A stretch of 64,000 bases of DNA from contig NZ_SZQF01000003.1 of the NCBI RefSeq assembly GCF_005869935.1, positions 1 through 64,000 of the forward strand, given 5' to 3'. Below, in pieces: positions 1-64,000 of the stretch (position 1 is the first letter of the stretch; every line of letters starts with the position of its first letter). Both the position numbers and the translations under genes were made by a program. The notes beneath the pieces are model-generated. The model was not told the origin of the DNA. It did not search any database and saw only the letters and a program-made list of their open reading frames with translations. The stretch comes from Winogradskyella algicola. GTDB taxonomy: Bacteria; Bacteroidota; Bacteroidia; Flavobacteriales; Flavobacteriaceae.

Positions 1-10
1 TCTAAGTAGA

Positions 11-81
11 AAAGAGAGGGGATTATCATTGTTGTCGAAGTTACAGCTTCACCGTGTATACTAATCTTAATCCTCTCTTTT
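11..81 (+). terminator. Structured RNA or intrinsic terminator at the window edge
   Basis: AAAGAGAGG (11-19) pairs with CCTCTCTTT (72-80). Inside them ATTA (22-25) can pair with TAAT (68-71), and a small GAAG/CTTC hairpin sits in the loop. The right arm ends in a short T run. This could be the terminator of a plus-strand gene outside the window or a structured leader; the loop is long for a simple terminator. Confidence 0.35.
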
Positions 82-127
82 GTGCTTTCTGGTTAATCTT
101 CTAAATATAATGGATTGTAAACTTAAG

Positions 128-242
128 ACATGTATAGCTCATTGCGGCTGAATTCCTAATCGGAATTCATTGCAATTTGCTATCTTTAGGTTACGGCGGA
201 AAATCATAGCTGATTTTCCGCAACGAGCCATACACAAAATCG
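128..242 (+). repeat. Palindromic intergenic element upstream of the DUF2200 gene
   Basis: The ends TGTATAGCTCATTGC (about 127-141) and GCAACGAGCCATACA (220-234) are near-perfect inverted complements. Inside are a perfect hairpin GCGGAAAATCA/TGATTTTCCGC (about 196-221) and GAATTCC/GGAATTC. Its right-hand block resembles blocks upstream of several accessory genes at 18-23 kb. No coding capacity was seen. Confidence 0.6.
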
Positions 243-290
243 ATAAGCGCAACTACCTAAAAACTACCTTTTTTCACAAAAAAATATAAA

Positions 291-662
291 ATGAGTAAAT
301 CTGACACCAGCCACCACGACGAACGTATCGCTAATATGAGTTTTGCATCTGTATACCCACATTACGTGACCAAAGTAGAAAAGAAAGGCAGAACCAAGGA
401 AGAACTCCACGAAGTCATTGAATGGCTTACCGGCTACAATGAAAACAAACTCAATGAACTCATTGAGCAAAAAGCTAATTTTAAAGACTTTTTTGAGAAT
501 GCCAACCTTAATGAAAATGCACATCTCATAAAAGGTGTTATTTGCGGTTATAGAGTTGAAGATATAACCAATACTACCACGCAACAATGCAGGTATTTAG
601 ACAAACTCGTAGATGAATTAGCAAAAGGTAGAAAAATGGAAAAAATTCTTCGTCAACCTTAA
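291..662 (+). CDS. DUF2200 family protein
   Basis: A 123-residue soluble protein. Residues 13-50 carry the block ANMSFASVYPHYVTK followed by KGRTKEE and WLTGY, which I recognise as typical of DUF2200, a small cytoplasmic family of unknown biochemical function. The length is normal for the family and the ATG is the first in frame. It is followed 18 bp later by a GIY-YIG gene on the same strand, so the two probably share a transcript. A palindromic element sits 48 bp upstream of the start, as for accessory genes elsewhere in this window, which suggests a mobile or recently gained gene pair. The family call is from recall, not a search. Confidence 0.8.
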   Translation: MSKSDTSHHDERIANMSFASVYPHYVTKVEKKGRTKEELHEVIEWLTGYNENKLNELIEQKANFKDFFENANLNENAHLIKGVICGYRVEDITNTTTQQCRYLDKLVDELAKGRKMEKILRQP

Positions 663-680
663 ATTTTCCATTTTAAAAAC

Positions 681-1031
681 ATGCCAAAAACGCTATATCG
701 TATTTATGTTGTAGAACTTTCTAAGCGTGTATTTACAGAAAATGCCAAGTTTAGAAATGCTAATCCGCAGTACAATGGTGTATTAGAGTGTTTGTATGTT
801 GGTATGACAAGTAAAAGCCCTAAGGAACGTTTTGAACAACACAAAACAGGTTATAGAAACAAAAAAGGACACAAACTATCGTCTAATATTGTAGAAAAAT
901 ATGGCTTGTATCTTAGGCCAAGTCTTTATAATCATATAGATCCCTTTTTAACACGAAAAGATGCTTTAGTAGCCGAGAAAGCAATCACTTTAGAGTTGCG
1001 TAGAGAACGTTACGCGGTTTGGTCTAATTAA
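681..1031 (+). CDS. GIY-YIG nuclease-superfamily protein
   Basis: A 116-residue protein. The stretch RIYVVEL (7-13) followed by CLYVGMTSKSPKERFEQHK (about 38-56) fits the GIY-YIG core: a YVG strand followed by a helix starting S-P-x-x-R-x-x-x-H. A late glutamate in VAEKAITLE (about 98-106) could be the metal ligand. Stand-alone GIY-YIG proteins of this size are often predicted nucleases without proven substrates. It lies 18 bp after the DUF2200 gene, probably in one operon. No signal peptide or membrane segment was seen. Assignment to a specific nuclease subgroup is not possible by eye. Confidence 0.65.
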   Translation: MPKTLYRIYVVELSKRVFTENAKFRNANPQYNGVLECLYVGMTSKSPKERFEQHKTGYRNKKGHKLSSNIVEKYGLYLRPSLYNHIDPFLTRKDALVAEKAITLELRRERYAVWSN

Positions 1032-1085
1032 TAATGCATACTTATCTAATTTGTCATTGATAAGTCGTTTCAGAATCTCACCTTT

Positions 1086-2225
1086 CTATTTAGTAACCAA
1101 AATCTTATCTAAGGTTTCTTCGTAGATGGCTTCGTATTGTGGCACAATAGCGTGAATATCAAACTTCTTAGATTGTGCTTTGGCATTAGCTTTAAACGTC
1201 TTTAACGTCTCTGAATTTTTAAGTATTTTAATGGCGTTGGCCGACATATCTGCTACAGCATTAACATCACTTAAATAACCAGAATATCCATCGATATTTA
1301 CTTCTGGTAATCCACCTGTATTAGTCGATATTACCGGTACTCCACTTGCCATAGCCTCTAAAGCTGCCAGACCAAAACTTTCAGTTTGCGATGGTAGTAA
1401 AAACAAGTCACTAAAGCATAGGATACGGTCTATTTCGTTACTGTTTCCGAAGAAAATAACCTTATCACTAATACCCAATTCTTCAGCCAATATTTCAGCG
1501 GTTTCTTTTTCTGGGCCTTCACCAACCATCATTAACTTAGCTGGTAACGCTTTCTGAATATTATAAAAAACCTTAATTACATCTGGTATTTGCTTTACTT
1601 CGCGCATATTACTAATATGCGTAATGATAAACTCTTCATCTTCTGCCATCATAGCGCGTTGACAATCCGTAAAATTATTGAGATGCTTATCTAAGTCTAT
1701 AAAGTTTGGCACTACATAAATATCTTTTTTAATATCAAAAAGACGCATGGTGTCCTTCTTTAAACTTTCTGAAACCGAAGTAACGGCATCAGATTTGTTA
1801 ATACTAAAGGTTACCGCGGGTTTATAAAACGGATGACTACCAACTAGTGTGATATCTGTGCCATGAAGTGTGGTAACGATAGGAATATGAATTCCCTTTG
1901 CTAAAAGCATTTGCTGAGCCATATAGGCTGCATAAGCATGTGGAATTGCATAATGCACATGCAACAACTCTATACCATAAAGTTGCACCATATCTACCAA
2001 CTTACTAGACAATGCCAACTCATAAGGTTGATAGTGAAATAAAGGGTATTCAGGAACATGGACTTCGTGAAAATGAACATTATTGCTCAACAACTCTAAA
2101 CGTACTGGTTGACTATAGGTTATAAAGTGAATTTCGTGACCGCGTTTAGAGAGTTCTAAACCTAATTCTGTAGCTACTACACCACTACCACCAAATGTTG
2201 GGTAACAAACAATTCCTATTTTCAT
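1086..2225 (-). CDS. bshA: N-acetyl-alpha-D-glucosaminyl L-malate synthase BshA
   Basis: A 379-residue GT4-family glycosyltransferase, predicted to join UDP-GlcNAc and L-malate in the first step of bacillithiol synthesis in the cytoplasm. The N-terminus MKIGIVCYPTFGGSGVVATE and the LHGTDITLVG block (about 122-131) are characteristic of BshA. The C-terminal half holds the E-x7-E retaining-GT motif in ESFGLAALEAMASGVPVI (about 283-300). The length is normal. The gene stands alone, with bshB and bshC not in the window. A 247-bp leader lies upstream with a TAAATTTG -7 box on the minus strand. Confidence 0.92.
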   Translation of the reverse strand: MKIGIVCYPTFGGSGVVATELGLELSKRGHEIHFITYSQPVRLELLSNNVHFHEVHVPEYPLFHYQPYELALSSKLVDMVQLYGIELLHVHYAIPHAYAAYMAQQMLLAKGIHIPIVTTLHGTDITLVGSHPFYKPAVTFSINKSDAVTSVSESLKKDTMRLFDIKKDIYVVPNFIDLDKHLNNFTDCQRAMMAEDEEFIITHISNMREVKQIPDVIKVFYNIQKALPAKLMMVGEGPEKETAEILAEELGISDKVIFFGNSNEIDRILCFSDLFLLPSQTESFGLAALEAMASGVPVISTNTGGLPEVNIDGYSGYLSDVNAVADMSANAIKILKNSETLKTFKANAKAQSKKFDIHAIVPQYEAIYEETLDKILVTK

Positions 2226-2395
2226 GTGTTAATATTTATTGCCTGCTTTATAGCAGACATTTTTTTAATGGGCACATGGAACATCCTATTATCATATTTG
2301 CTGTACAATCTATGATTAATCATGGATGTTTCATCTAAAACTTTTGAACGATTAAAATTGATATGTATAAAGTCTTGGACCTTTTTAAATCCTTA

Positions 2396-2403
2396 CAAAT
2401 TTA
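2396..2403 (-). promoter_or_regulatory. Possible promoter -7 box of bshA
   Basis: On the minus strand this reads TAAATTTG, matching the Bacteroidetes TAnnTTTG -7 consensus, about 170 nt upstream of the bshA start. No good -33 TTTG lies at the right distance, so the call is weak. The leader it would create includes a hairpin (2239-2259, CTGCT/AGCAG). Confidence 0.35.
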
Positions 2404-2472
2404 TAATACGTGTTAAAGTTAGCAGATTTGAATTGGTACAAAGTAACTTTTAGCACTTTTTAACGTATAGCC

Positions 2473-5430
2473 CTAATCTATGATCGCTTCATAAATGAGT
2501 CGCTGAATTTCGGTTCTGATGTTCTCCCTAAGCAATAAATTCTTGCCAGCCTCTGGATAAGTTCTATTGGCTAAAAACACGTAAACGATTTCTTCTTCAG
2601 GATCTGCCCATGCATAAGTACCCGTAAAACCAGAGTGTCCAAAACTAGTCATTGATATACAACCGCAAGTAGGGCCTTCTTCTCCTAATTGTGGTTTATC
2701 GAAACCTATACCTCTCCTGTTGTCACTTTCGCAATAATAACAGGTGTTAAACTTATCTATAGTTTCGGATTTAAAGTAACGTTTACCACCATAAAATCCT
2801 TTTTGTAAGTACATCTGCATAATCTTTGCCACATCATTGGCATTACTAAAAACACCAGCATGGCCACCAATGCCTCCTTGCATAGCGGCTCCCATGTCGT
2901 GTACATAACCATGAACCTTTTTATACCTATAATAGCTATCCACTTCAGTTGGTACAATGTCTTTTAGACTAAATGTTTTTCTTGGGTTGTATGTGGTATA
3001 ATTTGCACCTAAAGACTTGTAGAAACGGTCTTGAGTTATTTCGTGTAAAGATTTATCATAAAAGCCTTCCAGATAATTTTTAAGGATGTAATATGGCAAA
3101 TCGCTATAGCGATAACGCAATCTTGAAAGTAAATCACTCTCCTTTATAATTTCTTGTATAGAGTCCTTGTAATCGTTGCGCATAAAAAGTGTGTTGGTAA
3201 CCTCTATATTAAAATCCTTAGAGCGTTTTGTTCTATAATATTTAGGATCTGGTTTCTTTGTAACAGTATCTAGAGTTGCATAATAGAAAGGAATCCAAGG
3301 TTTTAACTGCGCATAATGCGATAACATTCGTTTTAAGGTAATGTTCTTTTTATTAGACTTTTTATACGCTGGTAGTAAATCTCCTAGCTTTGAATCTAAT
3401 GATACGGAACCTTGTTGCTCTAATTCCATAAGTACAGGAAGCGTCGCAATAATTTTTGTTAAAGATGCTACGTCATAAATATCATCAAAGTCTACCTTGT
3501 TCTTTTTTGAGTAGGTGTGATAACCAAAATTCTTGTTATAAATAACTTTTCCACGTCTAGCTACCAAAAGTTGAATACCAGGCGTCATTCTATTGTTAAC
3601 AGCATGATTGGCTACAGAGTCTATTCTGCTTAAAAGCTTAGAATCCATACCAACACGCTCTGGTAAACCGTAACTAAGATTAGATAGTGCATTATAAGTT
3701 AAGCCTGTACCTACAGGGAAGAACTCACCATTACTTACAGGTAACTTGCCTTTTGCACCTATTCCGCCAAAAATAAGCTGAGCCGATTTTTGTTGAGCTA
3801 TAGTACTATTCTGATAACTCATTACAATGGCTTCAATGTTTTCCACTGAGCGTAAATCGTTTAATGCATAAGGTCTGGCAAAAACATCTAGAATTACAGT
3901 AGTGCTTCTAGCAATTTCGTATAGCCATGCTAACTCTTTTTGTGAGAATTCATAAGCTTTCCAAGGGTTGTCATTAGATTTATGAAAACCAACTACCACA
4001 GTATTATAATTCTGTAGTTTGGTCATAATTTCGTCTAACTTTTCTCCTTTTATGTGATGTACTTTAGTGTATTTTTTTAATTCGTTGTAAAAGGCTGATC
4101 CACTTGCGTCTCCTAATTCTACATAAGCTATATTTTTGGTTTGCAGGTCTCTAAGTGGCAGTACATCATCTTTATTTTTCACCACAGTAATAGCATTCTC
4201 CATAAGGGTTTCGTAAAGTACGTCGTCTTCAAGTCTATTTAAGTCCTTACCTAGACCGTACAGACCCACTGGTGAGTAATTATGCAAACCAACCTTGTAC
4301 TTTGCCATCAGAATCTTCTTAACAGAGTGCGACAATCGCTCTTCACTTATTTTCTTATCCTCGTAAGCTTCCATAATCCTTTCGATGCCTTTCTCAGGGT
4401 CTTCAGACATTAGCAAGACGTCATTTCCTGCTAAAAATGCCATTAAATCAATTTCGCCACCTTTTGAAAATACACTAGTTGTAATACCATCAACGTTTTT
4501 TTCTACATAATCTGCAGCACCTTTCATGGTTAAGGCATCTGTAAAGATTAAACCTTTAAAACCTAATTCACCTTTAAGAATATCTGTAACAATATGTTTT
4601 GATAAGGACGATGGAAAACCTCGTCTTTTTTCTAAACTTGGGACATTAAGGTGCGCAACCATAACGCTAGACAAACCCTCGCTTATGAGCTTTCTATAAG
4701 GATATAGTTCTACAGAATCTATTCGTTTTTCACTAAAGGAAACCGTTGGTAAGGTTTTATGGGAATCATCTTCGGTATCACCATGACCTGGGAAATGCTT
4801 GGCATTTGCCAAAACTCCAGCACTTTGCATACCATTCATAAATGCTAATCCTTTGGCTGTAACATTATCTCTGTCTTCACCAAATGAACGATTACCAATG
4901 ATTGGATTTTTAGGATTGGTATTGATATCCACTACTGGTGCAAAATTAAAGTGCACACCCAAACGTTTGCAATGCTCACCGATTTGTCTTCCGGTTTGTT
5001 CTACCAAACTATCATCTTTAATAGCACCTAGCGTCATATTCCACGGAAACGCATACGTAGAGTCTAAGCGCATACTCAAACCCCATTCTGCATCCATACC
5101 CACCAACAAAGGTACTTTAGATGTTGCTTGCAAAAGGTTATTTAATTTGGCTTGACGGTATGGTCCACCATTTGAATAAATAACACCTCCAATGTGTTCG
5201 TCTTTTATTAAATCGACAATTTTATTATTAACCTTCTCATTATTTTTTGAAAACACCTGAACCATAAAAAGCTGACCTACACGCTCTTTTAAGGTCATAG
5301 CATTGTAAATACTATCTACCCATTTTTGTTGTTGCGCTGTATCTTTGGTTAATAATGGATTAGGAGTTGCTTCTTGGGCAATACTAATCTGAACACAAAA
5401 AGCTATTAGAATAAGGGACAAATATCGCAT
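2473..5430 (-). CDS. GH3 beta-N-acetylhexosaminidase fused to a serine beta-lactamase-like hydrolase
   Basis: A 985-residue exported protein with a signal peptide ending near residue 18 (AFCVQISIAQE). Residues about 35-375 are a NagZ-type GH3 domain, with KHFPGHGDT at 211-219 followed by the DSH His-Asp dyad, and the nucleophile Asp in FTDALTM (about 298). A GH3 C-terminal-like sandwich follows to about 580. Residues about 590-985 are a class C beta-lactamase/DD-peptidase fold with the SxxK motif SLTK (656-659). The predicted role is periplasmic peptidoglycan turnover, with sugar and peptide-side activities in one chain. This fusion is known in Bacteroidetes. The nearest upstream gene, serB, is 122 bp away and looks unrelated. 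Confidence 0.88.
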   Translation of the reverse strand: MRYLSLILIAFCVQISIAQEATPNPLLTKDTAQQQKWVDSIYNAMTLKERVGQLFMVQVFSKNNEKVNNKIVDLIKDEHIGGVIYSNGGPYRQAKLNNLLQATSKVPLLVGMDAEWGLSMRLDSTYAFPWNMTLGAIKDDSLVEQTGRQIGEHCKRLGVHFNFAPVVDINTNPKNPIIGNRSFGEDRDNVTAKGLAFMNGMQSAGVLANAKHFPGHGDTEDDSHKTLPTVSFSEKRIDSVELYPYRKLISEGLSSVMVAHLNVPSLEKRRGFPSSLSKHIVTDILKGELGFKGLIFTDALTMKGAADYVEKNVDGITTSVFSKGGEIDLMAFLAGNDVLLMSEDPEKGIERIMEAYEDKKISEERLSHSVKKILMAKYKVGLHNYSPVGLYGLGKDLNRLEDDVLYETLMENAITVVKNKDDVLPLRDLQTKNIAYVELGDASGSAFYNELKKYTKVHHIKGEKLDEIMTKLQNYNTVVVGFHKSNDNPWKAYEFSQKELAWLYEIARSTTVILDVFARPYALNDLRSVENIEAIVMSYQNSTIAQQKSAQLIFGGIGAKGKLPVSNGEFFPVGTGLTYNALSNLSYGLPERVGMDSKLLSRIDSVANHAVNNRMTPGIQLLVARRGKVIYNKNFGYHTYSKKNKVDFDDIYDVASLTKIIATLPVLMELEQQGSVSLDSKLGDLLPAYKKSNKKNITLKRMLSHYAQLKPWIPFYYATLDTVTKKPDPKYYRTKRSKDFNIEVTNTLFMRNDYKDSIQEIIKESDLLSRLRYRYSDLPYYILKNYLEGFYDKSLHEITQDRFYKSLGANYTTYNPRKTFSLKDIVPTEVDSYYRYKKVHGYVHDMGAAMQGGIGGHAGVFSNANDVAKIMQMYLQKGFYGGKRYFKSETIDKFNTCYYCESDNRRGIGFDKPQLGEEGPTCGCISMTSFGHSGFTGTYAWADPEEEIVYVFLANRTYPEAGKNLLLRENIRTEIQRLIYEAIID

Positions 5431-5552
5431 ACATCAATCTTTTCTCGTTTGTAATTTTAATAACGAATACTATGCCAAAATAGCATATTTAATAAGAAGT
5501 AAAAAGACTTTAGGATAGTTTTATAAACCGTATAATTAACAGTTATACATAG

Positions 5553-6773
5553 TTACACCAAATCTATATGACGGTCGTGATAACCCAATAAATATAGCAC
5601 ACCATCCAAACCAATACTAGAAATAGAGTTCTGGGCATTATCCTTAACTTTTGGCTTAGCATGAAACGCAATACCTAAACCTGCTAAATTGAGCATTTGT
5701 AAGTCATTTGCACCGTCTCCTACAGCAATAGTCTGCTCTATATCAATACCCATATTATCCGCTAATAATTGAAGATACTCGGCTTTTTTATGACCATCAA
5801 CAATATCACCAACATAACCACCTGTAAGTACACCATCTTTGATTTCTAAAGCATTAGCATACACAAAGTCTATGTCTAATTTTTCTTGAAGGTAGTGCCC
5901 AAAATAAGTAAATCCGCCAGATAGAATTGCAGTTTTATAACCGTAATAATGAAGCGTATCTATAAGTCGTTTTGCACCTTTGGTAATTGGTAAATTTTCT
6001 GCAACATCCTTTAAAACAGATTCACTGAGTCCTTCTAGAAGCTTCATACGTTTTTTGAAACTCTCCTGAAAATCTATTTCCCCTTGCATTGCAGACTCTG
6101 TAATGGCCTTTACCTCATCACCAACTCCAGCGCGTTCTGCCAATTCATCTATAACTTCGGTTTGAATTAAGGTTGAATCCATATCAAAACACACCAAACG
6201 ACGGTTACGTCTAAACATGCTGTCTTCCTGAAAAGCAATATCAACATCCAACGCATGCGATATTTCCATAAATCTAGATGTAAACTCGGATTTATCATTC
6301 AATTTTCCTCGAATTGAAAGTTGAATAGATGCTCTAGGGTACTCTTCTTCTTTTACTAAAGATGTACGACCTGTTAATCGCTTTATGGAATCTATGTTCA
6401 GATTCTTTTCTGATATAACTTTGGTGACCTCAGAAATCTGTTCTGCTTTTAGTTTATCGCCTAAAATGGTAACGATATACCGATCCTTACCTTGCATACT
6501 TACCCAGTGCTCGTAATTCTCTAAGGATATAGGTGTAAATTTTGCTGTAATACCTAATTCATAAGCCTTAAATAATAAGTCTTTTAGGACTGCTGCAGAT
6601 TTTTTTCCGGTTTTTATTTCGAACATCATACCTAATGACAAGGTATCGTGGATATTAGCCTGACCAATATCTAAAATCTTAGCATCATAGGCTGCCAAAA
6701 CACTGGTTAAAGACGATGTTAAGCCTGGTTTATCTTGTCCTGAAATATTTAATAAGAAAATATCTGTGCCCAC
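5553..6773 (-). CDS. serB: Phosphoserine phosphatase SerB with two ACT domains
   Basis: A 406-residue cytoplasmic enzyme catalysing the last step of serine biosynthesis. Two ACT-like regulatory domains (about 5-80 and 98-180) precede a HAD domain. The HAD motifs are all visible: I as DMDST (197-201), II as SGGF (about 285), and III/IV as GDGANDLQML (about 352-361). The start is GTG, because no in-frame ATG lies upstream before the intergenic gap. The other serine genes, serC and serA, are at 36.7-38.7 kb on the opposite strand. The ACT domains suggest feedback by an amino acid, probably serine (inference). Confidence 0.93.
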   Translation of the reverse strand: MGTDIFLLNISGQDKPGLTSSLTSVLAAYDAKILDIGQANIHDTLSLGMMFEIKTGKKSAAVLKDLLFKAYELGITAKFTPISLENYEHWVSMQGKDRYIVTILGDKLKAEQISEVTKVISEKNLNIDSIKRLTGRTSLVKEEEYPRASIQLSIRGKLNDKSEFTSRFMEISHALDVDIAFQEDSMFRRNRRLVCFDMDSTLIQTEVIDELAERAGVGDEVKAITESAMQGEIDFQESFKKRMKLLEGLSESVLKDVAENLPITKGAKRLIDTLHYYGYKTAILSGGFTYFGHYLQEKLDIDFVYANALEIKDGVLTGGYVGDIVDGHKKAEYLQLLADNMGIDIEQTIAVGDGANDLQMLNLAGLGIAFHAKPKVKDNAQNSISSIGLDGVLYLLGYHDRHIDLV

Positions 6774-6936
6774 GTTCTATTGACGATTTACGAATTTAGA
6801 ATAACGAATTAGAGAATTTAAGTTCCTAAATAAGTTAGTGTAAAAATGAACATTCTTTCTTAAAAATGAAAATCATTGGTAATGCAAATGCTGTAATTTT
6901 TAGGTGATTTTATTAAGAATTCTTCAATCTGAAGAT

Positions 6937-7422
6937 TTATTTAATAAACCGACTGTGCCAACTTTCACTTGCTGGTACCTCCCAATTGTCTTTAAACTCT
7001 GCGATATTAGTGACTAGGTTATTAAAAACAATGGTATTTTTGGATACAGAATTGTTTTTAGCCATTTTTTTGAAGTCCATTAATGGTTTGTAGGCAATGA
7101 ATTCTCCTTGTTTAAAGGACACATTCATCTTATCCATTAAATCGACATTATAGTCTTTTTCTAACTGTTGAATAAAATGTACAGAAGCATCAATTGAGCA
7201 ACCTGTAGCCACATTAAGGTTTTGATTTAAAGCAATAACAATAAAGCGCTTGTAAACAATCTTAAAGCCGGCTTGTAAATCTTTACCATGTGCCGTCCAT
7301 GCTTCAATAAATGTTTCGAGTTTAGAGGTTAACGCTTTTATTTCTTCTTCAGAAAAACTTCTGTTAGCTTGGTAAATCCAAACACGTGATTCTTCTGGTA
7401 ATTTATCAAAATCTACTAGCAT
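6937..7422 (-). CDS. Conserved flavobacterial protein, often mislabelled ABC transporter ATPase
   Basis: A 161-residue soluble protein starting MLVDFDKLPEESRVWIYQ. I recognise it as a conserved Bacteroidetes protein that databases often name ABC transporter ATPase, but it has no Walker A (GxxGxGKS/T), signature or Walker B motif, so that name is not supported. It contains an ATGCSIDASVHF segment (about 77-88) with a cysteine. It is the last gene of a minus-strand run, with 1 bp between it and the preceding gene. Its function is unknown; synteny behind the Fe-S genes is common in the family. Confidence 0.7.
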   Translation of the reverse strand: MLVDFDKLPEESRVWIYQANRSFSEEEIKALTSKLETFIEAWTAHGKDLQAGFKIVYKRFIVIALNQNLNVATGCSIDASVHFIQQLEKDYNVDLMDKMNVSFKQGEFIAYKPLMDFKKMAKNNSVSKNTIVFNNLVTNIAEFKDNWEVPASESWHSRFIK

Positions 7423-7423
7423 A

Positions 7424-8059
7424 CTAAAGTTCTTCTAGCTTCGTAATTACTTTTTTTGTGATGTATTGCTTTTCACTTAAATCAAACAACTCTACTTCCT
7501 TAAACGTTACGGTATAAGATTTACCGAAGTTAGATTTTTTAAGCAGCTCATAGCCTTCAAATTCTTCAGTAATTAAAAAAATGTGTGTTTTATCAAAATC
7601 GTCTTTAGCTTCAAAATAAGAAATAGCGTCGTTATTCATTGTCACCAACTCTACCTCTATCGTTAACACAGAATCCGTGGATGCATCCAGACCAACTTCA
7701 TCTTCATCGTCACCTACAATTTCTACTAATTCTTCTGAAGAAAAAATGGATAAAAAGTCATCCGCACAAGTAGTTGCCATTATAAAACCAACATCTTCAC
7801 CTATTTCTTCGATATCATTTAAGGTTTTTTTACTGTAATATCTAGATTTTGATTTGTGTTTATTAAAGCTATCAAATAAGCAAAGTCCCAAAGCCATTTC
7901 CTTTTCTTCGGTATCGTCAGATTTATCAAATTTCTTTTTAGAAATACACTCGCAAGTGTCCTCTGCCATCAGCTCTGCAACCTCTTCTTTTGACTTTTTT
8001 TGAGCTAAAGCACTTGATCCAAAGAGTACAACTAATATTAAAAGTGTAACTTTTTTCAT
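7424..8059 (-). CDS. Exported acidic hypothetical protein
   Basis: A 211-residue protein with a clear signal peptide (MKKVTLLILVVLFGSSALAQ) and a mature part beginning KKSKEEVAELMAEDTCECISKKK. Two cysteine pairs (CEC near 37-39, CLF and CAD later) hint at disulphides in the periplasm. The middle is strongly acidic (EELVEIVGDDEDEVGLDASTD). I do not recognise the family with certainty. It lies between a small membrane protein gene and the conserved gene at 6937-7422, in the same direction with 1 bp to the latter, so it is likely the penultimate gene of the envelope/redox operon. Confidence 0.65.
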   Translation of the reverse strand: MKKVTLLILVVLFGSSALAQKKSKEEVAELMAEDTCECISKKKFDKSDDTEEKEMALGLCLFDSFNKHKSKSRYYSKKTLNDIEEIGEDVGFIMATTCADDFLSIFSSEELVEIVGDDEDEVGLDASTDSVLTIEVELVTMNNDAISYFEAKDDFDKTHIFLITEEFEGYELLKKSNFGKSYTVTFKEVELFDLSEKQYITKKVITKLEEL

Positions 8060-8083
8060 AGGTATATCATATTCTGTTAAGAA

Positions 8084-8284
8084 TTATCCTTTAAATGTAA
8101 TTAATCTATATACAAATCCCATGATTATAGAGTGTATTATGAAATCAAAAACGAATAAATTTACTGAAATTAAAGAAGAGCCTTTATAATAATCTATTCC
8201 AAGATTTATAGTTGCTATTATTAATCCGCTTATGATACCAAAAATTATACTTTTTCTAAATAACTTATTATTATTGTTTGTCAA
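8084..8284 (-). CDS. Small two-helix membrane protein
   Basis: A 66-residue protein with two hydrophobic segments (about 12-28, IIFGIISGLIIATINLG, and 43-60, LFVFDFIIHSIIMGFVYR). It starts at TTG only 3 nt after the stop of the Fe-S gene at 8288, which suggests translational coupling. No ATG start gives a comparable protein. The amino-acid pattern is typical of a real membrane protein and it fits the operon without overlap. Function unknown. Confidence 0.5.
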   Translation of the reverse strand: MTNNNNKLFRKSIIFGIISGLIIATINLGIDYYKGSSLISVNLFVFDFIIHSIIMGFVYRLITFKG

Positions 8285-8287
8285 AAC

Positions 8288-9070
8288 CTAAGAATTGGCA
8301 ATCAACTCAGCGATATCTAATACCGAAATTTCATTTTCTTTTTCTTTGGCCTTTACACCATCAGTCATCATAGTATTACAGTATGGGCAACCTGTAGCAA
8401 TAATATCTGGCTTGGTTTCTAAAGCGTCTTCCGTTCTAAGAACATTGATATCCATATTCCCTTTTTCGGGCTCTTTAAACATTTGGGCACCACCTGCACC
8501 ACAACATAAAGCTGTAGATTTGTGACGTTTCATCTCAACCAGATTAGCATTGGTTTTTTTAAGAACATCTCTTGGTGCGTTATACTCGCTATTGGCACGA
8601 CCTAAGTAGCATGGATCGTGAAATGTAATACGCTTTCCTTTATAAGTATTGCCTTCTATAGTTAAACGACCAGAACTTATTAATTCTTTTATAAATTGGG
8701 TATGGTGTACCACATCGTAATTACCACCAAGACTTGGATATTCGTTTTTTATACAGTTATAAGAATGTGGATCGCAAGTGACTATACGCTTCACCTCATA
8801 AGCATTAAGAATTTCAATGTTCATCATCGCTTGCATCTGAAACAAAAACTCATTACCAGCACGCTTAGCAACATCACCTGTATTACTTTCCTCTTCGCCC
8901 AATACAGCAAATTCTACATTGGCCTTGTTTAAAATTTTAACAAAAGCCTTTGATATTTTTTTCGCTCTATCATCGTAACTACCAGCAGATCCTACCCAAA
9001 ACAAGATTTCGGGTTGTTTACCTTCTGCCATAAATTCTGCCATTGTTGGCACTTTTAGTTCTTCGCTCAT
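8288..9070 (-). CDS. (Fe-S)-binding CCG-domain protein, heterodisulfide-reductase/GlpC-like
   Basis: A 260-residue cytoplasmic protein with two cysteine-rich CCG-type blocks. The C-terminal one is canonical: HDPCYLGR (about 151-158), CCGAGG (190-195) and ATGCPYCNTM (about 226-235). The N-terminal one is degenerate (VTCDPHSYNC, about 97-106). This matches the HdrB/LutA/GlpC family, whose members transfer electrons between quinone-linked Fe-S partners and substrate oxidoreductases. The gene directly follows (90 bp) a membrane Fe-S subunit that supplies the expected 4Fe-4S partner. The electron donor and acceptor are not determined by sequence. Confidence 0.88.
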   Translation of the reverse strand: MSEELKVPTMAEFMAEGKQPEILFWVGSAGSYDDRAKKISKAFVKILNKANVEFAVLGEEESNTGDVAKRAGNEFLFQMQAMMNIEILNAYEVKRIVTCDPHSYNCIKNEYPSLGGNYDVVHHTQFIKELISSGRLTIEGNTYKGKRITFHDPCYLGRANSEYNAPRDVLKKTNANLVEMKRHKSTALCCGAGGAQMFKEPEKGNMDINVLRTEDALETKPDIIATGCPYCNTMMTDGVKAKEKENEISVLDIAELIANS

Positions 9071-9160
9071 CTCTTAGATGTTTATTTTTTATGAGTTGAA
9101 TCGTTTAATTGTTTATAAATTGAATCAAAAGCAAATTAAACGCTTAAACGCATCAACGTT

Positions 9161-10468
9161 CTAGTCTTCTTTAGCCCAATTCAAACGGTCCATCTGGTTG
9201 TATGGCCAAGGTGCACCATTATTTTCTATATTGGTCATCATGTTATTCAATTCCATAGGTGCTGCACTCTGCTCCATTACCAAATAACGACGCATATCCA
9301 AGATAATGGATAACGGATTAATGCTTACCGGACACTCTTCTACACAAGCATTACACGTAGTACATGCCCAAAGTTCTTCATTGGTAATATAATCTCCTAA
9401 TAATTGTTTGCCATCGTCTTTAAATTCTCCACCATTGGCATCTATATTTTTTCCTACTTCTTCTAGACGATCTCTAGTATCCATCATAATCTTACGCGGA
9501 GACAATTTCTTGCCTGTTAGGTTAGCAGGACAAGCCGCTGTACAACGACCACACTCTGTGCATGTGTAAGCGTTGAGTAGTTGAATTTGGTTTAAATCCA
9601 TAACATCACTAGCACCGAACTTCGCTGGTTCCTCTTCTTCTGCTCCTTCTGGTGCCGCGGCAAACGGGTCTGCGTTTGGATCCATCATTAATTTTACCTC
9701 GTTAGTCACTGATTCTAGATTGTTAAACTTCCCTTTTGGCGCTACACTACCGTAATAAGTATTCGGAAATGCTAAAAGAATATGTAAATGCTTAGAGAAA
9801 TACAGATAGTTTAAGAAAATCAGTATACCCACAATGTGTAGCCACCATGCTGTGCGCTCTATGATATGTAAAGTGTCTGGATTATCCCCAAACCAAGGTG
9901 CTATAAATTGTGAAATAACATTGCCATGACCTAAATTCTGAAACATTGTATCTGTTGCATTCATTACCAAGAATAAACACATAAGCACCACTTCGAAATA
10001 CAAAATGATATTACCATCATTCTTTGGCCAACCTTTTAAACTTTTAAAGCGTTTGATATTGATAACATTACGACGCATCCAAAAAGCAAACACGGCAACG
10101 AGTACTAAGACCGCTAAAATTTCGAAACTACCTATTAAAAAGCCATAGACAGATTCTGGCAAAACTTTAAGTCCTATACGATGAGTACCAAAAAGGCCAT
10201 CGATAATAATTTCTAAAACTTCAATGTTTATAATTATGAAACCAACATAAACTACAACGTGTAGAAAACCAGCAATTGGCCGTTTTACCATTTTACTCTG
10301 GCCAAGTGCAATTCTGGCCATATTGCTCCAACGTTCACGCTTATGATCACTAGCATCTACTTCTCTACCAAGTTTTATATTACGAATGAGCTTCTTAATA
10401 TTTCTTGCAAAATAGCCAATACCCAAAGCAAGGATAACAGCAAAAAGTATATTTGGTATATATTCCAT
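9161..10468 (-). CDS. Membrane-bound 4Fe-4S oxidoreductase subunit (HdrC/NarI-like)
   Basis: A 435-residue protein. The first about 260 residues contain five or six membrane helices like a cytochrome-b/NarI-type domain, with scattered histidines that may bind heme. A linker rich in acid and Pro/Ala follows. Residues about 305-400 have two 4Fe-4S motifs, CTECGRCTAACP and CTTCNACVEECP. It is predicted to pass electrons between the quinone pool and the CCG protein encoded next. It lies 6 bp downstream of the MCE gene. This membrane/CCG pair is widespread in Flavobacteria, but its physiological substrate is unclear. Confidence 0.87.
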   Translation of the reverse strand: MEYIPNILFAVILALGIGYFARNIKKLIRNIKLGREVDASDHKRERWSNMARIALGQSKMVKRPIAGFLHVVVYVGFIIINIEVLEIIIDGLFGTHRIGLKVLPESVYGFLIGSFEILAVLVLVAVFAFWMRRNVINIKRFKSLKGWPKNDGNIILYFEVVLMCLFLVMNATDTMFQNLGHGNVISQFIAPWFGDNPDTLHIIERTAWWLHIVGILIFLNYLYFSKHLHILLAFPNTYYGSVAPKGKFNNLESVTNEVKLMMDPNADPFAAAPEGAEEEEPAKFGASDVMDLNQIQLLNAYTCTECGRCTAACPANLTGKKLSPRKIMMDTRDRLEEVGKNIDANGGEFKDDGKQLLGDYITNEELWACTTCNACVEECPVSINPLSIILDMRRYLVMEQSAAPMELNNMMTNIENNGAPWPYNQMDRLNWAKED

Positions 10469-10474
10469 AAAAAA

Positions 10475-11416
10475 TTAATTCTTTTGGTCTTCGGTTGGTG
10501 GCTGATACGGAATTTCTTTCTTAGACAAAATTCTTCTGTATCGTGCAGGATGTAATTTTATATCGAGCAACAACGCTTCCATTTCTTTAGATGCAGCTTC
10601 AAGGTTATTGTATAGCGCATCATCATTGAGTAGTTTGCCAAGTGTGCCATCGCTGCTATTCACACTTGCCAACAACGTATTTATTGATGTTAAAGACTCA
10701 TCAAATTTTGTGACGGTTTTTGCCAACTCTATGTCTTTAATATCGTCTGATAATTTTGATAAGTTTTCGCTAGTACTATTGAAGTTATCTAAAATAGAGT
10801 CAATCTTAGCATCGTTTGCCTTGATAACTCCTTGTACAGAATACGATAAGGATTTAAAAGATTTAAGCGTCGCGTTTAATTCTTCAATCGTACTTTTTAA
10901 TCCTGCTTCAGATTCATCTACTACCAACCTATTAAGATTTGTCATTAAGGTATCCGCCGAACGAATAGTGCTATCTAAATCTGAACTGATACCTGAAAAA
11001 TTACTTTTCAACGATGTTATTAATCCTGGTTGTACTTCTGACGCTATATAATCACCGGGTTTTGCGAGCTCACCTTCATTTGAGTTTACAATAGCAAGCG
11101 CATTACCACCCATTAGACCAGTTTCATAAAGTCTAATAATACTACTTTTAGAAAACTTTAGCTTAGGATTTACAGAAAAGGATACTCTGGTTTTACCTGT
11201 TTCAAAATCATATTTAATCTCTTCTATCTTACCAACCTTATTACCTCTTACAGTAACGGAAGACGAAGGACTTAAGGCATTATAATCAAACTCGGTGTAA
11301 TAAGTATTTGTATTGGAGAAAATATCGTCTCCTTTTAAATACGAAAACAGATAAATGAAAAGTGCAATACCAGACAATACTAATACTGCAGTTTTAGCTT
11401 CTCTTGAAATTTTCAA
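10475..11416 (-). CDS. MlaD/MCE family lipid-transport substrate-binding protein
   Basis: A 313-residue protein with an N-terminal membrane anchor (about 7-25, AKTAVLVLSGIALFIYLFSYL) and an MCE domain at about 37-115 (VTVRGNKVGKIEEIKYD, then GLMGGNALAIV). A long helical tail (about 130-290) follows. Single-domain MCE proteins form periplasmic hexameric rings that shuttle phospholipids between membranes. The start is TTG. Partner permease and ATPase genes (mlaE/mlaF) are not in the window. It sits between the amidase and Fe-S genes, an order I recall from other Flavobacteria, so co-transcription is likely. Confidence 0.87.
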   Translation of the reverse strand: MKISREAKTAVLVLSGIALFIYLFSYLKGDDIFSNTNTYYTEFDYNALSPSSSVTVRGNKVGKIEEIKYDFETGKTRVSFSVNPKLKFSKSSIIRLYETGLMGGNALAIVNSNEGELAKPGDYIASEVQPGLITSLKSNFSGISSDLDSTIRSADTLMTNLNRLVVDESEAGLKSTIEELNATLKSFKSLSYSVQGVIKANDAKIDSILDNFNSTSENLSKLSDDIKDIELAKTVTKFDESLTSINTLLASVNSSDGTLGKLLNDDALYNNLEAASKEMEALLLDIKLHPARYRRILSKKEIPYQPPTEDQKN

Positions 11417-11470
11417 TGGGCTTAGATTTGATTGAAAACAAAATTAGGAATAAAATTATTAATAATAATT

Positions 11471-12595
11471 CTAATTAGTGGCAGATTTTAAAGCCTCATC
11501 CAAGCTAATTTGTTCACCATCCTTGTAAGCAACCACAAAGCTGGTTGTATAGCCTTTGGACTTTGCGTCTTCCTGTAGTTGTTTTACTTTGTTATAATCT
11601 GAAGTACTTCCGTAAAAATATTTATAAAGCTTGCCTACTTTAACCTTACTTATATCGGTTAAACCTTTAAAATTATAGGATTTTGGTTCTAAATCTTTAG
11701 AACTCGCAGCTATCTGTACTTTAAAGGTAATATCTTCGTATACCAAAGGTAAACTCTCCAGAGTTTCAACGGTCTCTGTGTCTAGCTTCTCGGTACCTAG
11801 AATACTGCTACCAACATTCTGATCTATTTCTTTCTTGTAAGATAAGATAGCATCTTTAATAGCTATTGCCATCTTAGACTGACCAGATTTAGTATTTAAA
11901 TAAGCTCCTTCTTTGTTGTTAGTCAAAAAACCAACTTCTACCAAAACACTTGGCATATATGTATTTCGTATTACCAAAAGACTTGCTTGTTTTAGTCCCC
12001 TACTTTTTCGCTTAGCATTGTTTATAAAATGATCTTCAATCTTTCGAGCTAAAACAATACTCTGCTCTACATACACTTCTTGCTCTATACCAATAGCAAT
12101 AGTAGATTCTGGCGAACTTGGGTCAAAACCTTCATAATGTTGTTCGTAATTATCCTCTAAGAAGATGACCTCATTCTCACGCTTGGCAACCTCAAAGTTT
12201 CTACCGGTATTCTTTTCACCCAAAACAAAGGTTTCAGTCCCAAAGGCTTGGGAGCTGTGTGCGTTACAGTGTATAGATACAAACAAATCTGCATCTGCTT
12301 TGTTTGCAATATTCGCACGTTCGTGCAGCTCAACAAACACATCGGTTTTACGTGTGTAAATGACTTTGATGTCTTTATTCTTTTCTAACTCCTTACCAAC
12401 TTCTAATGTAACATTAAGCGCTATGTTTTTTTCTTTGTAACCATTGCCTAAGTTACCAGAATCGTGACCACCATGACCAGCATCTAACACCACAATAAAC
12501 TTGTCATCTTGCGCGTGCAAAGGTGCAAAGCATGTTAAAGAAGTGATAAAAGTAAGTAGTAAGAATACTATTATATATTTTCGCGTCGTTTGCAT
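11471..12595 (-). CDS. N-acetylmuramoyl-L-alanine amidase (Amidase_3) with SPOR-like tail
   Basis: A 374-residue exported enzyme cutting the lactyl-amide bond between MurNAc and the stem peptide. A signal peptide covers residues 1-28. The zinc amidase domain has VVLDAGHGGHDSG (about 35-47), EKNIALN with the first Glu, and SIHCNAH (about 107-113). A late glutamate in VEVGFLTN completes the site. The C-terminal 80 residues (from FKVQIAASS to SFVVAYKDGEQI) resemble a SPOR domain, which would target denuded septal glycan. It is the first gene of the minus-strand run that continues to 6937, and divergent from lptD across 110 bp. Confidence 0.9.
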   Translation of the reverse strand: MQTTRKYIIVFLLLTFITSLTCFAPLHAQDDKFIVVLDAGHGGHDSGNLGNGYKEKNIALNVTLEVGKELEKNKDIKVIYTRKTDVFVELHERANIANKADADLFVSIHCNAHSSQAFGTETFVLGEKNTGRNFEVAKRENEVIFLEDNYEQHYEGFDPSSPESTIAIGIEQEVYVEQSIVLARKIEDHFINNAKRKSRGLKQASLLVIRNTYMPSVLVEVGFLTNNKEGAYLNTKSGQSKMAIAIKDAILSYKKEIDQNVGSSILGTEKLDTETVETLESLPLVYEDITFKVQIAASSKDLEPKSYNFKGLTDISKVKVGKLYKYFYGSTSDYNKVKQLQEDAKSKGYTTSFVVAYKDGEQISLDEALKSATN

Positions 12596-12700
12596 ATTTA
12601 ATCTAACGGTTTATAAACTCGAATTATTACGCAGTATTTTTAGTAATATCCTATTTTTAAACTTTAGAAATTTAATAAGATAATCACAAAAAAATATCTG

Positions 12701-12708
12701 TACTTTTG
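12701..12708 (+). promoter_or_regulatory. Possible -7 box of lptD overlapping the annotated TTG start
   Basis: TACTTTTG matches TAnnTTTG. If functional, transcription would begin near 12715, downstream of the TTG at 12706, so either the box is chance or the protein starts later (for example TTG at 12757). No clear -33 element was found. Confidence 0.3.
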
Positions 12709-15510
12709 GCGTTTCAAAAACCGAGCCATACTTTTACAAAAATACATCTAAAAGGATTGCGTACAAATAGCTTACACATACTTTTTACCTTGAGTTTTAC
12801 AGTGTTTATCAACACTTTTAGCTTGGCTCAGGAATTACCAAAAAAGAACGAAGGCATTCCATCCGAGCAAAAAAACGACACTACTGTTGTTGCTAAAGAC
12901 AGGGTTGAAATTTCTGCTGATTCTTTATTAAATCCGCCTTTGAATACCAAAGTAGTTGACTCTACAGATAGTGACTCTGTAAAAAAGGAAGGCTTTTTAA
13001 AAGATATAGTAACTTATAAGGCTAGGGATTATGTCGCTGTAAATCAAAAAAAGCAGCAAATACGCCTATTTAACGAGGCTATGGTTCAATATGAAGATAT
13101 GGAAATCACGGCTGGTGTTATAGTTATTGATTACAATAAAAATCTGGTATATGCTGGCAGATTAAAAGACTCAACAGGATACTCTCAAAAACCTGTTTTT
13201 ACACAAGGTGCTAATGTTATTGAACCAGATTCTATTATTTTTAATACCGACTCCAGAAAGGCTTTAATTTTTAATTCCGTAACCGAACAAAGTGGCGGAA
13301 CCGTCATAGCTGAGCGTACAAAAAGAGAAAACGATTCGGTATATTTTATATCACAAGGAAAGTTTACGACTTCAGAAAACCTAGAAGATCCTGAGTATTA
13401 TATTAAGATGAGTAAGGCAAAAATTGTACCTAACAAAAAGATTGTAACTGGTATGAGCCAAATGTATATCTACGATGTGCCAACACCAATTGCTTTACCT
13501 TTTGCTTTCTTTCCAATGTCCAAAAAACAAACGTCTGGTATTATCTTTCCGTCGTTTGGAGAAGATACTGGTAACGACAGAGGTTATTTTTTACAAAATG
13601 GAGGTTACTACTTTGCCATCAACGATTATCTAGATTTGGCAGTCCTTGGAGACTATTACACCAATGGTAGTTATGGTATTAGGTTACAGAGCAACTATGC
13701 TGTACGCTACAAGTTTAGAGGAAACTTTGGCTTTAGATATGAAAACTTACTTAATAGCGAACGTGGTTTCCCAGATTTTAGGCAAAGTACAATTTACAAC
13801 ATAAGATGGTCACATAGTCAGGACGCTAAGGCTAATCCAAATTCTAGATTCTCAGCATCGGTTAACCTAGGTAGTAGTCAGTTCTTTTCACAGTCTATTA
13901 ATCAGGCCAATTTAGCCAATACGCTTACTAATACCTTGGCCTCTTCGGTATCGTATTCTAAAACCTTTCAAGGTGAGCCACAAGTTAATCTGAGTTTAAC
14001 AGCTACACACAATCAAAATACAAATACAGAGGCCATTAATTTAACATTGCCAACCATGCAAGCCTCCATGACCAGAGTGTTTCCTTTTGCTCCAAAATCT
14101 GGTGCCAAAAAAGGTGCGATTCAGAATATTAACTTTCAAGTGAACACTAGAGGCGAATACCGTATACAGACTACTGACTCATTATTTGGTAAAAGTGAAA
14201 TGTTTGAGGATGCCCTTGCCGGGATGCGCCACTCTATTCCCGTGACCACTAACTTTAAAGTTTTTAATCATTTTAGCGCTAGTGTCAGTGCTAATTTTGA
14301 TGAAAACTGGACGTTTAATACCGTAAAACGAAATAATATTTTTGAAGGCGAAAGCTCTGAAGCTATAAAAGTTAACGGTTTTGATCGCTTTTTAACCTAT
14401 AATTTTGGTGCTAGTATCGGTACCACTTTATATGGTATGTATAACTTTCAGAAGAAAGGCAAAAACCCTAAAATACAAGCCATTAGGCACGTAATGCGTC
14501 CTTCCATTAGCTACAATGTTTCACCAGCTTTTGATCAGTATTACGAAACTTACGATGTTATTGCGGCAGATGGAACAACGAGCGATCAGATAGAATACAC
14601 ACGTTTTGAAAATTCACTTTTCGGTAGACCAGGTAATCGCTACTCTAGCAGTCTTGGACTTGCTGTTGGTAATAATTTTGAAGCCAAAATACGTTCTAAA
14701 GACTCCACCGAAACCGAACCAAAGAAGATCTTTTTATTAAACAACCTTAACTTGGCAACCTCTTATGATTTAGCGGCAGACTCACTAAACTGGAGTCCAT
14801 TGCGCGTTACTGGTGGAACCCAGATTCTTAATAAGAAGATGAATATTAACTTCGGTATGACGCTAAATCCATATGCCTTAGACAGCAATAATAACGTTAT
14901 CGATAAATTTAACGTTAACAATGGCGGAAGTTTATTCCGTATGACATCTGCTAACTTAAACGTTAGCTACAGTTTAAATAACGATAGTTTTTCTGGTAAG
15001 GATGAAGAAGAAGAAAGAGACGAAGAGGCAGATCGCAATAGCGCTACTGCCAATGCAAGAGCCGATGACCTTTTTGGGGTATCGCAAGATTTTGCAGACC
15101 AACGTCTAGGCGATCGTAAAAAGGACAAAAGCAAAGACGACGAAGAAAAAAACAATGAGTTCTACAACTATAAAATGCCCTGGAGTTTAAGATTATCTTA
15201 TGTCGCCAACTACAACAATACTAGGCGACAAAACGAAATCTCCTCCCACTCATTAATGTTTTCTGGCGATGTAGAACTTTCACCGCGTTGGTCTATTGGC
15301 GCATCCTCTGGTTATGATTTTCTAAACCAAGGGTTTACTTTTACACAGTTACGTTTTGAACGCGATTTATTAAGCTGGAGAATGAACTTCTCTTGGGTAC
15401 CATTTGGTAGAAACCAATCGTGGAATTTCTTTATAGGTATTAAATCCAACCTATTAAAAGATTTAAAATACGATCAGCGTCGCCAACCAGATCGTCAATT
15501 GGGCAACTAA
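12706..15510 (+). CDS. lptD: LptD-like LPS-assembly outer-membrane protein
   Basis: A 934-residue outer-membrane protein expected to insert lipopolysaccharide into the outer leaflet. A hydrophobic signal segment ends near residue 41 (FINTFSLAQ). An OstA-like N-terminal domain follows (about 90-240, with YNKNLVYAGRL and AKIVPNKKIVTG). The rest is a long beta-barrel rich in alternating aromatic residues. An unusual acid/base-rich insert spans about 765-825 (DEEEERDEEADRN, then DRKKDKSKDDEEK). The TTG start is uncertain; residues 1-17 may be untranslated (see the -7 box and the alternative TTG at 12757). It is divergent from the amidase gene. Confidence 0.85.
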   Translation: MAFQKPSHTFTKIHLKGLRTNSLHILFTLSFTVFINTFSLAQELPKKNEGIPSEQKNDTTVVAKDRVEISADSLLNPPLNTKVVDSTDSDSVKKEGFLKDIVTYKARDYVAVNQKKQQIRLFNEAMVQYEDMEITAGVIVIDYNKNLVYAGRLKDSTGYSQKPVFTQGANVIEPDSIIFNTDSRKALIFNSVTEQSGGTVIAERTKRENDSVYFISQGKFTTSENLEDPEYYIKMSKAKIVPNKKIVTGMSQMYIYDVPTPIALPFAFFPMSKKQTSGIIFPSFGEDTGNDRGYFLQNGGYYFAINDYLDLAVLGDYYTNGSYGIRLQSNYAVRYKFRGNFGFRYENLLNSERGFPDFRQSTIYNIRWSHSQDAKANPNSRFSASVNLGSSQFFSQSINQANLANTLTNTLASSVSYSKTFQGEPQVNLSLTATHNQNTNTEAINLTLPTMQASMTRVFPFAPKSGAKKGAIQNINFQVNTRGEYRIQTTDSLFGKSEMFEDALAGMRHSIPVTTNFKVFNHFSASVSANFDENWTFNTVKRNNIFEGESSEAIKVNGFDRFLTYNFGASIGTTLYGMYNFQKKGKNPKIQAIRHVMRPSISYNVSPAFDQYYETYDVIAADGTTSDQIEYTRFENSLFGRPGNRYSSSLGLAVGNNFEAKIRSKDSTETEPKKIFLLNNLNLATSYDLAADSLNWSPLRVTGGTQILNKKMNINFGMTLNPYALDSNNNVIDKFNVNNGGSLFRMTSANLNVSYSLNNDSFSGKDEEEERDEEADRNSATANARADDLFGVSQDFADQRLGDRKKDKSKDDEEKNNEFYNYKMPWSLRLSYVANYNNTRRQNEISSHSLMFSGDVELSPRWSIGASSGYDFLNQGFTFTQLRFERDLLSWRMNFSWVPFGRNQSWNFFIGIKSNLLKDLKYDQRRQPDRQLGN

Positions 15511-15512
15511 CC

Positions 15513-15558
15513 GTCAGTTCGAGTGTTGCAACGTTTGCGTTGCAGTGTATCGAGAACT
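15513..15558 (+). repeat. GTTCGAGTG...TATCGAGAAC hairpin repeat, copy 1
   Basis: Begins GTCAGTTCGAGTG and ends TGTATCGAGAAC. The arms TTCGA/TCGAgAA enclose an inner stem TGCAAC/GTTGCA. It starts 2 bp after the lptD stop, so it probably forms the 3' end of the lptD transcript. Confidence 0.7.
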
Positions 15559-15847
15559 ATTAAAGCAACTGTCAGTCTGAGCCTGTCGAAGACCAAACAA
15601 AACCAATACCTACAGAGACCGCCAAACCAAATTCCGACATGTCATGCTGAGCTTGTCAAAGTACAGTCGGAAACCGCTGTCAGCAGTATATATAAACAAA
15701 ACTTGTCAACAATGGCTGAAGCTTAAGAAGTCATGGATGTCATCCTGAACTTGCTTCAGTAATTCAACATCTCATCAAACCACAAAATAACAAACCCTCA
15801 CTACAAGACACAAAACAGTCTCAAAAAAGGGAAAACACAAATCTACT

Positions 15848-15903
15848 GTCAGTTCGAGTGTTTTTAATCGCTAGCAAAGCGATTAAAAATGTATCGAGAA
15901 CTA
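15848..15903 (+). repeat. GTTCGAGTG...TATCGAGAAC hairpin repeat, copy 2
   Basis: Has the same outer ends as copy 1 (GTCAGTTCGAGTG and TGTATCGAGAAC), but the inner stem is different: TTTTTAATCGC pairs with GCGATTAAAAA. Conserved ends with a replaced but still paired core indicate selection on structure. Confidence 0.7.
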
Positions 15904-16008
15904 TTAATGTCAAAATGAACCAAGAACAAAATAGTCACCATTTTATTCTAAAAAACCACTCAAATTACCGAATTTTAAACCCACTAATAACTGAAGCAAC
16001 CTATACTC

Positions 16009-16389
16009 ATGAAAACTATAATCAACACACCAAACGCACCCGCTCCAATAGGACCATACAACCAAGCAGTTTTAATTGGTAATACCTTGTACACCTCTGG
16101 GCAAATAGCCTTGCATCCTAAGACTATGGAACTGGTAATGGATACCATTGAGGCCGAAACCAAACAGGTTATGGAAAACATGAAAGCAGTTTTAGCTGCT
16201 GCAGACATGACCTTTGAAAACGTTATTAAAACATCTATCTTTATTAGCGACATGCACAACTTTGCAAAGATTAATACTGTTTATGCCACATATTTTAATG
16301 AAGACACTGCACCCGCAAGAGAAACTGTAGAAGTAGCCAACCTACCTAAGTTTGTCAATGTTGAGATCAGTATGATTGCTGTGAGGTAG
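16009..16389 (+). CDS. ridA: RidA family enamine/imine deaminase
   Basis: A 126-residue protein of the YjgF/YER057c/UK114 family, which hydrolyses reactive 2-aminoacrylate and related imines made by PLP enzymes. It has APAPIGPYNQAV (about 10-21), LYTSGQIALHP, and near the C-terminus the conserved PARETVEVANLPK with the active-site arginine. The length is normal for a full trimer-forming subunit. The ATG lies after a repeat-rich gap and no strong -7 box was seen. A link with serine/threonine metabolism genes nearby (serB) is plausible but not shown by operon structure. Confidence 0.93.
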   Translation: MKTIINTPNAPAPIGPYNQAVLIGNTLYTSGQIALHPKTMELVMDTIEAETKQVMENMKAVLAAADMTFENVIKTSIFISDMHNFAKINTVYATYFNEDTAPARETVEVANLPKFVNVEISMIAVR

Positions 16390-16433
16390 GTTGTGCGAAC
16401 AAATAATTACTGATAGCCATTATTGTGGTCTCG

Positions 16434-17198
16434 TTATTTACACGTTTTGCCTTTTAGTAATTGAATAGGTTCTTGTATGTCTTCCTTTAAATTAAAAAAG
16501 TATTGTCGCTGTCTCATTTGCATACCCAAAAAAAACACAAGATTATCTTGAAATTTTATAAAATATGGGTTGGTAGGGTCGTTAGTCCAATTGATTTTAG
16601 GTAAAAAAGAAATATGTTCCTCACTAAGTTCTTTTTGCATGTAATCAACATCCTGATATCCCAATTCTGTGATAAGGTCAAAATCAAAATACCGCTTAAT
16701 TATTTCATTTCTATTTTCTTCCAGAAGGTTTATAGTGTTGTTTAAAACTGTACTGTGCTTTATCAGTCTGTTTTTTAATGTAATATCTGTGAGCAGTTTT
16801 AATTGTCCAGATGATGTTAAATCTTCAAAAGTAATGGTACTGGGCACAAAAGCGTCTTGTCTTAAGGCAATTACAAATTTATTTAGAATGCGACTTCTAT
16901 CATTTGGTATAGTGTTTAAATCTACTATTAACGCTTTGGTGAGTTTTATTTTGTTGGCTATCAACTCATAATTTTCATCAATTAACTTCTCATTAAGCAA
17001 AAAGTCATCTAATATTCTACAATAATAATCGGCTTCTGTAATTCTGTTTTTTCGGTCTTCATTCCAATTGTTAATTTGTAGCGCAATCAAAATACCAATG
17101 ACTACAAGTACAATTTCTCCGATTGCATATTTGAGATACTTCCCGGTTCTTCCTTCCGAAAGTAAGTTCTGTCTAATTTTTCTAAAGAATTTTATCAT
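16434..17198 (-). CDS. DUF6090 family membrane-anchored protein, paralog 1
   Basis: A 254-residue protein beginning MIKFFRKIRQNLLSEG, then a single membrane helix (about 24-43, YAIGEIVLVVIGILIALQIN) and a helical cytoplasmic or periplasmic domain. The N-terminal block ending NNWNE is the hallmark of DUF6090, a Bacteroidetes family of unknown function often present in several copies. It is followed upstream by a paralog at 17222-18004 with nearly the same first 50 residues, so the pair arose by tandem duplication. The C-terminal halves have diverged strongly. Confidence 0.8.
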   Translation of the reverse strand: MIKFFRKIRQNLLSEGRTGKYLKYAIGEIVLVVIGILIALQINNWNEDRKNRITEADYYCRILDDFLLNEKLIDENYELIANKIKLTKALIVDLNTIPNDRSRILNKFVIALRQDAFVPSTITFEDLTSSGQLKLLTDITLKNRLIKHSTVLNNTINLLEENRNEIIKRYFDFDLITELGYQDVDYMQKELSEEHISFLPKINWTNDPTNPYFIKFQDNLVFFLGMQMRQRQYFFNLKEDIQEPIQLLKGKTCK

Positions 17199-17221
17199 TG
17201 GCTAGCGTTGTGCTTTATTTA

Positions 17222-18004
17222 TTAGTTTTTTATTTGGCTTTCTAATACTTCAAGAATACGATTAATCCTTTTCATTAAGGTTTGGGATTCTTGATTATTA
17301 AACACATTTAGGGTTAATGCCCAAGCAACCTTACCTTCTAATTTGGAGTCTTTCAAAAGTTCATTCGTAGTCGTTGTAATAAGTTTTGATGTTCCAGGTA
17401 TGAGGTTTTTAACCTGTTTGGATTCTAACAAGTTTTTGGGTGCGTCTTTCCAATGGGTGTATGCTACATCACGCTGTATACCTACGTCATTTAGATGAGG
17501 ATAAATGCGTTGTTCACAAAATCTAAAAAACACTTGCTCTACTTCTTGAAGTTGAATCACATCAGTGCTCCAATTAACAAGTAGTTGCTTTAACGTTTCA
17601 TCTTTTAAAATTTCGATATTTCCAGAACTTACCAAGTCGTTCTGAATTGGATCAAAGGTTGGTGGTTGAATAGTACTTAAGTAAACAAGGATACTATCGC
17701 GTGTGGCATTTTCTGGGTCATCATAATAATCTAATAACTGCCTACAATTTTCAATCAAAGTATTTCTAAGTTCTATTTTATCTAGAAGTTGATTTCTATT
17801 AGATATAAATTCCTTTTCAAGCCTTTTTAATAGCGCTTGTTCTTTACTATGTTCTTTGCGTTGCTCATTCCAATTGTTAATCTGTAATGCAATTAAAATT
17901 CCGATGACTACAAGTACAATTTCTCCAACGGCGTACTTAAAGTACTTTCCAATTTTATTTTCCATAAGTAAGTTTTGGCGGATTTTTCTAAAGAATTTTA
18001 TCAT
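17222..18004 (-). CDS. DUF6090 family membrane-anchored protein, paralog 2
   Basis: A 260-residue protein with the same layout as its neighbour: MIKFFRKIRQNLLMEN, one membrane helix (about 24-43, YAVGEIVLVVIGILIALQIN), NNWNEQRK, then a mostly helical domain. It is 23 bp upstream of paralog 1 and likely shares its transcript. The start codon is 31 bp after the conserved block at 18036-18056. The family has no assigned activity. The high N-terminal conservation against a variable remainder suggests a fixed membrane module with a changing sensor or interaction part (inference). Confidence 0.8.
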   Translation of the reverse strand: MIKFFRKIRQNLLMENKIGKYFKYAVGEIVLVVIGILIALQINNWNEQRKEHSKEQALLKRLEKEFISNRNQLLDKIELRNTLIENCRQLLDYYDDPENATRDSILVYLSTIQPPTFDPIQNDLVSSGNIEILKDETLKQLLVNWSTDVIQLQEVEQVFFRFCEQRIYPHLNDVGIQRDVAYTHWKDAPKNLLESKQVKNLIPGTSKLITTTTNELLKDSKLEGKVAWALTLNVFNNQESQTLMKRINRILEVLESQIKN

Positions 18005-18035
18005 GAGTTAGGAGTTCGTAATAATTAAGCACCAC

Positions 18036-18165
18036 GGTTTATGCATGAGCAGCAACAGATGTCATGTAATTGCTTGTCGTATAGCAATATACGCTATTTC
18101 AACGAAAAATCAACTTTTAGCAAGGTACCGCAACTACTATTTTTTTATACCGTATTAGGCAACAT
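18036..18165 (-). repeat. Accessory-gene intergenic element A
   Basis: Fills the gap before the DUF6090 paralog 2 start. In gene sense it ends with GTTGCTGCTCATGCATAAACC (18036-18056). A 52-bp core (18058-18109) is 51/52 identical to element B. The core includes the hairpin CGTATA-TTGC-TATACG. Confidence 0.7.
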
Positions 18166-18167
18166 AA

Positions 18168-19130
18168 TTATTCAAATAGTTCACTGAAACCAAGATATTC
18201 AGTTTCAACAAAAAATATACTCCAGTTGCCGTATTCGTAGTTACCATAATTCTCAGCACGACTAAAGAAAAAATACTTTCCATCTCTCGAAAACCTAGGA
18301 CTGCTCTCTTCACCCTTTGTATTTGCTAAGGGACCTATTGGCTTTGCCCTACTCCATCCGTTTTGTGTCTTTTTAGAAACAAAGATATCTTCGCCTCCAG
18401 ATCCGCTAGGCACGCCATAGGAATTAAAAACCAAAAAATTTCCGTCTGGTGATATTACCGCAGAATAAACTACATAGTTCTCATCGTCAAAAAGTCCATC
18501 GATTACTTTTGGCGCTGAAAAATTTCCCCCTTCTAACTTCGTTTCATAAAGTTTGATTGATTTGGTGCCACGCACCATTGTGGTATAGTAAAAGGTCTCG
18601 TTGTCGTTTGTAAAAAAGAAATTATTATTTGATGACGGCCATTCTTCGCCTTCTTCTTGCACTTCATTTATTGGTGTAGGTAAAGGTACTGGTTCACTCC
18701 AACCAGTTTCTGTTCTTTCCATTTTCCAAATATTCATATCAAAGTTTCCTTTGTTTGGTTTATCTGGAATTGGTCGCTCAGAACCGAAATACATAAATTT
18801 TCCGTCTGGTGTTATCAATGGCGTTTCGTCTCTATCAATAGAGAAACTTGCCAAAACTGGTGTTGACCATTTACCATCGACCAACGTACTTTTATAAATG
18901 GTTTGTTTTTGTTCTGGCGCCCTTCTAGAAAAATATGTTGTAAGTCCATCCGTTGAAAACGTCAATTCAAATTCGCTGTTTTCTTCAGTAGAGATTATCC
19001 CTTGAGCAAAAGGAATAGGTTCAGAAACCACATCCTTTGAGTAATTTATTTCCGGTATTTGCTGGTCGCTTTTACAACTCAAAAACACCAAAATTGTGGT
19101 TAGCAGTACGTAGTTTAGTTTTTTCAGCAT
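18168..19130 (-). CDS. PD40 beta-propeller lipoprotein
   Basis: A 320-residue lipoprotein with signal peptide and lipobox ending at Cys19 (VFLSCKSD). The mature part is built of TolB/PD40-type blades: repeated patterns of the kind TPDGKFMYFGS, SPDGNFLVFNS and SRDGKYFFFSR (about 108-300). Such propellers usually mediate protein or ligand binding at the cell envelope. It belongs to the one-direction accessory block and is flanked on both sides by related palindromic elements (A and B). No enzymatic residues were identified; the specific ligand is unknown. Confidence 0.8.
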   Translation of the reverse strand: MLKKLNYVLLTTILVFLSCKSDQQIPEINYSKDVVSEPIPFAQGIISTEENSEFELTFSTDGLTTYFSRRAPEQKQTIYKSTLVDGKWSTPVLASFSIDRDETPLITPDGKFMYFGSERPIPDKPNKGNFDMNIWKMERTETGWSEPVPLPTPINEVQEEGEEWPSSNNNFFFTNDNETFYYTTMVRGTKSIKLYETKLEGGNFSAPKVIDGLFDDENYVVYSAVISPDGNFLVFNSYGVPSGSGGEDIFVSKKTQNGWSRAKPIGPLANTKGEESSPRFSRDGKYFFFSRAENYGNYEYGNWSIFFVETEYLGFSELFE

Positions 19131-19151
19131 GTTGATCTAAATGTTATCAAA

Positions 19152-19226
19152 CGATTTTTGTACGAGCAGTAATGGATGTTATGTAATTGCTTGTCGTATA
19201 GCAATATACGCTATTTCAACGAAAAA
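19152..19226 (-). repeat. Accessory-gene intergenic element B
   Basis: Shares a 52-bp core with element A (19175-19226, one mismatch). In gene sense it ends with ATTACTGCTCGTACAAAAATCG (19152-19173), 21 bp before the PD40 gene start. Next to it a further stem CGGTTTG/CAAACCG occupies about 19227-19250. Confidence 0.7.
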
Positions 19227-19287
19227 GCGGTTTGAGTAGCACCCAAACCGTTGTTACGTATTCACATTCCTGTATGTCGTTTATTAT

Positions 19288-19601
19288 TTATTTCCATCCA
19301 TCATAATTTGCTGCTTGTCGTATAAAATCAATCACGCTCGCATCATTTACCTCATCTAGTGTCTTTAGCTTAATATATCTTGTTTCCCCTGTTCCCAAAG
19401 GTGGTTGTGGATCAAAAGCTGCACCATTAAGAAAAACAATATTAGCAGACACATCATAAGCCGCAACTTCAATCAGCCATCCTAATGCATCGGTTCCGTA
19501 ATAGGCATTTCCCCATTTGCCATCCAATCTTCAATAACCTTATAATCAGGCTCTGGAATAGGCGGCTTCTTTGTTGAAAGTGGTTGACGTTCTTTATGCA
19601 T
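19288..19601 (-). pseudogene. DUF1801-like gene with internal frame-changing deletion
   Basis: Read from ATG at 19601, the frame gives MHKERQPLSTKKPPIPEPDY, then VIEDWMANGEMP. It then continues out of frame with the C-terminal part, which is open from TTG at 19527 (KWGNAYYGTDALGWLIEVAA to RQAANYDGWK). Both halves match the start and end of one DUF1801-like family as I recall it, while the middle (about 25-30 residues) is missing. The 16 bases AAATGGGGAAATGCCT encode ANGEMP in one frame and KWGNAY in the other, so a deletion between two short matching stretches explains the lesion. Only the 79-residue C-terminal frame could still be translated. Confidence 0.65.
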
Positions 19602-19964
19602 TCAATAGTGTTTTTCGGTACATTATCATTTTTATTATTAAATCTTTAGGTAAAGGCTTATCTAACGGAAATTGAACCGAACCTTTCCGCGTTTATATAC
19701 GGTCAATTCAGGTTCAAACTTTTCCATAGTTGTTGGGTGTGGATAAAGTCCAACGTGTTTTGTATAGCCTGCAATCATTATCTGCTGTTCCCTTTTTCCG
19801 TCTTTAACTAAAGCATAAGCGGGTATGTTATAGTTAAGTAGTTCAGTTGCATTAGGCGCAACTTTCAAAATACATGCTTTAAGTTCCAACAGCGCTTGTT
19901 TGGTTTCTTCGGGTTGAGCATTGATGTATTCGGCTACGGAATTATATGGGCTTGTCTCGCTCAT
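19594..19964 (-). pseudogene. DUF1801 (YdhG-like) gene with a one-base frameshift
   Basis: The ATG frame (19964 down to 19662) gives a 100-residue protein, MSETSPYNSVAEYINAQPEE to YKRGKVRFNFR. One extra G at the GG near 19684 restores GSVQFPLDKPLPKDLI and continues to a stop at 19594. That matches the normal DUF1801 ending (KGxIQFPLDKPxPxxLI). The restored frame overlaps the ATG of the next DUF1801-like gene by a few bases, as expected for a coupled pair. Either a real frameshift or a sequencing error in a short G run. DUF1801 proteins are small iron-chaperone-like folds of unclear role. Confidence 0.7.
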
Positions 19965-19973
19965 TGTAATGGG

Positions 19974-20384
19974 CTAATGCGTTTCCACGTATTTTTTGAA
20001 ATTTTCGAGTATCGCCTGCCAACCAGCACGCTGTTGTTCGTCGGTATGTGTGCCCTCAGCATCAAATGTTTCCCTCACATTTACCTCATCTCCGTTTTGC
20101 AAAAACGCAATATCCACTTTTCGTCCGTCCGACATTTTGTAAGAAATCAGTTCCTTGTCAATTATTTTGTCATAAGTTCCCGTAAAATCAAAGCCCATAC
20201 TACCGTCTTTCGCTTCCATGCGCCAAGAGAAATTCCCATTCGGTCTTAAATCATTTTCAGCATTTGGGCAACACCACGCATCAGTCGCAAAGTTCCAATT
20301 GGTAATGTGTTCTGGTCGTGTCCAATAGTTCCAAACCCTGTCAAGATCGGATTTGATAGAAGTTTGAACAGTTATGCTTTCCAT
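19974..20384 (-). CDS. SRPBCC (AHSA1-like) family protein
   Basis: A 136-residue protein with the START/Bet v1-like helix-grip pattern: an N-terminal strand (ITVQTSIKSDLDRVWNYWT), the TRPEHITNWNFATDAWCCP block (about 22-40), GSMGFDFTGTYDKI, and a C-terminal long helix (GWQAILENFKKYVET). This fits the AHSA1 subgroup, small hydrophobic-ligand binding proteins of varied function. It lies 9 bp upstream of the frameshifted DUF1801 gene. SRPBCC and DUF1801 genes are often neighbours in Bacteroidetes, so a common transcript is likely. Confidence 0.85.
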   Translation of the reverse strand: MESITVQTSIKSDLDRVWNYWTRPEHITNWNFATDAWCCPNAENDLRPNGNFSWRMEAKDGSMGFDFTGTYDKIIDKELISYKMSDGRKVDIAFLQNGDEVNVRETFDAEGTHTDEQQRAGWQAILENFKKYVETH

Positions 20385-20423
20385 ATCTTTTATGTTTTAC
20401 GTTCTGCTGAAATGCACCACAAA

Positions 20424-20446
20424 GGCCTCATACAACAGCAAGTTAC
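20424..20446 (-). repeat. Conserved block upstream of the SRPBCC gene
   Basis: In gene sense it reads GTAACTTGCTGTTGTATGAG, related to the blocks at 22959-22981 (GTAACGAGCTGTACACAAG) and 22317-22338. It lies 39 bp before the SRPBCC start codon. Similarity is partial (GTAAC and GCTGT shared), so this is the weakest member. Confidence 0.4.
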
Positions 20447-20593
20447 AACATTAAAGGTAATAATTTTTAGTTAAGAACTGACGTTAGTAATTTCGAGCAG
20501 ATTCGGTTAGGCCTGACCTGAGCTTGTCGAAGGGAATACCGCTAGCAAACACATATGCGTAAATATTTTACAGTTATACATTGGCGGCAATAA

Positions 20594-22291
20594 TTATTTC
20601 TCATATACTATTTCTCCTTCTTTGATGGTTTTTAAAACCTGTATATCTTTTATATTTTCAGGATTTACTTTCAATGGGTTTTTATCTAAAATCACAAAAT
20701 CAGCGAGTTTCCCTTTTTCAAGACTTCCTTTTCTGTCTTCCTCAAAATGTTGATATGCCGACCATATGGTTATTGCCTGTAAAGCCTCGTAGGGTGATAA
20801 CCTTTCATTAGGACCAATGATTTTACCAGAACGAGAAGTCCGTTCTACTGCTGTCCACAAAACGCGCATTAAATTAGGTAGTGCAACTGGTGCATCGGTG
20901 TGAATAGTAATATCCATTCCCTTTTTTAGTGCTGTTTTTACCGGACTAATACTTTGGACTAAAGAATCACCAATAAGTTGAGTATGCCAATCTCCCCAAT
21001 AAAATGTATGCAACGGAAATAGAGAAGCAATCATTTTCATGTCTTTGGCTTCATTTAACTGGTCTTCCCTAATGTATTGCCCGTGGATAATAACATCGCG
21101 TCTGTTTTCCTTTCCGTATTTTTCTTGTAGTGGTTTCATTGTTCTAATAAATTGGTCAATTGCAGCATCTCCATTAGTATGTGCTAAAATTTGCCAATTA
21201 TTTTTAAACCCTTTTTCTAATATGGAAGTCACCACGCTATCGTTAGGTATAGCTGGGTAACCACTATAATCGTGTGGCATTCCTTGTGGCGGAATAAGAT
21301 AAGGTTCTGTTCTCCAAGCAGTTCTGCCTTGGGGCGAACCATCTAATGTAACCTTCATTCCACCTATCCTATAGTTGTTAGTATAATCTTTACTATTCCA
21401 TTTACTGTCCATGTATGCATCTACAAAGGCGTAATCTATATAGCTCACTACATCAATTTTATATAGATCCCTCTCTGCCATAGCAACTAGCATTTCATGA
21501 TTTTCCATTGCTCTCCCTTCCTGAGCCGTTGTGTATCCGTAAGACAATGCCATTTCTTGTCCGGCTTCAAAAAATCTTATCACGGCTTCCTCAGATTTGG
21601 GTGCAATAGCTTGCAGCATATACGGAATCGCAGCCAGTTCTTCTAAAACACCATTAGGTTCTGTAGAGTTGTTTTCGCGTCTTATAATGCCGCCCTCAGG
21701 ATTTTTACTGTTTTCATCAATTCCCAATTTTTCTAATCCTTTTGAGTTCACTACTGCAAAGTGTCCTGAAATGTGCGTTATCATTATTGGAAATTCTGTA
21801 CTTACTTCATCTAGATCGTGTTTAGTAGGGAACCGTTTTTCTTTTAAGATAGAATCATCAAACCCAGTACCAAAAATCCAGCCTGTCAAAGCTCTATTTT
21901 CAGGTGTATTCCATGCTTTTAGGACTGAAATTAAAGTGTTCATGTCATCAACATTGGCGTCAGGCGAAGCTAATAATTGCGCACCAATTGCCTGTGCGCC
22001 AAAATTAGCAAAATGGGCATGCCCATCAATTAATCCCGGAACGAGTGTTTTTCCTTCCAAATCAATCATATGGTGATCTTTTCCAGCAATTGTCATGGCG
22101 TCTTCACTAGAGCCAGTAAAGATTATTTTTCCGTCTTGTTCAACTATGGCTTCAACATAATTTGCCGTATCACCAACCATAGTAATAATATCACCATTAT
22201 AGTATACTGTTGAAACATTAGATTTATCAGTTTTTTCGCAGGAACTAAAAAGAGTTAGTCCTAAAACTAGAAGCAAAATTTTATTTGTCAT
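20594..22291 (-). CDS. Amidohydrolase family lipoprotein (YtcJ-like)
   Basis: About 565 residues from ATG at 22291, which begins a lipoprotein signal (MTNKILLLVLGLTLFSSC); the longer TTG frame at 22315 is less likely. It is a metal-dependent amidohydrolase of the YtcJ/TIM-barrel type: GLIDGHAHFANFG (about 89-101) gives the HxH motif, then a lysine-containing strand, and late histidines/aspartate (HTNGDAAID, ITIHTDAPVALP). C-terminal GKLADFVILDKNP is the usual urease-superfamily ending. The substrate is unknown. It is exported to the envelope by its lipobox, so it probably acts on imported or periplasmic amides. Confidence 0.85.
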   Translation of the reverse strand: MTNKILLLVLGLTLFSSCEKTDKSNVSTVYYNGDIITMVGDTANYVEAIVEQDGKIIFTGSSEDAMTIAGKDHHMIDLEGKTLVPGLIDGHAHFANFGAQAIGAQLLASPDANVDDMNTLISVLKAWNTPENRALTGWIFGTGFDDSILKEKRFPTKHDLDEVSTEFPIMITHISGHFAVVNSKGLEKLGIDENSKNPEGGIIRRENNSTEPNGVLEELAAIPYMLQAIAPKSEEAVIRFFEAGQEMALSYGYTTAQEGRAMENHEMLVAMAERDLYKIDVVSYIDYAFVDAYMDSKWNSKDYTNNYRIGGMKVTLDGSPQGRTAWRTEPYLIPPQGMPHDYSGYPAIPNDSVVTSILEKGFKNNWQILAHTNGDAAIDQFIRTMKPLQEKYGKENRRDVIIHGQYIREDQLNEAKDMKMIASLFPLHTFYWGDWHTQLIGDSLVQSISPVKTALKKGMDITIHTDAPVALPNLMRVLWTAVERTSRSGKIIGPNERLSPYEALQAITIWSAYQHFEEDRKGSLEKGKLADFVILDKNPLKVNPENIKDIQVLKTIKEGEIVYEK

Positions 22292-22316
22292 TATTTCGGT
22301 TTTAAGTAGTGCCAAT

Positions 22317-22440
22317 GGTTTAGGCTATGAGTCGTTACAAAAAAAAATTCACCATACTTATTGTATCGCGACCGAAAGATAACAAATTACAACGACACAA
22401 GCATTATATGCAAACCAGTAAAGCAATTCAGCCTCAATAG
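22317..22440 (-). repeat. Accessory-gene intergenic element D
   Basis: In gene sense it contains GGCTGAATT and AATTTGTTATCTTTCGGTCG, words also found in the 128-242 element (GGCTGAATT, AATTTGCTATCTTTAGGTTA). It ends with GTAACGACTCATAGCC (22323-22338), 25 bp before the amidohydrolase ATG. Confidence 0.6.
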
Positions 22441-22472
22441 CTTATAGCCTCTACTGTAGCGCGTTTTCATTT

Positions 22473-22934
22473 TCAAAATTCAGGAAGTCTAATGTTCAAA
22501 TAATGTGCTTCAATGAATTCAAATTGTGAAATCTCAACAGTTTGTTCGTCGCCTTCATCAGCTTTCCATTTTGTTAGAGCATAAATATTATACCCTTTTT
22601 TATTATGCATTCCAAGCGGTGAGATAGCCTTACTAAAGTCTGTCCAAATTGTTATGTCTAGCTTTTCTAATTTAGTCAAATCACAGTCATGGTTTTTAAA
22701 ATGCTCTGGCAACCAATTTAAATAATCGTTAAGTAATTGTCTGCTTGCTTTAGATTCCGCCTCTTTTGGTTTTATTTCTCTGTTTATAAAGTCAAAATTT
22801 GCTCGGTTTTCTTTTCCGATTTTATATAAATCAATAAGTACATTTACAGCAAGCCGTCCGCTTTTCATATAGTCAATACTCATAAACGAATGCGTAAAAT
22901 TGTGAATTGCCGATTTATAATTTTTGTACTTCAT
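22473..22934 (-). CDS. Hypothetical protein
   Basis: A 153-residue soluble protein, MKYKNYKSAIHNFTHSFMSI to FEFIEAHYLNIRLPEF. I do not recognise the family. Composition is normal for a folded cytoplasmic protein: mixed helices at the N-terminus, a WLPEHFKNH segment mid-way, and aromatic strands at the end. It is the first gene of the same-direction accessory block. It is preceded at 24 bp by the conserved block 22959-22981, which argues that it is a real gene of the same class as its neighbours. Confidence 0.6.
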   Translation of the reverse strand: MKYKNYKSAIHNFTHSFMSIDYMKSGRLAVNVLIDLYKIGKENRANFDFINREIKPKEAESKASRQLLNDYLNWLPEHFKNHDCDLTKLEKLDITIWTDFSKAISPLGMHNKKGYNIYALTKWKADEGDEQTVEISQFEFIEAHYLNIRLPEF

Positions 22935-23326
22935 AGGCTTTTCGCAAATGTGTTACTGCGGTCTTGTGTACAGCTCGTTACCTGTAAATTATCAATTATT
23001 GTAGAATTAGGCAACAAGTAAATTTTTTAAATTTTACTATATATCTTTTTTATACCAACGGATTTTAACCAAAGTAAATATTAAGAAACAGGCTTTAGCT
23101 ATTGTAAAATCAGGATTGTCTTAAGCCGAGAACCTCTTTTCAAAATTAGCATAAAATGACTTGCTTTTTAACTCAGTTCTTTGTTGTGTTTTCGTACTTT
23201 ATTTTCCGTTTTATTTGTAGCGTTGGAAAGGCATACTCTTTTGTAATTTTTGGCGTAGCATTGGCTGTAGTGAATTGCGAATGTGTATGATTTAGAGCTA
23301 GGGCTTGATTCATAAATATTTCATTC
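22935..23326. other. Gap with element E and a possible gene remnant
   Basis: Contains the block 22959-22981 (gene sense GTAACGAGCTGTACACAAG). A second stretch near 23000-23020 includes GTTGCCTAAT in gene sense, also found beside element A. Then there is about 200 bp of mixed sequence. No complete gene was found; a minus-strand frame near 23180-23320 is open but lacks a convincing start. This gap separates the accessory block from the defence-like operon. Confidence 0.5.
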
Positions 23327-25150
23327 TTAAACTAACCATTGCGTTAGAGTTTTTCCATCACATTCCATCGCATTTTTTAAATCAGTTTCTACAATATTGG
23401 GAACACTTCTATCTGTAAATGTTCTATTTAAAGCATTAGTAATTACTTCACAAGTATAAGGTCCTCTTAATATATCGTTCAATTTTGCATCTTGAGTGTA
23501 TGCTAATGGTGGTGAATCCGTGTCCATTGCAAAGTCAACTCCTTCTCTTGTCCATTTATTAAATGAAAATTCTGGTGTAGAAAATGAAATATCTCCATCA
23601 TTATCTATCTTATAAACATAAGTAGCAGTTACCAGTTCAGCAGTATATGAGATTGCAGGTAAAGTAATAGTGAATACTTTATTCTTTTCGATTACAACCT
23701 CTCTTTTTGGTAATTCAATTTTTTGTAAATCATCTATAACTTTAAAAGCAGCTTCTATGTCATTTTTATAAATTGGACTTTCAATATCATCGTGCGACAT
23801 TGGATTTAACAATACAGTTTTATATGTTTTTAGTCCATCAATTATTGAGTCTGGAATTTCTATTTCTAAATCTTTATAATATTCCTTTAAACGATTTATT
23901 AATGTATCCAATTTTGGTGGTTTTAAAAGACCTTTTACTTCCTCACTTAACGTATGTGTTTCAGGTAGTTTTTCTTTAAGCGTTTTTTCTAAAACTTTAC
24001 GTAAAGAATTGGCAGCAGCTGGATAGTCATAACTATTTTTATATAGTTCAGCTTTTTGTATTTCAGTTTTTACTTTGTCGTTAATTTCTGGACCATTTAC
24101 ACCTTTATAAAATTCAAGAAATTTCCAATTGGTTAGCTGTACTTTTGCGACTTCATACCAATGCCTATCATAAGTTGTAATGAATATTTGAAACTGCTCA
24201 AATTCTGGCTCTTTTAAAAGTTTTATGAGTTTTAAACGATGCTCATTGTCTAATCCGATTAGTATATCATCTAGAAATAGAATTTTAATTTCTTCCGAAA
24301 ATCTAGACTGTCTCAATATTGCAGCTAAAAAAATACTTATTGCAATTGCAGAAAGTTTAGCCTCATTCAAAGCGAAATGAGGATAATGACTATCTAAAGA
24401 AGTACCATCACTTTCAATATTTAATAAAATCTTACTTTGTGATATTCCGCCCCATTGATTTACTTGAATCGTATGTCTATTGAACTCTATTTTTAGATCA
24501 GGAACTAATTTTTCTAAAACTTTATTAACTGCTGGTGCTAAATAATCAGGATTACCACTTAAAAAGAGTTTATTTAAAGCATTATTAAATGATAATGCTT
24601 TGCGTTCAACAGAAGCCTTTTTTTGTCTATGCTGATTAAAATCTTTACCTCTTCCTACTGTTTTTTTACTTTCTTCTAAAACATCTTTCCACAATTCACC
24701 CAATTCAATTCCACCTGTAATTGTTTGAGATTTAAAATGCTTTAGAACTCCATTAATAATTAAGTTAAAAACATTAAGTTCATCTTTCAATTTTACGTTG
24801 TGAACTCCTAATAAATGTTTGTATGTGATAAAACTTTTTAATCTATTACAGTCCGTGATTGAAGCTGTATTTGTAGTCTTTGTACTTTCATTTAATGTAA
24901 ATTTTGCATTACCATCAAACTCAACTTCAATAGCACAATCTGTTTGTCCATCAGTTAAATAAAGGTTTCGCAAATTTGCCATATTGATATTTTCAACACT
25001 AGATTGAAAAAAATCCTTTAGGGCATAATACACGGAACTTTTACCACTTCCATTTTCTCCATAAATAAAAACGTTTTTTCCACTCACAGCAATATTTTCA
25101 GACCGTTGAAATGCTTTGTATTTATTTATGGTTAGGTTTTGGATTTTCAT
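23327..25150 (-). CDS. SMC/RecF-like AAA ATPase of the defence-like operon
   Basis: A 607-residue protein. Walker A GENGSGKSS is at 31-39 after an N-terminal KIQNLTINKYKAF strand typical of RecF/SMC-like ABC ATPases. A signature-like LNEAKLSAIAIS (about 261-272) is followed by Walker B ILFLDDILIGLD (290-301) and a switch-His region (FITTYDRHWY). No long coiled coil was seen. The C-terminal 250 residues start with a helical segment (SYDYPAAANSLRKVLEKTLK) and have no recognised domain. Similar ATPases act with nucleases in Septu and Gabija systems. It is the last gene of the operon, 1 bp after the DUF262-HNH gene. Confidence 0.82.
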   Translation of the reverse strand: MKIQNLTINKYKAFQRSENIAVSGKNVFIYGENGSGKSSVYYALKDFFQSSVENINMANLRNLYLTDGQTDCAIEVEFDGNAKFTLNESTKTTNTASITDCNRLKSFITYKHLLGVHNVKLKDELNVFNLIINGVLKHFKSQTITGGIELGELWKDVLEESKKTVGRGKDFNQHRQKKASVERKALSFNNALNKLFLSGNPDYLAPAVNKVLEKLVPDLKIEFNRHTIQVNQWGGISQSKILLNIESDGTSLDSHYPHFALNEAKLSAIAISIFLAAILRQSRFSEEIKILFLDDILIGLDNEHRLKLIKLLKEPEFEQFQIFITTYDRHWYEVAKVQLTNWKFLEFYKGVNGPEINDKVKTEIQKAELYKNSYDYPAAANSLRKVLEKTLKEKLPETHTLSEEVKGLLKPPKLDTLINRLKEYYKDLEIEIPDSIIDGLKTYKTVLLNPMSHDDIESPIYKNDIEAAFKVIDDLQKIELPKREVVIEKNKVFTITLPAISYTAELVTATYVYKIDNDGDISFSTPEFSFNKWTREGVDFAMDTDSPPLAYTQDAKLNDILRGPYTCEVITNALNRTFTDRSVPNIVETDLKNAMECDGKTLTQWLV

Positions 25151-25151
25151 A

Positions 25152-26549
25152 TTAACTCACTTTTGCACCTTTAGATTGATTATGATGAGCACATAATAAC
25201 TCTCCGTTTTCTAAAATAGTCTGACCTCCTTTAGCGTGTGGAAAAACGTGGTCAGCTTGATAATTAGACCAACTTACTCTTGCTTCTTTTTCGGGTTTAC
25301 CTTCACGTAGGCACTCCTGACATAATCCTTTACCATCACGATAAATTATGATTCTTTGTAACTCTGAAAAGGCTCTATTTTCATCTTTTTCTTTTAACTC
25401 AAAAAGGTTATCTTTTAAATACTCGAAAAAGATTTGTCTCATAATTCTATCTCTGACTTCTAAATCGTGTTCTCCTTGTTGTCTACGATTACTAAACGTC
25501 AACATATCGGTATCTTCAGAATCTTCGTAAGTTTTCCAACGCGTATGAAAAGCATAAATAAATTCACGAACTATATTTTTGGTATCATTATCTAATACAT
25601 AATGCATTCTTAAATGACGAATGAGCATATATACAGAAATGATGAAATACTCTACTGAAAACTCTTTTATGCCGTTTTTATCGTCTAACATTGGGTCATC
25701 TTTAAAAATATCGTAGAATACTTTTAAATTTTTGCGTACCGCAACAGCTTCATTATTATTCTCGAAAGTATAATCTCCTATACCATTTGATGTTTTGGCT
25801 TCTTCAATAAACTCTGTTATTTTTTTATCGCCTAATTCGGCATAACCACCATTTTTTTCAATAAGAAGAAACCTCGCCATAAATTGTAAATGCTTCATTC
25901 TATCATTATCTACATTCAATAGTTTGAAAAATGGCATTTTATCTGGATTACTATCTATTGGCTCGTATTTGTTATAATCAAAGGTTAAGTCATCAGCATA
26001 TTTTACTATAAAATTTCTACTTAAACTTGATAATTGCGCGTGTGCAACTTCCATATAGTTTAAGGTTTCGCCTTGTTGTAACCTCCAAAAAATCTCGGTA
26101 GCAATAATTTGGTGGTTTACATTATTTGGTTCATCGATATTTAAAATAACATCGGCTTGGTAGGTTAAGGATCTATCAATAAATTTTCGGACTTCTGAAT
26201 TAAGGTCTTTGTAATATTTACCTGCAATACCTTCACCTAAATCTGCCAATGTTTTTGGTAATTTGTATTTGTTTTCAAAGAACTCCTGTACCGTAGTAAT
26301 TCGTTGTTGGCCATCTACAATTTCATTAACTGTACGGTCATCACTTAATCGTACTCTGCGAATAACTAACTTGGGGATATAATATCGCCTAAACAAACTA
26401 TCCATTAGGGCTTGTTTCTTTTTTACCTTCCATACTGCTTTACGTTGGTATGGTGGTCTTGTTACAAACTCATCTTTGTATTTATGAAAATCTTCTATAG
26501 GAAAACTTTCCTGAACTATTGTATATTCTGTCTTTGGATTAAATGCCAT
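25152..26549 (-). CDS. DUF262 protein with C-terminal HNH nuclease
   Basis: A 465-residue protein. The N-terminal DUF262 domain has PPYQRKAVW (32-40) and the nucleotide-sensing motif DGQQR (79-83) in IVDGQQRITTVQEFF. The C-terminus is an HNH domain: CQECL (about 411), then YQADHVFPHAKGG, then LLCAHHNQSKGAK. DUF262 with a nuclease is the layout of GmrS/GmrD and SspE, which restrict DNA according to its modification state. It is 7 bp after the methylase gene and 1 bp before the ATPase gene. It is the likely nuclease effector of the operon (inference). Confidence 0.87.
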   Translation of the reverse strand: MAFNPKTEYTIVQESFPIEDFHKYKDEFVTRPPYQRKAVWKVKKKQALMDSLFRRYYIPKLVIRRVRLSDDRTVNEIVDGQQRITTVQEFFENKYKLPKTLADLGEGIAGKYYKDLNSEVRKFIDRSLTYQADVILNIDEPNNVNHQIIATEIFWRLQQGETLNYMEVAHAQLSSLSRNFIVKYADDLTFDYNKYEPIDSNPDKMPFFKLLNVDNDRMKHLQFMARFLLIEKNGGYAELGDKKITEFIEEAKTSNGIGDYTFENNNEAVAVRKNLKVFYDIFKDDPMLDDKNGIKEFSVEYFIISVYMLIRHLRMHYVLDNDTKNIVREFIYAFHTRWKTYEDSEDTDMLTFSNRRQQGEHDLEVRDRIMRQIFFEYLKDNLFELKEKDENRAFSELQRIIIYRDGKGLCQECLREGKPEKEARVSWSNYQADHVFPHAKGGQTILENGELLCAHHNQSKGAKVS

Positions 26550-26556
26550 TGTTTAA

Positions 26557-29500
26557 TTATTTTAATGCCTCTCTAATTATACGTACCTCTTCTATACTAT
26601 CTAGGGTTTCTATAGCAAAGCGTACAGGATGATCTGGATGATACAACCGCTCATACTCGCTTTGTATAATACCCAACTTTTCTTCTTCACTCATACTATC
26701 ATTTATAGGTTTGAGGTCTGAAAGGTGTTTTAAAATGAATTTGTTTGTAGACTTAAACTCATTTGGTAAAAACAGTTCAAAAGATGTGGCATCTAGCGCA
26801 AGTTCGAAGAAATTAAAAACTTCCACATATGCATTTTTAAACTTGCTTACAAAACTCAAATAATCAACAATAATACTAATGTTTATTTGCTCTTCATTAC
26901 CTGTCTCTGGCACATATAGCTTTCTCACATTTTTAGGTTTAACTTCAGCAAAAGTTCTTCCACCTTCCTGTGAAAATTTATCATACAAAAACGCGTTTAC
27001 TGTTGAATTAAGAATAGATAAAATGTACTCATACGATAAACTACATTCACTTTTCTTCTTAAAAACCAATATGCTGTTTAAAACATAATAACTTTCATCA
27101 TCAAATACAGCTTTGATAGAATCAGAAGTTTGACGCATAATAATTTTAGGCTCCTCAAATAATTCTGGATATCTCTGACGACCTAAAGCAAACCAAGGTA
27201 AAGTCCCAGATTTAGATTCACTTCTAGTCATTAATTTATCTTTAAATGAAAGTAAATAATCCTTAATATTTGGATAATTATCAATTTCTACACTTCTATT
27301 GGTATAAATCAAAATATTTTGACTGTTTTCTATTTTATACTTATTTATTTCACCTCCTTTGAGTACTTTCTTTAAAATACCATCTTCAAATTGATTCTCT
27401 TTGGCAAAATCAGTTTTAATCCTAAAAATTTTATCACCACCAGTTGAGATACCACTTGCCATTTCTTCTGCAATATCATCAATTGTTACAGATACGCTTT
27501 TTAATTTTTTTATTATTTCAAACTCACTTTCACTAATACCAAAAACAGAAGCAGGAACTTGTAATGTTGAACTGACTGTTGTTTTCGAAAATATAGATTT
27601 AAAATCTAAATTCTTCTTATCAGCATTTCTTAAATCGGCATACTTATAACTATAGCTTCGACTATCCTTTGTTGTTAAAAAGATACAAGAAGGTACTGTA
27701 GCAGTATTAAATACACCATCTCCCAAATTAATTCCTATATGGAATGAGTTTTTGTTTAAAAGTAGCTTTCGTGTTTTTTCATATTCAGACTGAAACAATA
27801 AATTATTAGGTACGATGAAGTTTATAACTCCATCTTCCTTCAACAATCTTAAACCATTAGAAATAAAATAGTTGAAAGTATCAGGTGTTCTCATATGAAC
27901 ATCTGAATATTGGTTTTTAAATAATACTTTTTCCTCCTTTGTTAATTTTGCTCCATATGGTGGATTTGCTATCACTGCATCAAAACCACCTTTTTCACGC
28001 CATACTTCAGAAAAGAAGAGTTTAAAATCAAAGTCAATCTTGTATCCAGCAAAGGTTTCAGCGGTATCTAAAAGCTCTCTTATTTTTGTGTTTATCTTGT
28101 TCCGTAATGTTTTTTTACGTTGCTCATTGGTAACTGCGTAAAACTCTTCCTTTAAAGTTTCTAACTCTTTTTCAACCTCTAAATCTCGCATTGTACCATC
28201 TGGCATACCAATTAACGAATTACCACACACAATTTTATAATCGAGGTTTGGTAACGTTTCTATAGGTTCTAAATCGTCTTCGTCTACCACTAAAGAGAGC
28301 CATAAACGTAAACGCGCAATATCTATAGCAGAGCGGTCTATATCTACCCCATAAATACTTTCTTGTATAATGTGCTTTTTTAAGCGGTACACATAACGGC
28401 TTTCGCTTACGCTCTCTCGTTCGTGAAATTCAAATTCTTTTAATTTATTATTTAGGTAATTGTAACTTAAATGTGGTTTTAATATTAATTGCGCTGTTAC
28501 CAACTCGTGCAACAAACCCACAGGAAATGCCCCAGAACCAATAGCAGGATCGCAAATGCGTATTTCGGTTAGTTTTTTATCTATAACATCGGCATTATTA
28601 CGTACACTTTCTGGCAGTAAGAATTTATAGGTTTTGGTTTCGCCACGTTCTGCCACACGCACATCGTTTTCTAATGCTAAATGCCCCTCGCGTATGTATT
28701 GTTCTATATCTTCTTTGGGCACAATAATTTCATTGGTTTCAGCTTGTATGGTTTGTTGCCCTGTTTTTCCTTGATTTCCAAACATATTTGTTTGGTCATC
28801 TCCCAATTCTTGGTAAGTGTTATTGTAATTATTTAATGCATTATCTAAATAATGTATTAAGCTTTCTTGACACATATAATGTACAATTTCACGAGGTGTG
28901 TAGAACGCTCCTTTACTTTTTCGTTCTTTAATCTCCAACATATTTTCAAAGACTTTCCCTAGCATTTCTGGGTCAACTGCTACTTCTTTATCAAGAGGCT
29001 CGTCTTCTTTAATGGTAAAATTGTAACGGTCAAACACATCGAGAATACCCGTTCCTATATCTCCAGATTTGTTTTTCTCATTGTTACGGAATAAATCTGT
29101 AGGAATACTAATGTTGGCGTTTTGCCAATCGTATTGCGCTTCAAAAAGCCCCCCATTTAAAAATGGAATACGACAGTTAAAACGTGGGTAAAACGAATTG
29201 TCGTTATCGCGCTCTTTGGCCAATGCTTCATAAAATAAATATTGTAAATAGTCTTTAAAGAAGTTTTTGTTTTTTTCTAAAGACTCATCAAAAAGTTGTT
29301 GCAGAAAGTGTCTTTTACCAGCACCCCATCTTTCATTTTTAGGTACACCTAACCAACCTTTTTTCTGCAAGAAGTATAAGAATACTATTTGACCTAATAA
29401 CTTTTTAGTAAAGCCTGACGCATCTAATTGGCTGTCTTGAAAAATAGATAAATCTTGTTTTTCAAAATACTCATAGACTTTAATGTATAAGCTTTTGTAT

Positions 29501-30105
29501 TGTTCAAAAAACTCATCGGTTACACGCTCTATACTAAACGCTTTTTCTAACTCTGAAATAGTTGGGTTATTCGCAATATTTTGTAAAAGCGGTAATAATT
29601 GCGTTTTTGCGGTATGCGATTTCTCGTATTTACCAACTAGAAAAGAATAACGTTTTGCAGGTGTAAACTCCTTACGCATCTTCACTTTTTGCTTTTCTTC
29701 ATCTAAATAGGATTGATGTTCCATTTTTATGAAAGAAAAACGCCAGTCGAACCCTTCGTCTTCTTTAGAGTAAAATGCCACTAAAGCATAGTCTTTCTCA
29801 AAATTGTTAAGATGCTTAATCACAAAGTTTCTCAATGCTGTCCTTGCTCTTTCCAGTTTAGAGACATTTTTTACTTGAACAATCAAGACATCTAAAGCTT
29901 CGCCTTCTGGATCTATATATTTACCAATGCGTTTGTAGTAGCTTACGTGGTCGCGTTGGTCTTCCCAAATTGTATTACCACTTGCTTTGTATGGTTTTAT
30001 TTCAAAATCGTTCAATAAGTTCTGAATGAAGTTCGTAAACCTCGCTTCATCAAATGCTTTATTAAAGGTTTTATCTATGAGATTAATCGCAGAATTTTTA
30101 TCCAT
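26557..30105 (-). CDS. Eco57I/PglX-like adenine-specific DNA methylase
   Basis: An 1182-residue protein. An N-terminal helical/nuclease-like part (with LDVLIVQVKNVS, about 71-82) precedes SKGAFYTPREIVHYM (about 397-411), motif I DPAIGSGAF (519-527), YGVDIDRSAIDIARLRLWL, and motif IV NPPY (714-717). A C-terminal TaqI-like specificity region starts near 880. This matches type IIG/PglX-type N6-adenine methylases. The D...QVK segment could be a weak PD-(D/E)xK site, but the match is poor, so separate cutting by the HNH neighbour is more likely. It sits 2 bp after the helicase gene. Confidence 0.87.
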   Translation of the reverse strand: MDKNSAINLIDKTFNKAFDEARFTNFIQNLLNDFEIKPYKASGNTIWEDQRDHVSYYKRIGKYIDPEGEALDVLIVQVKNVSKLERARTALRNFVIKHLNNFEKDYALVAFYSKEDEGFDWRFSFIKMEHQSYLDEEKQKVKMRKEFTPAKRYSFLVGKYEKSHTAKTQLLPLLQNIANNPTISELEKAFSIERVTDEFFEQYKSLYIKVYEYFEKQDLSIFQDSQLDASGFTKKLLGQIVFLYFLQKKGWLGVPKNERWGAGKRHFLQQLFDESLEKNKNFFKDYLQYLFYEALAKERDNDNSFYPRFNCRIPFLNGGLFEAQYDWQNANISIPTDLFRNNEKNKSGDIGTGILDVFDRYNFTIKEDEPLDKEVAVDPEMLGKVFENMLEIKERKSKGAFYTPREIVHYMCQESLIHYLDNALNNYNNTYQELGDDQTNMFGNQGKTGQQTIQAETNEIIVPKEDIEQYIREGHLALENDVRVAERGETKTYKFLLPESVRNNADVIDKKLTEIRICDPAIGSGAFPVGLLHELVTAQLILKPHLSYNYLNNKLKEFEFHERESVSESRYVYRLKKHIIQESIYGVDIDRSAIDIARLRLWLSLVVDEDDLEPIETLPNLDYKIVCGNSLIGMPDGTMRDLEVEKELETLKEEFYAVTNEQRKKTLRNKINTKIRELLDTAETFAGYKIDFDFKLFFSEVWREKGGFDAVIANPPYGAKLTKEEKVLFKNQYSDVHMRTPDTFNYFISNGLRLLKEDGVINFIVPNNLLFQSEYEKTRKLLLNKNSFHIGINLGDGVFNTATVPSCIFLTTKDSRSYSYKYADLRNADKKNLDFKSIFSKTTVSSTLQVPASVFGISESEFEIIKKLKSVSVTIDDIAEEMASGISTGGDKIFRIKTDFAKENQFEDGILKKVLKGGEINKYKIENSQNILIYTNRSVEIDNYPNIKDYLLSFKDKLMTRSESKSGTLPWFALGRQRYPELFEEPKIIMRQTSDSIKAVFDDESYYVLNSILVFKKKSECSLSYEYILSILNSTVNAFLYDKFSQEGGRTFAEVKPKNVRKLYVPETGNEEQINISIIVDYLSFVSKFKNAYVEVFNFFELALDATSFELFLPNEFKSTNKFILKHLSDLKPINDSMSEEEKLGIIQSEYERLYHPDHPVRFAIETLDSIEEVRIIREALK

Positions 30106-30107
30106 AA

Positions 30108-33100
30108 TTAACTGTTGGTAATATATCCTGAAAGAATCACTTCTCTTTTTTGGAACTTATTATTATTTTGTTTGTTGATATCCATTCTAATACGTCCATA
30201 CTTTCTTAATACCTGTAAAACGTGCAATGGCTCAATAACTTTCTCTAATTCTTTTTTGACGATTTGGGCAGTCTTTTTCGCCATTTTGCCTTCTTTGAGC
30301 GTGGTTTTTGCAGCTGTAATAAACTCTTCGTCTGTTTCTGTGAAACCTTTGAAATTTTTAAATAGCTTATCTTTTATGATGCGGTCTTCGATATATTTTG
30401 CGTTTGAGCGACCTCTATTTCCGCCTGTTTCTTCTTTTGCAGTAGTGTCGAGCGTGAATTTAGCTCTGTTTGTTTGCAACATATTGAAGAAATTATCTGG
30501 CACTTTTCCTCTTGGTGTTTCAGGCTTACATTCCAATTTGTGAACAGCGTCAAAGAAAGTAGCTTCATCAGATTTTCCATTTTCAAATTGATAGAACTTT
30601 TTAAGTTTACCAATTCTAAAAAATGTTATCATTTTCTGAAATTCTAATTCTTTATTTACAAAACCACTTCGTGCTTTTTTTGGAAGGTTTTTAATTCGTT
30701 CAAATAAATCAGGATTATTATCTCGAATTTCTCTAATGATTTCTAAATACTTTAATTCAGAATCACCAACTTCATCTTCACCAGAATATGCTTTTTTATT
30801 ATTCAACGTATTAAAAAGCTCTTGACTACCAAATTCTTCACCATCACTTAAATATTTGGCATCTTCTCCTAAAATATCGTGAAACATTTGAATTTTGTTT
30901 GTGATATTTATTTCTAAACCTAAATGAGCATCAGAATGTGTTGTTGGAAAAAAGTTGTAGATATATACAAACGGGAAGGAACTTCCTAAACGATTAACAC
31001 GTCCAGCACGTTGTAAAACTCTGGTTGGATTCCAAGGTAAATCATAATTTACAAGCACATTTGAGCGATGCAAGTTGATACCTTCCGCTAAAACATCGGT
31101 TGTAATTAATAGCCTAATGTCACTAACTTGGTCTTTCTTTTTGCGATTTGGGTCAAAGTTGCACTGAATTATATCTCTAGAAACATTTTGATTTGATAAA
31201 AGTGTTTTATTACTATGTCTTCCACCAAGGCTAGAGAAAAACATTACTTGTTCTGGAAATTCCTCTATCAAAGCTTCATATAAATAATCGCCAGTTTCTT
31301 TGGATTCTGTAAAGATTACAAGCTTGTTCTTTTTTAAAATTTTATCTGTTTTAAGTTCATTAATAAAGGTTTCTAATTTTGGGTCTTCATTTACAGTTGC
31401 CCAAACATCTCTTATGTATTCAAGAATTAATAAGTCTTTATTTAATTTATCTATATAGTTTTTAGTAAAATCTTCTGATTTGTATTTATGTGCTTTATCT
31501 TCATTGACTAACTCTTCTAATTTATATATATCATCATTTTCTAATAAGTCATAAACATTTACTTTTTTACTGACATAAATCGTCCCAGACTTATACATAT
31601 CAATAAAATTCTCGTAAGATTGAATAAATCGACCAATACTCATTTTGAAAGCGTGAAAACTACTTTCTAATCGTTTTACCAATATACCTTTCATAAAGCC
31701 ACCAACGTTGCGTTGTTGTTGCTTTTCAAATTCAGAAAGTTGTTTGTTTCCTTTATAAAACAATAATGGCGTATAACGAGCGTATGTAAATTCCAGAAGC
31801 TGTTGAATTGTAGATTTAAAAATTTGCTCTAAATTTCCTTCGTATTGATATACAATTTTATTTGGGTCATTTAGAGTAGGGAAGACCAATCCTTGTTTTT
31901 GCATATCATTTTTAAAGTAAGTCATTACATCGTTACGAGTTCGTCTCACCATTACATAACGCAACACATTGTTCCGAATATCGTCTGAAATTTCTTTTAT
32001 AAGTTGTTTGTATTCTGGTTCTGCTTTATCTACTTTGTTAAGACGTGTTCTTAATCCTGCAAAATATTTTTCAAGATTTGGAACTCCAGGAATAGTAGAG
32101 TTTTTTGGCGATTGAAACAGTTTTAATTGAGCGAAAATATCGTTGATTGTATTGTTAAGTGGTGTTGCAGTTACTAGAATTACTTTTTTGTTAGTACAAA
32201 TCTCTAACAAATCTGCATAGGCTTGTGTTCCTTCATTTCTGAATCTATGTGCTTCATCAACTACTATATAATCATAACGTTCTGTTCCTTTTTTTAGAAT
32301 GTGAGGTAATTTACCTAGTGATTCAACTTCAAAACTTCTAATTCCAAAATCAAATAGCGAATCTTTCCAGTAATCTTTTAAAACTGGCGGACAAATCACA
32401 AGTGTTCGTCCAATTAATTGTTGAAGTAATAAAGCTGTAATAAATGTTTTACCCAAACCTACTACATCAGCTAAAAACACACCATTATATCTTTCTAATA
32501 TTTTTTTAGATTGGATTGCAGCTTGACTTTGGTATTTAAGTTTCATAAAACCATCAGGTAAAAATGGGTCGAACTCATCTTCAAGGTTTATGTCTTCTTC
32601 TAAATATTCATATATTAATTTAAGATATAGTTCGTAAGGTGAAATATTTTCGCTTAACCAAGTTTTCTTTTCTATTGTATCAATAAAGTCTTCTGAAATA
32701 TCTACAGATTCAGCCCATAATTTGTTGAATTGGTCTTCTGCGAAAAGTACGTCTCGCTTTGTTCTTAACTCAACATTAAATTCGCGATTAGCAATTAAAC
32801 CTGATTCAGAAAAGTTACTAGAACCTGTAATTACAAAGCCATAATCTCTATCATCAGGCTTGAATTTCCCGATATAAACTTTGGCGTGAATATTTTTTGA
32901 AGGATAAGCTCTTATCTCTAATTTTTTTCCATTTCCGTGATATGCTTTGTCAATTTCTGGGTCTTGGCATTCTGTATTCAAAAACTCAATAAACTTTTTA
33001 ATTCCTAATTCAAGTTTATCTTCATTCTCATTTGCATCTTCAATTTCTTCTTTTAGATTTTTTTGATATACTTTTTTCGTTCTTTGATGAGATTCCAAGT

Positions 33101-33353
33101 CCATCATTGACATTAGTTCATTGTATGCAATGATGTCATATGAATCTTTATCGACATTAAGACCAACTAATATTCTGATTTTTTCAAGTGGTTCAAGTGA
33201 TTCATAAATTCTATGGAAACCACTCATTCTAAAATAACCAACTAAAACATCAAAGAGTTGGGTATCTCGCAAAGTGGATTTGAATCTACTCAAAAGGCTG
33301 TGTCCTTCTTCGTTTGTAAAAAATGTTAAGTCTGTTTGGTCTATGTTTGACAT
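30108..33353 (-). CDS. PLD-like helicase (SNF2 type)
   Basis: A 1081-residue protein. The N-terminal phospholipase-D-like domain has HxK at 156-158 (IHAKVYIG) and GSSNFSESGL at 177-186 with downstream Asn/Glu, a single HKD-like half-site. The SNF2-type helicase has Walker A (ADVVGLGKT, 295-303), DEAH (366-369), TATPLN (about 395-400), LAEGINLHRSN (755-765) and motif VI QRAGRVNRLG (781-790). It is the first long gene of the operon, 17 bp after a small regulator. PLD-helicases occur near methylases in several anti-phage islands and may translocate on or degrade foreign DNA. Confidence 0.87.
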   Translation of the reverse strand: MSNIDQTDLTFFTNEEGHSLLSRFKSTLRDTQLFDVLVGYFRMSGFHRIYESLEPLEKIRILVGLNVDKDSYDIIAYNELMSMMDLESHQRTKKVYQKNLKEEIEDANENEDKLELGIKKFIEFLNTECQDPEIDKAYHGNGKKLEIRAYPSKNIHAKVYIGKFKPDDRDYGFVITGSSNFSESGLIANREFNVELRTKRDVLFAEDQFNKLWAESVDISEDFIDTIEKKTWLSENISPYELYLKLIYEYLEEDINLEDEFDPFLPDGFMKLKYQSQAAIQSKKILERYNGVFLADVVGLGKTFITALLLQQLIGRTLVICPPVLKDYWKDSLFDFGIRSFEVESLGKLPHILKKGTERYDYIVVDEAHRFRNEGTQAYADLLEICTNKKVILVTATPLNNTINDIFAQLKLFQSPKNSTIPGVPNLEKYFAGLRTRLNKVDKAEPEYKQLIKEISDDIRNNVLRYVMVRRTRNDVMTYFKNDMQKQGLVFPTLNDPNKIVYQYEGNLEQIFKSTIQQLLEFTYARYTPLLFYKGNKQLSEFEKQQQRNVGGFMKGILVKRLESSFHAFKMSIGRFIQSYENFIDMYKSGTIYVSKKVNVYDLLENDDIYKLEELVNEDKAHKYKSEDFTKNYIDKLNKDLLILEYIRDVWATVNEDPKLETFINELKTDKILKKNKLVIFTESKETGDYLYEALIEEFPEQVMFFSSLGGRHSNKTLLSNQNVSRDIIQCNFDPNRKKKDQVSDIRLLITTDVLAEGINLHRSNVLVNYDLPWNPTRVLQRAGRVNRLGSSFPFVYIYNFFPTTHSDAHLGLEINITNKIQMFHDILGEDAKYLSDGEEFGSQELFNTLNNKKAYSGEDEVGDSELKYLEIIREIRDNNPDLFERIKNLPKKARSGFVNKELEFQKMITFFRIGKLKKFYQFENGKSDEATFFDAVHKLECKPETPRGKVPDNFFNMLQTNRAKFTLDTTAKEETGGNRGRSNAKYIEDRIIKDKLFKNFKGFTETDEEFITAAKTTLKEGKMAKKTAQIVKKELEKVIEPLHVLQVLRKYGRIRMDINKQNNNKFQKREVILSGYITNS

Positions 33354-33370
33354 ATTTATTTTTAATCTAT

Positions 33371-33568
33371 CTAAAGTTCAGTTCTTTCAATTATTAATTC
33401 TTTGACACCAACATTTAAGATTTCCGCAATCTTTTACAAGTCCTCCAAACTTGGCTGGCGTTTGTTTTGGGCATAAGAGTGTACCATATTGTAGCTCTTT
33501 CCAAGTTGTTCAGCCAACCAGATTTGTTTTATTCCTTTCTGTTCTAAAACCTCTTTTATTCGGTTCAT
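33371..33568 (-). pseudogene. XRE-type regulator with an in-frame TAA
   Basis: From ATG at 33568 the frame gives MNRIKEVLEQKGIKQIWLAE, a helix-turn-helix with QLGKSYNMVHSYAQNKRQPS, then LEDL and a TAA at 33434-33436. The same frame resumes with KIAEILNVGVKELI and ends at TAG 33371-33373 (65 codons overall). XRE regulators of this type have a Tyr or similar residue at the TAA position (L-Y-K-I-A), so one base change made the stop. The truncated product keeps the whole helix-turn-helix. It sits 17 bp before the helicase start and is the likely controller of the operon. Confidence 0.75.
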
Positions 33569-33709
33569 TTTGAACCTTGCTTTATTAAAGTTGAAAGATA
33601 ACAAAGTTCATTAAATAATAATCAAAATATTCATTGTGTTGTAAGAAATGAAGTCTTAAATAAAGCCATGCACATGTCATTCAAATACATGCCGCAGATA
33701 AAAATCTCT

Positions 33710-33733
33710 AGTCCTGCTTCGGTAGGACTTTTT
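33710..33733 (+). terminator. Orphan intrinsic terminator
   Basis: AGTCCTGC-TTCG-GTAGGACT followed by TTTTTT. It is a strong UUCG-loop hairpin on the plus strand, with no plus-strand gene in the preceding 2 kb. It could belong to a small RNA or to a gene lost when the island was inserted. Confidence 0.6.
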
Positions 33734-33741
33734 TATGCCAG

Positions 33742-33787
33742 CAACACCCAAAACCCAAAACCCAACACCCAACACCCAACACCCAAA
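33742..33787 (+). repeat. Heptad ACCCAAC/ACCCAAA tandem repeat
   Basis: About six consecutive 7-bp units: two ACCCAAA, then ACCCAAC units, then ACCCAAA. It is a C/A-rich microsatellite with no coding role seen. Confidence 0.8.
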
Positions 33788-33911
33788 GCTAACCTATAAT
33801 TTCCCCTTACAGCAAAAGACGTTTTAGTTACTTCTTTTGTCTTTAAAAAAAGTAAGAATAAATCAAAACGTCTCAACAATTAAACACATAAACGACTAAA
33901 CACATAAACAT

Positions 33912-34661
33912 TTAAACATCGTAACACCCAAACATCGCAACCCCAAACCCAGCAGCACCAGACAACAAAAAAAGCCCACCATTAACCTGCTGGTAAAACG
34001 CCACACGTGCCACAGCAACCAATACACCATTACCTTCTGGCAAGCCATCAACAGTTATACTAAAGGAAGAAGCCTCAAAATCTCTAGGCACATATAAAGC
34101 GTCTGCCATAACACTAGTATAAGTGCACGTCTCAAAATCAAAACGCAGCACACCAACAACAACCTCCATAACGTCCGCACCTTTAGGAAACTTGGCAGCC
34201 GCAATACTAAAATTACGAACATCTAAACGCAAGGCATCCCAATCAAAAGCATAAGAACAAGAAAACAACTGAGGACGCTCCGGAGTCACTACAAAATCAC
34301 TTAACACTCTAGGGCCATATTCCGTAGCATAACCAATCCCAACCGTACGTTGGCCACGTTCAGAAGTAACATCCAAATCCTTAATGCTCAAAAACAAGCG
34401 CATCAACCGATAATGAAACGTACCATCCTTATAACCATTCATAAAAGGCTTTAGCGCAAGCTTAAAATGCTTGTTTATCACAGAGCACAGCGCAAACTCA
34501 GAGTTGCTCTCGCGCACACGTACCATGTTAGAACTCGTCTTTATGGCCTTAGCTGAAAAGCCACCACCAGCCCTTCTGGCCGTGGGCACACCCTTTCTGT
34601 AATAAAAATTAATACCGCCCAACGTCCCTTCAAAAAATACAACACCCTTTTGCTTTGCCAT
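33912..34661 (-). CDS. Conserved Bacteroidetes hypothetical protein (MAKQKG family)
   Basis: A 249-residue protein starting MAKQKGVVFFEGTLGGINFY, followed by KGVPTARRAGGG and TRESNSEFA-like text. I recall a common Bacteroidetes family with this opening, which has no known function and no signal peptide. Strikingly, the coding strand is G/T-rich (the plus strand is almost all A and C), unlike any neighbour, and the 3' end merges into a C/A microsatellite. The C-terminal 50 residues (LPEGNGVLVAVARVAFYQQV, GAAGFGVAMFG) are unusually Gly/Val/Ala-rich. This suggests an origin or replication history different from the flanking genes. Confidence 0.7.
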   Translation of the reverse strand: MAKQKGVVFFEGTLGGINFYYRKGVPTARRAGGGFSAKAIKTSSNMVRVRESNSEFALCSVINKHFKLALKPFMNGYKDGTFHYRLMRLFLSIKDLDVTSERGQRTVGIGYATEYGPRVLSDFVVTPERPQLFSCSYAFDWDALRLDVRNFSIAAAKFPKGADVMEVVVGVLRFDFETCTYTSVMADALYVPRDFEASSFSITVDGLPEGNGVLVAVARVAFYQQVNGGLFLLSGAAGFGVAMFGCYDV

Positions 34662-34980
34662 AACGTACTTGTTTACTATAGTTTATATATAACATCTTAT
34701 GCATAAAAAACACAACGTATTCACACACCTCAGTCCTGTTATCCCAACTGCCTAAGTCGGTACGTATCGATAACTTTTAATGGTGATATGCTAAGGCGTT
34801 TTACAAATTGTATCATAAAAACCATCAACCGATCAATCGTCAAACACACCAAAACACACATTATCAATGGTTTAAATATAAATAAAATAAATAAATTAAG
34901 GCTATTTATGCCAAGTATATGCCGACTATATGCCGACTTTATACCATGTTAACGGCAGGGTTAGTTCGGGTAATAAACAA
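34662..34980. other. Gap between the MAKQKG gene and the ferredoxin terminator
   Basis: No gene seen. It contains three 11-bp units at 34905-34937 and otherwise AT-rich sequence with no clear promoter pair. Confidence 0.6.
34905..34937 (+). repeat. Three 11-bp units of TATATGCCGAC type
   Basis: TATATGCCGAC occurs twice head to tail (34916-34926 and 34927-34937), preceded by a diverged unit TTTATGCCAAG (34905-34915). An 11-bp period is close to one helical turn, so it could be a cooperative protein-binding site. No gene start is next to it. Confidence 0.6.
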
Positions 34981-35009
34981 AAAAAATCCCAAGCATTACG
35001 CTCGGGATT
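34979..35009 (-). terminator. Ferredoxin gene terminator
   Basis: On the minus strand AATCCCGAGC pairs with GCTTGGGATT around GTAAT and is followed by TTTTTTTT. It starts 35 bp downstream of the ferredoxin stop. Confidence 0.85.
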
Positions 35010-35043
35010 ATGGGTTATTATCAATTAATAAATAAGCATTCCT

Positions 35044-35412
<369 letters not shown>

Positions 35413-35420
35413 TTATTACG

Positions 35421-35428
35421 TAATTTTG
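35421..35428 (+). promoter_or_regulatory. -7 box of the acyl-CoA reductase gene
   Basis: TAATTTTG fits TAnnTTTG and lies 58 bp before the ATG at 35487. No -33 TTTG was found at the normal distance, so it may need an activator. Confidence 0.55.
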
Positions 35429-35444
35429 CCTGTCGCCAAACAGG
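35429..35444. promoter_or_regulatory. CCTGT-N6-ACAGG dyad between face-to-face promoters
   Basis: A perfect 5-bp inverted repeat lies exactly between the -7 boxes of the two divergent genes and covers both predicted start points. It is a candidate operator for a repressor acting on both genes. Confidence 0.35.
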
Positions 35445-35448
35445 ATTG

Positions 35449-35480
35449 CAAAGTTAAAGCCTAAAAGGCGTTTTACCAAA
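35449..35480 (-). promoter_or_regulatory. Ferredoxin promoter (-33 TTTG, -7 TAACTTTG)
   Basis: On the minus strand TTTG (35477-35480) is followed after 20 bp by TAACTTTG (35449-35456). This matches the Bacteroidetes sigma factor consensus in both boxes and spacing. The predicted start is about 45 nt before the ferredoxin ATG. Confidence 0.75.
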
Positions 35481-35486
35481 CTCTAT

Positions 35487-36545
35487 ATGATTTTACAACA
35501 AAGAATTAACGCTTTCTCAAAATTAGGGCATTTTTTAAGCCAGTTTACCACCAAGGGTATCCAAAAGGATGATACTGTACAAGCCAACGATCTTTTTTTT
35601 GAGGGCTTTAAACACCAAATAAAACTAGCGAAAGAACACAACGGTTGGTTTACTGAGGCTAACGTATACTTTAGTTTAGAGTCTTGGGCACATGCCTTAA
35701 CTACCAAAAATATAAACCAATGGACAAGGGCTTATAATTTTGAAACTATAGAACCTAAGACGGTTGGTATTATTATGGCTGGTAACATCCCTCTGGTTGG
35801 TTTTCATGACTTTTTATCAGTACTTATTTCTGGCCATAATGTATTGGTAAAACAATCCTCTAACGACAAGCACCTCCTGCCCTATCTAGCTAAGTATCTC
35901 GAAGTTGTAGAACCTGGCTTTAAAGGGAAAATTACCTTTACGCAAGATAAACTAGAAAACTTTGATGCTGTTATAGCCACAGGTAGCGATAATACAGCAC
36001 GCTATTTTGAGTACTACTTTAGAAACAAACCGTCCATCATTAGAAAGAACAGAAATTCGGTAGCGATACTCAATGGCAACGAGTCTAAAGAAGATTTAGA
36101 AGCCTTGTCTGATGATATCTTTAGATATTACGGATTGGGGTGTAGAAATGTATCAAAACTATTTGTACCTAAAGACTATAATTTTGATGCGTTTTTTAAT
36201 GCAGTTTACAAATGGCATCCTGTGATCCATGAAGCAAAATACGCCAATAACTATGATTACAACAAGGCTGTCTACTTAATGAGCGAATTTGATATGCTAG
36301 AGAATGGCTTTTTAATGATAAAGGAAGATAAAAGCTATGCCTCTCCCATTGCCACTGTATTTTACGAATATTATGAAAGTAAAGAAAATCTAAAAAATAA
36401 ATTAGAAGAAGAGCATGACAAGATTCAATGTGTAGTTGCAAATGGTTTTATCAAAAATGAAATTGCTTTTGGGCATACCCAAAAACCAGATCTTTGGGAT
36501 TATGCAGATGCTGTTAATACTGTTGAATTCTTGTTAAAAATTTGA
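35487..36545 (+). CDS. Acyl-CoA reductase (LuxC-like)
   Basis: A 352-residue protein of the aldehyde-dehydrogenase-like LuxC/acyl-CoA reductase family, predicted to reduce fatty acyl-CoA or acyl-protein thioesters to aldehydes with NADPH. Family blocks include VGIIMAGNIPLVGFHDFLSV (about 92-111), ATGSDNTARYFEYYF (about 165-179) and YGLGCRNVSKLFVP (about 212-225), which contains the probable catalytic cysteine. It is somewhat shorter than marine LuxC proteins. No luciferase or luxE gene is near, so bioluminescence is not implied. serC starts 114 bp downstream with an apparent gap promoter, so they may be separate. Confidence 0.85.
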   Translation: MILQQRINAFSKLGHFLSQFTTKGIQKDDTVQANDLFFEGFKHQIKLAKEHNGWFTEANVYFSLESWAHALTTKNINQWTRAYNFETIEPKTVGIIMAGNIPLVGFHDFLSVLISGHNVLVKQSSNDKHLLPYLAKYLEVVEPGFKGKITFTQDKLENFDAVIATGSDNTARYFEYYFRNKPSIIRKNRNSVAILNGNESKEDLEALSDDIFRYYGLGCRNVSKLFVPKDYNFDAFFNAVYKWHPVIHEAKYANNYDYNKAVYLMSEFDMLENGFLMIKEDKSYASPIATVFYEYYESKENLKNKLEEEHDKIQCVVANGFIKNEIAFGHTQKPDLWDYADAVNTVEFLLKI

Positions 36546-36659
36546 TACAAAAATTATCAATTTAGTAATGTTTTATAGGCAATTAATTAGCACCTTTGTA
36601 ACAGATTAAACAAAAAAATAATAAATTTCTGAGTCATTAGAAATGAAACTATACTATTA

Positions 36660-37721
36660 ATGAAAAAACATAATTTTAGTGCAGGTCCTTGTGTACTACC
36701 AAAATCCGTAATTCAAAAAGCTTCTGAAGCACTTTTAAACTTTGACGATGGCTTATCACTTATTGAAATTTCGCATCGTAGCAAGCCTTTTGTAGATGTT
36801 ATGGAAAACGCCAGAGCTTTAGCTTTAGAACTGTTAGGATTAGAAGGTAAAGGCTACAAAGCGTTATTCTTACAAGGTGGTGCAAGTACTCAGTTTTTAA
36901 TGGTTGCCTTAAATCTTCTTGAAAAAAGAGCTGGTTACTTAAATACTGGTACTTGGAGTGATAAAGCCATTAAAGAAGCTAGAATTTATGATGATATTTA
37001 TGAAGTAGGTTCCTCCAAAAGTGCAAACTTTAACTATATACCAAAGGGTTACGATATTCCTGAAGATTACGATTACTTCCACTGTACCTCTAACAACACC
37101 ATTTTTGGGACACAAATGAAGCGCTTTCCAAACTCACCAATTCCTATGGTTTGCGATATGAGTAGTGATATCTTTTCGCGTCAGTTAGATTTCACACAGT
37201 TTGATTTAATCTATGCTGGTGCACAGAAAAATATGGGTCCTGCTGGTACAACTTTAGTTGTCGTTAAAGAAGACATATTAGGTAAGGTGTCTCGTAAAAT
37301 TCCTTCAATGATGGACTATAAAGTGCATATCAGTAAAGGAAGTATGTTTAATACACCACCTGTATTTGCAGTATACGTATCTATGCTAACCTTACAATGG
37401 TTAAAAGATTTGGGAGGCATCAAGGCCATTGAAGAAGAAAATGAAAAGAAAGCGCGATTAATTTACTCAGAAATAGATTTAAACCCACTATTTAAAGGGT
37501 ATGCAGTAAAAGAAGATCGTTCTACTATGAACGCAACCTTTACATTAGAAAACGAAAATCTAAAAGAAACCTTTGACGCCATGTGGAAAGAAGCTGGTAT
37601 TAATGGTCTCAACGGTCATAGAAGCGTTGGTGGTTACAGAGCATCCATGTATAATGCATTGAGCCTAGATAGCGTCAAAGCGCTTGTTGAAGTTATGAGT
37701 GAACTAGAAAGAAAAGCTTAA
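36660..37721 (+). CDS. serC: Phosphoserine aminotransferase SerC
   Basis: A 353-residue PLP enzyme for step two of serine synthesis (3-phosphohydroxypyruvate to phosphoserine). The start MKKHNFSAGPCVLPKSVI is diagnostic. Residues EISHRSKPFVDVM (about 36-48) and LFLQGGASTQF (about 71-81) are typical, and the PLP-lysine lies in YAGAQKNMGPAG (about 184-195). The C-terminal GHRSVGGYRASMYNA is also conserved. It is 26 bp before serA on the same strand, a two-gene operon. A CACCTTTG -7-like sequence is at 36591-36598. Confidence 0.96.
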   Translation: MKKHNFSAGPCVLPKSVIQKASEALLNFDDGLSLIEISHRSKPFVDVMENARALALELLGLEGKGYKALFLQGGASTQFLMVALNLLEKRAGYLNTGTWSDKAIKEARIYDDIYEVGSSKSANFNYIPKGYDIPEDYDYFHCTSNNTIFGTQMKRFPNSPIPMVCDMSSDIFSRQLDFTQFDLIYAGAQKNMGPAGTTLVVVKEDILGKVSRKIPSMMDYKVHISKGSMFNTPPVFAVYVSMLTLQWLKDLGGIKAIEEENEKKARLIYSEIDLNPLFKGYAVKEDRSTMNATFTLENENLKETFDAMWKEAGINGLNGHRSVGGYRASMYNALSLDSVKALVEVMSELERKA

Positions 37722-37747
37722 AAAATAAAACAAAGAATTCCTTTTAC

Positions 37748-38698
37748 ATGAAAGTACTAGCAAACGATGGTGTGTCTCAAAGTGGTATAGACGCTTTGGA
37801 AGCTGCGGGTTACGAAGTGTTAACAACGACTGTTGCACAAGAACAATTACAAAATTACATTAACGATAATGATATTTCTGTGCTACTGGTAAGAAGTGCT
37901 ACCAAAGTAAGAAAAGATATTATCGACAACTGCCCAAGCCTTAAGATTATTGGTCGTGGTGGAGTTGGTATGGACAACATAGATGTTGATTATGCAAGAG
38001 AAAAAGGACTTCATGTTATCAATACACCTGCGGCATCATCACATTCTGTAGCAGAATTAGTGTTTGGCCATTTTTATGGTTTAGCCAGATTTTTACACAA
38101 TTCTAATCGCGATATGCCCTTAGAAGGAGATTCTAACTTTAAAGCACTTAAAAAAGCTTACGCTAAAGGTGTTGAATTAAAAGGAAAAACTCTAGGTGTT
38201 ATTGGTTTTGGTAGAATTGGACAAGCTACTGCTAAGGTTGGTATTGGTGCTGGCATGAACGTCGTAGCCTTTGATCCATTTATTGAAGAAGCTACTCTAG
38301 AATTAGACTTTTTCGATGGTCAGAAAGTAAGTTTCAATATAAAAACCGTTTCTAAAGAAGAAGTTTTGAAACAAGCTGATTTTATAACACTACATGTGCC
38401 AGCACAAAAAGATTATGTTATAGACGAAGCTGACTTTAACCAAATGAAAGACGGTGTAATTATAGCCAACGCTGCGCGTGGTGGAGTTGTAAACGAAATT
38501 GCTTTAGTAAAAGCTATTGAAAGCGGAAAAGTGGCGAGAGCTGCTTTAGATGTGTTCGAAAAAGAGCCACAGCCAGAAGTACAATTACTTATGAATCCTG
38601 CATTGTCTCTGACACCACATACTGGTGCTGCTACTAGTGAAGCACAAGATAGAATAGGTGTAGAACTTGCAGATCAAATCATAAAAATATTGGGCTAA
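37748..38698 (+). CDS. serA: D-3-phosphoglycerate dehydrogenase SerA, short form
   Basis: A 316-residue NAD-dependent enzyme for the first committed step of serine synthesis. The Rossmann motif is GVIGFGRIGQA (about 150-160). The catalytic residues are visible as Arg in AARGGVVNE (about 243), Glu in FEKEPQPE and His in LTPHTGAAT. It lacks the C-terminal ACT domain of longer SerA proteins, so serine feedback here would be expected at other points, such as the ACT-bearing SerB. It follows serC by 26 bp and ends at a strong terminator (38730-38757). Confidence 0.95.
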   Translation: MKVLANDGVSQSGIDALEAAGYEVLTTTVAQEQLQNYINDNDISVLLVRSATKVRKDIIDNCPSLKIIGRGGVGMDNIDVDYAREKGLHVINTPAASSHSVAELVFGHFYGLARFLHNSNRDMPLEGDSNFKALKKAYAKGVELKGKTLGVIGFGRIGQATAKVGIGAGMNVVAFDPFIEEATLELDFFDGQKVSFNIKTVSKEEVLKQADFITLHVPAQKDYVIDEADFNQMKDGVIIANAARGGVVNEIALVKAIESGKVARAALDVFEKEPQPEVQLLMNPALSLTPHTGAATSEAQDRIGVELADQIIKILG

Positions 38699-38729
38699 CA
38701 AAATAATTGTGACCTAGTTAAAGAAAATG

Positions 38730-38757
38730 AGTCCTATAATTGTATAGGACTTTTTTT
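38730..38757 (+). terminator. serC-serA terminator
   Basis: AGTCCTATA-ATTG-TATAGGACT followed by TTTTTT, 31 bp after the serA stop. Confidence 0.9.
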
Positions 38758-38804
38758 GTACCTTTTTAAACTAAACTTTATTAACACTTTAATTCATAAA
38801 ATAT

Positions 38805-39440
38805 ATGGAAGGAATTTTAGACTTATTGAATAGTGATATGGGAAAAACCATCATAAGTGGTGTTTCCGGTTCTACAGGAACGGATCAAAACAAAACAAGC
38901 AGTGTATTAACAATGGCATTGCCTGTTCTTATGAAAGCAATGGAGCGCAATGCTTCTACACCAGAAGGCGCGCAAGGGCTTATGGGAGCATTAAGCGGTA
39001 AGCACGATGGAAGTATCTTAGATAACTTAGGAGGCCTTTTTGGCGGTGGTGTAGATGATGAAGTTAAAACAGATGGAGATAAAATTCTTGGTCATGTTTT
39101 AGGACAAAAACGCCAAGGTGTTGAGCAAGTAATAGGGCAAAAATCTGGTTTAGATTCAGGTTCTGTTGGTAACATTCTTAAAGTAGCAGCACCGATCTTA
39201 ATGGGTGTTTTAGGCAAGCAATCTCGTCAAAACAATGTAAGTTCCCAAAGCGACCTTACAGGTTTATTAGGTGGGTTACTTGGTGGTAGCAACACTAGAA
39301 ATGAGCAAAGTTTCTTAGAGAAGATTTTAGATGCTGATGGAGATGGTAGCGTTGTAGATGACGTTGCAGGAATGGTACTTGGTGGTGCTAAGAAAAAAGG
39401 TGGACTTGGTGGTCTTCTAGGTGGCTTATTCGGGAAATAA
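38805..39440 (+). CDS. DUF937 family protein
   Basis: A 211-residue protein beginning MEGILDLLNSDMGKTIISG, with the DUF937 pattern of short helices and Gly-rich repeats (NLGGLFGGG, LLGGLLGGS, GLGGLLGGLFGK). DUF937 proteins (YidB-like) are cytoplasmic proteins of unknown function, possibly self-associating. The glycine-rich C-terminus repeats G-G-L-L/F four to five times. An independent terminator follows at 39461-39490. No clear -7 box; AT-rich upstream (TAAACTTTA). Confidence 0.85.
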   Translation: MEGILDLLNSDMGKTIISGVSGSTGTDQNKTSSVLTMALPVLMKAMERNASTPEGAQGLMGALSGKHDGSILDNLGGLFGGGVDDEVKTDGDKILGHVLGQKRQGVEQVIGQKSGLDSGSVGNILKVAAPILMGVLGKQSRQNNVSSQSDLTGLLGGLLGGSNTRNEQSFLEKILDADGDGSVVDDVAGMVLGGAKKKGGLGGLLGGLFGK

Positions 39441-39460
39441 AATTCTGATATTATTATATA

Positions 39461-39490
39461 AAAAAAGCAGCTCAGATGAGCTGCTTTTTT
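39461..39490 (+). terminator. DUF937 gene terminator
   Basis: GCAGCTC-AGAT-GAGCTGC flanked by A6 and T6. Mainly a plus-strand terminator, 26 bp after the DUF937 stop. Confidence 0.9.
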
Positions 39491-39628
39491 AGTTTTCAAT
39501 CGTAGGCGTTTACTCACTGATTATACCTCTTGACTCATTGCGTGTTTTTAGTGATATTATTTATAGTGTACTTTGTCTTTAACATCAATAATTATCAAAT
39601 GACTAAAATTATTAATACCTTTAATCTC

Positions 39629-40066
39629 ATGAAAAAGATCATTCCGTTTGTTGTCCTCATTGCGTTAATTGCAAGTTGTAAATCCTACAACAACAATCCA
39701 ACAATTAATAATGGTAACGACAGTGCTTTAGTAGAAAATGATACTGTTTCGATAAGTAGTGATGAAACTGACTACGAAATTATTATCATAGAGCCTGGGT
39801 TTAATGCTTGGTTAGCAAGTACCGCCAGACCAAGAGGATTTCATTCTCAAAGGTGGTTAGAAAACAGAAACGCTTTACTTGTACAAGCCTGGAACCAAAG
39901 AAACCTCCAACCATATAGTTACAGCCCTGATTTATATCAGGTAAGAATAGATTACGACACACGTACAGATTATGGTTATGAAGTTAATTACAAACTCTAC
40001 AATTATTTTTTATATTTTCAGTTAAAATATAAACAACAATTAACCTCTATGATTCCTAGAATTTAG
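39629..40066 (+). CDS. DUF6146 lipoprotein
   Basis: About 145 residues from ATG at 39629, which starts a lipoprotein signal MKKIIPFVVLIALIASC with the lipid cysteine at 17. Longer frames (ATG 39599, or 39530) would put a second hydrophobic stretch in front and are less likely. The mature part carries PGFNAWLASTARPRG and WLENRNALLVQAWNQR, typical of DUF6146, a Bacteroidetes family of envelope proteins of unknown role. The next gene starts 29 bp later but has its own -7 box overlapping the end of this gene. Confidence 0.8.
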   Translation: MKKIIPFVVLIALIASCKSYNNNPTINNGNDSALVENDTVSISSDETDYEIIIIEPGFNAWLASTARPRGFHSQRWLENRNALLVQAWNQRNLQPYSYSPDLYQVRIDYDTRTDYGYEVNYKLYNYFLYFQLKYKQQLTSMIPRI

Positions 40067-40068
40067 TG

Positions 40069-40076
40069 TAACTTTG
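40069..40076 (+). promoter_or_regulatory. -7 box upstream of the DUF6787 gene
   Basis: TAACTTTG fits TAnnTTTG and places the start point around 40083, before the ATG at 40095. It rules out the TTG at 40074 as start, because that lies inside the box. No -33 match. Confidence 0.55.
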
Positions 40077-40094
40077 CACCACTTTAAAGGTGCT

Positions 40095-40583
40095 ATGAAA
40101 AAATTTAAAGAAAACTGGGAAATTCAACATAATTGGCAGTTAATATTTCCATTAATTGGTCTTTTAAGTCTTGGTTATTCGTCATATAAATTAGCACTTA
40201 TATACTTTGATAGTTTTGGCTATATCATTATTGCATCGGTTGCTCTTTTTGTTAGTCTATTGGTTTTAACTTTAAAACTATTTAAAATTCTAGATAAGCG
40301 TTGGGAACTCCAATACAGATGGGAAATGATAAGAGTATTTATTGTCTTTGCAGTTACAGGTTCTTCATCATTGTATGTAGGGAGACCAATTATTAAACTT
40401 CTCGGAATTACTAAAGAAAACTTAAACCCTATCCTCTACTGGATTTTATTTATTATCATTGGGCTCATTTTTTATCAAATTCTTTTAGTTACCTTTGGAT
40501 GGTTATTTGGTCAGTTTCAATTCTTTTGGGAATTTGAGAAAAAAATGTTGAGGAGATTTGGCTTAAAACGTTTTGTAGATTGA
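40095..40583 (+). CDS. DUF6787 membrane protein
   Basis: 162 residues from ATG at 40095 (MKKFKENWEIQHNWQLIFPL). Four hydrophobic segments are visible (about 14-33, 38-57, 76-95, 106-130). The pattern FAVTGSSSLYVGRP and GWLFGQFQFFWEFEKKMLRR near the end match DUF6787, a conserved Bacteroidetes inner-membrane family, sometimes mislabelled prolipoprotein diacylglyceryl transferase. The stop overlaps the TTG start of the next gene (TTGA), indicating translational coupling with the His-rich protein and TonB receptor downstream. Confidence 0.75.
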   Translation: MKKFKENWEIQHNWQLIFPLIGLLSLGYSSYKLALIYFDSFGYIIIASVALFVSLLVLTLKLFKILDKRWELQYRWEMIRVFIVFAVTGSSSLYVGRPIIKLLGITKENLNPILYWILFIIIGLIFYQILLVTFGWLFGQFQFFWEFEKKMLRRFGLKRFVD

Positions 40584-40921
40584 GTAAAAAAACTATCATA
40601 AAACCTACATTTAAAGGACTTGCTTTAGTATTAATACTTGCAGTATTATTACCTTCTGGTGTAAAACTTTCTCATATTTTTACGCATCACAAACACAAGG
40701 TTTGTGAAATCGATAGTAATGACCAAACACATTTCCACGAATTAGATGTAGACTGTGAATTTTATAAGTTTAAACTTAACACAAACTACTATTCTGGTTT
40801 TCAAGCTTTTGAAACTATAATTCAAAATAACTTAAGTAAGGTAAATACTTACTTTTATTTGTTCTTAAGAACGCATCAGCAAAACGCTTCATTTTTAAGA
40901 GGTCCACCTACCCTAGCCTAA
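40580..40921 (+). CDS. Small exported His/Cys-rich protein before a TonB receptor
   Basis: A 113-residue protein with an N-terminal hydrophobic segment (about 13-27) and a metal-ligand-rich stretch SHIFTHHKHKVCEID then THFHELDVDCEFYKF (about 31-63): six His and two Cys in 30 residues. TTG start overlaps the previous stop by 4 bp. I recall proteins of this type directly before TonB receptors in Flavobacteriaceae. The spacing of ligands suggests zinc or copper binding in the periplasm, delivering to or from the receptor encoded 72 bp downstream; this is inference from composition and context. Confidence 0.7.
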   Translation: MSKKTIIKPTFKGLALVLILAVLLPSGVKLSHIFTHHKHKVCEIDSNDQTHFHELDVDCEFYKFKLNTNYYSGFQAFETIIQNNLSKVNTYFYLFLRTHQQNASFLRGPPTLA

Positions 40922-40946
40922 AACTTCAGTAAAGAAATACATTTAA

Positions 40947-40976
40947 GTTACCATTGCTCATTATATAAATGGTAAC
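40947..40976 (+). promoter_or_regulatory. Inverted repeat GTTACCATT-N12-AATGGTAAC upstream of the TonB receptor
   Basis: A perfect 9-bp inverted repeat 17 bp before the receptor ATG. It could be an RNA hairpin masking the start region or a dimeric regulator site. No T run follows, so it is not a terminator. Confidence 0.55.
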
Positions 40977-40993
40977 ATCACTTACTATATTTT

Positions 40994-43399
40994 ATGGTTA
41001 TGAGGCTTCTAGCTTTGTTTATACTTTTAATTACATTTCTGGTTGGTCATTCTCAAGAGTGCGACTATACATTCTTAGGAGAGATTAAAGACTTTCACGA
41101 CAATACTCCTATTGTTGATGCTACTGTATTTATACAAAATTTAAATAAGTACACCACTTCTGATGTATATGGTAAGTTTAAAATTGAAAAACTATGTAAT
41201 GGACCTCTCAAATTAGTGATTTCCCATGTTGCTTGTGAAACTAAAACAGTTTCGTTTATGATTAATGGCGATCAATTTGAAACAATTACCTTAGAGCATC
41301 ATACTCGCGAATTGGACGAAGTCGCAATTAAAACAGAAGCTATTAGACGAGAAACTAATGCAGCACAAGAGACAACCGTCGATTCTAAAACACTTAGAAG
41401 ATACAGTAATTTGAGTATCGGTGATGCTTTGGAAGAAGTTCCTGGAGTGTCATCATTAAAAACAGGAAATTCTATTGTAAAGCCTGTTATTAACGGCCTT
41501 CATAGTAGTAGGATTTTAATAATGAACAATGGTGTACGTCTTCAAGATCAAGAATGGGGCGTTGAACATGCGCCAAACATTGATATAAATTCTGCTAATC
41601 AGCTTACTGTAATTAAAGGTTCAGGAGCATTGGCTTACGGTGGCGATGCCGTTGGTGGCGTTGTAGTTGTAAAACCAAGTCGGGTTATAGTCAAAGATAC
41701 ACTTTACGGTAGAACAGTATTTGGTGGACAAACCAATGGGCGTGGCTATAATATCACGTCAAGTTTAAATAAGAACTATAGTTCGGGTTGGTTTGGGCAC
41801 ATCCAGAGTTCTTACAGACGAAGTGGAGATTTTCAAACACCAGATTATAATTTATCCAACACAGGCTTAGAATCTTTTGGTGTTTCCACAAGATTTGGAA
41901 AAAAATCATTTGAGTCTGGTTTTGAAGTCTATTATAGTTTTCTAAACAACGAAATTGGCATCCTAAGAGCGGCACACATTGGCAATCTCTTAGATTTTGA
42001 ACGTGCAATTAATGCTGGACAACCAATTAGAATAGAAGATTTTACTTACGATATTAATGTGCCTAAGCAAGATGTAAAGCATCATTTAGCAAAAGTTAAT
42101 TATTACAAACGTTTTCAGAATTTTGGAAAGGTAAGCTTACAATACGATTACCAAAACAACAGACGCCAAGAGTTTGACGTTAGAGTTGGTGACCGTCGAA
42201 ATATACCGGCCGTAGATCTCATTTTGCAAACGCATAGTATTTTGGCCGATGTCAATCTAGATTCCAACTTAGACAGAAAATACAACTTTGGAATTGTGGC
42301 ACGGTATCAAGATAATTTTGCTGATCCAGATACTGGTGTAAGACGCATCGTTCCAGATTATGATAAATATGATTTTGGTGCTTACATTACAACAGAATGG
42401 CAGCTCAGTGATGATTTAATTGCCGATGCAGGAGTTCGTTACGATTTCAATAGAATTGATGCTAAAAAATTCTACTTAAGAAGTAACTGGGAAGATCGAG
42501 GCTACGATGAAGATTTTCAAAACCTTATAATTGAAGAATTTCCTACGCAATTCTTAACCAATCCTGTGTTCAACTATCACAATTTTTCAGCGTCTATTGG
42601 TGGAAAGTATAGCATAAGTGATAATCATAAAGCCATGCTGAATTTTAGTCATGCCAATCGACCACCAAATCCGTCAGAGTTGTTTAGTGATGGATTACAC
42701 CATGCATTAGCAAGGTTCGAAATTGGTGATCTTAGATTTAATCAAGAGATAGCGAATAGAATCTCGGCAAGCTATAACTACACCAATTCTAAGTTTAATT
42801 TCTTAGCAGAAGTATTTTACAACAGAATTGACGATTACATTTTCTTAAGACCAGACAATAGCGATTTAAGTAATCGCGGCTACTTTGCCGTTTGGATATA
42901 CGAGCAGACCAATGCTGAACTTTTTGGTATAGACATTAATGCAACTTATGACATTACGCCTCAAATTCAGTACAATCACAAATCCTCATTTATAAAAGGT
43001 TACGATCTAAAAACAGACTTGCCTTTGATAGACATTCCGCCTTTTAGCACGACAAATCAAATACGATACTATAATGAAAAGTGGAACAATTTTTCAGCAA
43101 GTTTAAAATCTGAATGGGTGTTAGAACAAAATGAGTTTCCAAATTTTAACTACACGGTAATTAACCAACTTACAGAAGAAGAATTTGAAATAGACATTAG
43201 CACACCACCACCAGCGTATCATTTATTACACTTTTATAGTGATGCCACATTTAATTTTAAAGGTAAAACATCCTTAAACGTCGCTTTTGGCATAAATAAC
43301 ATATTTAATAGTTCTTATAGGAATTATCTAAATGGCTTACGCTTTTTTGCAGATGACTTAGGACGAAATTTCACACTACAATTACAACTAAATTATTAA
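40994..43399 (+). CDS. TonB-dependent receptor, ZnuD-like
   Basis: An 801-residue outer-membrane receptor. A signal peptide ends near residue 20 (LVGHSQE). A carboxypeptidase-like regulatory domain (about 24-100, with VDATVFIQNLNKYTTSDVYG) is followed by a plug (SIGDALEEVPGVSSLKTGNS, VKPVINGLHSSRI, about 137-230) and a 22-strand barrel to the C-terminal aromatic LQLQLNY. The plug and the SYRRSGDFQTPDYN strand resemble zinc/heme-type ZnuD receptors. Together with the His-rich protein upstream, this points to metal uptake (inference). A second ATG at 41000 is also possible. A surface lipoprotein gene follows 72 bp later. Confidence 0.88.
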   Translation: MVMRLLALFILLITFLVGHSQECDYTFLGEIKDFHDNTPIVDATVFIQNLNKYTTSDVYGKFKIEKLCNGPLKLVISHVACETKTVSFMINGDQFETITLEHHTRELDEVAIKTEAIRRETNAAQETTVDSKTLRRYSNLSIGDALEEVPGVSSLKTGNSIVKPVINGLHSSRILIMNNGVRLQDQEWGVEHAPNIDINSANQLTVIKGSGALAYGGDAVGGVVVVKPSRVIVKDTLYGRTVFGGQTNGRGYNITSSLNKNYSSGWFGHIQSSYRRSGDFQTPDYNLSNTGLESFGVSTRFGKKSFESGFEVYYSFLNNEIGILRAAHIGNLLDFERAINAGQPIRIEDFTYDINVPKQDVKHHLAKVNYYKRFQNFGKVSLQYDYQNNRRQEFDVRVGDRRNIPAVDLILQTHSILADVNLDSNLDRKYNFGIVARYQDNFADPDTGVRRIVPDYDKYDFGAYITTEWQLSDDLIADAGVRYDFNRIDAKKFYLRSNWEDRGYDEDFQNLIIEEFPTQFLTNPVFNYHNFSASIGGKYSISDNHKAMLNFSHANRPPNPSELFSDGLHHALARFEIGDLRFNQEIANRISASYNYTNSKFNFLAEVFYNRIDDYIFLRPDNSDLSNRGYFAVWIYEQTNAELFGIDINATYDITPQIQYNHKSSFIKGYDLKTDLPLIDIPPFSTTNQIRYYNEKWNNFSASLKSEWVLEQNEFPNFNYTVINQLTEEEFEIDISTPPPAYHLLHFYSDATFNFKGKTSLNVAFGINNIFNSSYRNYLNGLRFFADDLGRNFTLQLQLNY

Positions 43400-43471
43400 T
43401 ACTTATATATGATGAACACAAACAATCAAAACTTTAAATTAATGATAACCAATTTTTTAAATTTTAATTTT

Positions 43472-44071
43472 ATGAAAACTACTAAATTTTTACTTAGCGC
43501 AATTGTGTGCTTAACGCTTGTAACAACGTTTACGTCTTGTTCTGATGATGATGACAATCCACCACCAGTAAATCCTACAGAGTTATTTACCAATGTAACA
43601 CTTACTTTTACACCTTCAAATAGTACTAATGCCACTGTAGTGATGGAAGATATTCAGCCAAACGGTCAAGGCGGTGGCGGTGCTACATCTAATACTGTTT
43701 CAGGCGCTTTTGTATCTGGTGAGACTTATTCGTTATCATTGGCTGCAACAGATGCATCTGATCCTAATGATGTAGATGATTTATTAAACGATGACGTAAT
43801 CCCAGAAGCTGATGAGCACTTCTTTGTGTATGGACTAAATGGTCTTAACTTTACTATGACTAGAGATGCTAATGATATTGTTGGGTTAGATAACAACAAA
43901 ATCGGTGTTAATACTACATGGGTTGCAGGTGCTGCAAGTACAGGAAACTTAAGCATTACTTTAGTTCACGAAGCAACTGCCGTTGATGATAGCGCAAACA
44001 ACAACCTTGGTTCAGCTACTGGTGGTGAAGAAGATTTTAACATCACTTTCACAGGCGTTACAATTAACTAA
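43472..44071 (+). CDS. Surface lipoprotein partner of the TonB receptor
   Basis: About 199 residues from ATG at 43472, giving a lipoprotein signal (MKTTKFLLSAIVCLTLVTTF then TSC). The residues after the cysteine, SDDDD, match the acidic surface-export signal of Flavobacteriia, so it is probably exposed on the cell surface. The mature part is a beta-rich domain with Asp/Asn/Gly-rich loops (DASDPNDVDDLLNDD) and no cysteine. The gene is downstream of the receptor with no intervening terminator, suggesting a ligand-capture role. Ends at a bidirectional terminator. Confidence 0.75.
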   Translation: MKTTKFLLSAIVCLTLVTTFTSCSDDDDNPPPVNPTELFTNVTLTFTPSNSTNATVVMEDIQPNGQGGGGATSNTVSGAFVSGETYSLSLAATDASDPNDVDDLLNDDVIPEADEHFFVYGLNGLNFTMTRDANDIVGLDNNKIGVNTTWVAGAASTGNLSITLVHEATAVDDSANNNLGSATGGEEDFNITFTGVTIN

Positions 44072-44090
44072 TCCATAATTAAGTTATAAT

Positions 44091-44120
44091 AAAAAAGCAC
44101 TCAAATTGAGTGCTTTTTTT
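44091..44120. terminator. Bidirectional terminator
   Basis: GCACTCA-AAT-TGAGTGC with A6 on the left and T7 on the right. It serves the plus-strand lipoprotein gene and the convergent minus-strand gene whose stop codon overlaps the right T run. Confidence 0.9.
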
Positions 44121-44397
44121 ATGCTTTAGTAATTGTTTTTTCAGACTTTAAAACATAAGTGTATAACCACATTATCGAGAATGTTGGAACAATATCCATA
44201 AATGGCAGAGCTTCTTCTATAAAGGAGACAACAGCTGCGACTTTACCTTCTCTACCCTTATATAATCTTGTCATCAAATAGGCCGATAATGGTGCCCAGA
44301 TAACATCCGAAAATTCGCCTATCCCAGGTATAAAAAATGACACAAAGCCCAAACCATCAAACAAAATACTCAATACCAGCAGCTTATATTTATTCAT
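44119..44397 (-). CDS. Small membrane protein, hypothetical
   Basis: A 92-residue protein with hydrophobic segments at about 5-26 (LLVLSILFDGLGFVSFFIPGIG), 30-42 and 66-82. The Gly/Pro-containing first segment with FDGLGF and PGIGEFSDVIWAP resembles a conserved Bacteroidetes family I cannot name with certainty. The minus-strand gene is isolated and converges on the TonB-locus transcript at a shared terminator. No signal peptide cleavage site was seen. Confidence 0.7.
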   Translation of the reverse strand: MNKYKLLVLSILFDGLGFVSFFIPGIGEFSDVIWAPLSAYLMTRLYKGREGKVAAVVSFIEEALPFMDIVPTFSIMWLYTYVLKSEKTITKA

Positions 44398-44710
44398 GTA
44401 TAGTTTTAAGTGTTAATAATTCAATGAATATTAAGCAATAAGTATTCCAAAATTTACACCTGTCATTTACAGTATCAATTCTATTAACATACCTTAAGCC
44501 TTTTTAACGTTTAATTAAGAGGCTTGCATAATATCACAAGTTAGTTTTGTAAAATTCTTTTTATAAAGTATAACCAGAGTTTTAAGACTTGTTTTTCAAT
44601 CTAAAAATAAGTCTTTAATACATTAAATCTAGATTATAAAGTTAAAGTGTAACAATCATAAAAAACGTTTATCTATAAAAAACGAACCCGAGAATCATCA
44701 ATCAATCATC
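44398..44710. other. Divergent regulatory gap before the DUF5916 gene
   Basis: No gene seen. It contains the -7 box TAGTTTTG (44542-44549) and an AT-rich leader of about 155 nt ending at the DUF5916 start. Confidence 0.6.
44542..44549 (+). promoter_or_regulatory. Possible -7 box of the DUF5916 gene
   Basis: TAGTTTTG fits TAnnTTTG. A TTG at 44524-44526 is only 15 bp upstream, shorter than the usual spacing, so confidence is limited. Confidence 0.4.
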
Positions 44711-47263
44711 ATGAACATACGTTCTTTTTTCATTCTATTTACCTTTTGTTTTTTTAGCGTTGCACTTTCGCAAGAAAACACAGTCCTTACCAAAGACAAA
44801 AAAACACTCAACATTACCAGAGCATCTAAAAAACCAAAAATTGATGGTGTTTTAGACGACAAAATCTGGGAAAATGCAGAAATCGCTACAGGTTTCATAC
44901 AGTTTAGACCAGACATTGGCAACACGCTACCAACAGAACAAAGAACTGAGGTAAAAATGAGTTATGATGATGATGCCATCTATGTTGCTGCTTATTTATA
45001 CGACGATCCAACAAAAATTATGAAGCAGCTAACGACTCGAGATAATTTTGGTCAGAATGATTTCTTTGCTGTGGTTTTAAACCCAAACAACGATGCACAA
45101 AACGATACCCAATTTTTTGTATTTAGCTCTGGCCAGCAAGCAGACGCTATAGCCAATCCTAGTATTGGCGAGGACTTTAGCTGGAATGCTGTTTGGCAAA
45201 GTGCAGTACAAATAGTAAATGATGGCTGGATTGTTGAAATAGAAATACCATACAGAACATTACGGTTTCCTGATCAGGAAGAACCAACTTGGGGACTTCA
45301 GTTTCACAGACATTTTAGAAGAGATCGCTCCCAATACACATGGAATGAATTTGACCCAACTCAAGGTAACATTGGCTTGTATCATGGTGAACTAAAAGGA
45401 CTAAAAAATCTTAAGCCACCTGTAAGGCTCAACCTCTACCCTTTTTCAACAGGAATTCTAAACAGTTTCGATGGTGATACTGAAACAGACTTAACCTTTG
45501 GCATGGACGTTAAGTATGGTATTACAGATAACTTTACGCTAGACGCAACACTTGTTCCTGATTTTAGCCAAGCTGGTTTCGACAGAGTGGTTCTAAATCT
45601 TGGACCTTTTGAACAAACGTTCTCAGAACAACGTCAGTTTTTTACTGAAGGTGTTGATTTATTTTCCAAAGGAGATTTATTCTTCTCAAGACGTGTGGGT
45701 AATGCACCAAGTGGTCAACTAGATTTAGACGATAATGAGGAAGCAGATATTCCGGATGAAGTAAAAGTTTTAAATGCTGTAAAAGTATCTGGTAGAACTA
45801 AAAAAGGACTTGGTGTAGGTATTTTTAATGCAATTACAGAAAAAACTTATGCCACTATAACCAGAAGTGAAGAAATCTTTGATGAAAATAATGAAGTTAT
45901 AGATACGCTAATCACTAAACGTCGTGAGTTAGTTGAACCTTTTACTAATTATAATATTTTAGTTGTAGACCAGCAGTTTAATGGCAATTCATCAATAAGT
46001 CTTATCAATACTAATGTAATGCGTGAAGGCGAATTTAGAGATGGAAATGCTACTGCACTCGTTACTAATTTACAAAACAAGAGAAATACTTATGTGATTA
46101 ATGCAGAGGCCAAAATGAGTAATGTTAACTATCAAAATGCTGACAGCGAAACTGGTTTTAGTTCATTTTTCTACATAGGTAAAACACACGGTAATCTACG
46201 CTACAGTTTTGATCATCGCTTTGCAGATACCAAATATGAAATCAATGACTTAGGACTTAACTTTAGAAATAACTTCAACAATTTTGGAGCTGATATTTGG
46301 TATCAAATCTTTGAACCTAAAGGAAATTTAAATAGCTACAGAATTAATGCTTGGGTTAATTACAGAAACCTAGCCAACCCAGGTGTTTTTACAGGTCTAA
46401 ATTTTGGTGGACGCTATTTTGCGCAAACCAAAAAACTCAATGCTTATGGTTTTAATTTTAACATTGAGCCAGGCAAACAATATGATTATTTTGAATCTAG
46501 AGATGGTAGGGCTTTTATTTATGAGAATATTGTTAGTGTAGGTGGTTTCTACTCGTCCAACTACAACAAAGTATTTGCTTTTGATATTGATGGAGGTATT
46601 TTTAAAATCTTTGAAGATGGTAGAGACCTATTTGGTTATAATATTTTCTTAAGTCCGAGAGTAAGACCAAACGATAAGTTACTTATGATTTACAGTTTTA
46701 GCCTTAATATGGCAAATGGTCAACGCGGTTATGCAACATTTGAAGATGATCAACCAATTCTTGGTGAGCGAAACAGAAAACGAATCACAAACACCATTTC
46801 CGCTAATTATACCTTCAATCCTTTTAACTCTGTTGCTTTAACGTTTAGACATTATTGGGATACCGTAAATTATGATAATGAACTATTCACTTTACTGGAT
46901 AACGGTCGTCTTACAACAGAACAAGGTTACACGGTAGATAACGTTAGTGGGTCTCCAAACATTAATTTTAGTACTTGGAATATTGACCTCAGCTACTCAT
47001 GGCAATTTGCACCAGGTAGCTTCTTAACAGCTTTATACAGAAATCAACTCTTTAATTTCGATACAATGTCTGAAGATAGTTATTCTGAGAGCTTAGGTAC
47101 ACTTTTCGATCAGCCAATACAGCACACTATTTCAGTGAGGTTACAGTATTTCTTAGATTTTAACGGTATAAAATCTATTTTTAAGAAAAGAGATAATCCT
47201 CACAACGGACAAGCCAACAACTTCTTCTCGTCACGAAACAGAAGATTTGGTATTAACTCTTAA
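44711..47263 (+). CDS. DUF5916 outer-membrane protein with CBM9-like domain
   Basis: An 850-residue protein. A signal peptide ends near residue 20 (FFSVALSQE). The N-terminal DOMON/CBM9-like domain (about 30-215) has KIDGVLDDKIWENAE and the usual NDGWIVEIEIPYRTLRFP. The remaining about 600 residues are a beta-barrel with ELSEQR-like text (FTEGVDLFSKGDLFFSRRVG, about 300-320) typical of DUF5916. The family is a Bacteroidetes outer-membrane protein, predicted to bind carbohydrate at the surface; its substrate is unknown. It stands alone with a gap promoter upstream and a repeat-bearing gap downstream. Confidence 0.88.
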   Translation: MNIRSFFILFTFCFFSVALSQENTVLTKDKKTLNITRASKKPKIDGVLDDKIWENAEIATGFIQFRPDIGNTLPTEQRTEVKMSYDDDAIYVAAYLYDDPTKIMKQLTTRDNFGQNDFFAVVLNPNNDAQNDTQFFVFSSGQQADAIANPSIGEDFSWNAVWQSAVQIVNDGWIVEIEIPYRTLRFPDQEEPTWGLQFHRHFRRDRSQYTWNEFDPTQGNIGLYHGELKGLKNLKPPVRLNLYPFSTGILNSFDGDTETDLTFGMDVKYGITDNFTLDATLVPDFSQAGFDRVVLNLGPFEQTFSEQRQFFTEGVDLFSKGDLFFSRRVGNAPSGQLDLDDNEEADIPDEVKVLNAVKVSGRTKKGLGVGIFNAITEKTYATITRSEEIFDENNEVIDTLITKRRELVEPFTNYNILVVDQQFNGNSSISLINTNVMREGEFRDGNATALVTNLQNKRNTYVINAEAKMSNVNYQNADSETGFSSFFYIGKTHGNLRYSFDHRFADTKYEINDLGLNFRNNFNNFGADIWYQIFEPKGNLNSYRINAWVNYRNLANPGVFTGLNFGGRYFAQTKKLNAYGFNFNIEPGKQYDYFESRDGRAFIYENIVSVGGFYSSNYNKVFAFDIDGGIFKIFEDGRDLFGYNIFLSPRVRPNDKLLMIYSFSLNMANGQRGYATFEDDQPILGERNRKRITNTISANYTFNPFNSVALTFRHYWDTVNYDNELFTLLDNGRLTTEQGYTVDNVSGSPNINFSTWNIDLSYSWQFAPGSFLTALYRNQLFNFDTMSEDSYSESLGTLFDQPIQHTISVRLQYFLDFNGIKSIFKKRDNPHNGQANNFFSSRNRRFGINS

Positions 47264-47337
47264 TTTTTGCTAATTCCAAATATGCTTCATACGCAACCAA
47301 CGTCAGCTCGAAAGGTTTTACATTATATTGAATTCAC

Positions 47338-47382
47338 CGTCAGTTCGAGTAATTTTGTATTATGCTGAGGCAGTCAAAGCTC
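47338..47382 (+). repeat. Degenerate copies of the 15.5 kb repeats
   Basis: GTCAGTTCGAGT (47338-47349) matches the 5' arm of the hairpin repeat at 15513 and 15848. TATGCTGAGGCAGTCAAAGCTC (47361-47382) resembles the CTGAGCTTGTCAAAG dyad at 15641. The second arm is missing, so this is a decayed copy between two plus-strand genes. Confidence 0.5.
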
Positions 47383-47489
47383 AAAATTGTCTTCACTATT
47401 TCAATCAAAGTAATACTATAATCCAACAATCTAAAAGTCTAAGAATCGAAACATCCCATAATCTAAAAAAATAGTATTTTCGCTCTTGT

Positions 47490-48152
47490 ATGATAAAAGC
47501 TACCAATATCCATAAATGGTATAAAGATTTACACGTTTTAAAAGGCGTAGATATAGACATTGCAGAAAGCGAAATTATTTCTATTGTTGGTGCATCAGGT
47601 GCTGGTAAAACCACTTTGTTACAGATTTTAGGTACGCTAGATAAACCAGATTATAAAAGTGATACCACACTACAAATCAACGGAAAATCCATTACAGCAT
47701 TAAGCGATAAAGCTCTAGCCAAATTTAGAAATAAGTATATTGGTTTTATCTTTCAGTTTCATCAGTTATTACCAGAGTTTACAGCTTTAGAAAACGTGTG
47801 TATTCCTGCATTTATTAATAATACACCAAAAGCCGAAGCCGAAAAACGTGCTATAGAATTGCTAGATTATTTAGGTTTAAAAGATAGAATACAACATAAA
47901 CCTAATAGCATGTCTGGTGGTGAGCAGCAACGTGTTGCTGTTGCCAGAGCATTAATTAATCAACCAAAAATTATTTTTGCTGACGAGCCTTCCGGTAATT
48001 TAGATAGCGAATCTGCAGAACAACTTCATCAACTATTTTTTAAATTAAGAGACGAATTTAAGCAAACCTTTGTCATCGTTACCCACAACCAAGACTTAGC
48101 TAATATGGCTGATAGAAAATTAACAATGGTTGATGGAAAAATTGTAAACTAA
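47490..48152 (+). CDS. lolD: ABC transporter ATP-binding protein LolD-like
   Basis: A 220-residue ATPase. Walker [10 protein letters not shown] is at 34-42, the signature [15 protein letters not shown] at about 141-155, and Walker [13 protein letters not shown] at about 161-172. The [16 protein letters not shown] (about 90-105) Q-loop segment is typical of the LolD/MacB group, which powers lipoprotein release to the outer membrane or macrolide-type export. No permease gene (lolC/E) is adjacent. A TATTTTCG -7-like sequence lies at 47475-47482, leaving almost no leader, so the message may be leaderless. It converges with the next gene at 5 bp. Confidence 0.88.
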
Positions 48153-48157
48153 GACCG

Positions 48158-48610
48158 TTATTCTGTTTTGTTAGTTTCCTTGTATTCTAAAATTGCCTGT
48201 GTAGCATATAATTCACCCAGTGCTTGTGCAAAAGCTGTAGTCATTCTTTCATCCCAATTCTTAACATCATTTTCAAAAGATTGTTGTAATTGAGCATTGT
48301 TAATTGGCATGCCTAAATAATAGGTTCTACCTGAAACTTCTGATGTAGCAATTATTAAAATGCCTGCTAATTTGTCTTCCTCAGTTCTAACAAGTGCATT
48401 AAAGCTAAACGAATAATCACTTCTGGTTACAGTATTAATAAGATCTACTTTGTAACCACTCTTCATGTCGAGACCAGAAGATAGCTGCATTTCGTAGCCT
48501 CTTATCATATAGTTATATTCTTCTGATGTGGTTCCGTTAGTTTCTGAGGTTTGGGAAAAAGTTAAATTAAGGGTTAAGATAATCGCAAAAAGCGGAAGTA
48601 TTCTTTTCAT
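48158..48610 (-). CDS. Exported hypothetical protein
   Basis: A 150-residue protein with a signal peptide (about 1-19, MKRILPLFAIILTLNLTFSQ). The mature part has a repeated beta pattern with YNYMIRGYEMQLSSGLDMKSGYKVD and MPINNAQLQQSF, no cysteine and no metal motif. I do not recognise the family. It converges with lolD (5 bp apart), and no terminator hairpin was seen between the two stop codons. A TAACTTTTA -7-like sequence is upstream. Confidence 0.65.
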   Translation of the reverse strand: MKRILPLFAIILTLNLTFSQTSETNGTTSEEYNYMIRGYEMQLSSGLDMKSGYKVDLINTVTRSDYSFSFNALVRTEEDKLAGILIIATSEVSGRTYYLGMPINNAQLQQSFENDVKNWDERMTTAFAQALGELYATQAILEYKETNKTE

Positions 48611-48887
48611 TGTATAAGTAGGTTAAAAGTTAGGGTTAGCCAAATATATTAATTTTTACCAAACTTTTGTTTTAGCGAAAATTATATTATGGTGATGCTT
48701 GTCGTTAAAATATGTTTCCATTTTAATGAACTATATTGATTGATACTGAAACAAATTCAGCACAAGTAAGCGAAGTTCGCTTTTTTAACCTAAAATATTA
48801 ATACCTGACCTTACGTAATTTTAAATAAAATGATAAAATTATACGCAACCATTTTATACTTTTAGCATCTTTAATTAAACATTTTTT
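48611..48887. other. Intergenic gap with an orphan terminator
   Basis: No gene seen. It includes the plus-strand hairpin at 48768-48787 and a TACTTTTA -7-like sequence (near 48855) in front of the next gene. Confidence 0.6.
48768..48787 (+). terminator. Orphan intrinsic terminator
   Basis: AAGCG-AAGTT-CGCTT followed by TTTTT, on the plus strand. The last plus-strand gene (lolD) ended 600 bp earlier, so a small RNA or a long lolD 3' region may end here. Confidence 0.5.
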
Positions 48888-49916
48888 ATGCGCAAACTAC
48901 TTTTACTAGTGTGTTTTTGCTCTCTCTGTTCGTGTGCTACGATACTGAATGGCAAAAAAGATAAAGTTTACATACATGCGCCTAAAAACACCAAAGTAAA
49001 ATTTAAGGGTGAAGACTTTTTGGTAAAAGAAGATCATGTTGCTATTTTTCCACTACGCTCAAAAGACACTTTAAAGTTTGAACTTTCTAACGATAGCATT
49101 TCAACAGAATTTGCTTTTCCTAAAAAAACTTCGGGTACATTTTTTTTAAACTTTTTATCACCATATTATGTTGGCTTTCTAGCAGATTTCACCAACCACA
49201 AACGGTTTTCTTACAAGAGAAATATACTATTTGAAATTGATAGTACAGAGAAAAAATTTTTTAGCCCTAATAGTGAGCCTATTCACTTTAAAAGAAATGA
49301 TATTTTTATTTATACCACACCTCTAAAAGCTATAGATATTTTTTCACAACCTATGCTCACCATAGGCGCAGAATATTTTGTTACTGATAATATAAGTGTT
49401 AGTGCAGAATATGGCACCGTGTTTACCGAAAGGCTTGGAAGTGGCAGAAATCCTAAATTAAGACTTGTTAAAGACAAAGGAAGAGCCTTTAGGTATGAGC
49501 TTAAATATTACAATTTACTTAGCATATCTAATAACCCTAGAGTTAATGAATATATTGGTATAGAATCGCGTTTTATCCGTTACCAATTTAATGAAGACAT
49601 CAGTTATATTAGAGAACTCGAAGAAATTGCCTTTTCTATTGACGAAACATTAGTAGTACACAAATCGGTAAACGTATTTAATATAAAATACGGTTTAAAC
49701 TACCCTATTGGTAAAAATTACTTTATTGATTTATACTCTGGCTTTGGAATAAGGCTATTTAATATCAAAAACCCAGGCAGAAACTACAATCCAGAAACAG
49801 ACACACTGAATGATGATCGTGGGCATTTCGATTACAGAAGACGTAATGTTGAAGGCCTAAACAACAACAATCACTTTAATTTTACCTTGGGTTTTAAGTT
49901 TGGGTATAAGTTTTAG
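48888..49916 (+). CDS. Outer-membrane-associated lipoprotein, hypothetical
   Basis: A 342-residue protein with a lipoprotein signal (MRKLLLLVCFCSLCSCATIL; lipid cysteine near 14-16). Residues about 20-120 form a small beta domain (KVYIHAPKNTKVKFKGEDFL). The second half (about 150-342) has alternating aromatic strands ending HFNFTLGFKFGYKF, like a small outer-membrane beta-barrel. I cannot name the family; it resembles DUF3575-like barrels in layout. Isolated plus-strand gene; the following minus-strand gene starts at 51013. Confidence 0.65.
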   Translation: MRKLLLLVCFCSLCSCATILNGKKDKVYIHAPKNTKVKFKGEDFLVKEDHVAIFPLRSKDTLKFELSNDSISTEFAFPKKTSGTFFLNFLSPYYVGFLADFTNHKRFSYKRNILFEIDSTEKKFFSPNSEPIHFKRNDIFIYTTPLKAIDIFSQPMLTIGAEYFVTDNISVSAEYGTVFTERLGSGRNPKLRLVKDKGRAFRYELKYYNLLSISNNPRVNEYIGIESRFIRYQFNEDISYIRELEEIAFSIDETLVVHKSVNVFNIKYGLNYPIGKNYFIDLYSGFGIRLFNIKNPGRNYNPETDTLNDDRGHFDYRRRNVEGLNNNNHFNFTLGFKFGYKF

Positions 49917-50065
49917 AAGAGTTTTGATGGTGCTTATAGGTTTTGTGTGTAGACTTGTTGCGGAAAAATTCGTAGGTTTCTTTCCTTAATAGCTGAAACA
50001 TAATAAAGAAATTCCAGCAGGAATTTTAGCCGGAATGGATTATAGTCGTTATTACTAATAATTTT

Positions 50066-51013
50066 TTATTCAAAAAATCCTTTTGATTTCAAAATAGTCT
50101 TTTTCATTATCTCAAAAATATCATTTGCATAGTAGCCATAAATAGCTCTGGCTTTAGCTCCAGAAATTTGATAATATGGTTTTGGATATTTTCTTTCAAG
50201 CCACATTGAATCTGCTTTTATGCTAAATTTAAATATAAGATCTTTTTCAAAATCAATAATTTCTGGTTGTTTGATTTTTACAGAATCCTGTTTTTTAAAA
50301 TTAAGTTTTTTATAAGGTGTAGCCCATTTGCCATTTTTTGCTTTATAGACTTCATTATCCAAGTATCTTAACTTGACAAGTTTTCCACAATATTCAGCAA
50401 TGTATAGTATAACATACTCATATTCAGCAAAACTAGCATCGCCATTTCCTCCGTGTTCATATGCAACAAATTTCATTGTGTCATTATGATAGTCGCCATA
50501 TAAATTTTCAATTATTTTATAATGAGCGTTATATTTTGTAGACAATGATATTACATCACAATAATTATCATTGCCGCCATAGTTGACAGTTAATTTTTTT
50601 CCGATGAAAACATATAATTTAGGCTTATCATTTTCACAAGCAATATATTCTTCACAAGGCTCTGTTTTAAGTTGAATTATGATTTTATCTTTAGAAATCA
50701 AATCAGAAACAAGATATGATTCAGAAATTTGATTCGGCGAACTAAAAGTTATTGAGTCAGTGAGTTTTGCTCTTATTTTGAATTTATTTTTTTTGTTTGT
50801 CCAAGTATTATAATCTTTATCCAAAAATAAGGTTTCGTACTTCTCTTGATTAAAATTTGCACTGTTATAATATTTGTTAATAGTATCATTCAATGATACA
50901 AATACAGGAATTTTATTAATTTTTGAGTTAATAGCAGTTCCTTTTATGGTAATTTTTTGACCAGAAATAATTGTTGTAGTTAGCAGAAAACAAACTAATA
51001 TTATTTTTTTCAT
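50066..51013 (-). CDS. Exported hypothetical protein
   Basis: A 315-residue protein with a signal peptide (MKKIILVCFLLTTTIISGQ). The N-terminal 120 residues look like a carboxypeptidase-regulatory/Ig-like fold (ITIKGTAINSKINKIPVFVS, ESYLVSDLISKDKIIIQLKT). The remainder includes HGGNGDASFAEYEYVILYIAEYCGK with a cysteine, and ends KKTILKSKGFFE. I do not recognise a family. On the minus strand between two plus-strand genes, with TATGTTTG (51033-51040) as a likely -7 box 20 bp upstream. Confidence 0.65.
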   Translation of the reverse strand: MKKIILVCFLLTTTIISGQKITIKGTAINSKINKIPVFVSLNDTINKYYNSANFNQEKYETLFLDKDYNTWTNKKNKFKIRAKLTDSITFSSPNQISESYLVSDLISKDKIIIQLKTEPCEEYIACENDKPKLYVFIGKKLTVNYGGNDNYCDVISLSTKYNAHYKIIENLYGDYHNDTMKFVAYEHGGNGDASFAEYEYVILYIAEYCGKLVKLRYLDNEVYKAKNGKWATPYKKLNFKKQDSVKIKQPEIIDFEKDLIFKFSIKADSMWLERKYPKPYYQISGAKARAIYGYYANDIFEIMKKTILKSKGFFE

Positions 51014-51314
51014 AGTTTTTTAATTTATACTTCAAACATAGAAATGAAGTTTTCAAATAGAAAAATGAAATGAGTAAATAGTCCATTTGACTGAGTGAGC
51101 ACCTAAAATAGTTGGTCGCTCAGATTATTGGCAGCGTTTAGAATATGAATCTGTTTTAATGATTTATATTCTCCGTAAACTAAGATCGCTATTTTAAATC
51201 AACAAGTCAATACACAACCTACGTGTTTTTCAAACAAAAGCTTTAATCAATTAAAAATTTGCTAACTGATTATAAATCTTATATTTGTTGGTATAACATT
51301 AATAAAAAAACAAA
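51014..51314. other. Divergent promoter region
   Basis: No gene seen. It contains the minus-strand -7 box TATGTTTG (51033-51040) and the plus-strand promoter TTTG-N18-TATATTTG (51258-51287). Confidence 0.7.
51258..51287 (+). promoter_or_regulatory. Promoter of the DUF6263 gene
   Basis: TTTG (51258-51261) followed after 18 bp by TATATTTG (51280-51287). Both boxes fit the Bacteroidetes consensus, with the start point expected about 20 nt before the ATG at 51315. Confidence 0.75.
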
Positions 51315-52049
51315 ATGAAAAAAGTACTAGTAGTCCTATTGTTATGCGTTGGCACCTTAGCCTTTTCGCAAGAGACAGCCTTATTACGTCTAAACTATGA
51401 AAAGGGTGACACCTATGAGGTAAAAACGGTAATGAAGCAAAGCATGGGCGAATTTATGAAAATGGATATGACTATGTCTATGGATCTTAACGTTACAGAT
51501 GCCAAAGACAATGCTATAATATCTGAGGCAACTTTTAGTCATGTAAAAATGGATATGGAATCTATGGGACAAAAAATGGATTACGATTCTAATACTGAAG
51601 AGTCTGAGTTGAGCCCATTTGGTAAAGGAATGCACGTTGAGATGAAAAAGTTACTAGAAACCGTTGTAACTATAGAAAATGATAAATTAGGTAATGTTAC
51701 CAAAACAGATATAAAATCTGGTATAGCTGATATAAGCTCTTTTAAGGACAACATGAGTGGTATGATTTTCCCTGAAGAAGCTGTTGAGGTTGGTTACAAA
51801 TGGAACGAGACTAAAGAACAAGAAGGTATGAATATAGAAACCACTTACGAAGTAGCTTCTATAACTGATGATACCGTAGAACTAAAAGTAACAGGAAACG
51901 TTTCTGGTGCAGCTAAAGGAACTTTAGAAGGCAGTAGTAGTGTTGATAGGGCTACTGGTAATGTTATAAAATCAGAGGTTAACATGTCTGTAACTGCTGA
52001 AGGGCAAGCTATTGAAACTAGTGTAGTAATGACCTCTACAAAAAAATAA
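51315..52049 (+). CDS. DUF6263 family exported protein
   Basis: A 244-residue protein with a signal peptide ending near residue 18 (VGTLAFSQE). The mature part, LLRLNYEKGDTYEVKTVMKQ and repeated Met/Asp-rich strands (MKMDMTMSMDLNVTD), matches DUF6263, an envelope protein family of Bacteroidetes with no known activity. The first half is unusually methionine-rich (about 18 Met in 75 residues), which could bind copper, but the family context does not confirm it. It has its own promoter and terminator, so it is monocistronic. Confidence 0.85.
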   Translation: MKKVLVVLLLCVGTLAFSQETALLRLNYEKGDTYEVKTVMKQSMGEFMKMDMTMSMDLNVTDAKDNAIISEATFSHVKMDMESMGQKMDYDSNTEESELSPFGKGMHVEMKKLLETVVTIENDKLGNVTKTDIKSGIADISSFKDNMSGMIFPEEAVEVGYKWNETKEQEGMNIETTYEVASITDDTVELKVTGNVSGAAKGTLEGSSSVDRATGNVIKSEVNMSVTAEGQAIETSVVMTSTKK

Positions 52050-52073
52050 ATTTAAAACTTATTTATACAAAAA

Positions 52074-52097
52074 GCCCAGAATACTCTGGGCTTTTTT
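52074..52097 (+). terminator. DUF6263 gene terminator
   Basis: GCCCAGA-ATAC-TCTGGGC followed by TTTTTT, 24 bp after the stop. Confidence 0.9.
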
Positions 52098-52156
52098 ATT
52101 TGTGCAAATGCTGAGATAAAACCACAATTTTAGTAGCAATACACTTACAAAAACTG

Positions 52157-52164
52157 TAATTTTG
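52157..52164 (+). promoter_or_regulatory. -7 box of fumC
   Basis: TAATTTTG fits TAnnTTTG and lies 26 bp upstream of the fumC ATG. No convincing -33 TTTG at the usual spacing. Confidence 0.6.
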
Positions 52165-52190
52165 TAAAGCGTTAAAAAACATACATTATC

Positions 52191-53588
52191 ATGACATACA
52201 GAATAGAAAAAGACACCATGGGTGAAGTTAAAGTGCCTGCTGATAAACTTTGGGGAGCACAAACCGAGCGATCTCGTAATAACTTTAAAATTGGTGCACC
52301 AGCTTCTATGCCTTTAGAAGTGGTTTATGGTTTTGCATATCTTAAAAAGGCTGCGGCTTATGCTAACTGCGATTTAGACGTTTTAGACAAAAGTAAACGC
52401 GACCTTATTGCGCAGGTTTGTGATGAGATTTTAGAAGGCAAACACAACGATCAGTTTCCATTAGTAATTTGGCAAACAGGTTCTGGTACACAAAGCAACA
52501 TGAACGTCAATGAAGTGATTGCGAACAGGGCACACCAAATAGCTGGTAAAGTTATTGGCGAAGGTGATAAAACTATACAACCAAACGATGATGTTAACAA
52601 ATCACAATCCTCTAACGACACCTTCCCTACTGGTATGCATATTGCTGCATACAAAAAAGTGGTAGAAACAACGATTCCTGGTGTTATACAATTAAGAAAT
52701 ACATTACACAACAAAGCCATTGCTTTTAAGGATGTGGTGAAAATTGGTCGCACGCACCTCATGGATGCGACTCCATTAACTTTGGGTCAGGAATTTTCTG
52801 GTTATGTTTCTCAACTAGACCATGGCTTAAAAGCATTAGAAAATACTTTAGCACACTTAAGTGAGTTAGCTCTAGGTGGAACTGCAGTTGGTACAGGACT
52901 TAATACACCAGAAGGTTATGATGTTTTAGTTGCTAAATACATTGCAGAGTTTACAAACCTTCCTTTTGTAACTGCAGAAAATAAATTTGAAGCCCTAGCT
53001 GCTCATGATGCCATTGTAGAAACACATGGAGCACTAAAACAATTAGCAGTATCACTAAATAAAATAGCAAATGATATAAGAATGATGGCTTCTGGTCCTC
53101 GATCTGGTATTGGTGAGATTATCATTCCTGCAAACGAACCAGGAAGTTCTATTATGCCTGGAAAAGTAAATCCAACACAGTGTGAGGCTTTAACAATGGT
53201 TTGCGCACAAGTTATGGGTAACGATGTTGCGGTAACTGTTGGTGGTACACAAGGCCATTACGAGCTAAATGTATTCAAACCAATGATGGCTGCTAATATT
53301 TTACAATCTGCTCAATTAATTGGTGATGCTTGCGTAAGTTTTGAAGAAAATTGTGCTAGTGGTATTGAACCAAACCATGCAGTAATTAAAGAATTACTTA
53401 ATAACTCTTTGATGTTAGTAACAGCATTAAATACCAAGATTGGTTACTACAAAGCGGCTGAAATAGCTAATACAGCTCATAAAAATGGTACAACACTTAG
53501 AGAAGAAGCAATTAACTTAGGCTACGTATCAGCAGAAGATTATGACGAATGGGTAAAACCAGAAGATATGGTTGGCAGCTTAAAGTAA
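52191..53588 (+). CDS. fumC: Class II fumarate hydratase FumC
   Basis: A 465-residue TCA-cycle enzyme interconverting fumarate and L-malate. It opens [20 protein letters not shown]. The catalytic His/Asn-rich region is seen in [18 protein letters not shown] (about 99-116) and [19 protein letters not shown] (about 130-148). The fumarate lyase signature [11 protein letters not shown] lies near 316-326. Length is normal. Cytoplasmic, iron-independent class. It stands between its own -7 box and a long hairpin terminator (53609-53670). Confidence 0.97.
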
Positions 53589-53608
53589 AAATATACCTAT
53601 ATTAAGAA

Positions 53609-53670
53609 GGTGCCAATTTGAATTGGATTTTGATTGTTTTCAAAATCCGATTCGAGTTGGCATTTTTTTT
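53609..53670 (+). terminator. fumC terminator, long hairpin
   Basis: A long imperfect stem: the TGCCAATTTGAATTGGATTT side pairs with the AAATCCGATTCGAGTTGGCA side, followed by T9. It is 20 bp after the fumC stop. Confidence 0.85.
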
Positions 53671-53739
53671 TGACTAAAATGACTGATTTTTATTTTTTTG
53701 AATATCAATTAAATAAAACATTAATTTTAATAAAATTCT

Positions 53740-53747
53740 TACATTTG
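53740..53747 (+). promoter_or_regulatory. -7 box of the FG-GAP/T9SS gene
   Basis: TACATTTG fits TAnnTTTG and lies 24 bp before the ATG at 53772. This supports ATG 53772 over the longer upstream frame. Confidence 0.6.
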
Positions 53748-53771
53748 CTTTCAATAATCACAATTAATCCA

Positions 53772-55181
53772 ATGAAAAAAACTTTACTTACAATTTTCCC
53801 TTTTTTAATACTTGCGTATTCTGCTGATGCGCAGACTTTATGGAATTCTATTCAAAATATAGATCCAAACACTGGCAATGATCCATATGTTATTGCTTCT
53901 GGTGATTTAGATGGAGATACAGACATAGACCTCGCCATTGGTACTTATAATTTTTCGACTGATGTTGTTAAATGGTATCAAAACGATGGCAGTGGAAACT
54001 TTACAATAATGCCTACAGTTTCAGATGTGGGTACATTAAGTGGTATTGGAGGAATCATCATTGCGGATTACGATGGTATAAATGGAAATGATATTATTGT
54101 AAGCTCCTATTCTAATGACACTGTAATGTTTTATGCCAATAATGGTACCGGTGGATTTGATACAGGTGTAGCGGTATCTACGACTGCAGATGGTGCAGGA
54201 CAACTCACTGCTGTAGATATTAATAATGATGGTAACTTAGACATTTCTATTGCAGAATATGATGGTGGCATTGCTTCTTGGTTACCTGGTAATGGTGATG
54301 GTACTTTTGGTGCTAAACAAACCATAGTTGCAGCAAATCTACCTGGAAACGTTAGTTTTAATGATTTTGATGGTGATGGTGACCAAGATGCCTTAATAGG
54401 CTACGTAGATGGTACTACTTCCGGAACCATAGAAATATACTACAACCAGTATATAGAAAGCGGAACAATGACGGTCTCCTGGATAAAAGATACAGTAACC
54501 GTTAATAGTGGTAATCCATTTTTATTTGTTGCTGCCTTCGCAGATGTAAATGACGATGGTACCTTAGACATTATTAAATCTGACAATGTTAGTGGTGATG
54601 TAGCGTGGTACAGTAAGACCAAAAATGGACCTTCTATAGAGACTATAATTTCGGATGATTCAATTATTGACAGGCCAGCAGTTGTTGCTGTGGCAGACTT
54701 AGATAACGACACATATAATGATGTTATTTTAACCGATGGTGGTTCTGCAAATGATGCTATCATCTGGTTTGAAAGTACAGATATTGGTACGTTTAATCCT
54801 GAAGCTCTAATCAACGATAACAACTATCAACATTATGGAATAACTATTGCAGATCTTGATGGTGATGGTGATAAGGATATCGCTACGATTGGCTATTTTA
54901 ATAACACTGTAGATTGGTACGAAAACATTCTTGAAACTTTAACCATTGGTGAAAACATATCTGCAAAATTTTCTTTTTTCCCTAACCCAACAAAAGATAA
55001 TTTATATTTCGAAGGTCTAGAAGACGAAACAATTAATATTTTGGTTACAGACGTTTCAGGAAAAACCGTACTTTCTAAATCACAAAACTCAAATCATACT
55101 TTAGATGTTTCTGATTTAGCAGACGGTATTTATACGATAACCATTAACGAAAAATTTGCTTCAAAGTTCATTAAAGAATAG
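53772..55181 (+). CDS. Secreted FG-GAP (VCBS) repeat protein with T9SS sorting domain
   Basis: About 469 residues from ATG at 53772, which begins a normal signal peptide (MKKTLLTIFPFLILAYSADA). The body is a seven-bladed FG-GAP/integrin-alpha-like propeller: repeated D-x-D-G-D-x-D-x-D loops such as DLDGDTDIDLAIG, DINNDGNLDISIA, DFDGDGDQDALIG and DLDGDGDKDIATI, which bind calcium. The last 75 residues are a type A T9SS sorting domain (FFPNPTKDNLYF to ADGIYTITI). It is exported across the outer membrane and probably attached to the surface, for adhesion or polymer binding. Confidence 0.93.
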   Translation: MKKTLLTIFPFLILAYSADAQTLWNSIQNIDPNTGNDPYVIASGDLDGDTDIDLAIGTYNFSTDVVKWYQNDGSGNFTIMPTVSDVGTLSGIGGIIIADYDGINGNDIIVSSYSNDTVMFYANNGTGGFDTGVAVSTTADGAGQLTAVDINNDGNLDISIAEYDGGIASWLPGNGDGTFGAKQTIVAANLPGNVSFNDFDGDGDQDALIGYVDGTTSGTIEIYYNQYIESGTMTVSWIKDTVTVNSGNPFLFVAAFADVNDDGTLDIIKSDNVSGDVAWYSKTKNGPSIETIISDDSIIDRPAVVAVADLDNDTYNDVILTDGGSANDAIIWFESTDIGTFNPEALINDNNYQHYGITIADLDGDGDKDIATIGYFNNTVDWYENILETLTIGENISAKFSFFPNPTKDNLYFEGLEDETINILVTDVSGKTVLSKSQNSNHTLDVSDLADGIYTITINEKFASKFIKE

Positions 55182-55205
55182 AAATCTAAAATATTTCAAT
55201 TTTAA

Positions 55206-55237
55206 AACGCTGATACATGTTATCAGCGTTTTTTTTT
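55206..55237 (+). terminator. Terminator after the FG-GAP/T9SS gene
   Basis: AACGCTGATA-CATGT-TATCAGCGTT followed by T7, 24 bp after the stop and 38 bp before the hutI ATG. Confidence 0.9.
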
Positions 55238-55274
55238 ATCAAAAAAAATAGGCAACTTTACAAAAAACCAACTT

Positions 55275-56543
55275 ATGTCCATTCTTATAAAAAACATAAA
55301 ACAGCTTGTACAAGTTCATGATTATAATGTAATGATTGTTAAAGGTGAAGACCTGAAAACGCTTCCTGTCTTAGAGAATGCCTACCTCTACATAGAACAC
55401 GATACCATTATAGAATATGGTGAAATGGAATATTGTGAAGGTATTGAAGCTGAAACCATAATTGACGCGACAGGAAAAATTGTTTTACCTTCGTGGTGCG
55501 ACTCGCACACGCATATTGTTTATGCTGGCAATAGAACATCAGAATTTGTAGATCGTATTAATGGATTGAGTTATGAAGACATTGCCAATCGTGGTGGTGG
55601 TATTTTAAACTCTGCAAAATTACTTCAAGACACCTCTGAAGATGACTTATACGAACAGTCTATTAATCGTCTTGAAGAGCTTATAAGAATGGGAACCTGC
55701 GCTTTTGAAATAAAGACAGGTTACGGTTTAACAGTTGAAGCTGAATTAAAAATGCTTCGTGTTATAAAACGTATAAAACAAGAAAGTCTTGCTAAAATTA
55801 CTCCTACGCTTTTGGCAGCGCATGCTATTCCTTCAGAATATAAAACCAAAAAGGACGAATATGTTAAGCTTATTACTGAAGAATTGATTCCAAAAGCATC
55901 AAAATTAAACATAAGCCATTACATTGATGTTTTTTGCGAGAAAGGATATTTTGATCTGGATGATACAGAAGCTATTCTTAAAGCTGCGGCAAAACATGAT
56001 ATGCGACCAAAAATTCATGTCAACCAATTTAATATACTTGGCGGTGTTGGTCTTGGTGTAAAATACAATGCCTTGTCTGTAGATCATCTTGAAGAATTGA
56101 ATGATGATGACTTAAAAGCTTTAAAGAAGTCTGAGACTATGCCAGTTGCATTACCGGGTTGTTCTTATTTTTTGAGTATTCCGTATACTCCTGCTCGACA
56201 AATTATTGATGCAGGTTTGCCTTTAGCTATTGCAACGGATTATAATCCTGGCTCTGCACCTAGCGGAAACATGAATTTTATTGTAAGTGCAGCTTGTGTA
56301 AAAATGAAAATGACTCCTGAGGAAGCTATAAATGCTGCAACTATCAATGGTGCTTATGCTATGGGAATAAGCAATATGTATGGTAGTATTACCAGAGGAA
56401 AAAAAGCAAATCTAATTATTACAAAACCATTAAGCGACTATAGCGAAATACCATACGCTTTTGCTCACGATCCTGTTGAGCAAGTCATAATTAATGGGCA
56501 ATTAAAGGATATAAAAAATCCGGAAGAAAACTTCCGGATTTAA
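55275..56543 (+). CDS. hutI: Imidazolonepropionase HutI
   Basis: A 422-residue zinc/iron amidohydrolase that opens 4-imidazolone-5-propanoate to N-formimidoyl-L-glutamate in histidine degradation. The HxH motif is in WCDSHTHIVYAGNRTSEF (about 75-92). KTGYGLTVEAELKMLRVI (about 148-165) and IATDYNPGSAPSGNM (about 318-332) are characteristic. Length is normal. hutH and hutU are not in the window; hutG lies 1 kb downstream across a minus-strand gene. The stop codon overlaps a perfect terminator hairpin. Confidence 0.95.
   Translation: MSILIKNIKQLVQVHDYNVMIVKGEDLKTLPVLENAYLYIEHDTIIEYGEMEYCEGIEAETIIDATGKIVLPSWCDSHTHIVYAGNRTSEFVDRINGLSYEDIANRGGGILNSAKLLQDTSEDDLYEQSINRLEELIRMGTCAFEIKTGYGLTVEAELKMLRVIKRIKQESLAKITPTLLAAHAIPSEYKTKKDEYVKLITEELIPKASKLNISHYIDVFCEKGYFDLDDTEAILKAAAKHDMRPKIHVNQFNILGGVGLGVKYNALSVDHLEELNDDDLKALKKSETMPVALPGCSYFLSIPYTPARQIIDAGLPLAIATDYNPGSAPSGNMNFIVSAACVKMKMTPEEAINAATINGAYAMGISNMYGSITRGKKANLIITKPLSDYSEIPYAFAHDPVEQVIINGQLKDIKNPEENFRI
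56516..56541 (+). terminator. hutI terminator overlapping the end of the coding region
   Basis: AAATCCGGAAG-AAAA-CTTCCGGATTT is a perfect 11-bp stem. It encodes the last residues of HutI (NPEENFRI), and the T tail is short. Confidence 0.75.
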
Positions 56544-56569
56544 CTATCAATCAATCAATCTTTGAAATC

Positions 56570-57457
56570 TTACTTCAAAGTAAACTCAGAAGTCGAAATC
56601 AATTCTTTATCGTTAAAAACGTTTACTTGGTAACGTCCTTTCTCAAAATCTGTATCTTCAGACTGTGCTATATATTCACAGATATTAAGGTTTCTGTTTT
56701 CGTAATTGAAGCGGCTTATTAGACTGTAATTCAATACCTGGTCTTCAAATTGTACTTGGTCATTAGTTCCTAAAACATTGTTTTTAGGGTCAATAACTTG
56801 CACGTATAACTCTTTGTCACCTGCTTCTGTTAAAGTGTTTTTTGCAACTGTAAAACAGATTTTAATTTTATCGCTTCGCCCTGCTCTTTCAGTAGGTATT
56901 TGTCTTCCGCTACGTCTTTCAATAACTCCCATACCTTTTAAACCAACTGTCTGTAAAGCAGCTGCATCTTCAACTACATTTGCTAATTCTGTATTTTGTA
57001 CTAATAAAGAATCAGTAAAAACCGTGCGCTCAGCTAATTGTACTTGTGTACTATCTAATGATGTTGCTAAATATTCGTTTTCTACTTTTAAACGGTCATT
57101 TTCAACCAATAACTCATCCATTTCTTCCTGTAGCGCCAAGAATTTCTTTTTGTATCTCCATAAAGAGTTAACACTATTTTGAGATACTTTTAAAGAATCC
57201 ATTAAGCCTTGTATACGCTCTCTTGCCTCAATTAAATTCTGATCTTTAATCTCGCTAGCTGCAATAGCTTCGTCGTATTGCTTTGCCATATTGTTAAGAT
57301 CATTCATCACTTGTTCCTTTTCTGTAATAAGTGTTTTTTCAGTCTCTTTATTATCTGTATATAATTTAGAAGCGTAAAATGCAGTTCCTAAAAATAATAC
57401 CAATAAAATACCTAATCCTACTTTAAGACCGATGCTTGTTTTTTGTGAACCTTCCAT
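56570..57457 (-). CDS. Membrane-anchored coiled-coil protein
   Basis: A 295-residue protein. The N-terminus MEGSQKTSIGLKVGLGILLV starts a single membrane helix (about 11-29). It is followed by a long coiled coil (about 35-160, heptads such as LMDSLKVSQNSVNSLWRYKK and EEMDELLVENDRLKVENEYL). The C-terminal globular domain (about 185-295) has IKICFTVAKNTLTEAGDKEL and VQVIDPKNNVLGTNDQVQF. Proteins like this in Flavobacteria are sometimes labelled ParA-like, but it has no Walker motif. It is likely an envelope structural protein. It lies between hutI and hutG on the opposite strand. Confidence 0.7.
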   Translation of the reverse strand: MEGSQKTSIGLKVGLGILLVLFLGTAFYASKLYTDNKETEKTLITEKEQVMNDLNNMAKQYDEAIAASEIKDQNLIEARERIQGLMDSLKVSQNSVNSLWRYKKKFLALQEEMDELLVENDRLKVENEYLATSLDSTQVQLAERTVFTDSLLVQNTELANVVEDAAALQTVGLKGMGVIERRSGRQIPTERAGRSDKIKICFTVAKNTLTEAGDKELYVQVIDPKNNVLGTNDQVQFEDQVLNYSLISRFNYENRNLNICEYIAQSEDTDFEKGRYQVNVFNDKELISTSEFTLK

Positions 57458-57567
57458 AAAATTTGTGTTTAAGTAATTTGTTAATTCTTGTCTTTTTAAT
57501 CTAATTTAAGGGTTAAATTTTTTAAATAAAGATGTACTTTTATTTCAATCTTTAATTAAACATCCAA

Positions 57568-58581
57568 ATGCATAATCTCGTATTATTTACTTCAAAAGAT
57601 CGCGATACACTTTTAAAGCTTCGTAAAGGAGAATCAAAATTTGGAGAACATATTCAATTAATATCTAACCTCACTAACATATACGATGACATTGTCGATT
57701 TAGATGTTGACTATGTTATTTTTGGTGTTTCTGAAGATATTGGTGTTTATGCAAATTACGGACAAACAGGCACTTACACTGCCTGGCAAGCTGTAATAAA
57801 AGTTTTGTTAAATATTCAAAATAACAGCTTTACAAACCCTAAACGTGTTTTGATTTTAGGTCATCTTGATTATGGTGAAGCAAGAAAAATGGTGCAAGAA
57901 AAACCATCAAAAAAGAATATTGCTAAAGCTAGAGATTTTGTTGAAGAGATTGATAAAGATGTGACATATTTAGTTTCTACAATCATAAAAGCAGGAAAGA
58001 CACCAATAATAATAGGTGGTGGACACAATAACGCTTACGGAAATATTAAAGGGTTATCATTAGCTAAAAACGAAAGCGTAAATGTTATCAACTTTGATGC
58101 ACATACAGATTTTAGAGCAGAAGAAGGACGACATAGTGGAAATGGGTTCAGTTATGCCTATGCAGAAGGCTTCTTAAAAAACTACTTCATTTTTGGTTTG
58201 CATGAAAATTACACGTCTGACAAGCTTTTTAAAACACTTAAAAAGGTTAAAACCATTAAATATAACACATACGAAGCATTAGAAGTTAGAAACGAGTTAG
58301 ACTTTAATGCTGAATTAGAAAAAGGTCTAAATCACATCGCTTCTAAACCTTTTGGTATTGAAATAGATTGTGATGCCATAGAAAATATTCCTAGTAGCGC
58401 TGTTACTCCAAGCGGATTTAGTACCAAACAAGCTAGACAATTTATAAACTATTTTGCAAAGCATGACAACGCAAGTTATTTACACATTTGTGAAGCAGCA
58501 CCAACCAAAAAAACTGAAACTAAAGTAGGGAAACTCATTACGTATTTAATTACTGATTTTATTAGAGCTAATGGACGTTAA
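57568..58581 (+). CDS. hutG: Formimidoylglutamase HutG-like (arginase family)
   Basis: A 337-residue metalloenzyme, predicted to hydrolyse N-formimidoyl-L-glutamate to glutamate and formamide, the last step of histidine degradation. Manganese ligands are visible: GGGHNNAYG (about 150-158), NFDAHTDFR (about 173-181) and the terminal EIDCDAIEN (about 270-278), where arginases have SxDxDxxDP. The first 100 residues lack arginase homology, which is common for this Bacteroidetes group. The GNAT gene starts 11 bp before this stop. TACTTTTA (57535-57542) is a near -7 box. Confidence 0.85.
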   Translation: MHNLVLFTSKDRDTLLKLRKGESKFGEHIQLISNLTNIYDDIVDLDVDYVIFGVSEDIGVYANYGQTGTYTAWQAVIKVLLNIQNNSFTNPKRVLILGHLDYGEARKMVQEKPSKKNIAKARDFVEEIDKDVTYLVSTIIKAGKTPIIIGGGHNNAYGNIKGLSLAKNESVNVINFDAHTDFRAEEGRHSGNGFSYAYAEGFLKNYFIFGLHENYTSDKLFKTLKKVKTIKYNTYEALEVRNELDFNAELEKGLNHIASKPFGIEIDCDAIENIPSSAVTPSGFSTKQARQFINYFAKHDNASYLHICEAAPTKKTETKVGKLITYLITDFIRANGR

Positions 58582-59035
58582 AATTGTAGATTATAATTCA
58601 CACCACGCAAATCACTTTTATGACCTTAATATTGAATGGTTAAAAACCTTTTTTTATGTAGAGCCTTTTGATGAAGAAGTCCTTAGTAAACCAGAACAAT
58701 ATATTATTAATAAGGGTGGTTACATTTTCTTTGCTTTAAAAGACGAAACTGTTGTTGGCACTGTAGCATTGATGCCAACAGATGAATCTAATATTTTAGA
58801 ATTGACAAAAATGGCAGTGCTACCAGAAATGCGTGGCTATAAAATAGGGCAAAGACTTTTACAACATTGTATCGATTTTGCCAAACAGCAAAACCTAAAA
58901 GCACTACTACTCTACTCTAACACCAAGTTAGAAAATGCCATTTACCTTTATAGAAAATACGGATTTAAAGAACTAAAATTAGAATCTAATAGCCCTTATG
59001 CACGTTCGGATATAAAGATGTTATTAGAATTTTAA
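58571..59035 (+). CDS. GNAT family N-acetyltransferase
   Basis: A 154-residue protein with the GNAT fold: strands at EPFDEEV and YIFFALKDETVVGTVALMP (about 50-70), then KMAVLPEMRGYKIGQRLLQH (about 82-101), which contains the acetyl-CoA-binding Q/R-x-x-G-x-G/A-like loop (R-G-Y-K-I-G), and the ALLLYSNTKLENAIYLYRKY block near the end. The start overlaps the hutG stop by 11 bp, so translation is coupled to HutG. The acceptor is unknown; a link to glutamate-derived products is possible from the context only. It overlaps the convergent sulP stop by 4 bp. Confidence 0.87.
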   Translation: MDVKIVDYNSHHANHFYDLNIEWLKTFFYVEPFDEEVLSKPEQYIINKGGYIFFALKDETVVGTVALMPTDESNILELTKMAVLPEMRGYKIGQRLLQHCIDFAKQQNLKALLLYSNTKLENAIYLYRKYGFKELKLESNSPYARSDIKMLLEF

Positions 59036-60687
59036 AGTTTAAAATGCGATTCCAAATAATCGAATGCACCACTAATGTTTCCAAAAATATGTTCTTCTGA
59101 AATTAAATCTGGTACTATGTCTATAGAGACTAATTTATCTTTTGGCTGCTCTTGGATAGCGGTTAATAAGACTTGTACACCTCTTTGTTCTAAATCCAAA
59201 ACGGCATTTTCCAAAGCATACAGCCCAGACTGATCTATGTATGGTACACGATCCATACGTATAATTAATGCTTTTATTTCCTCTGGTATTTTCTTTATTT
59301 CATCTTGAAAGTGAGATGTAAATCCAAAAAATAAAGGGCCATAAAGATGCTTTATATAAACTTTGTCTTTGTATTCTTCGTAGAATTCGACTTCGTCTTG
59401 CCAAGGTTTTTCACCATCAAAACCAGCAATGGTACCAACTTCCATACCCTCTTCACTAATGTCACCTGCTCGTTTCATAAACAGCAAACAAGCTAAAAGC
59501 AGTCCCATACCTACAGCTTGTATAAGGCTTCCAAATGTGGTTACTAATAGCACCACAACGAGAACAAACGCATCTGCTCGAGGCACCACTAACAAGTGCT
59601 TTAAACCTTTAACATCAATAATCTTAAAGGCTATAGGAATTAACAAACCTGCTAGAACAGACAGTGGTATATAAGCTGCCAGCTTACCCAAACCTAATAA
59701 AACAGCTAATAAAAACAAGCCATGTATTGCGCCAGAAACTCTCGTGCGTCCACCAGAATTGATATTAATTACTGTTCCTTTTGTTGCACCTGCGCCTGGA
59801 ATTCCACCAAAAATTGCTGCAATAGAGTTTCCTATTCCTTGACCAATTAATTCTCTATTACTATTATGTTTGGTTTTGGTCATATTATCTGCAATTACTG
59901 AAGTTAATAAAGAGTCAATAGATCCTAAAACAGCCAATACTGTAGCATATTCACCTATGAGGATATAAGTGCTTGAATCTACAGAAAAAATACCATCTAA
60001 TTTTAGCGAAGGTAAACCTGATGGTATGTCGCCTATGATTGGAACATTCCAATTTAAGAAATAGCTTGCAACAGATGCTAGAACTAACGCTACTAAAGCA
60101 CTCGGAATGGCCTTGGTTATATATGGAAATACCAAATAAACAACGACCGTAAATATACCTAAAGTCATAGCTTGCCAATTAAACTCTGAAAATAATCGTG
60201 GTAAATCTTGCATCACCAACCAAGTTGATTTTTCTGAATCCAAGCCTACGAATGGGAAAATTTGAAGAATGATAATAATAAGCCCTACACCACTCATAAA
60301 TCCAGAAACTACAGGGTACGGAAAGTACTTTACATAACCTGCAATGTTTATTAATCCAAATACAATTTGAAGAATGCCACCCAATAAAAATGTCAATATT
60401 ACTATTGGCATGGCAGCTTCAAGACTTCCTGTGATTTCAATAGCTGCTGCAACCAATGCAGCAGATACAACAGTCATTGGTCCTGTTGGCCCACTGGCTT
60501 GTGTTGCTGTACCGCCAAAAATGGCAGCAAAAATACCAACAGCAATAGCACCATAAAGACCTGCAATGGCGCCTAAACCAGATTGCACACCAAATGCCAA
60601 GGCTAATGGCAAGGCTACAACACCAGCAACTAAGCCACCTGTTAAATCTCCTTTTAAATTTTTAAAATCGTAGAATTTTGAACTCAT
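59032..60687 (-). CDS. SulP family inorganic anion transporter with STAS domain
   Basis: A 551-residue membrane protein. The first about 420 residues have the SulP pattern of 12-14 helices: GVVALPLALAFGVQSGLG (about 20-37), YGAIAVGIFAAIFGGTATQASGPTGPM (about 44-70, split for clarity into GTATQASGPTGP), and AIFGGIPGAGATKGTVINI (about 290-308). A cytoplasmic STAS domain ends the protein (IIRMDRVPYIDQSGLYALEN, about 475-494). Substrates in the family are sulfate, bicarbonate or related anions; which one applies is not clear. It is the last gene after the 62.4 and 63.1 kb genes; the gap to the previous one is 27 bp. Confidence 0.88.
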   Translation of the reverse strand: MSSKFYDFKNLKGDLTGGLVAGVVALPLALAFGVQSGLGAIAGLYGAIAVGIFAAIFGGTATQASGPTGPMTVVSAALVAAAIEITGSLEAAMPIVILTFLLGGILQIVFGLINIAGYVKYFPYPVVSGFMSGVGLIIIILQIFPFVGLDSEKSTWLVMQDLPRLFSEFNWQAMTLGIFTVVVYLVFPYITKAIPSALVALVLASVASYFLNWNVPIIGDIPSGLPSLKLDGIFSVDSSTYILIGEYATVLAVLGSIDSLLTSVIADNMTKTKHNSNRELIGQGIGNSIAAIFGGIPGAGATKGTVININSGGRTRVSGAIHGLFLLAVLLGLGKLAAYIPLSVLAGLLIPIAFKIIDVKGLKHLLVVPRADAFVLVVVLLVTTFGSLIQAVGMGLLLACLLFMKRAGDISEEGMEVGTIAGFDGEKPWQDEVEFYEEYKDKVYIKHLYGPLFFGFTSHFQDEIKKIPEEIKALIIRMDRVPYIDQSGLYALENAVLDLEQRGVQVLLTAIQEQPKDKLVSIDIVPDLISEEHIFGNISGAFDYLESHFKL

Positions 60688-60714
60688 AGGTTTATTTTAT
60701 CTGTGAAATTTTAT

Positions 60715-62409
60715 TTAATTATCTAAGGCCTTCAAAGAATCTATTTGACGTTGTAAGGCATCTATCATTTCAGAATTTTCATTAACCTGCGGAATGGTTT
60801 TTAATGAGTCTATCTGCATTTGCATTACATCTTCATCTTTTGGTTGCTCTTGATAGAAATAGCCAATACCTTCGCTAGATCTCCAGGCTTCATTTAATTG
60901 ATTATATACTGTTTCGTCCCAAGTACTAGGATGCTTTACATCGATCCAAATCACGTCTCGATATTCACTATCTATCAATACTAAATCTGGTGTTGCAGAA
61001 CCATCAAATTGTTGCGAGTTTGTATCACTTATGGATGAAATTGTTCCTAAAAAGAACATGCGTTTTCTACCTGCAATATCTTTTATATATGGTCTAAATT
61101 CAACTGGTGTACTCGCATTCCAATCGTATTCTTTGCGTGATTCTTTTACTTTTAATGGCATTGCAGAAACACCAGCATACCCTTGCTTTTTAGTGGCATG
61201 GTCGTAATAATATAATTTGTCTGTACCATCTGCTGGCACAAACACACTATAGCTTAAACTGGTACGCTCCTCACCTACTGGTTCTAAACCAAACCAATGG
61301 TATAAGCCACTATAAGCATCTGAGTTACTTCCTGCAAAATCAAAATCTGTTACATAAGGTTGTTGGTTTTGATCCTTTGGCATTAGTGGAATTTTAACTG
61401 CAGTTTCCATATTCCAAGGTAATGGGTCGCTAAAGCCTCCTAAAAACTTTAAAGACTCCGCTTGTAACTGTGATACACTTTCTGCTAAAGTATTTTGCTT
61501 TTGTAAAAACTTGTAATTTTTTATTTCGTCCGGACTCACAAATGTACCTTTACCTATGGCTACACGCTCTAGATAATCGTTAAAATCGTGCTCACCACTT
61601 TCTATAATCATTACACCACCAAAGGTTGGATATGGAAAGAAGAAGCCTTTCCACTTTATTAAACTGACTACTTGCACCCAAGCACCTTCATCATTTTTCA
61701 TGTAAAACGTATCGCTTGGTTCATAGTTGAATAACATCCAAGGGTTAAAACGCTGTACAACCGCATTGTAAGTGTTTCTACTAAATTTTAAAGATTCGCC
61801 TATTGAGAAGGTAACATCTATTCTATTTTCGTTAGAAAACCTTGGAAAAGGTGTTGTGCTGCTTACAGAAAAAACCTCTTCCGTATTATCGCTAATGCGT
61901 TGCATAATGTACTTTTCACTAGGTTGAATGGCCATGGTCCATTTATTCTCTGTACCAATCCTTACCAAGTGTGGTAGTGAAACATCTTTGGTTTCACCAA
62001 CACTTTCGTTGGCCATTGAGAATATGTTTCGCAATGGTTGAATACGTTCGTTTTGTGTTAATGGCAACTCGTCAATTTCAACTTTATTAAGACTGTTGAA
62101 TACATTGTACGTCTTCATATAATCGTACAAACCTTGATTCCAGCCTAAGAAATAAAGTAACCCAAAAAACACAATTAAAATACCCAAGATTCCTAATCGA
62201 CCACCAGAGCTTGCTGTTTTTCTGAACTTTCTTAATCCCAAAATCAAGATAATGACACTCAGTAGAATTACAAAAATGTACTTTCTAAAGAATAATAAAG
62301 CGGGTTGGTAATCGTCTCTAAAAAAGAACAATAGAATTAACAGTAATAACCCTAAAAATATAGTAATTCGCTTTTGTTTTGAGCCTTTATTCCAATAGCT
62401 TTTTATCAT
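60715..62409 (-). CDS. Large membrane-anchored protein, hypothetical
   Basis: A 564-residue protein. Three membrane helices occupy about 15-105 (TIFLGLLLLILLFFF, YIFVILLSVIILIL, LGILGILIVFFGLLYFL). The remainder is a beta-rich domain with SLPHLVRIGTENKW, YVVQRFNPWMLFNY-like text (NPWMLFNYEPSDTFY) and a C-terminal helix with repeats of QMQIDSLK / RQIDSLK. I do not recognise the family. It lies 27 bp before sulP and may be cotranscribed with it; a link to anion transport is inferred only from that. No catalytic motif was identified. Confidence 0.65.
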   Translation of the reverse strand: MIKSYWNKGSKQKRITIFLGLLLLILLFFFRDDYQPALLFFRKYIFVILLSVIILILGLRKFRKTASSGGRLGILGILIVFFGLLYFLGWNQGLYDYMKTYNVFNSLNKVEIDELPLTQNERIQPLRNIFSMANESVGETKDVSLPHLVRIGTENKWTMAIQPSEKYIMQRISDNTEEVFSVSSTTPFPRFSNENRIDVTFSIGESLKFSRNTYNAVVQRFNPWMLFNYEPSDTFYMKNDEGAWVQVVSLIKWKGFFFPYPTFGGVMIIESGEHDFNDYLERVAIGKGTFVSPDEIKNYKFLQKQNTLAESVSQLQAESLKFLGGFSDPLPWNMETAVKIPLMPKDQNQQPYVTDFDFAGSNSDAYSGLYHWFGLEPVGEERTSLSYSVFVPADGTDKLYYYDHATKKQGYAGVSAMPLKVKESRKEYDWNASTPVEFRPYIKDIAGRKRMFFLGTISSISDTNSQQFDGSATPDLVLIDSEYRDVIWIDVKHPSTWDETVYNQLNEAWRSSEGIGYFYQEQPKDEDVMQMQIDSLKTIPQVNENSEMIDALQRQIDSLKALDN

Positions 62410-62423
62410 GATACGTTTTTGTG

Positions 62424-62501
62424 ATTCTGAACTTGTTTCAGAATCTTTTTTGTTTCTTACTTAATCTTCTTAATAATGGGATCCTGAAACAAGTTCAGGA
62501 T
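62424..62501 (+). repeat. Two dyad repeats of CTGAACTTGTTTCAG type
   Basis: ATTCTGAACTTGTTTCAGAAT (62424-62444) and its inverted sibling ATCCTGAAACAAGTTCAGGAT (62481-62501) flank a 36-bp spacer. Both belong to the group of short palindromic repeats also seen at 15739-15760 (CTGAACTTGCTTCAG), 15575-15593 and 20514-20532. Confidence 0.75.
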
Positions 62502-62512
62502 GACATCCTTTT

Positions 62513-63061
62513 TTACATAAGACCCTTATCCTTCAGTCGGTCACGTGCAGATTTTTGTTCTGCTTTAGGCTCAGGCACTTTTGCTATTTCTTTTTTTGCC
62601 TCTTCTACTGCTTTATTATCCTTGTTTTTTAAATCTTCAATAAGATCTTTGCCTTTTTCCACCGCTTCATCAACAAAATCACTCAAAGAATCACTTTTTT
62701 CTTCAACAACCTCTGTGGTTTTAATTACAAAATTAGCAAGGTACGTTCCTATTAAGGTTCCTGTTGCGAAGGTTGCAAAACCAGATAATGCAAAGTAATT
62801 TGAAAAGATTTCGATTGGTGTTAAAAACTGTAATATCAATCCTACCACTAACATCGTAATGACTACAAATAGTAATCTTGGAATAAATGGTTGCTTGTAA
62901 ATAAATCCTTTTGGATTATCTGCACTCATTTGTAACTCTTTGCTGTTCATTATTTTATTAATAAAACGGTACGCACCATTTCCGTTAGACTCTCTCCAAT
63001 ACAGAAAAATGCCAAATAAAATAGCTGAAACGAAAATGATGATGTCTATTCCTAGTCCCAT
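62513..63061 (-). CDS. Membrane protein with charged tail, hypothetical
   Basis: A 182-residue protein with three hydrophobic segments (about 5-20, 53-69, and 77-101). The C-terminus is a long Lys/Glu-rich helical tail (FVDEAVEKGKDLIEDLKNKD to DRLKDKGLM). Function unknown. It is the first gene of the group that continues with the 564-residue protein and sulP. A 103-bp gap with dyad repeats follows it, so cotranscription with the next gene is uncertain. No signal peptide. Confidence 0.6.
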   Translation of the reverse strand: MGLGIDIIIFVSAILFGIFLYWRESNGNGAYRFINKIMNSKELQMSADNPKGFIYKQPFIPRLLFVVITMLVVGLILQFLTPIEIFSNYFALSGFATFATGTLIGTYLANFVIKTTEVVEEKSDSLSDFVDEAVEKGKDLIEDLKNKDNKAVEEAKKEIAKVPEPKAEQKSARDRLKDKGLM

Positions 63062-63071
63062 GTTATAATTT

Positions 63072-63102
63072 AGTTTGAAGCAAGAAGTTAGAAGATTGAA
63101 GC
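63072..63102 (+). repeat. Purine-rich GAAG tract, left flank
   Basis: GAAGCAAGAAGTTAGAAGATTGAAGC lies just after the four-helix-bundle gene (in gene sense, downstream). It is related by inversion to the tract at 63511-63557. Confidence 0.55.
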
Positions 63103-63124
63103 TCTATCTTTATGCTATATTATA

Positions 63125-63478
63125 TTATTTCACTTTATTTCTAAAAGCAATCGTCATATTCATTAAATCAAAACAATCTTTGTAAAAACCGTCAAAAACT
63201 TCTTGACTAATATAACTTCTTCGTTTTGCTTTATGCAAACAAGTTACGACTTCTGCAATTGAACGAATTGAATATCCTAAAAACTTTCTGAATTCAGCAC
63301 CAGATTGCAATATTGAACCTTCAGAAATATTCAGTGCTACTGAATCTGAAGCTCTTCGTATTTGAGATGATAAATTATAAATTTCTTTTTCAGGAAACAA
63401 CTCTGTAAGCTTATCCATATTATCACCTAAGTCCATTGCCTTTTGCCAAATTAATAAGCTTTCAAATTTAAACTTCAT
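63125..63478 (-). CDS. Four-helix-bundle protein (23S rRNA IVS-protein family)
   Basis: A 117-residue protein of the four-helix-bundle/S23 family: FESLLIWQKAMDLGDNM (about 4-20), FPEKEIYNLSSQIRRASDSV (about 29-48), ALNISEGS and YSIRSIAEVVTCLHKAKRR. Relatives are encoded in 23S rRNA intervening sequences, and others (Avd) act in diversity-generating retroelements. This copy is outside rRNA and has no reverse transcriptase nearby. It is bordered by inverted purine-rich tracts, which suggests it travels as a small mobile unit. The protein probably binds RNA or nucleic acid as a pentamer. Confidence 0.88.
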   Translation of the reverse strand: MKFKFESLLIWQKAMDLGDNMDKLTELFPEKEIYNLSSQIRRASDSVALNISEGSILQSGAEFRKFLGYSIRSIAEVVTCLHKAKRRSYISQEVFDGFYKDCFDLMNMTIAFRNKVK

Positions 63479-63510
63479 GCTATTAGTCTATTTATATGTA
63501 AAATTGTTAC

Positions 63511-63557
63511 TTCAAGCTTTTAACTCCGTACTTCCTGCTTCAAGCTTCCAACTTCCA
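63511..63557 (+). repeat. Pyrimidine-rich CTTC tract, right flank
   Basis: CTTCAAGCTTTTAACTCCG, then CTTCCTGCTTCAAGCTTCC and AACTTCC. Read on the other strand it is the GAAG/GAAGTT motif of the tract at 63072-63102. It lies just upstream of the four-helix-bundle gene. Confidence 0.55.
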
Positions 63558-63558
63558 T

Positions 63559-64000
63559 CTATATATTGTTACTAATCGTCTCAATCACCCAATCCTGAAA
63601 GGATGCATCCCAAGTCTCATAATTTTTGTAAAACTGCTCTTTATCGTACCAGTACAAAAACAGAATATCTTTTGGTGAAATATTTACCAATAATTTATGA
63701 ATTAAATCGCGATGCTCTGCCGACAATGACGAATGTGGCTGATGTAGTGCAAAATACATGGACTGATCTACCATATCTTCAATTTTATAAGCGTTGCTGC
63801 GTTCTAATTTTTCTAAATACAACTCAACTCCCATCACTTGTTTTCGAGCTGCTATATCGATTTTATTTAAGTAGCTTTTAAAAAGCGCTTTACTATCTAA
63901 AATCTCTTTTATTGCATGTTCAGTGTCTTTAAGTTTACTGAATAATTCAAACTTTTTAATACGATCGTAATTAGGTGTTTTTACCATGTATTCTAAATCG
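63559..64000 (-). CDS. Hypothetical protein, 5' truncated by the window edge
   Basis: At least 146 residues: the frame remains open to the window end, with Asp-Leu-Glu-Tyr before the ATG at 63987, so this ATG may be internal. The visible part is soluble and helical, with KLKDTEHAIKEILDSKALF and QPHSSLSAEHRDLIHKLLVN, and ends KNYETWDASFQDWVIETISN. I do not recognise the family. The gene runs towards the four-helix-bundle gene; the gap of 80 bp contains the pyrimidine tract. Confidence 0.6.
   Translation of the reverse strand, partial: DLEYMVKTPNYDRIKKFELFSKLKDTEHAIKEILDSKALFKSYLNKIDIAARKQVMGVELYLEKLERSNAYKIEDMVDQSMYFALHQPHSSLSAEHRDLIHKLLVNISPKDILFLYWYDKEQFYKNYETWDASFQDWVIETISNNI

Follow-up and report, generated by a model that had tools for sequence, protein, structure and literature searches.

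The conserved unit of the locus described here is a pair, an HKD(PLD)-SNF2 helicase and an Eco57I-family adenine methylase, and not a fixed four-gene system; the slot held by a DUF262-HNH nuclease beside this pair is exchangeable. The locus lies in a stretch of 64,000 nucleotides of the marine bacterium Winogradskyella algicola (contig NZ_SZQF01000003.1), referred to below as the window. We put it at somewhat better than even that the locus is a modular ATP-dependent restriction-modification (RM) system in which the HNH protein serves as a plug-in against modified phage DNA.

All four genes are on the minus strand: the helicase, a predicted motor-nuclease (30108..33353, 1081 aa); the methylase with its own target-recognition domain (26557..30105, 1182 aa); the DUF262-HNH nuclease, an exchangeable cassette (25152..26549, 465 aa); and a RecF/SMC-like ABC ATPase, which often but not always accompanies the core (23327..25150, 607 aa). 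The consecutive genes are spaced by 2, 7 and 1 bp, and the ORF coordinates thus confirm the operon proposed in an earlier sequence-only reading. A small upstream regulator ORF (33371..33568, minus strand), of XRE type by the look of its sequence, contains an in-frame stop in the window genome and is intact in the related loci L002, L003 and L035; the annotated end at 33568 is its start codon. Promoter-like sites number 46 against 50.4 in shuffled sequences, and terminator-like sites 8 against 4.4 (sd 2.1). The operon falls within a variable site (20408..33742, no strand assigned) whose flanks are shared with G984, the closest member of the genus found, where Cas9-type, HIRAN and Cas1 genes lie between the matching flanks; in this one relative the site carries alternative cargo. 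A CRISPR-repeat-like pattern had no match in the 64-kb window. Among 72,556 plasmid records, the HNH protein had no match at E<=1e-40, and the helicase matched ten, all below 60% identity.

A key question is which of these genes travel together. Thirty-five homologous loci were fetched via the helicase alone, without reference to the HNH protein; five of their contigs stop within the methylase gene or shortly beyond it. The methylase follows the helicase in 34 of the 35 and stands in the same-strand run after it in 41 of 42 loci overall, the contigs of L077, L087 and L098 holding just a methylase fragment. No member of the DUF262-HNH family occurs in the 35 loci, the five truncated ones included, and the ATPase, whole or in fragments (L074 and L076), occurs in 13. 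Being rarely together, which the sequence-only reading had named as fatal to its proposal, is thus true of the four-gene set but not of the helicase-methylase pair. L002, L007 and L006, whose contig ends within the helicase, have the four genes in the same order with nothing extra, and L003 and L004 have them with additional genes; in L003, an in-frame split divides each of helicase, methylase and ATPase, and three ORFs separate the methylase from the HNH gene. The order is altered in L009, and several insertions are present in L024 (helicase again cut by the contig end). In L035, McrB and McrC occupy the position of the window HNH gene between the methylase and the ATPase, and the helicase of this locus is 89% identical to that of the window and 98% identical to that of the HNH-bearing L004. 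McrBC sits in exactly this slot in one locus, and in L086 it is found further downstream. Further guests in or beside the helicase-methylase pair are a YhcG/DUF1016 nuclease, a KAP NTPase, Schlafen/AlbA, KilA-N, NYN and HerA.

The modules also have discordant histories. Between the window and L002, synonymous divergence (dS) is 1.95 for the helicase, 0.12 for the HNH gene and 1.56 for the ATPase, adjacent genes differing more than tenfold; between the window and L006, the corresponding values are 0.54, 1.44 and 0.25. The HNH gene therefore has a synonymous-divergence history of its own. Against L007 and L009, all four genes are saturated or nearly so at their synonymous sites, so these two comparisons cannot reveal discordance. 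Several steps in identity sit near gene borders; in L004, identity falls within the ATPase gene and not at a border.

The helicase consists of PLDc_2, SNF2-rel_dom and Helicase_C domains (Pfam), and its residues H156, K158, N180, GLGKT 299-303, D366, E367 and H369 are invariant in all 11 aligned rows; by these domains and motifs, the operon holds the motor and nuclease looked for in an RM system. Its top PADLOC match is C3a139 'HKD+Snf2' (177 bits), and its PDB profile matches include 7clg, which we take to be SauUSI, spanning the PLD and helicase region. The methylase combines Eco57I, N6_Mtase and TaqI_C domains (Pfam), matches REase_MTase_IIG in PADLOC (726 bits, residues 1-956) and has 7lni, presumably CamA, as its top PDB match (185 bits). 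Its NPPY motif (714-717) is invariant in 12 of 12 rows, and the catalytic motif is therefore intact. Residues D72 and K79 of an N-terminal PD-(D/E)XK-like motif are invariant in seven of seven close rows, and this D...(Q/E)xK motif is gone, its K being absent, in four distant ones. Between the window and L002, residues 1-717 are 97% identical, while residues 725-1080 are just 27% identical; across the compared pairs, the first region ranges from 65 to 97%, and the recognition region from 22 to 37% in 20 of 21 pairs, the exception being L006/L007 (55%). The recognition domain is thus exchangeable, and its variability beside an intact catalytic motif is the combination sought in an RM methylase. 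The ATPase has an SMC_N domain (Pfam) and Rad50/SMC matches in the PDB; its Walker A motif GENGSGKS and residues D294-D295 do not vary across the 11 aligned rows. These domains support the earlier view that the operon is of a defence type and combines a methylase with a motor.

As a modular RM system, the locus would work as follows. The methylase would recognise its motif through the C-terminal target-recognition domain and mark host DNA with m6A. Where the methylase has engaged unmethylated DNA, the HKD-SNF2 protein would translocate along it and cut it via the HKD domain, as the domains and invariant residues suggest. The RecF/SMC-like ATPase may be an optional helper, probably in DNA bridging or sensing. 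The DUF262-HNH protein is probably a GmrSD/BrxU-like NTP-dependent enzyme that would cut phage DNA whose base modifications defeat the core RM; its motifs, the presence of McrBC in its place in L035 and the variety of its RM partners point to this backup role.

The HNH protein itself joins GmrSD_N (DUF262; PF03235, 61.7 bits against a cut-off of 33.2) to an HNH domain. It has the DUF262 with DGQQR that characterises GmrSD: DGQQR 79-83, D433, H434, N448 and N457 are invariant in all 19 rows of an alignment comprising the window and 18 of 25 HNH loci (L003, L004, L020, L021, L023, L025 and L042 were omitted), with a mean column identity of 77%. A DUF1524 C-terminal nuclease had no match in this protein at E<=0.001, a PF01844 HNH domain being found there instead. 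Relatives 55-98% identical to the window copy occur in Bacteroidota, Proteobacteria, Chloroflexi, Firmicutes and candidate phyla. The fold prediction is of low confidence (mean pLDDT 64.6). Viral contigs yielded 117 relatives; the 80 of them retained have best-segment identities of 26-43% and so fall outside the DUF262-HNH family. NsnA (78 bits) and PD-T4-2_A (49 bits) are among the best PADLOC matches of the protein, and both also appear among those of the distant family member L017, but they span the DUF262 part and not the HNH; no paper on NsnA was found in the open-access literature covered.

At least 15 of the 25 HNH loci have an RM gene near the HNH gene, that is, within three intervening ORFs, as a raw count with no chance baseline; seven carry the present core and eight other RM types. 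The partners include DUF7149-type and MmeI-like Eco57I enzymes, a ResIII+Eco57I fusion, EcoO109I, a C5 methylase and Mrr. No RM neighbour was seen in the other ten, where Pfam was run on part of the neighbours, and whole solitary copies occur (e.g., L015, L018 and L022). In 17 of 24 loci with the HNH gene, some of them on short contigs, the window ATPase was not seen; together with the separate dS history of the HNH gene, this speaks against the proposed tie between HNH and ATPase.

These data make it possible to suggest, tentatively and with more doubt than confidence, that the slot between methylase and ATPase takes interchangeable nucleases and that the DUF262-HNH protein serves RM systems of any type as a universal plug-in. 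This one highly conserved protein would then back type II, IIG, ResIII-Eco57I and HKD-SNF2 systems in several phyla and would act on the DNA marks that phages use to escape all of them. Type IV genes inside RM loci and McrBC-GmrSD exchange are already known. According to excerpts of the respective papers, the BrxU gene sits between brxC and pglX (PMC8565348), RloF lies between hsdS and hsdR and GmrSD neighbourhoods are enriched in RM genes and SMC_N (PMC4619093), a GmrSD homologue takes the place of the McrBC locus in some E. coli (PMC12707154), and BREX and BREX-related (BR) loci have auxiliary nucleases, including HNH (PMC12839542). Neither the operon nor a role of the HNH family as an RM plug-in was found described in the parts of the open-access literature covered.

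An alternative role for the HNH protein, with or without the ATPase, is that of a suicidal backup held inactive by the RM enzyme and freed when a phage blocks it. Such a guard arrangement has been proposed for PrrC and RloC beside type I RM. The company of differing RM systems agrees with it, as do the Schlafen/AlbA, NYN and YhcG guests of the core elsewhere and the fact that three of the ten copies with no RM neighbour seen are broken (L020, L021 and L023), where an assembly error is possible. However, a guard usually needs contact with a specific partner, whereas this tightly conserved family adjoins unrelated enzymes; the whole solitary copies also speak against it, and the McrBC replacement favours a sensor of DNA modification. 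We regard the guard role as unlikely.

Less probable still is that all four genes are obligate members of one system, with HNH and ATPase as Septu-like cutters and the methylase marking self. The tight operon and the loci with all four genes in order, uninterrupted or with insertions, argue for it, but the census and the discordant dS values argue against it, and, given the HNH-free helicase loci and the McrBC swap, a single system with HNH and ATPase as its cutters is not supported. At E<=0.001, the PADLOC model for PtuB had no match in the HNH protein, and PtuA matches reach at most 27 bits, mostly in the P-loop region; with the independent travel of the HNH gene, these scores led us to reject Septu itself.

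Very improbable is a branch of DISARM, of BR (DUF499/Hma) systems or of MADS: the helicase matches DrmD (117 bits) and HmaA (82 bits), the methylase DrmMI (92), PglX (76) and mad2 (52), and the ATPase, at best, mad3 (36 bits; all PADLOC), and an excerpt of PMC12839542 describes Type-2 BR as HKD-Swi2/Snf2 helicase, N6-MTase and DUF499 ATPase in one locus, but the window ATPase is of the RecF/SMC type, the genome has no match to the MZB/DUF1998 (PF09369; matches in 8 of 14 control genomes) or DUF499 (PF04465; 1 of 14) models, and all 23 NCBIfam matches of the operon proteins are far below cut-offs. The DrmB absence asserted earlier is thereby borne out. That of PglZ holds for the operon (no Pfam match among six proteins scanned) but not for the genome; the one PglZ-domain protein, encoded on a different contig, is fused to a response-regulator domain and so does not speak for BREX. 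BrxC is not among the PADLOC matches listed for the operon proteins. As for Ssp/Dnd phosphorothioation, the model of the PAPS-reductase-like DndC had no match in the genome, and among the 14 controls none above its cut-off and five below it. Hma shares with the window core and ATPase a make-up of helicase, methylase and ATPase (excerpt of PMC8565338), but HmaC is a DUF499 ATPase (excerpt of PMC12839542), a model without a match in this genome, and Hma was rejected; for MADS, the mad2 and mad3 matches are weak.

Other known systems resemble parts of the proposed modular RM locus. Like type IIG/Eco57I RM enzymes, it has a single-chain adenine methylase with its own recognition domain, but this one is paired with a separate HKD-SNF2 helicase, and its N-terminal nuclease motif is conserved only in part. 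DISARM class 1 also combines an SNF2 helicase with an Eco57I-type methylase, but the operon has no further DISARM gene. GmrSD/BrxU type IV enzymes share the DUF262 with DGQQR and an HNH-superfamily nuclease; the window family, with PF01844 in place of DUF1524, is distinct and tightly conserved, and its host operon is of the HKD-SNF2/methylase kind. SauUSI (described in an excerpt of PMC12707154) has the same PLD and SF2 helicase architecture, but it depends on DNA modification, works on its own and carries an SRA domain, whereas the window helicase is paired with a methylase. CxC ABC-ATPase/PbeABCD loci unite an HKD+SF2 helicase, an ABC ATPase and sometimes methylases (excerpt of PMC10853773); the four window genes have no small DndE-like gene among them, and the PbeC match is just 19 bits.

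In the modular picture that replaces the guess of a new four-gene system, the RM motor is stable, and both the recognition domain and the second nuclease can be swapped. L035 with McrBC and L004 with DUF262-HNH, given their near-identical helicases, form a natural matched pair for the contribution of the second nuclease. The HNH family, which spans several phyla and recurs next to RM enzymes unrelated to one another, makes a good candidate for a type IV enzyme of new specificity.

The four minus-strand genes of the operon are transcribed in the order HKD-SNF2 helicase (30108-33353, 1081 aa), Eco57I-type methylase (26557-30105, 1182 aa), DUF262-HNH protein (25152-26549, 465 aa) and RecF/SMC-like ATPase (23327-25150, 607 aa), with intergenic gaps of 2, 7 and 1 bp. 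In alignments, all four proteins have catalytic motifs that look intact. The helicase keeps its HKD histidine and lysine as well as Walker A, D366, E367 and H369 in 11/11 rows, the methylase its NPPY in 12/12, the third protein DGQQR and the HNH residues in 19/19, and the ATPase Walker A with D294-D295 in 11/11. An upstream XRE-type small ORF (33371-33568) is interrupted by an in-frame stop in the window and is uninterrupted upstream of the helicase in the homologous loci L002, L003 and L035.

The sequence-only reading had proposed one four-gene methylase/helicase/nuclease/ATPase defence operon: are these genes conserved together? Via the helicase alone, without reference to HNH, 35 loci were collected: 7 from a family sample (8/249 genomes with a helicase match, E<=1e-60), 27 from a phylum sample (29/395, E<=1e-100) and one from an order sample (5/395, E<=1e-100); these genome tallies overlap and count the window's own genome, and G688 (contig end) and a second G535 fragment were left out. 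The methylase follows the helicase in a same-strand run in 34 of the 35 loci, the sole exception being L080, where a larger gap precedes it. The ATPase is present in 13, two of them (L074, L076) with fragments. The HNH family of the window was found in 0/35, with five contigs (L077, L078, L087, L089, L098) stopping in or just past the methylase, which hides whatever lies downstream; three of them (L077, L087, L098) hold only a fragment of the methylase. Among 24 HNH-fetched loci, seven (L002, L003, L004, L006, L007, L009, L024) carry the helicase, and all seven also have methylase, HNH and ATPase. At E<=1e-60, the HNH family occurs in 2/249 family and 1/395 phylum genomes, the window's own included. 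Because of these helicase-fetched and HNH-locus counts, the conserved unit, judged from gene content, is helicase plus methylase, with the ATPase frequent and HNH a local addition.

In four distant helicase-methylase loci (L041:8201-12719, L095:10867-14575, L097:5314-9268 and L099:5312-9469), an inverted methylase-like fragment follows the methylase; these loci also have a gene of resolvase type, assigned by Pfam (Resolvase) in L041 and by clustering in the others. The respective inverted repeats are 62 nt (100%), 30 nt (93%), 128 nt (only 74%) and 314 nt (95%); the fragment of L095 gives a weak match, at 38 bits. Recognition-domain switching through DNA inversion looks possible in these loci.

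The neighbourhood of the HNH family was assessed in 25 loci (the 24 HNH-fetched loci and L042), a neighbour being a methylase or restriction gene with <=3 ORFs between, in a listing that omitted unclustered ORFs <120 aa. Restriction-modification (RM) genes are few per genome. At least 15 of the 25 have such a gene nearby, a raw, uncontrolled count with Pfam applied to part of the neighbours. In seven, the helicase-bearing loci, it is the helicase-methylase core; eight have other RM types, namely DUF7149-type Eco57I (L005, L019), MmeI-like Eco57I (L042), a methylase resembling that of L042 (L008), a C5 methylase (L011), Mrr (L012), a ResIII+Eco57I fusion, which we take to be type ISP-like (L013), and EcoO109I with a methylase (L016). 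No RM neighbour was seen in 10/25, again with Pfam on part of the neighbours; among these, the family member is split in frame in L020 and L023, has no HNH domain in L021 and is fragmentary, at a contig end, in L025. In L019, a RelA/SpoT-domain protein (4371-5558) lies between methylase and HNH gene, and in L010 two GmrSD_N (DUF262) genes (4352-6733) stand side by side ~3 kb from the HNH gene, in opposite orientation.

Judged by divergence, the modules of the operon differ in history. By simple Nei-Gojobori estimates, which approach saturation above about 1.5, dS between the window and L002 is 1.95 for helicase, 0.12 for HNH and 1.56 for ATPase (synonymous-difference proportions of 0.69 behind 1.95 and 0.11 behind 0.12); against L006 it is 0.54, 1.44 and 0.25. 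Against L007 and L009 no discordance was seen, all four genes being near or at saturation. Identity in 200-base bins shifts stepwise near several gene borders, and also within the methylase (recognition domain) and the L004 ATPase. Methylase residues 1-717 are 97% identical between the window and L002 and residues 725-1080 only 27%, as would be expected if the recognition domain had been exchanged.

The place between methylase and ATPase is occupied by McrB and McrC in L035, whose helicase is 89% identical to that of the window, 97% to L002 and 98% to L004, the latter two both accompanied by HNH. Methylase and ATPase abut or overlap in L084, L036, L039 and L040. L003 and L004 carry extra DUF4062 and HATPase_c_4 genes ahead of HNH, the latter resembling a Schlafen/AlbA protein of L037. 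Guests between helicase and methylase are YhcG/DUF1016 (L088, L090, L093 by Pfam, L098 by clustering), KilA-N (L038), that Schlafen/AlbA protein (L037) and NYN (L083); downstream of the methylase are KAP (L085 by Pfam, L086 by clustering) and HerA (L091).

One relative suggests alternative cargo at the genomic site: G984, the closest of 41 sampled genus genomes at flanking gene 35487-36545 (94%), has a RuvC_III+HNH_4 (Cas9-type) protein, a HIRAN protein and Cas1 between flanks that correspond to those at about 20408 and 33742 of the window. In three other relatives (L192-L194), the right flank alone matched over the compared stretch, L192 also having relatives of left-side genes. In L191 (11669-15540), from the closest genus member found, a 156-aa HIRAN-domain protein overlaps the Cas9-type gene end by 4 bp, as if both formed one operon. 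Left of the variable site, two adjoining genes (16434-18004) are alike, one with a DUF6090 match; the matching stretch of L192 has relatives of this pair in five places.

Passages of published reports place BrxU between brxC and pglX (PMC8565348) and RloF inside type I loci, with an enrichment of DUF262 genes in the vicinity of RM genes and SMC_N (PMC4619093). Some E. coli have a GmrSD homologue instead of McrBC (PMC12707154), and McrBC also accompanies DISARM-like systems and methylases (PMC11090510). DUF262 is shared by several defence systems (PMC10952713), and BREX-related loci contain auxiliary nucleases (PMC12839542). Given the BrxU, RloF, GmrSD/McrBC, DUF262 and auxiliary-nuclease precedents in these passages, the principle of an extra nuclease in or near RM loci is already known. 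In the accessible parts of the open-access literature searched, we found no description of the core with the window's HNH family or of this family's range of RM partners. The helicase-methylase core would most likely be an ATP-dependent RM system, to which the HNH protein would most likely serve as a modification-dependent backup.
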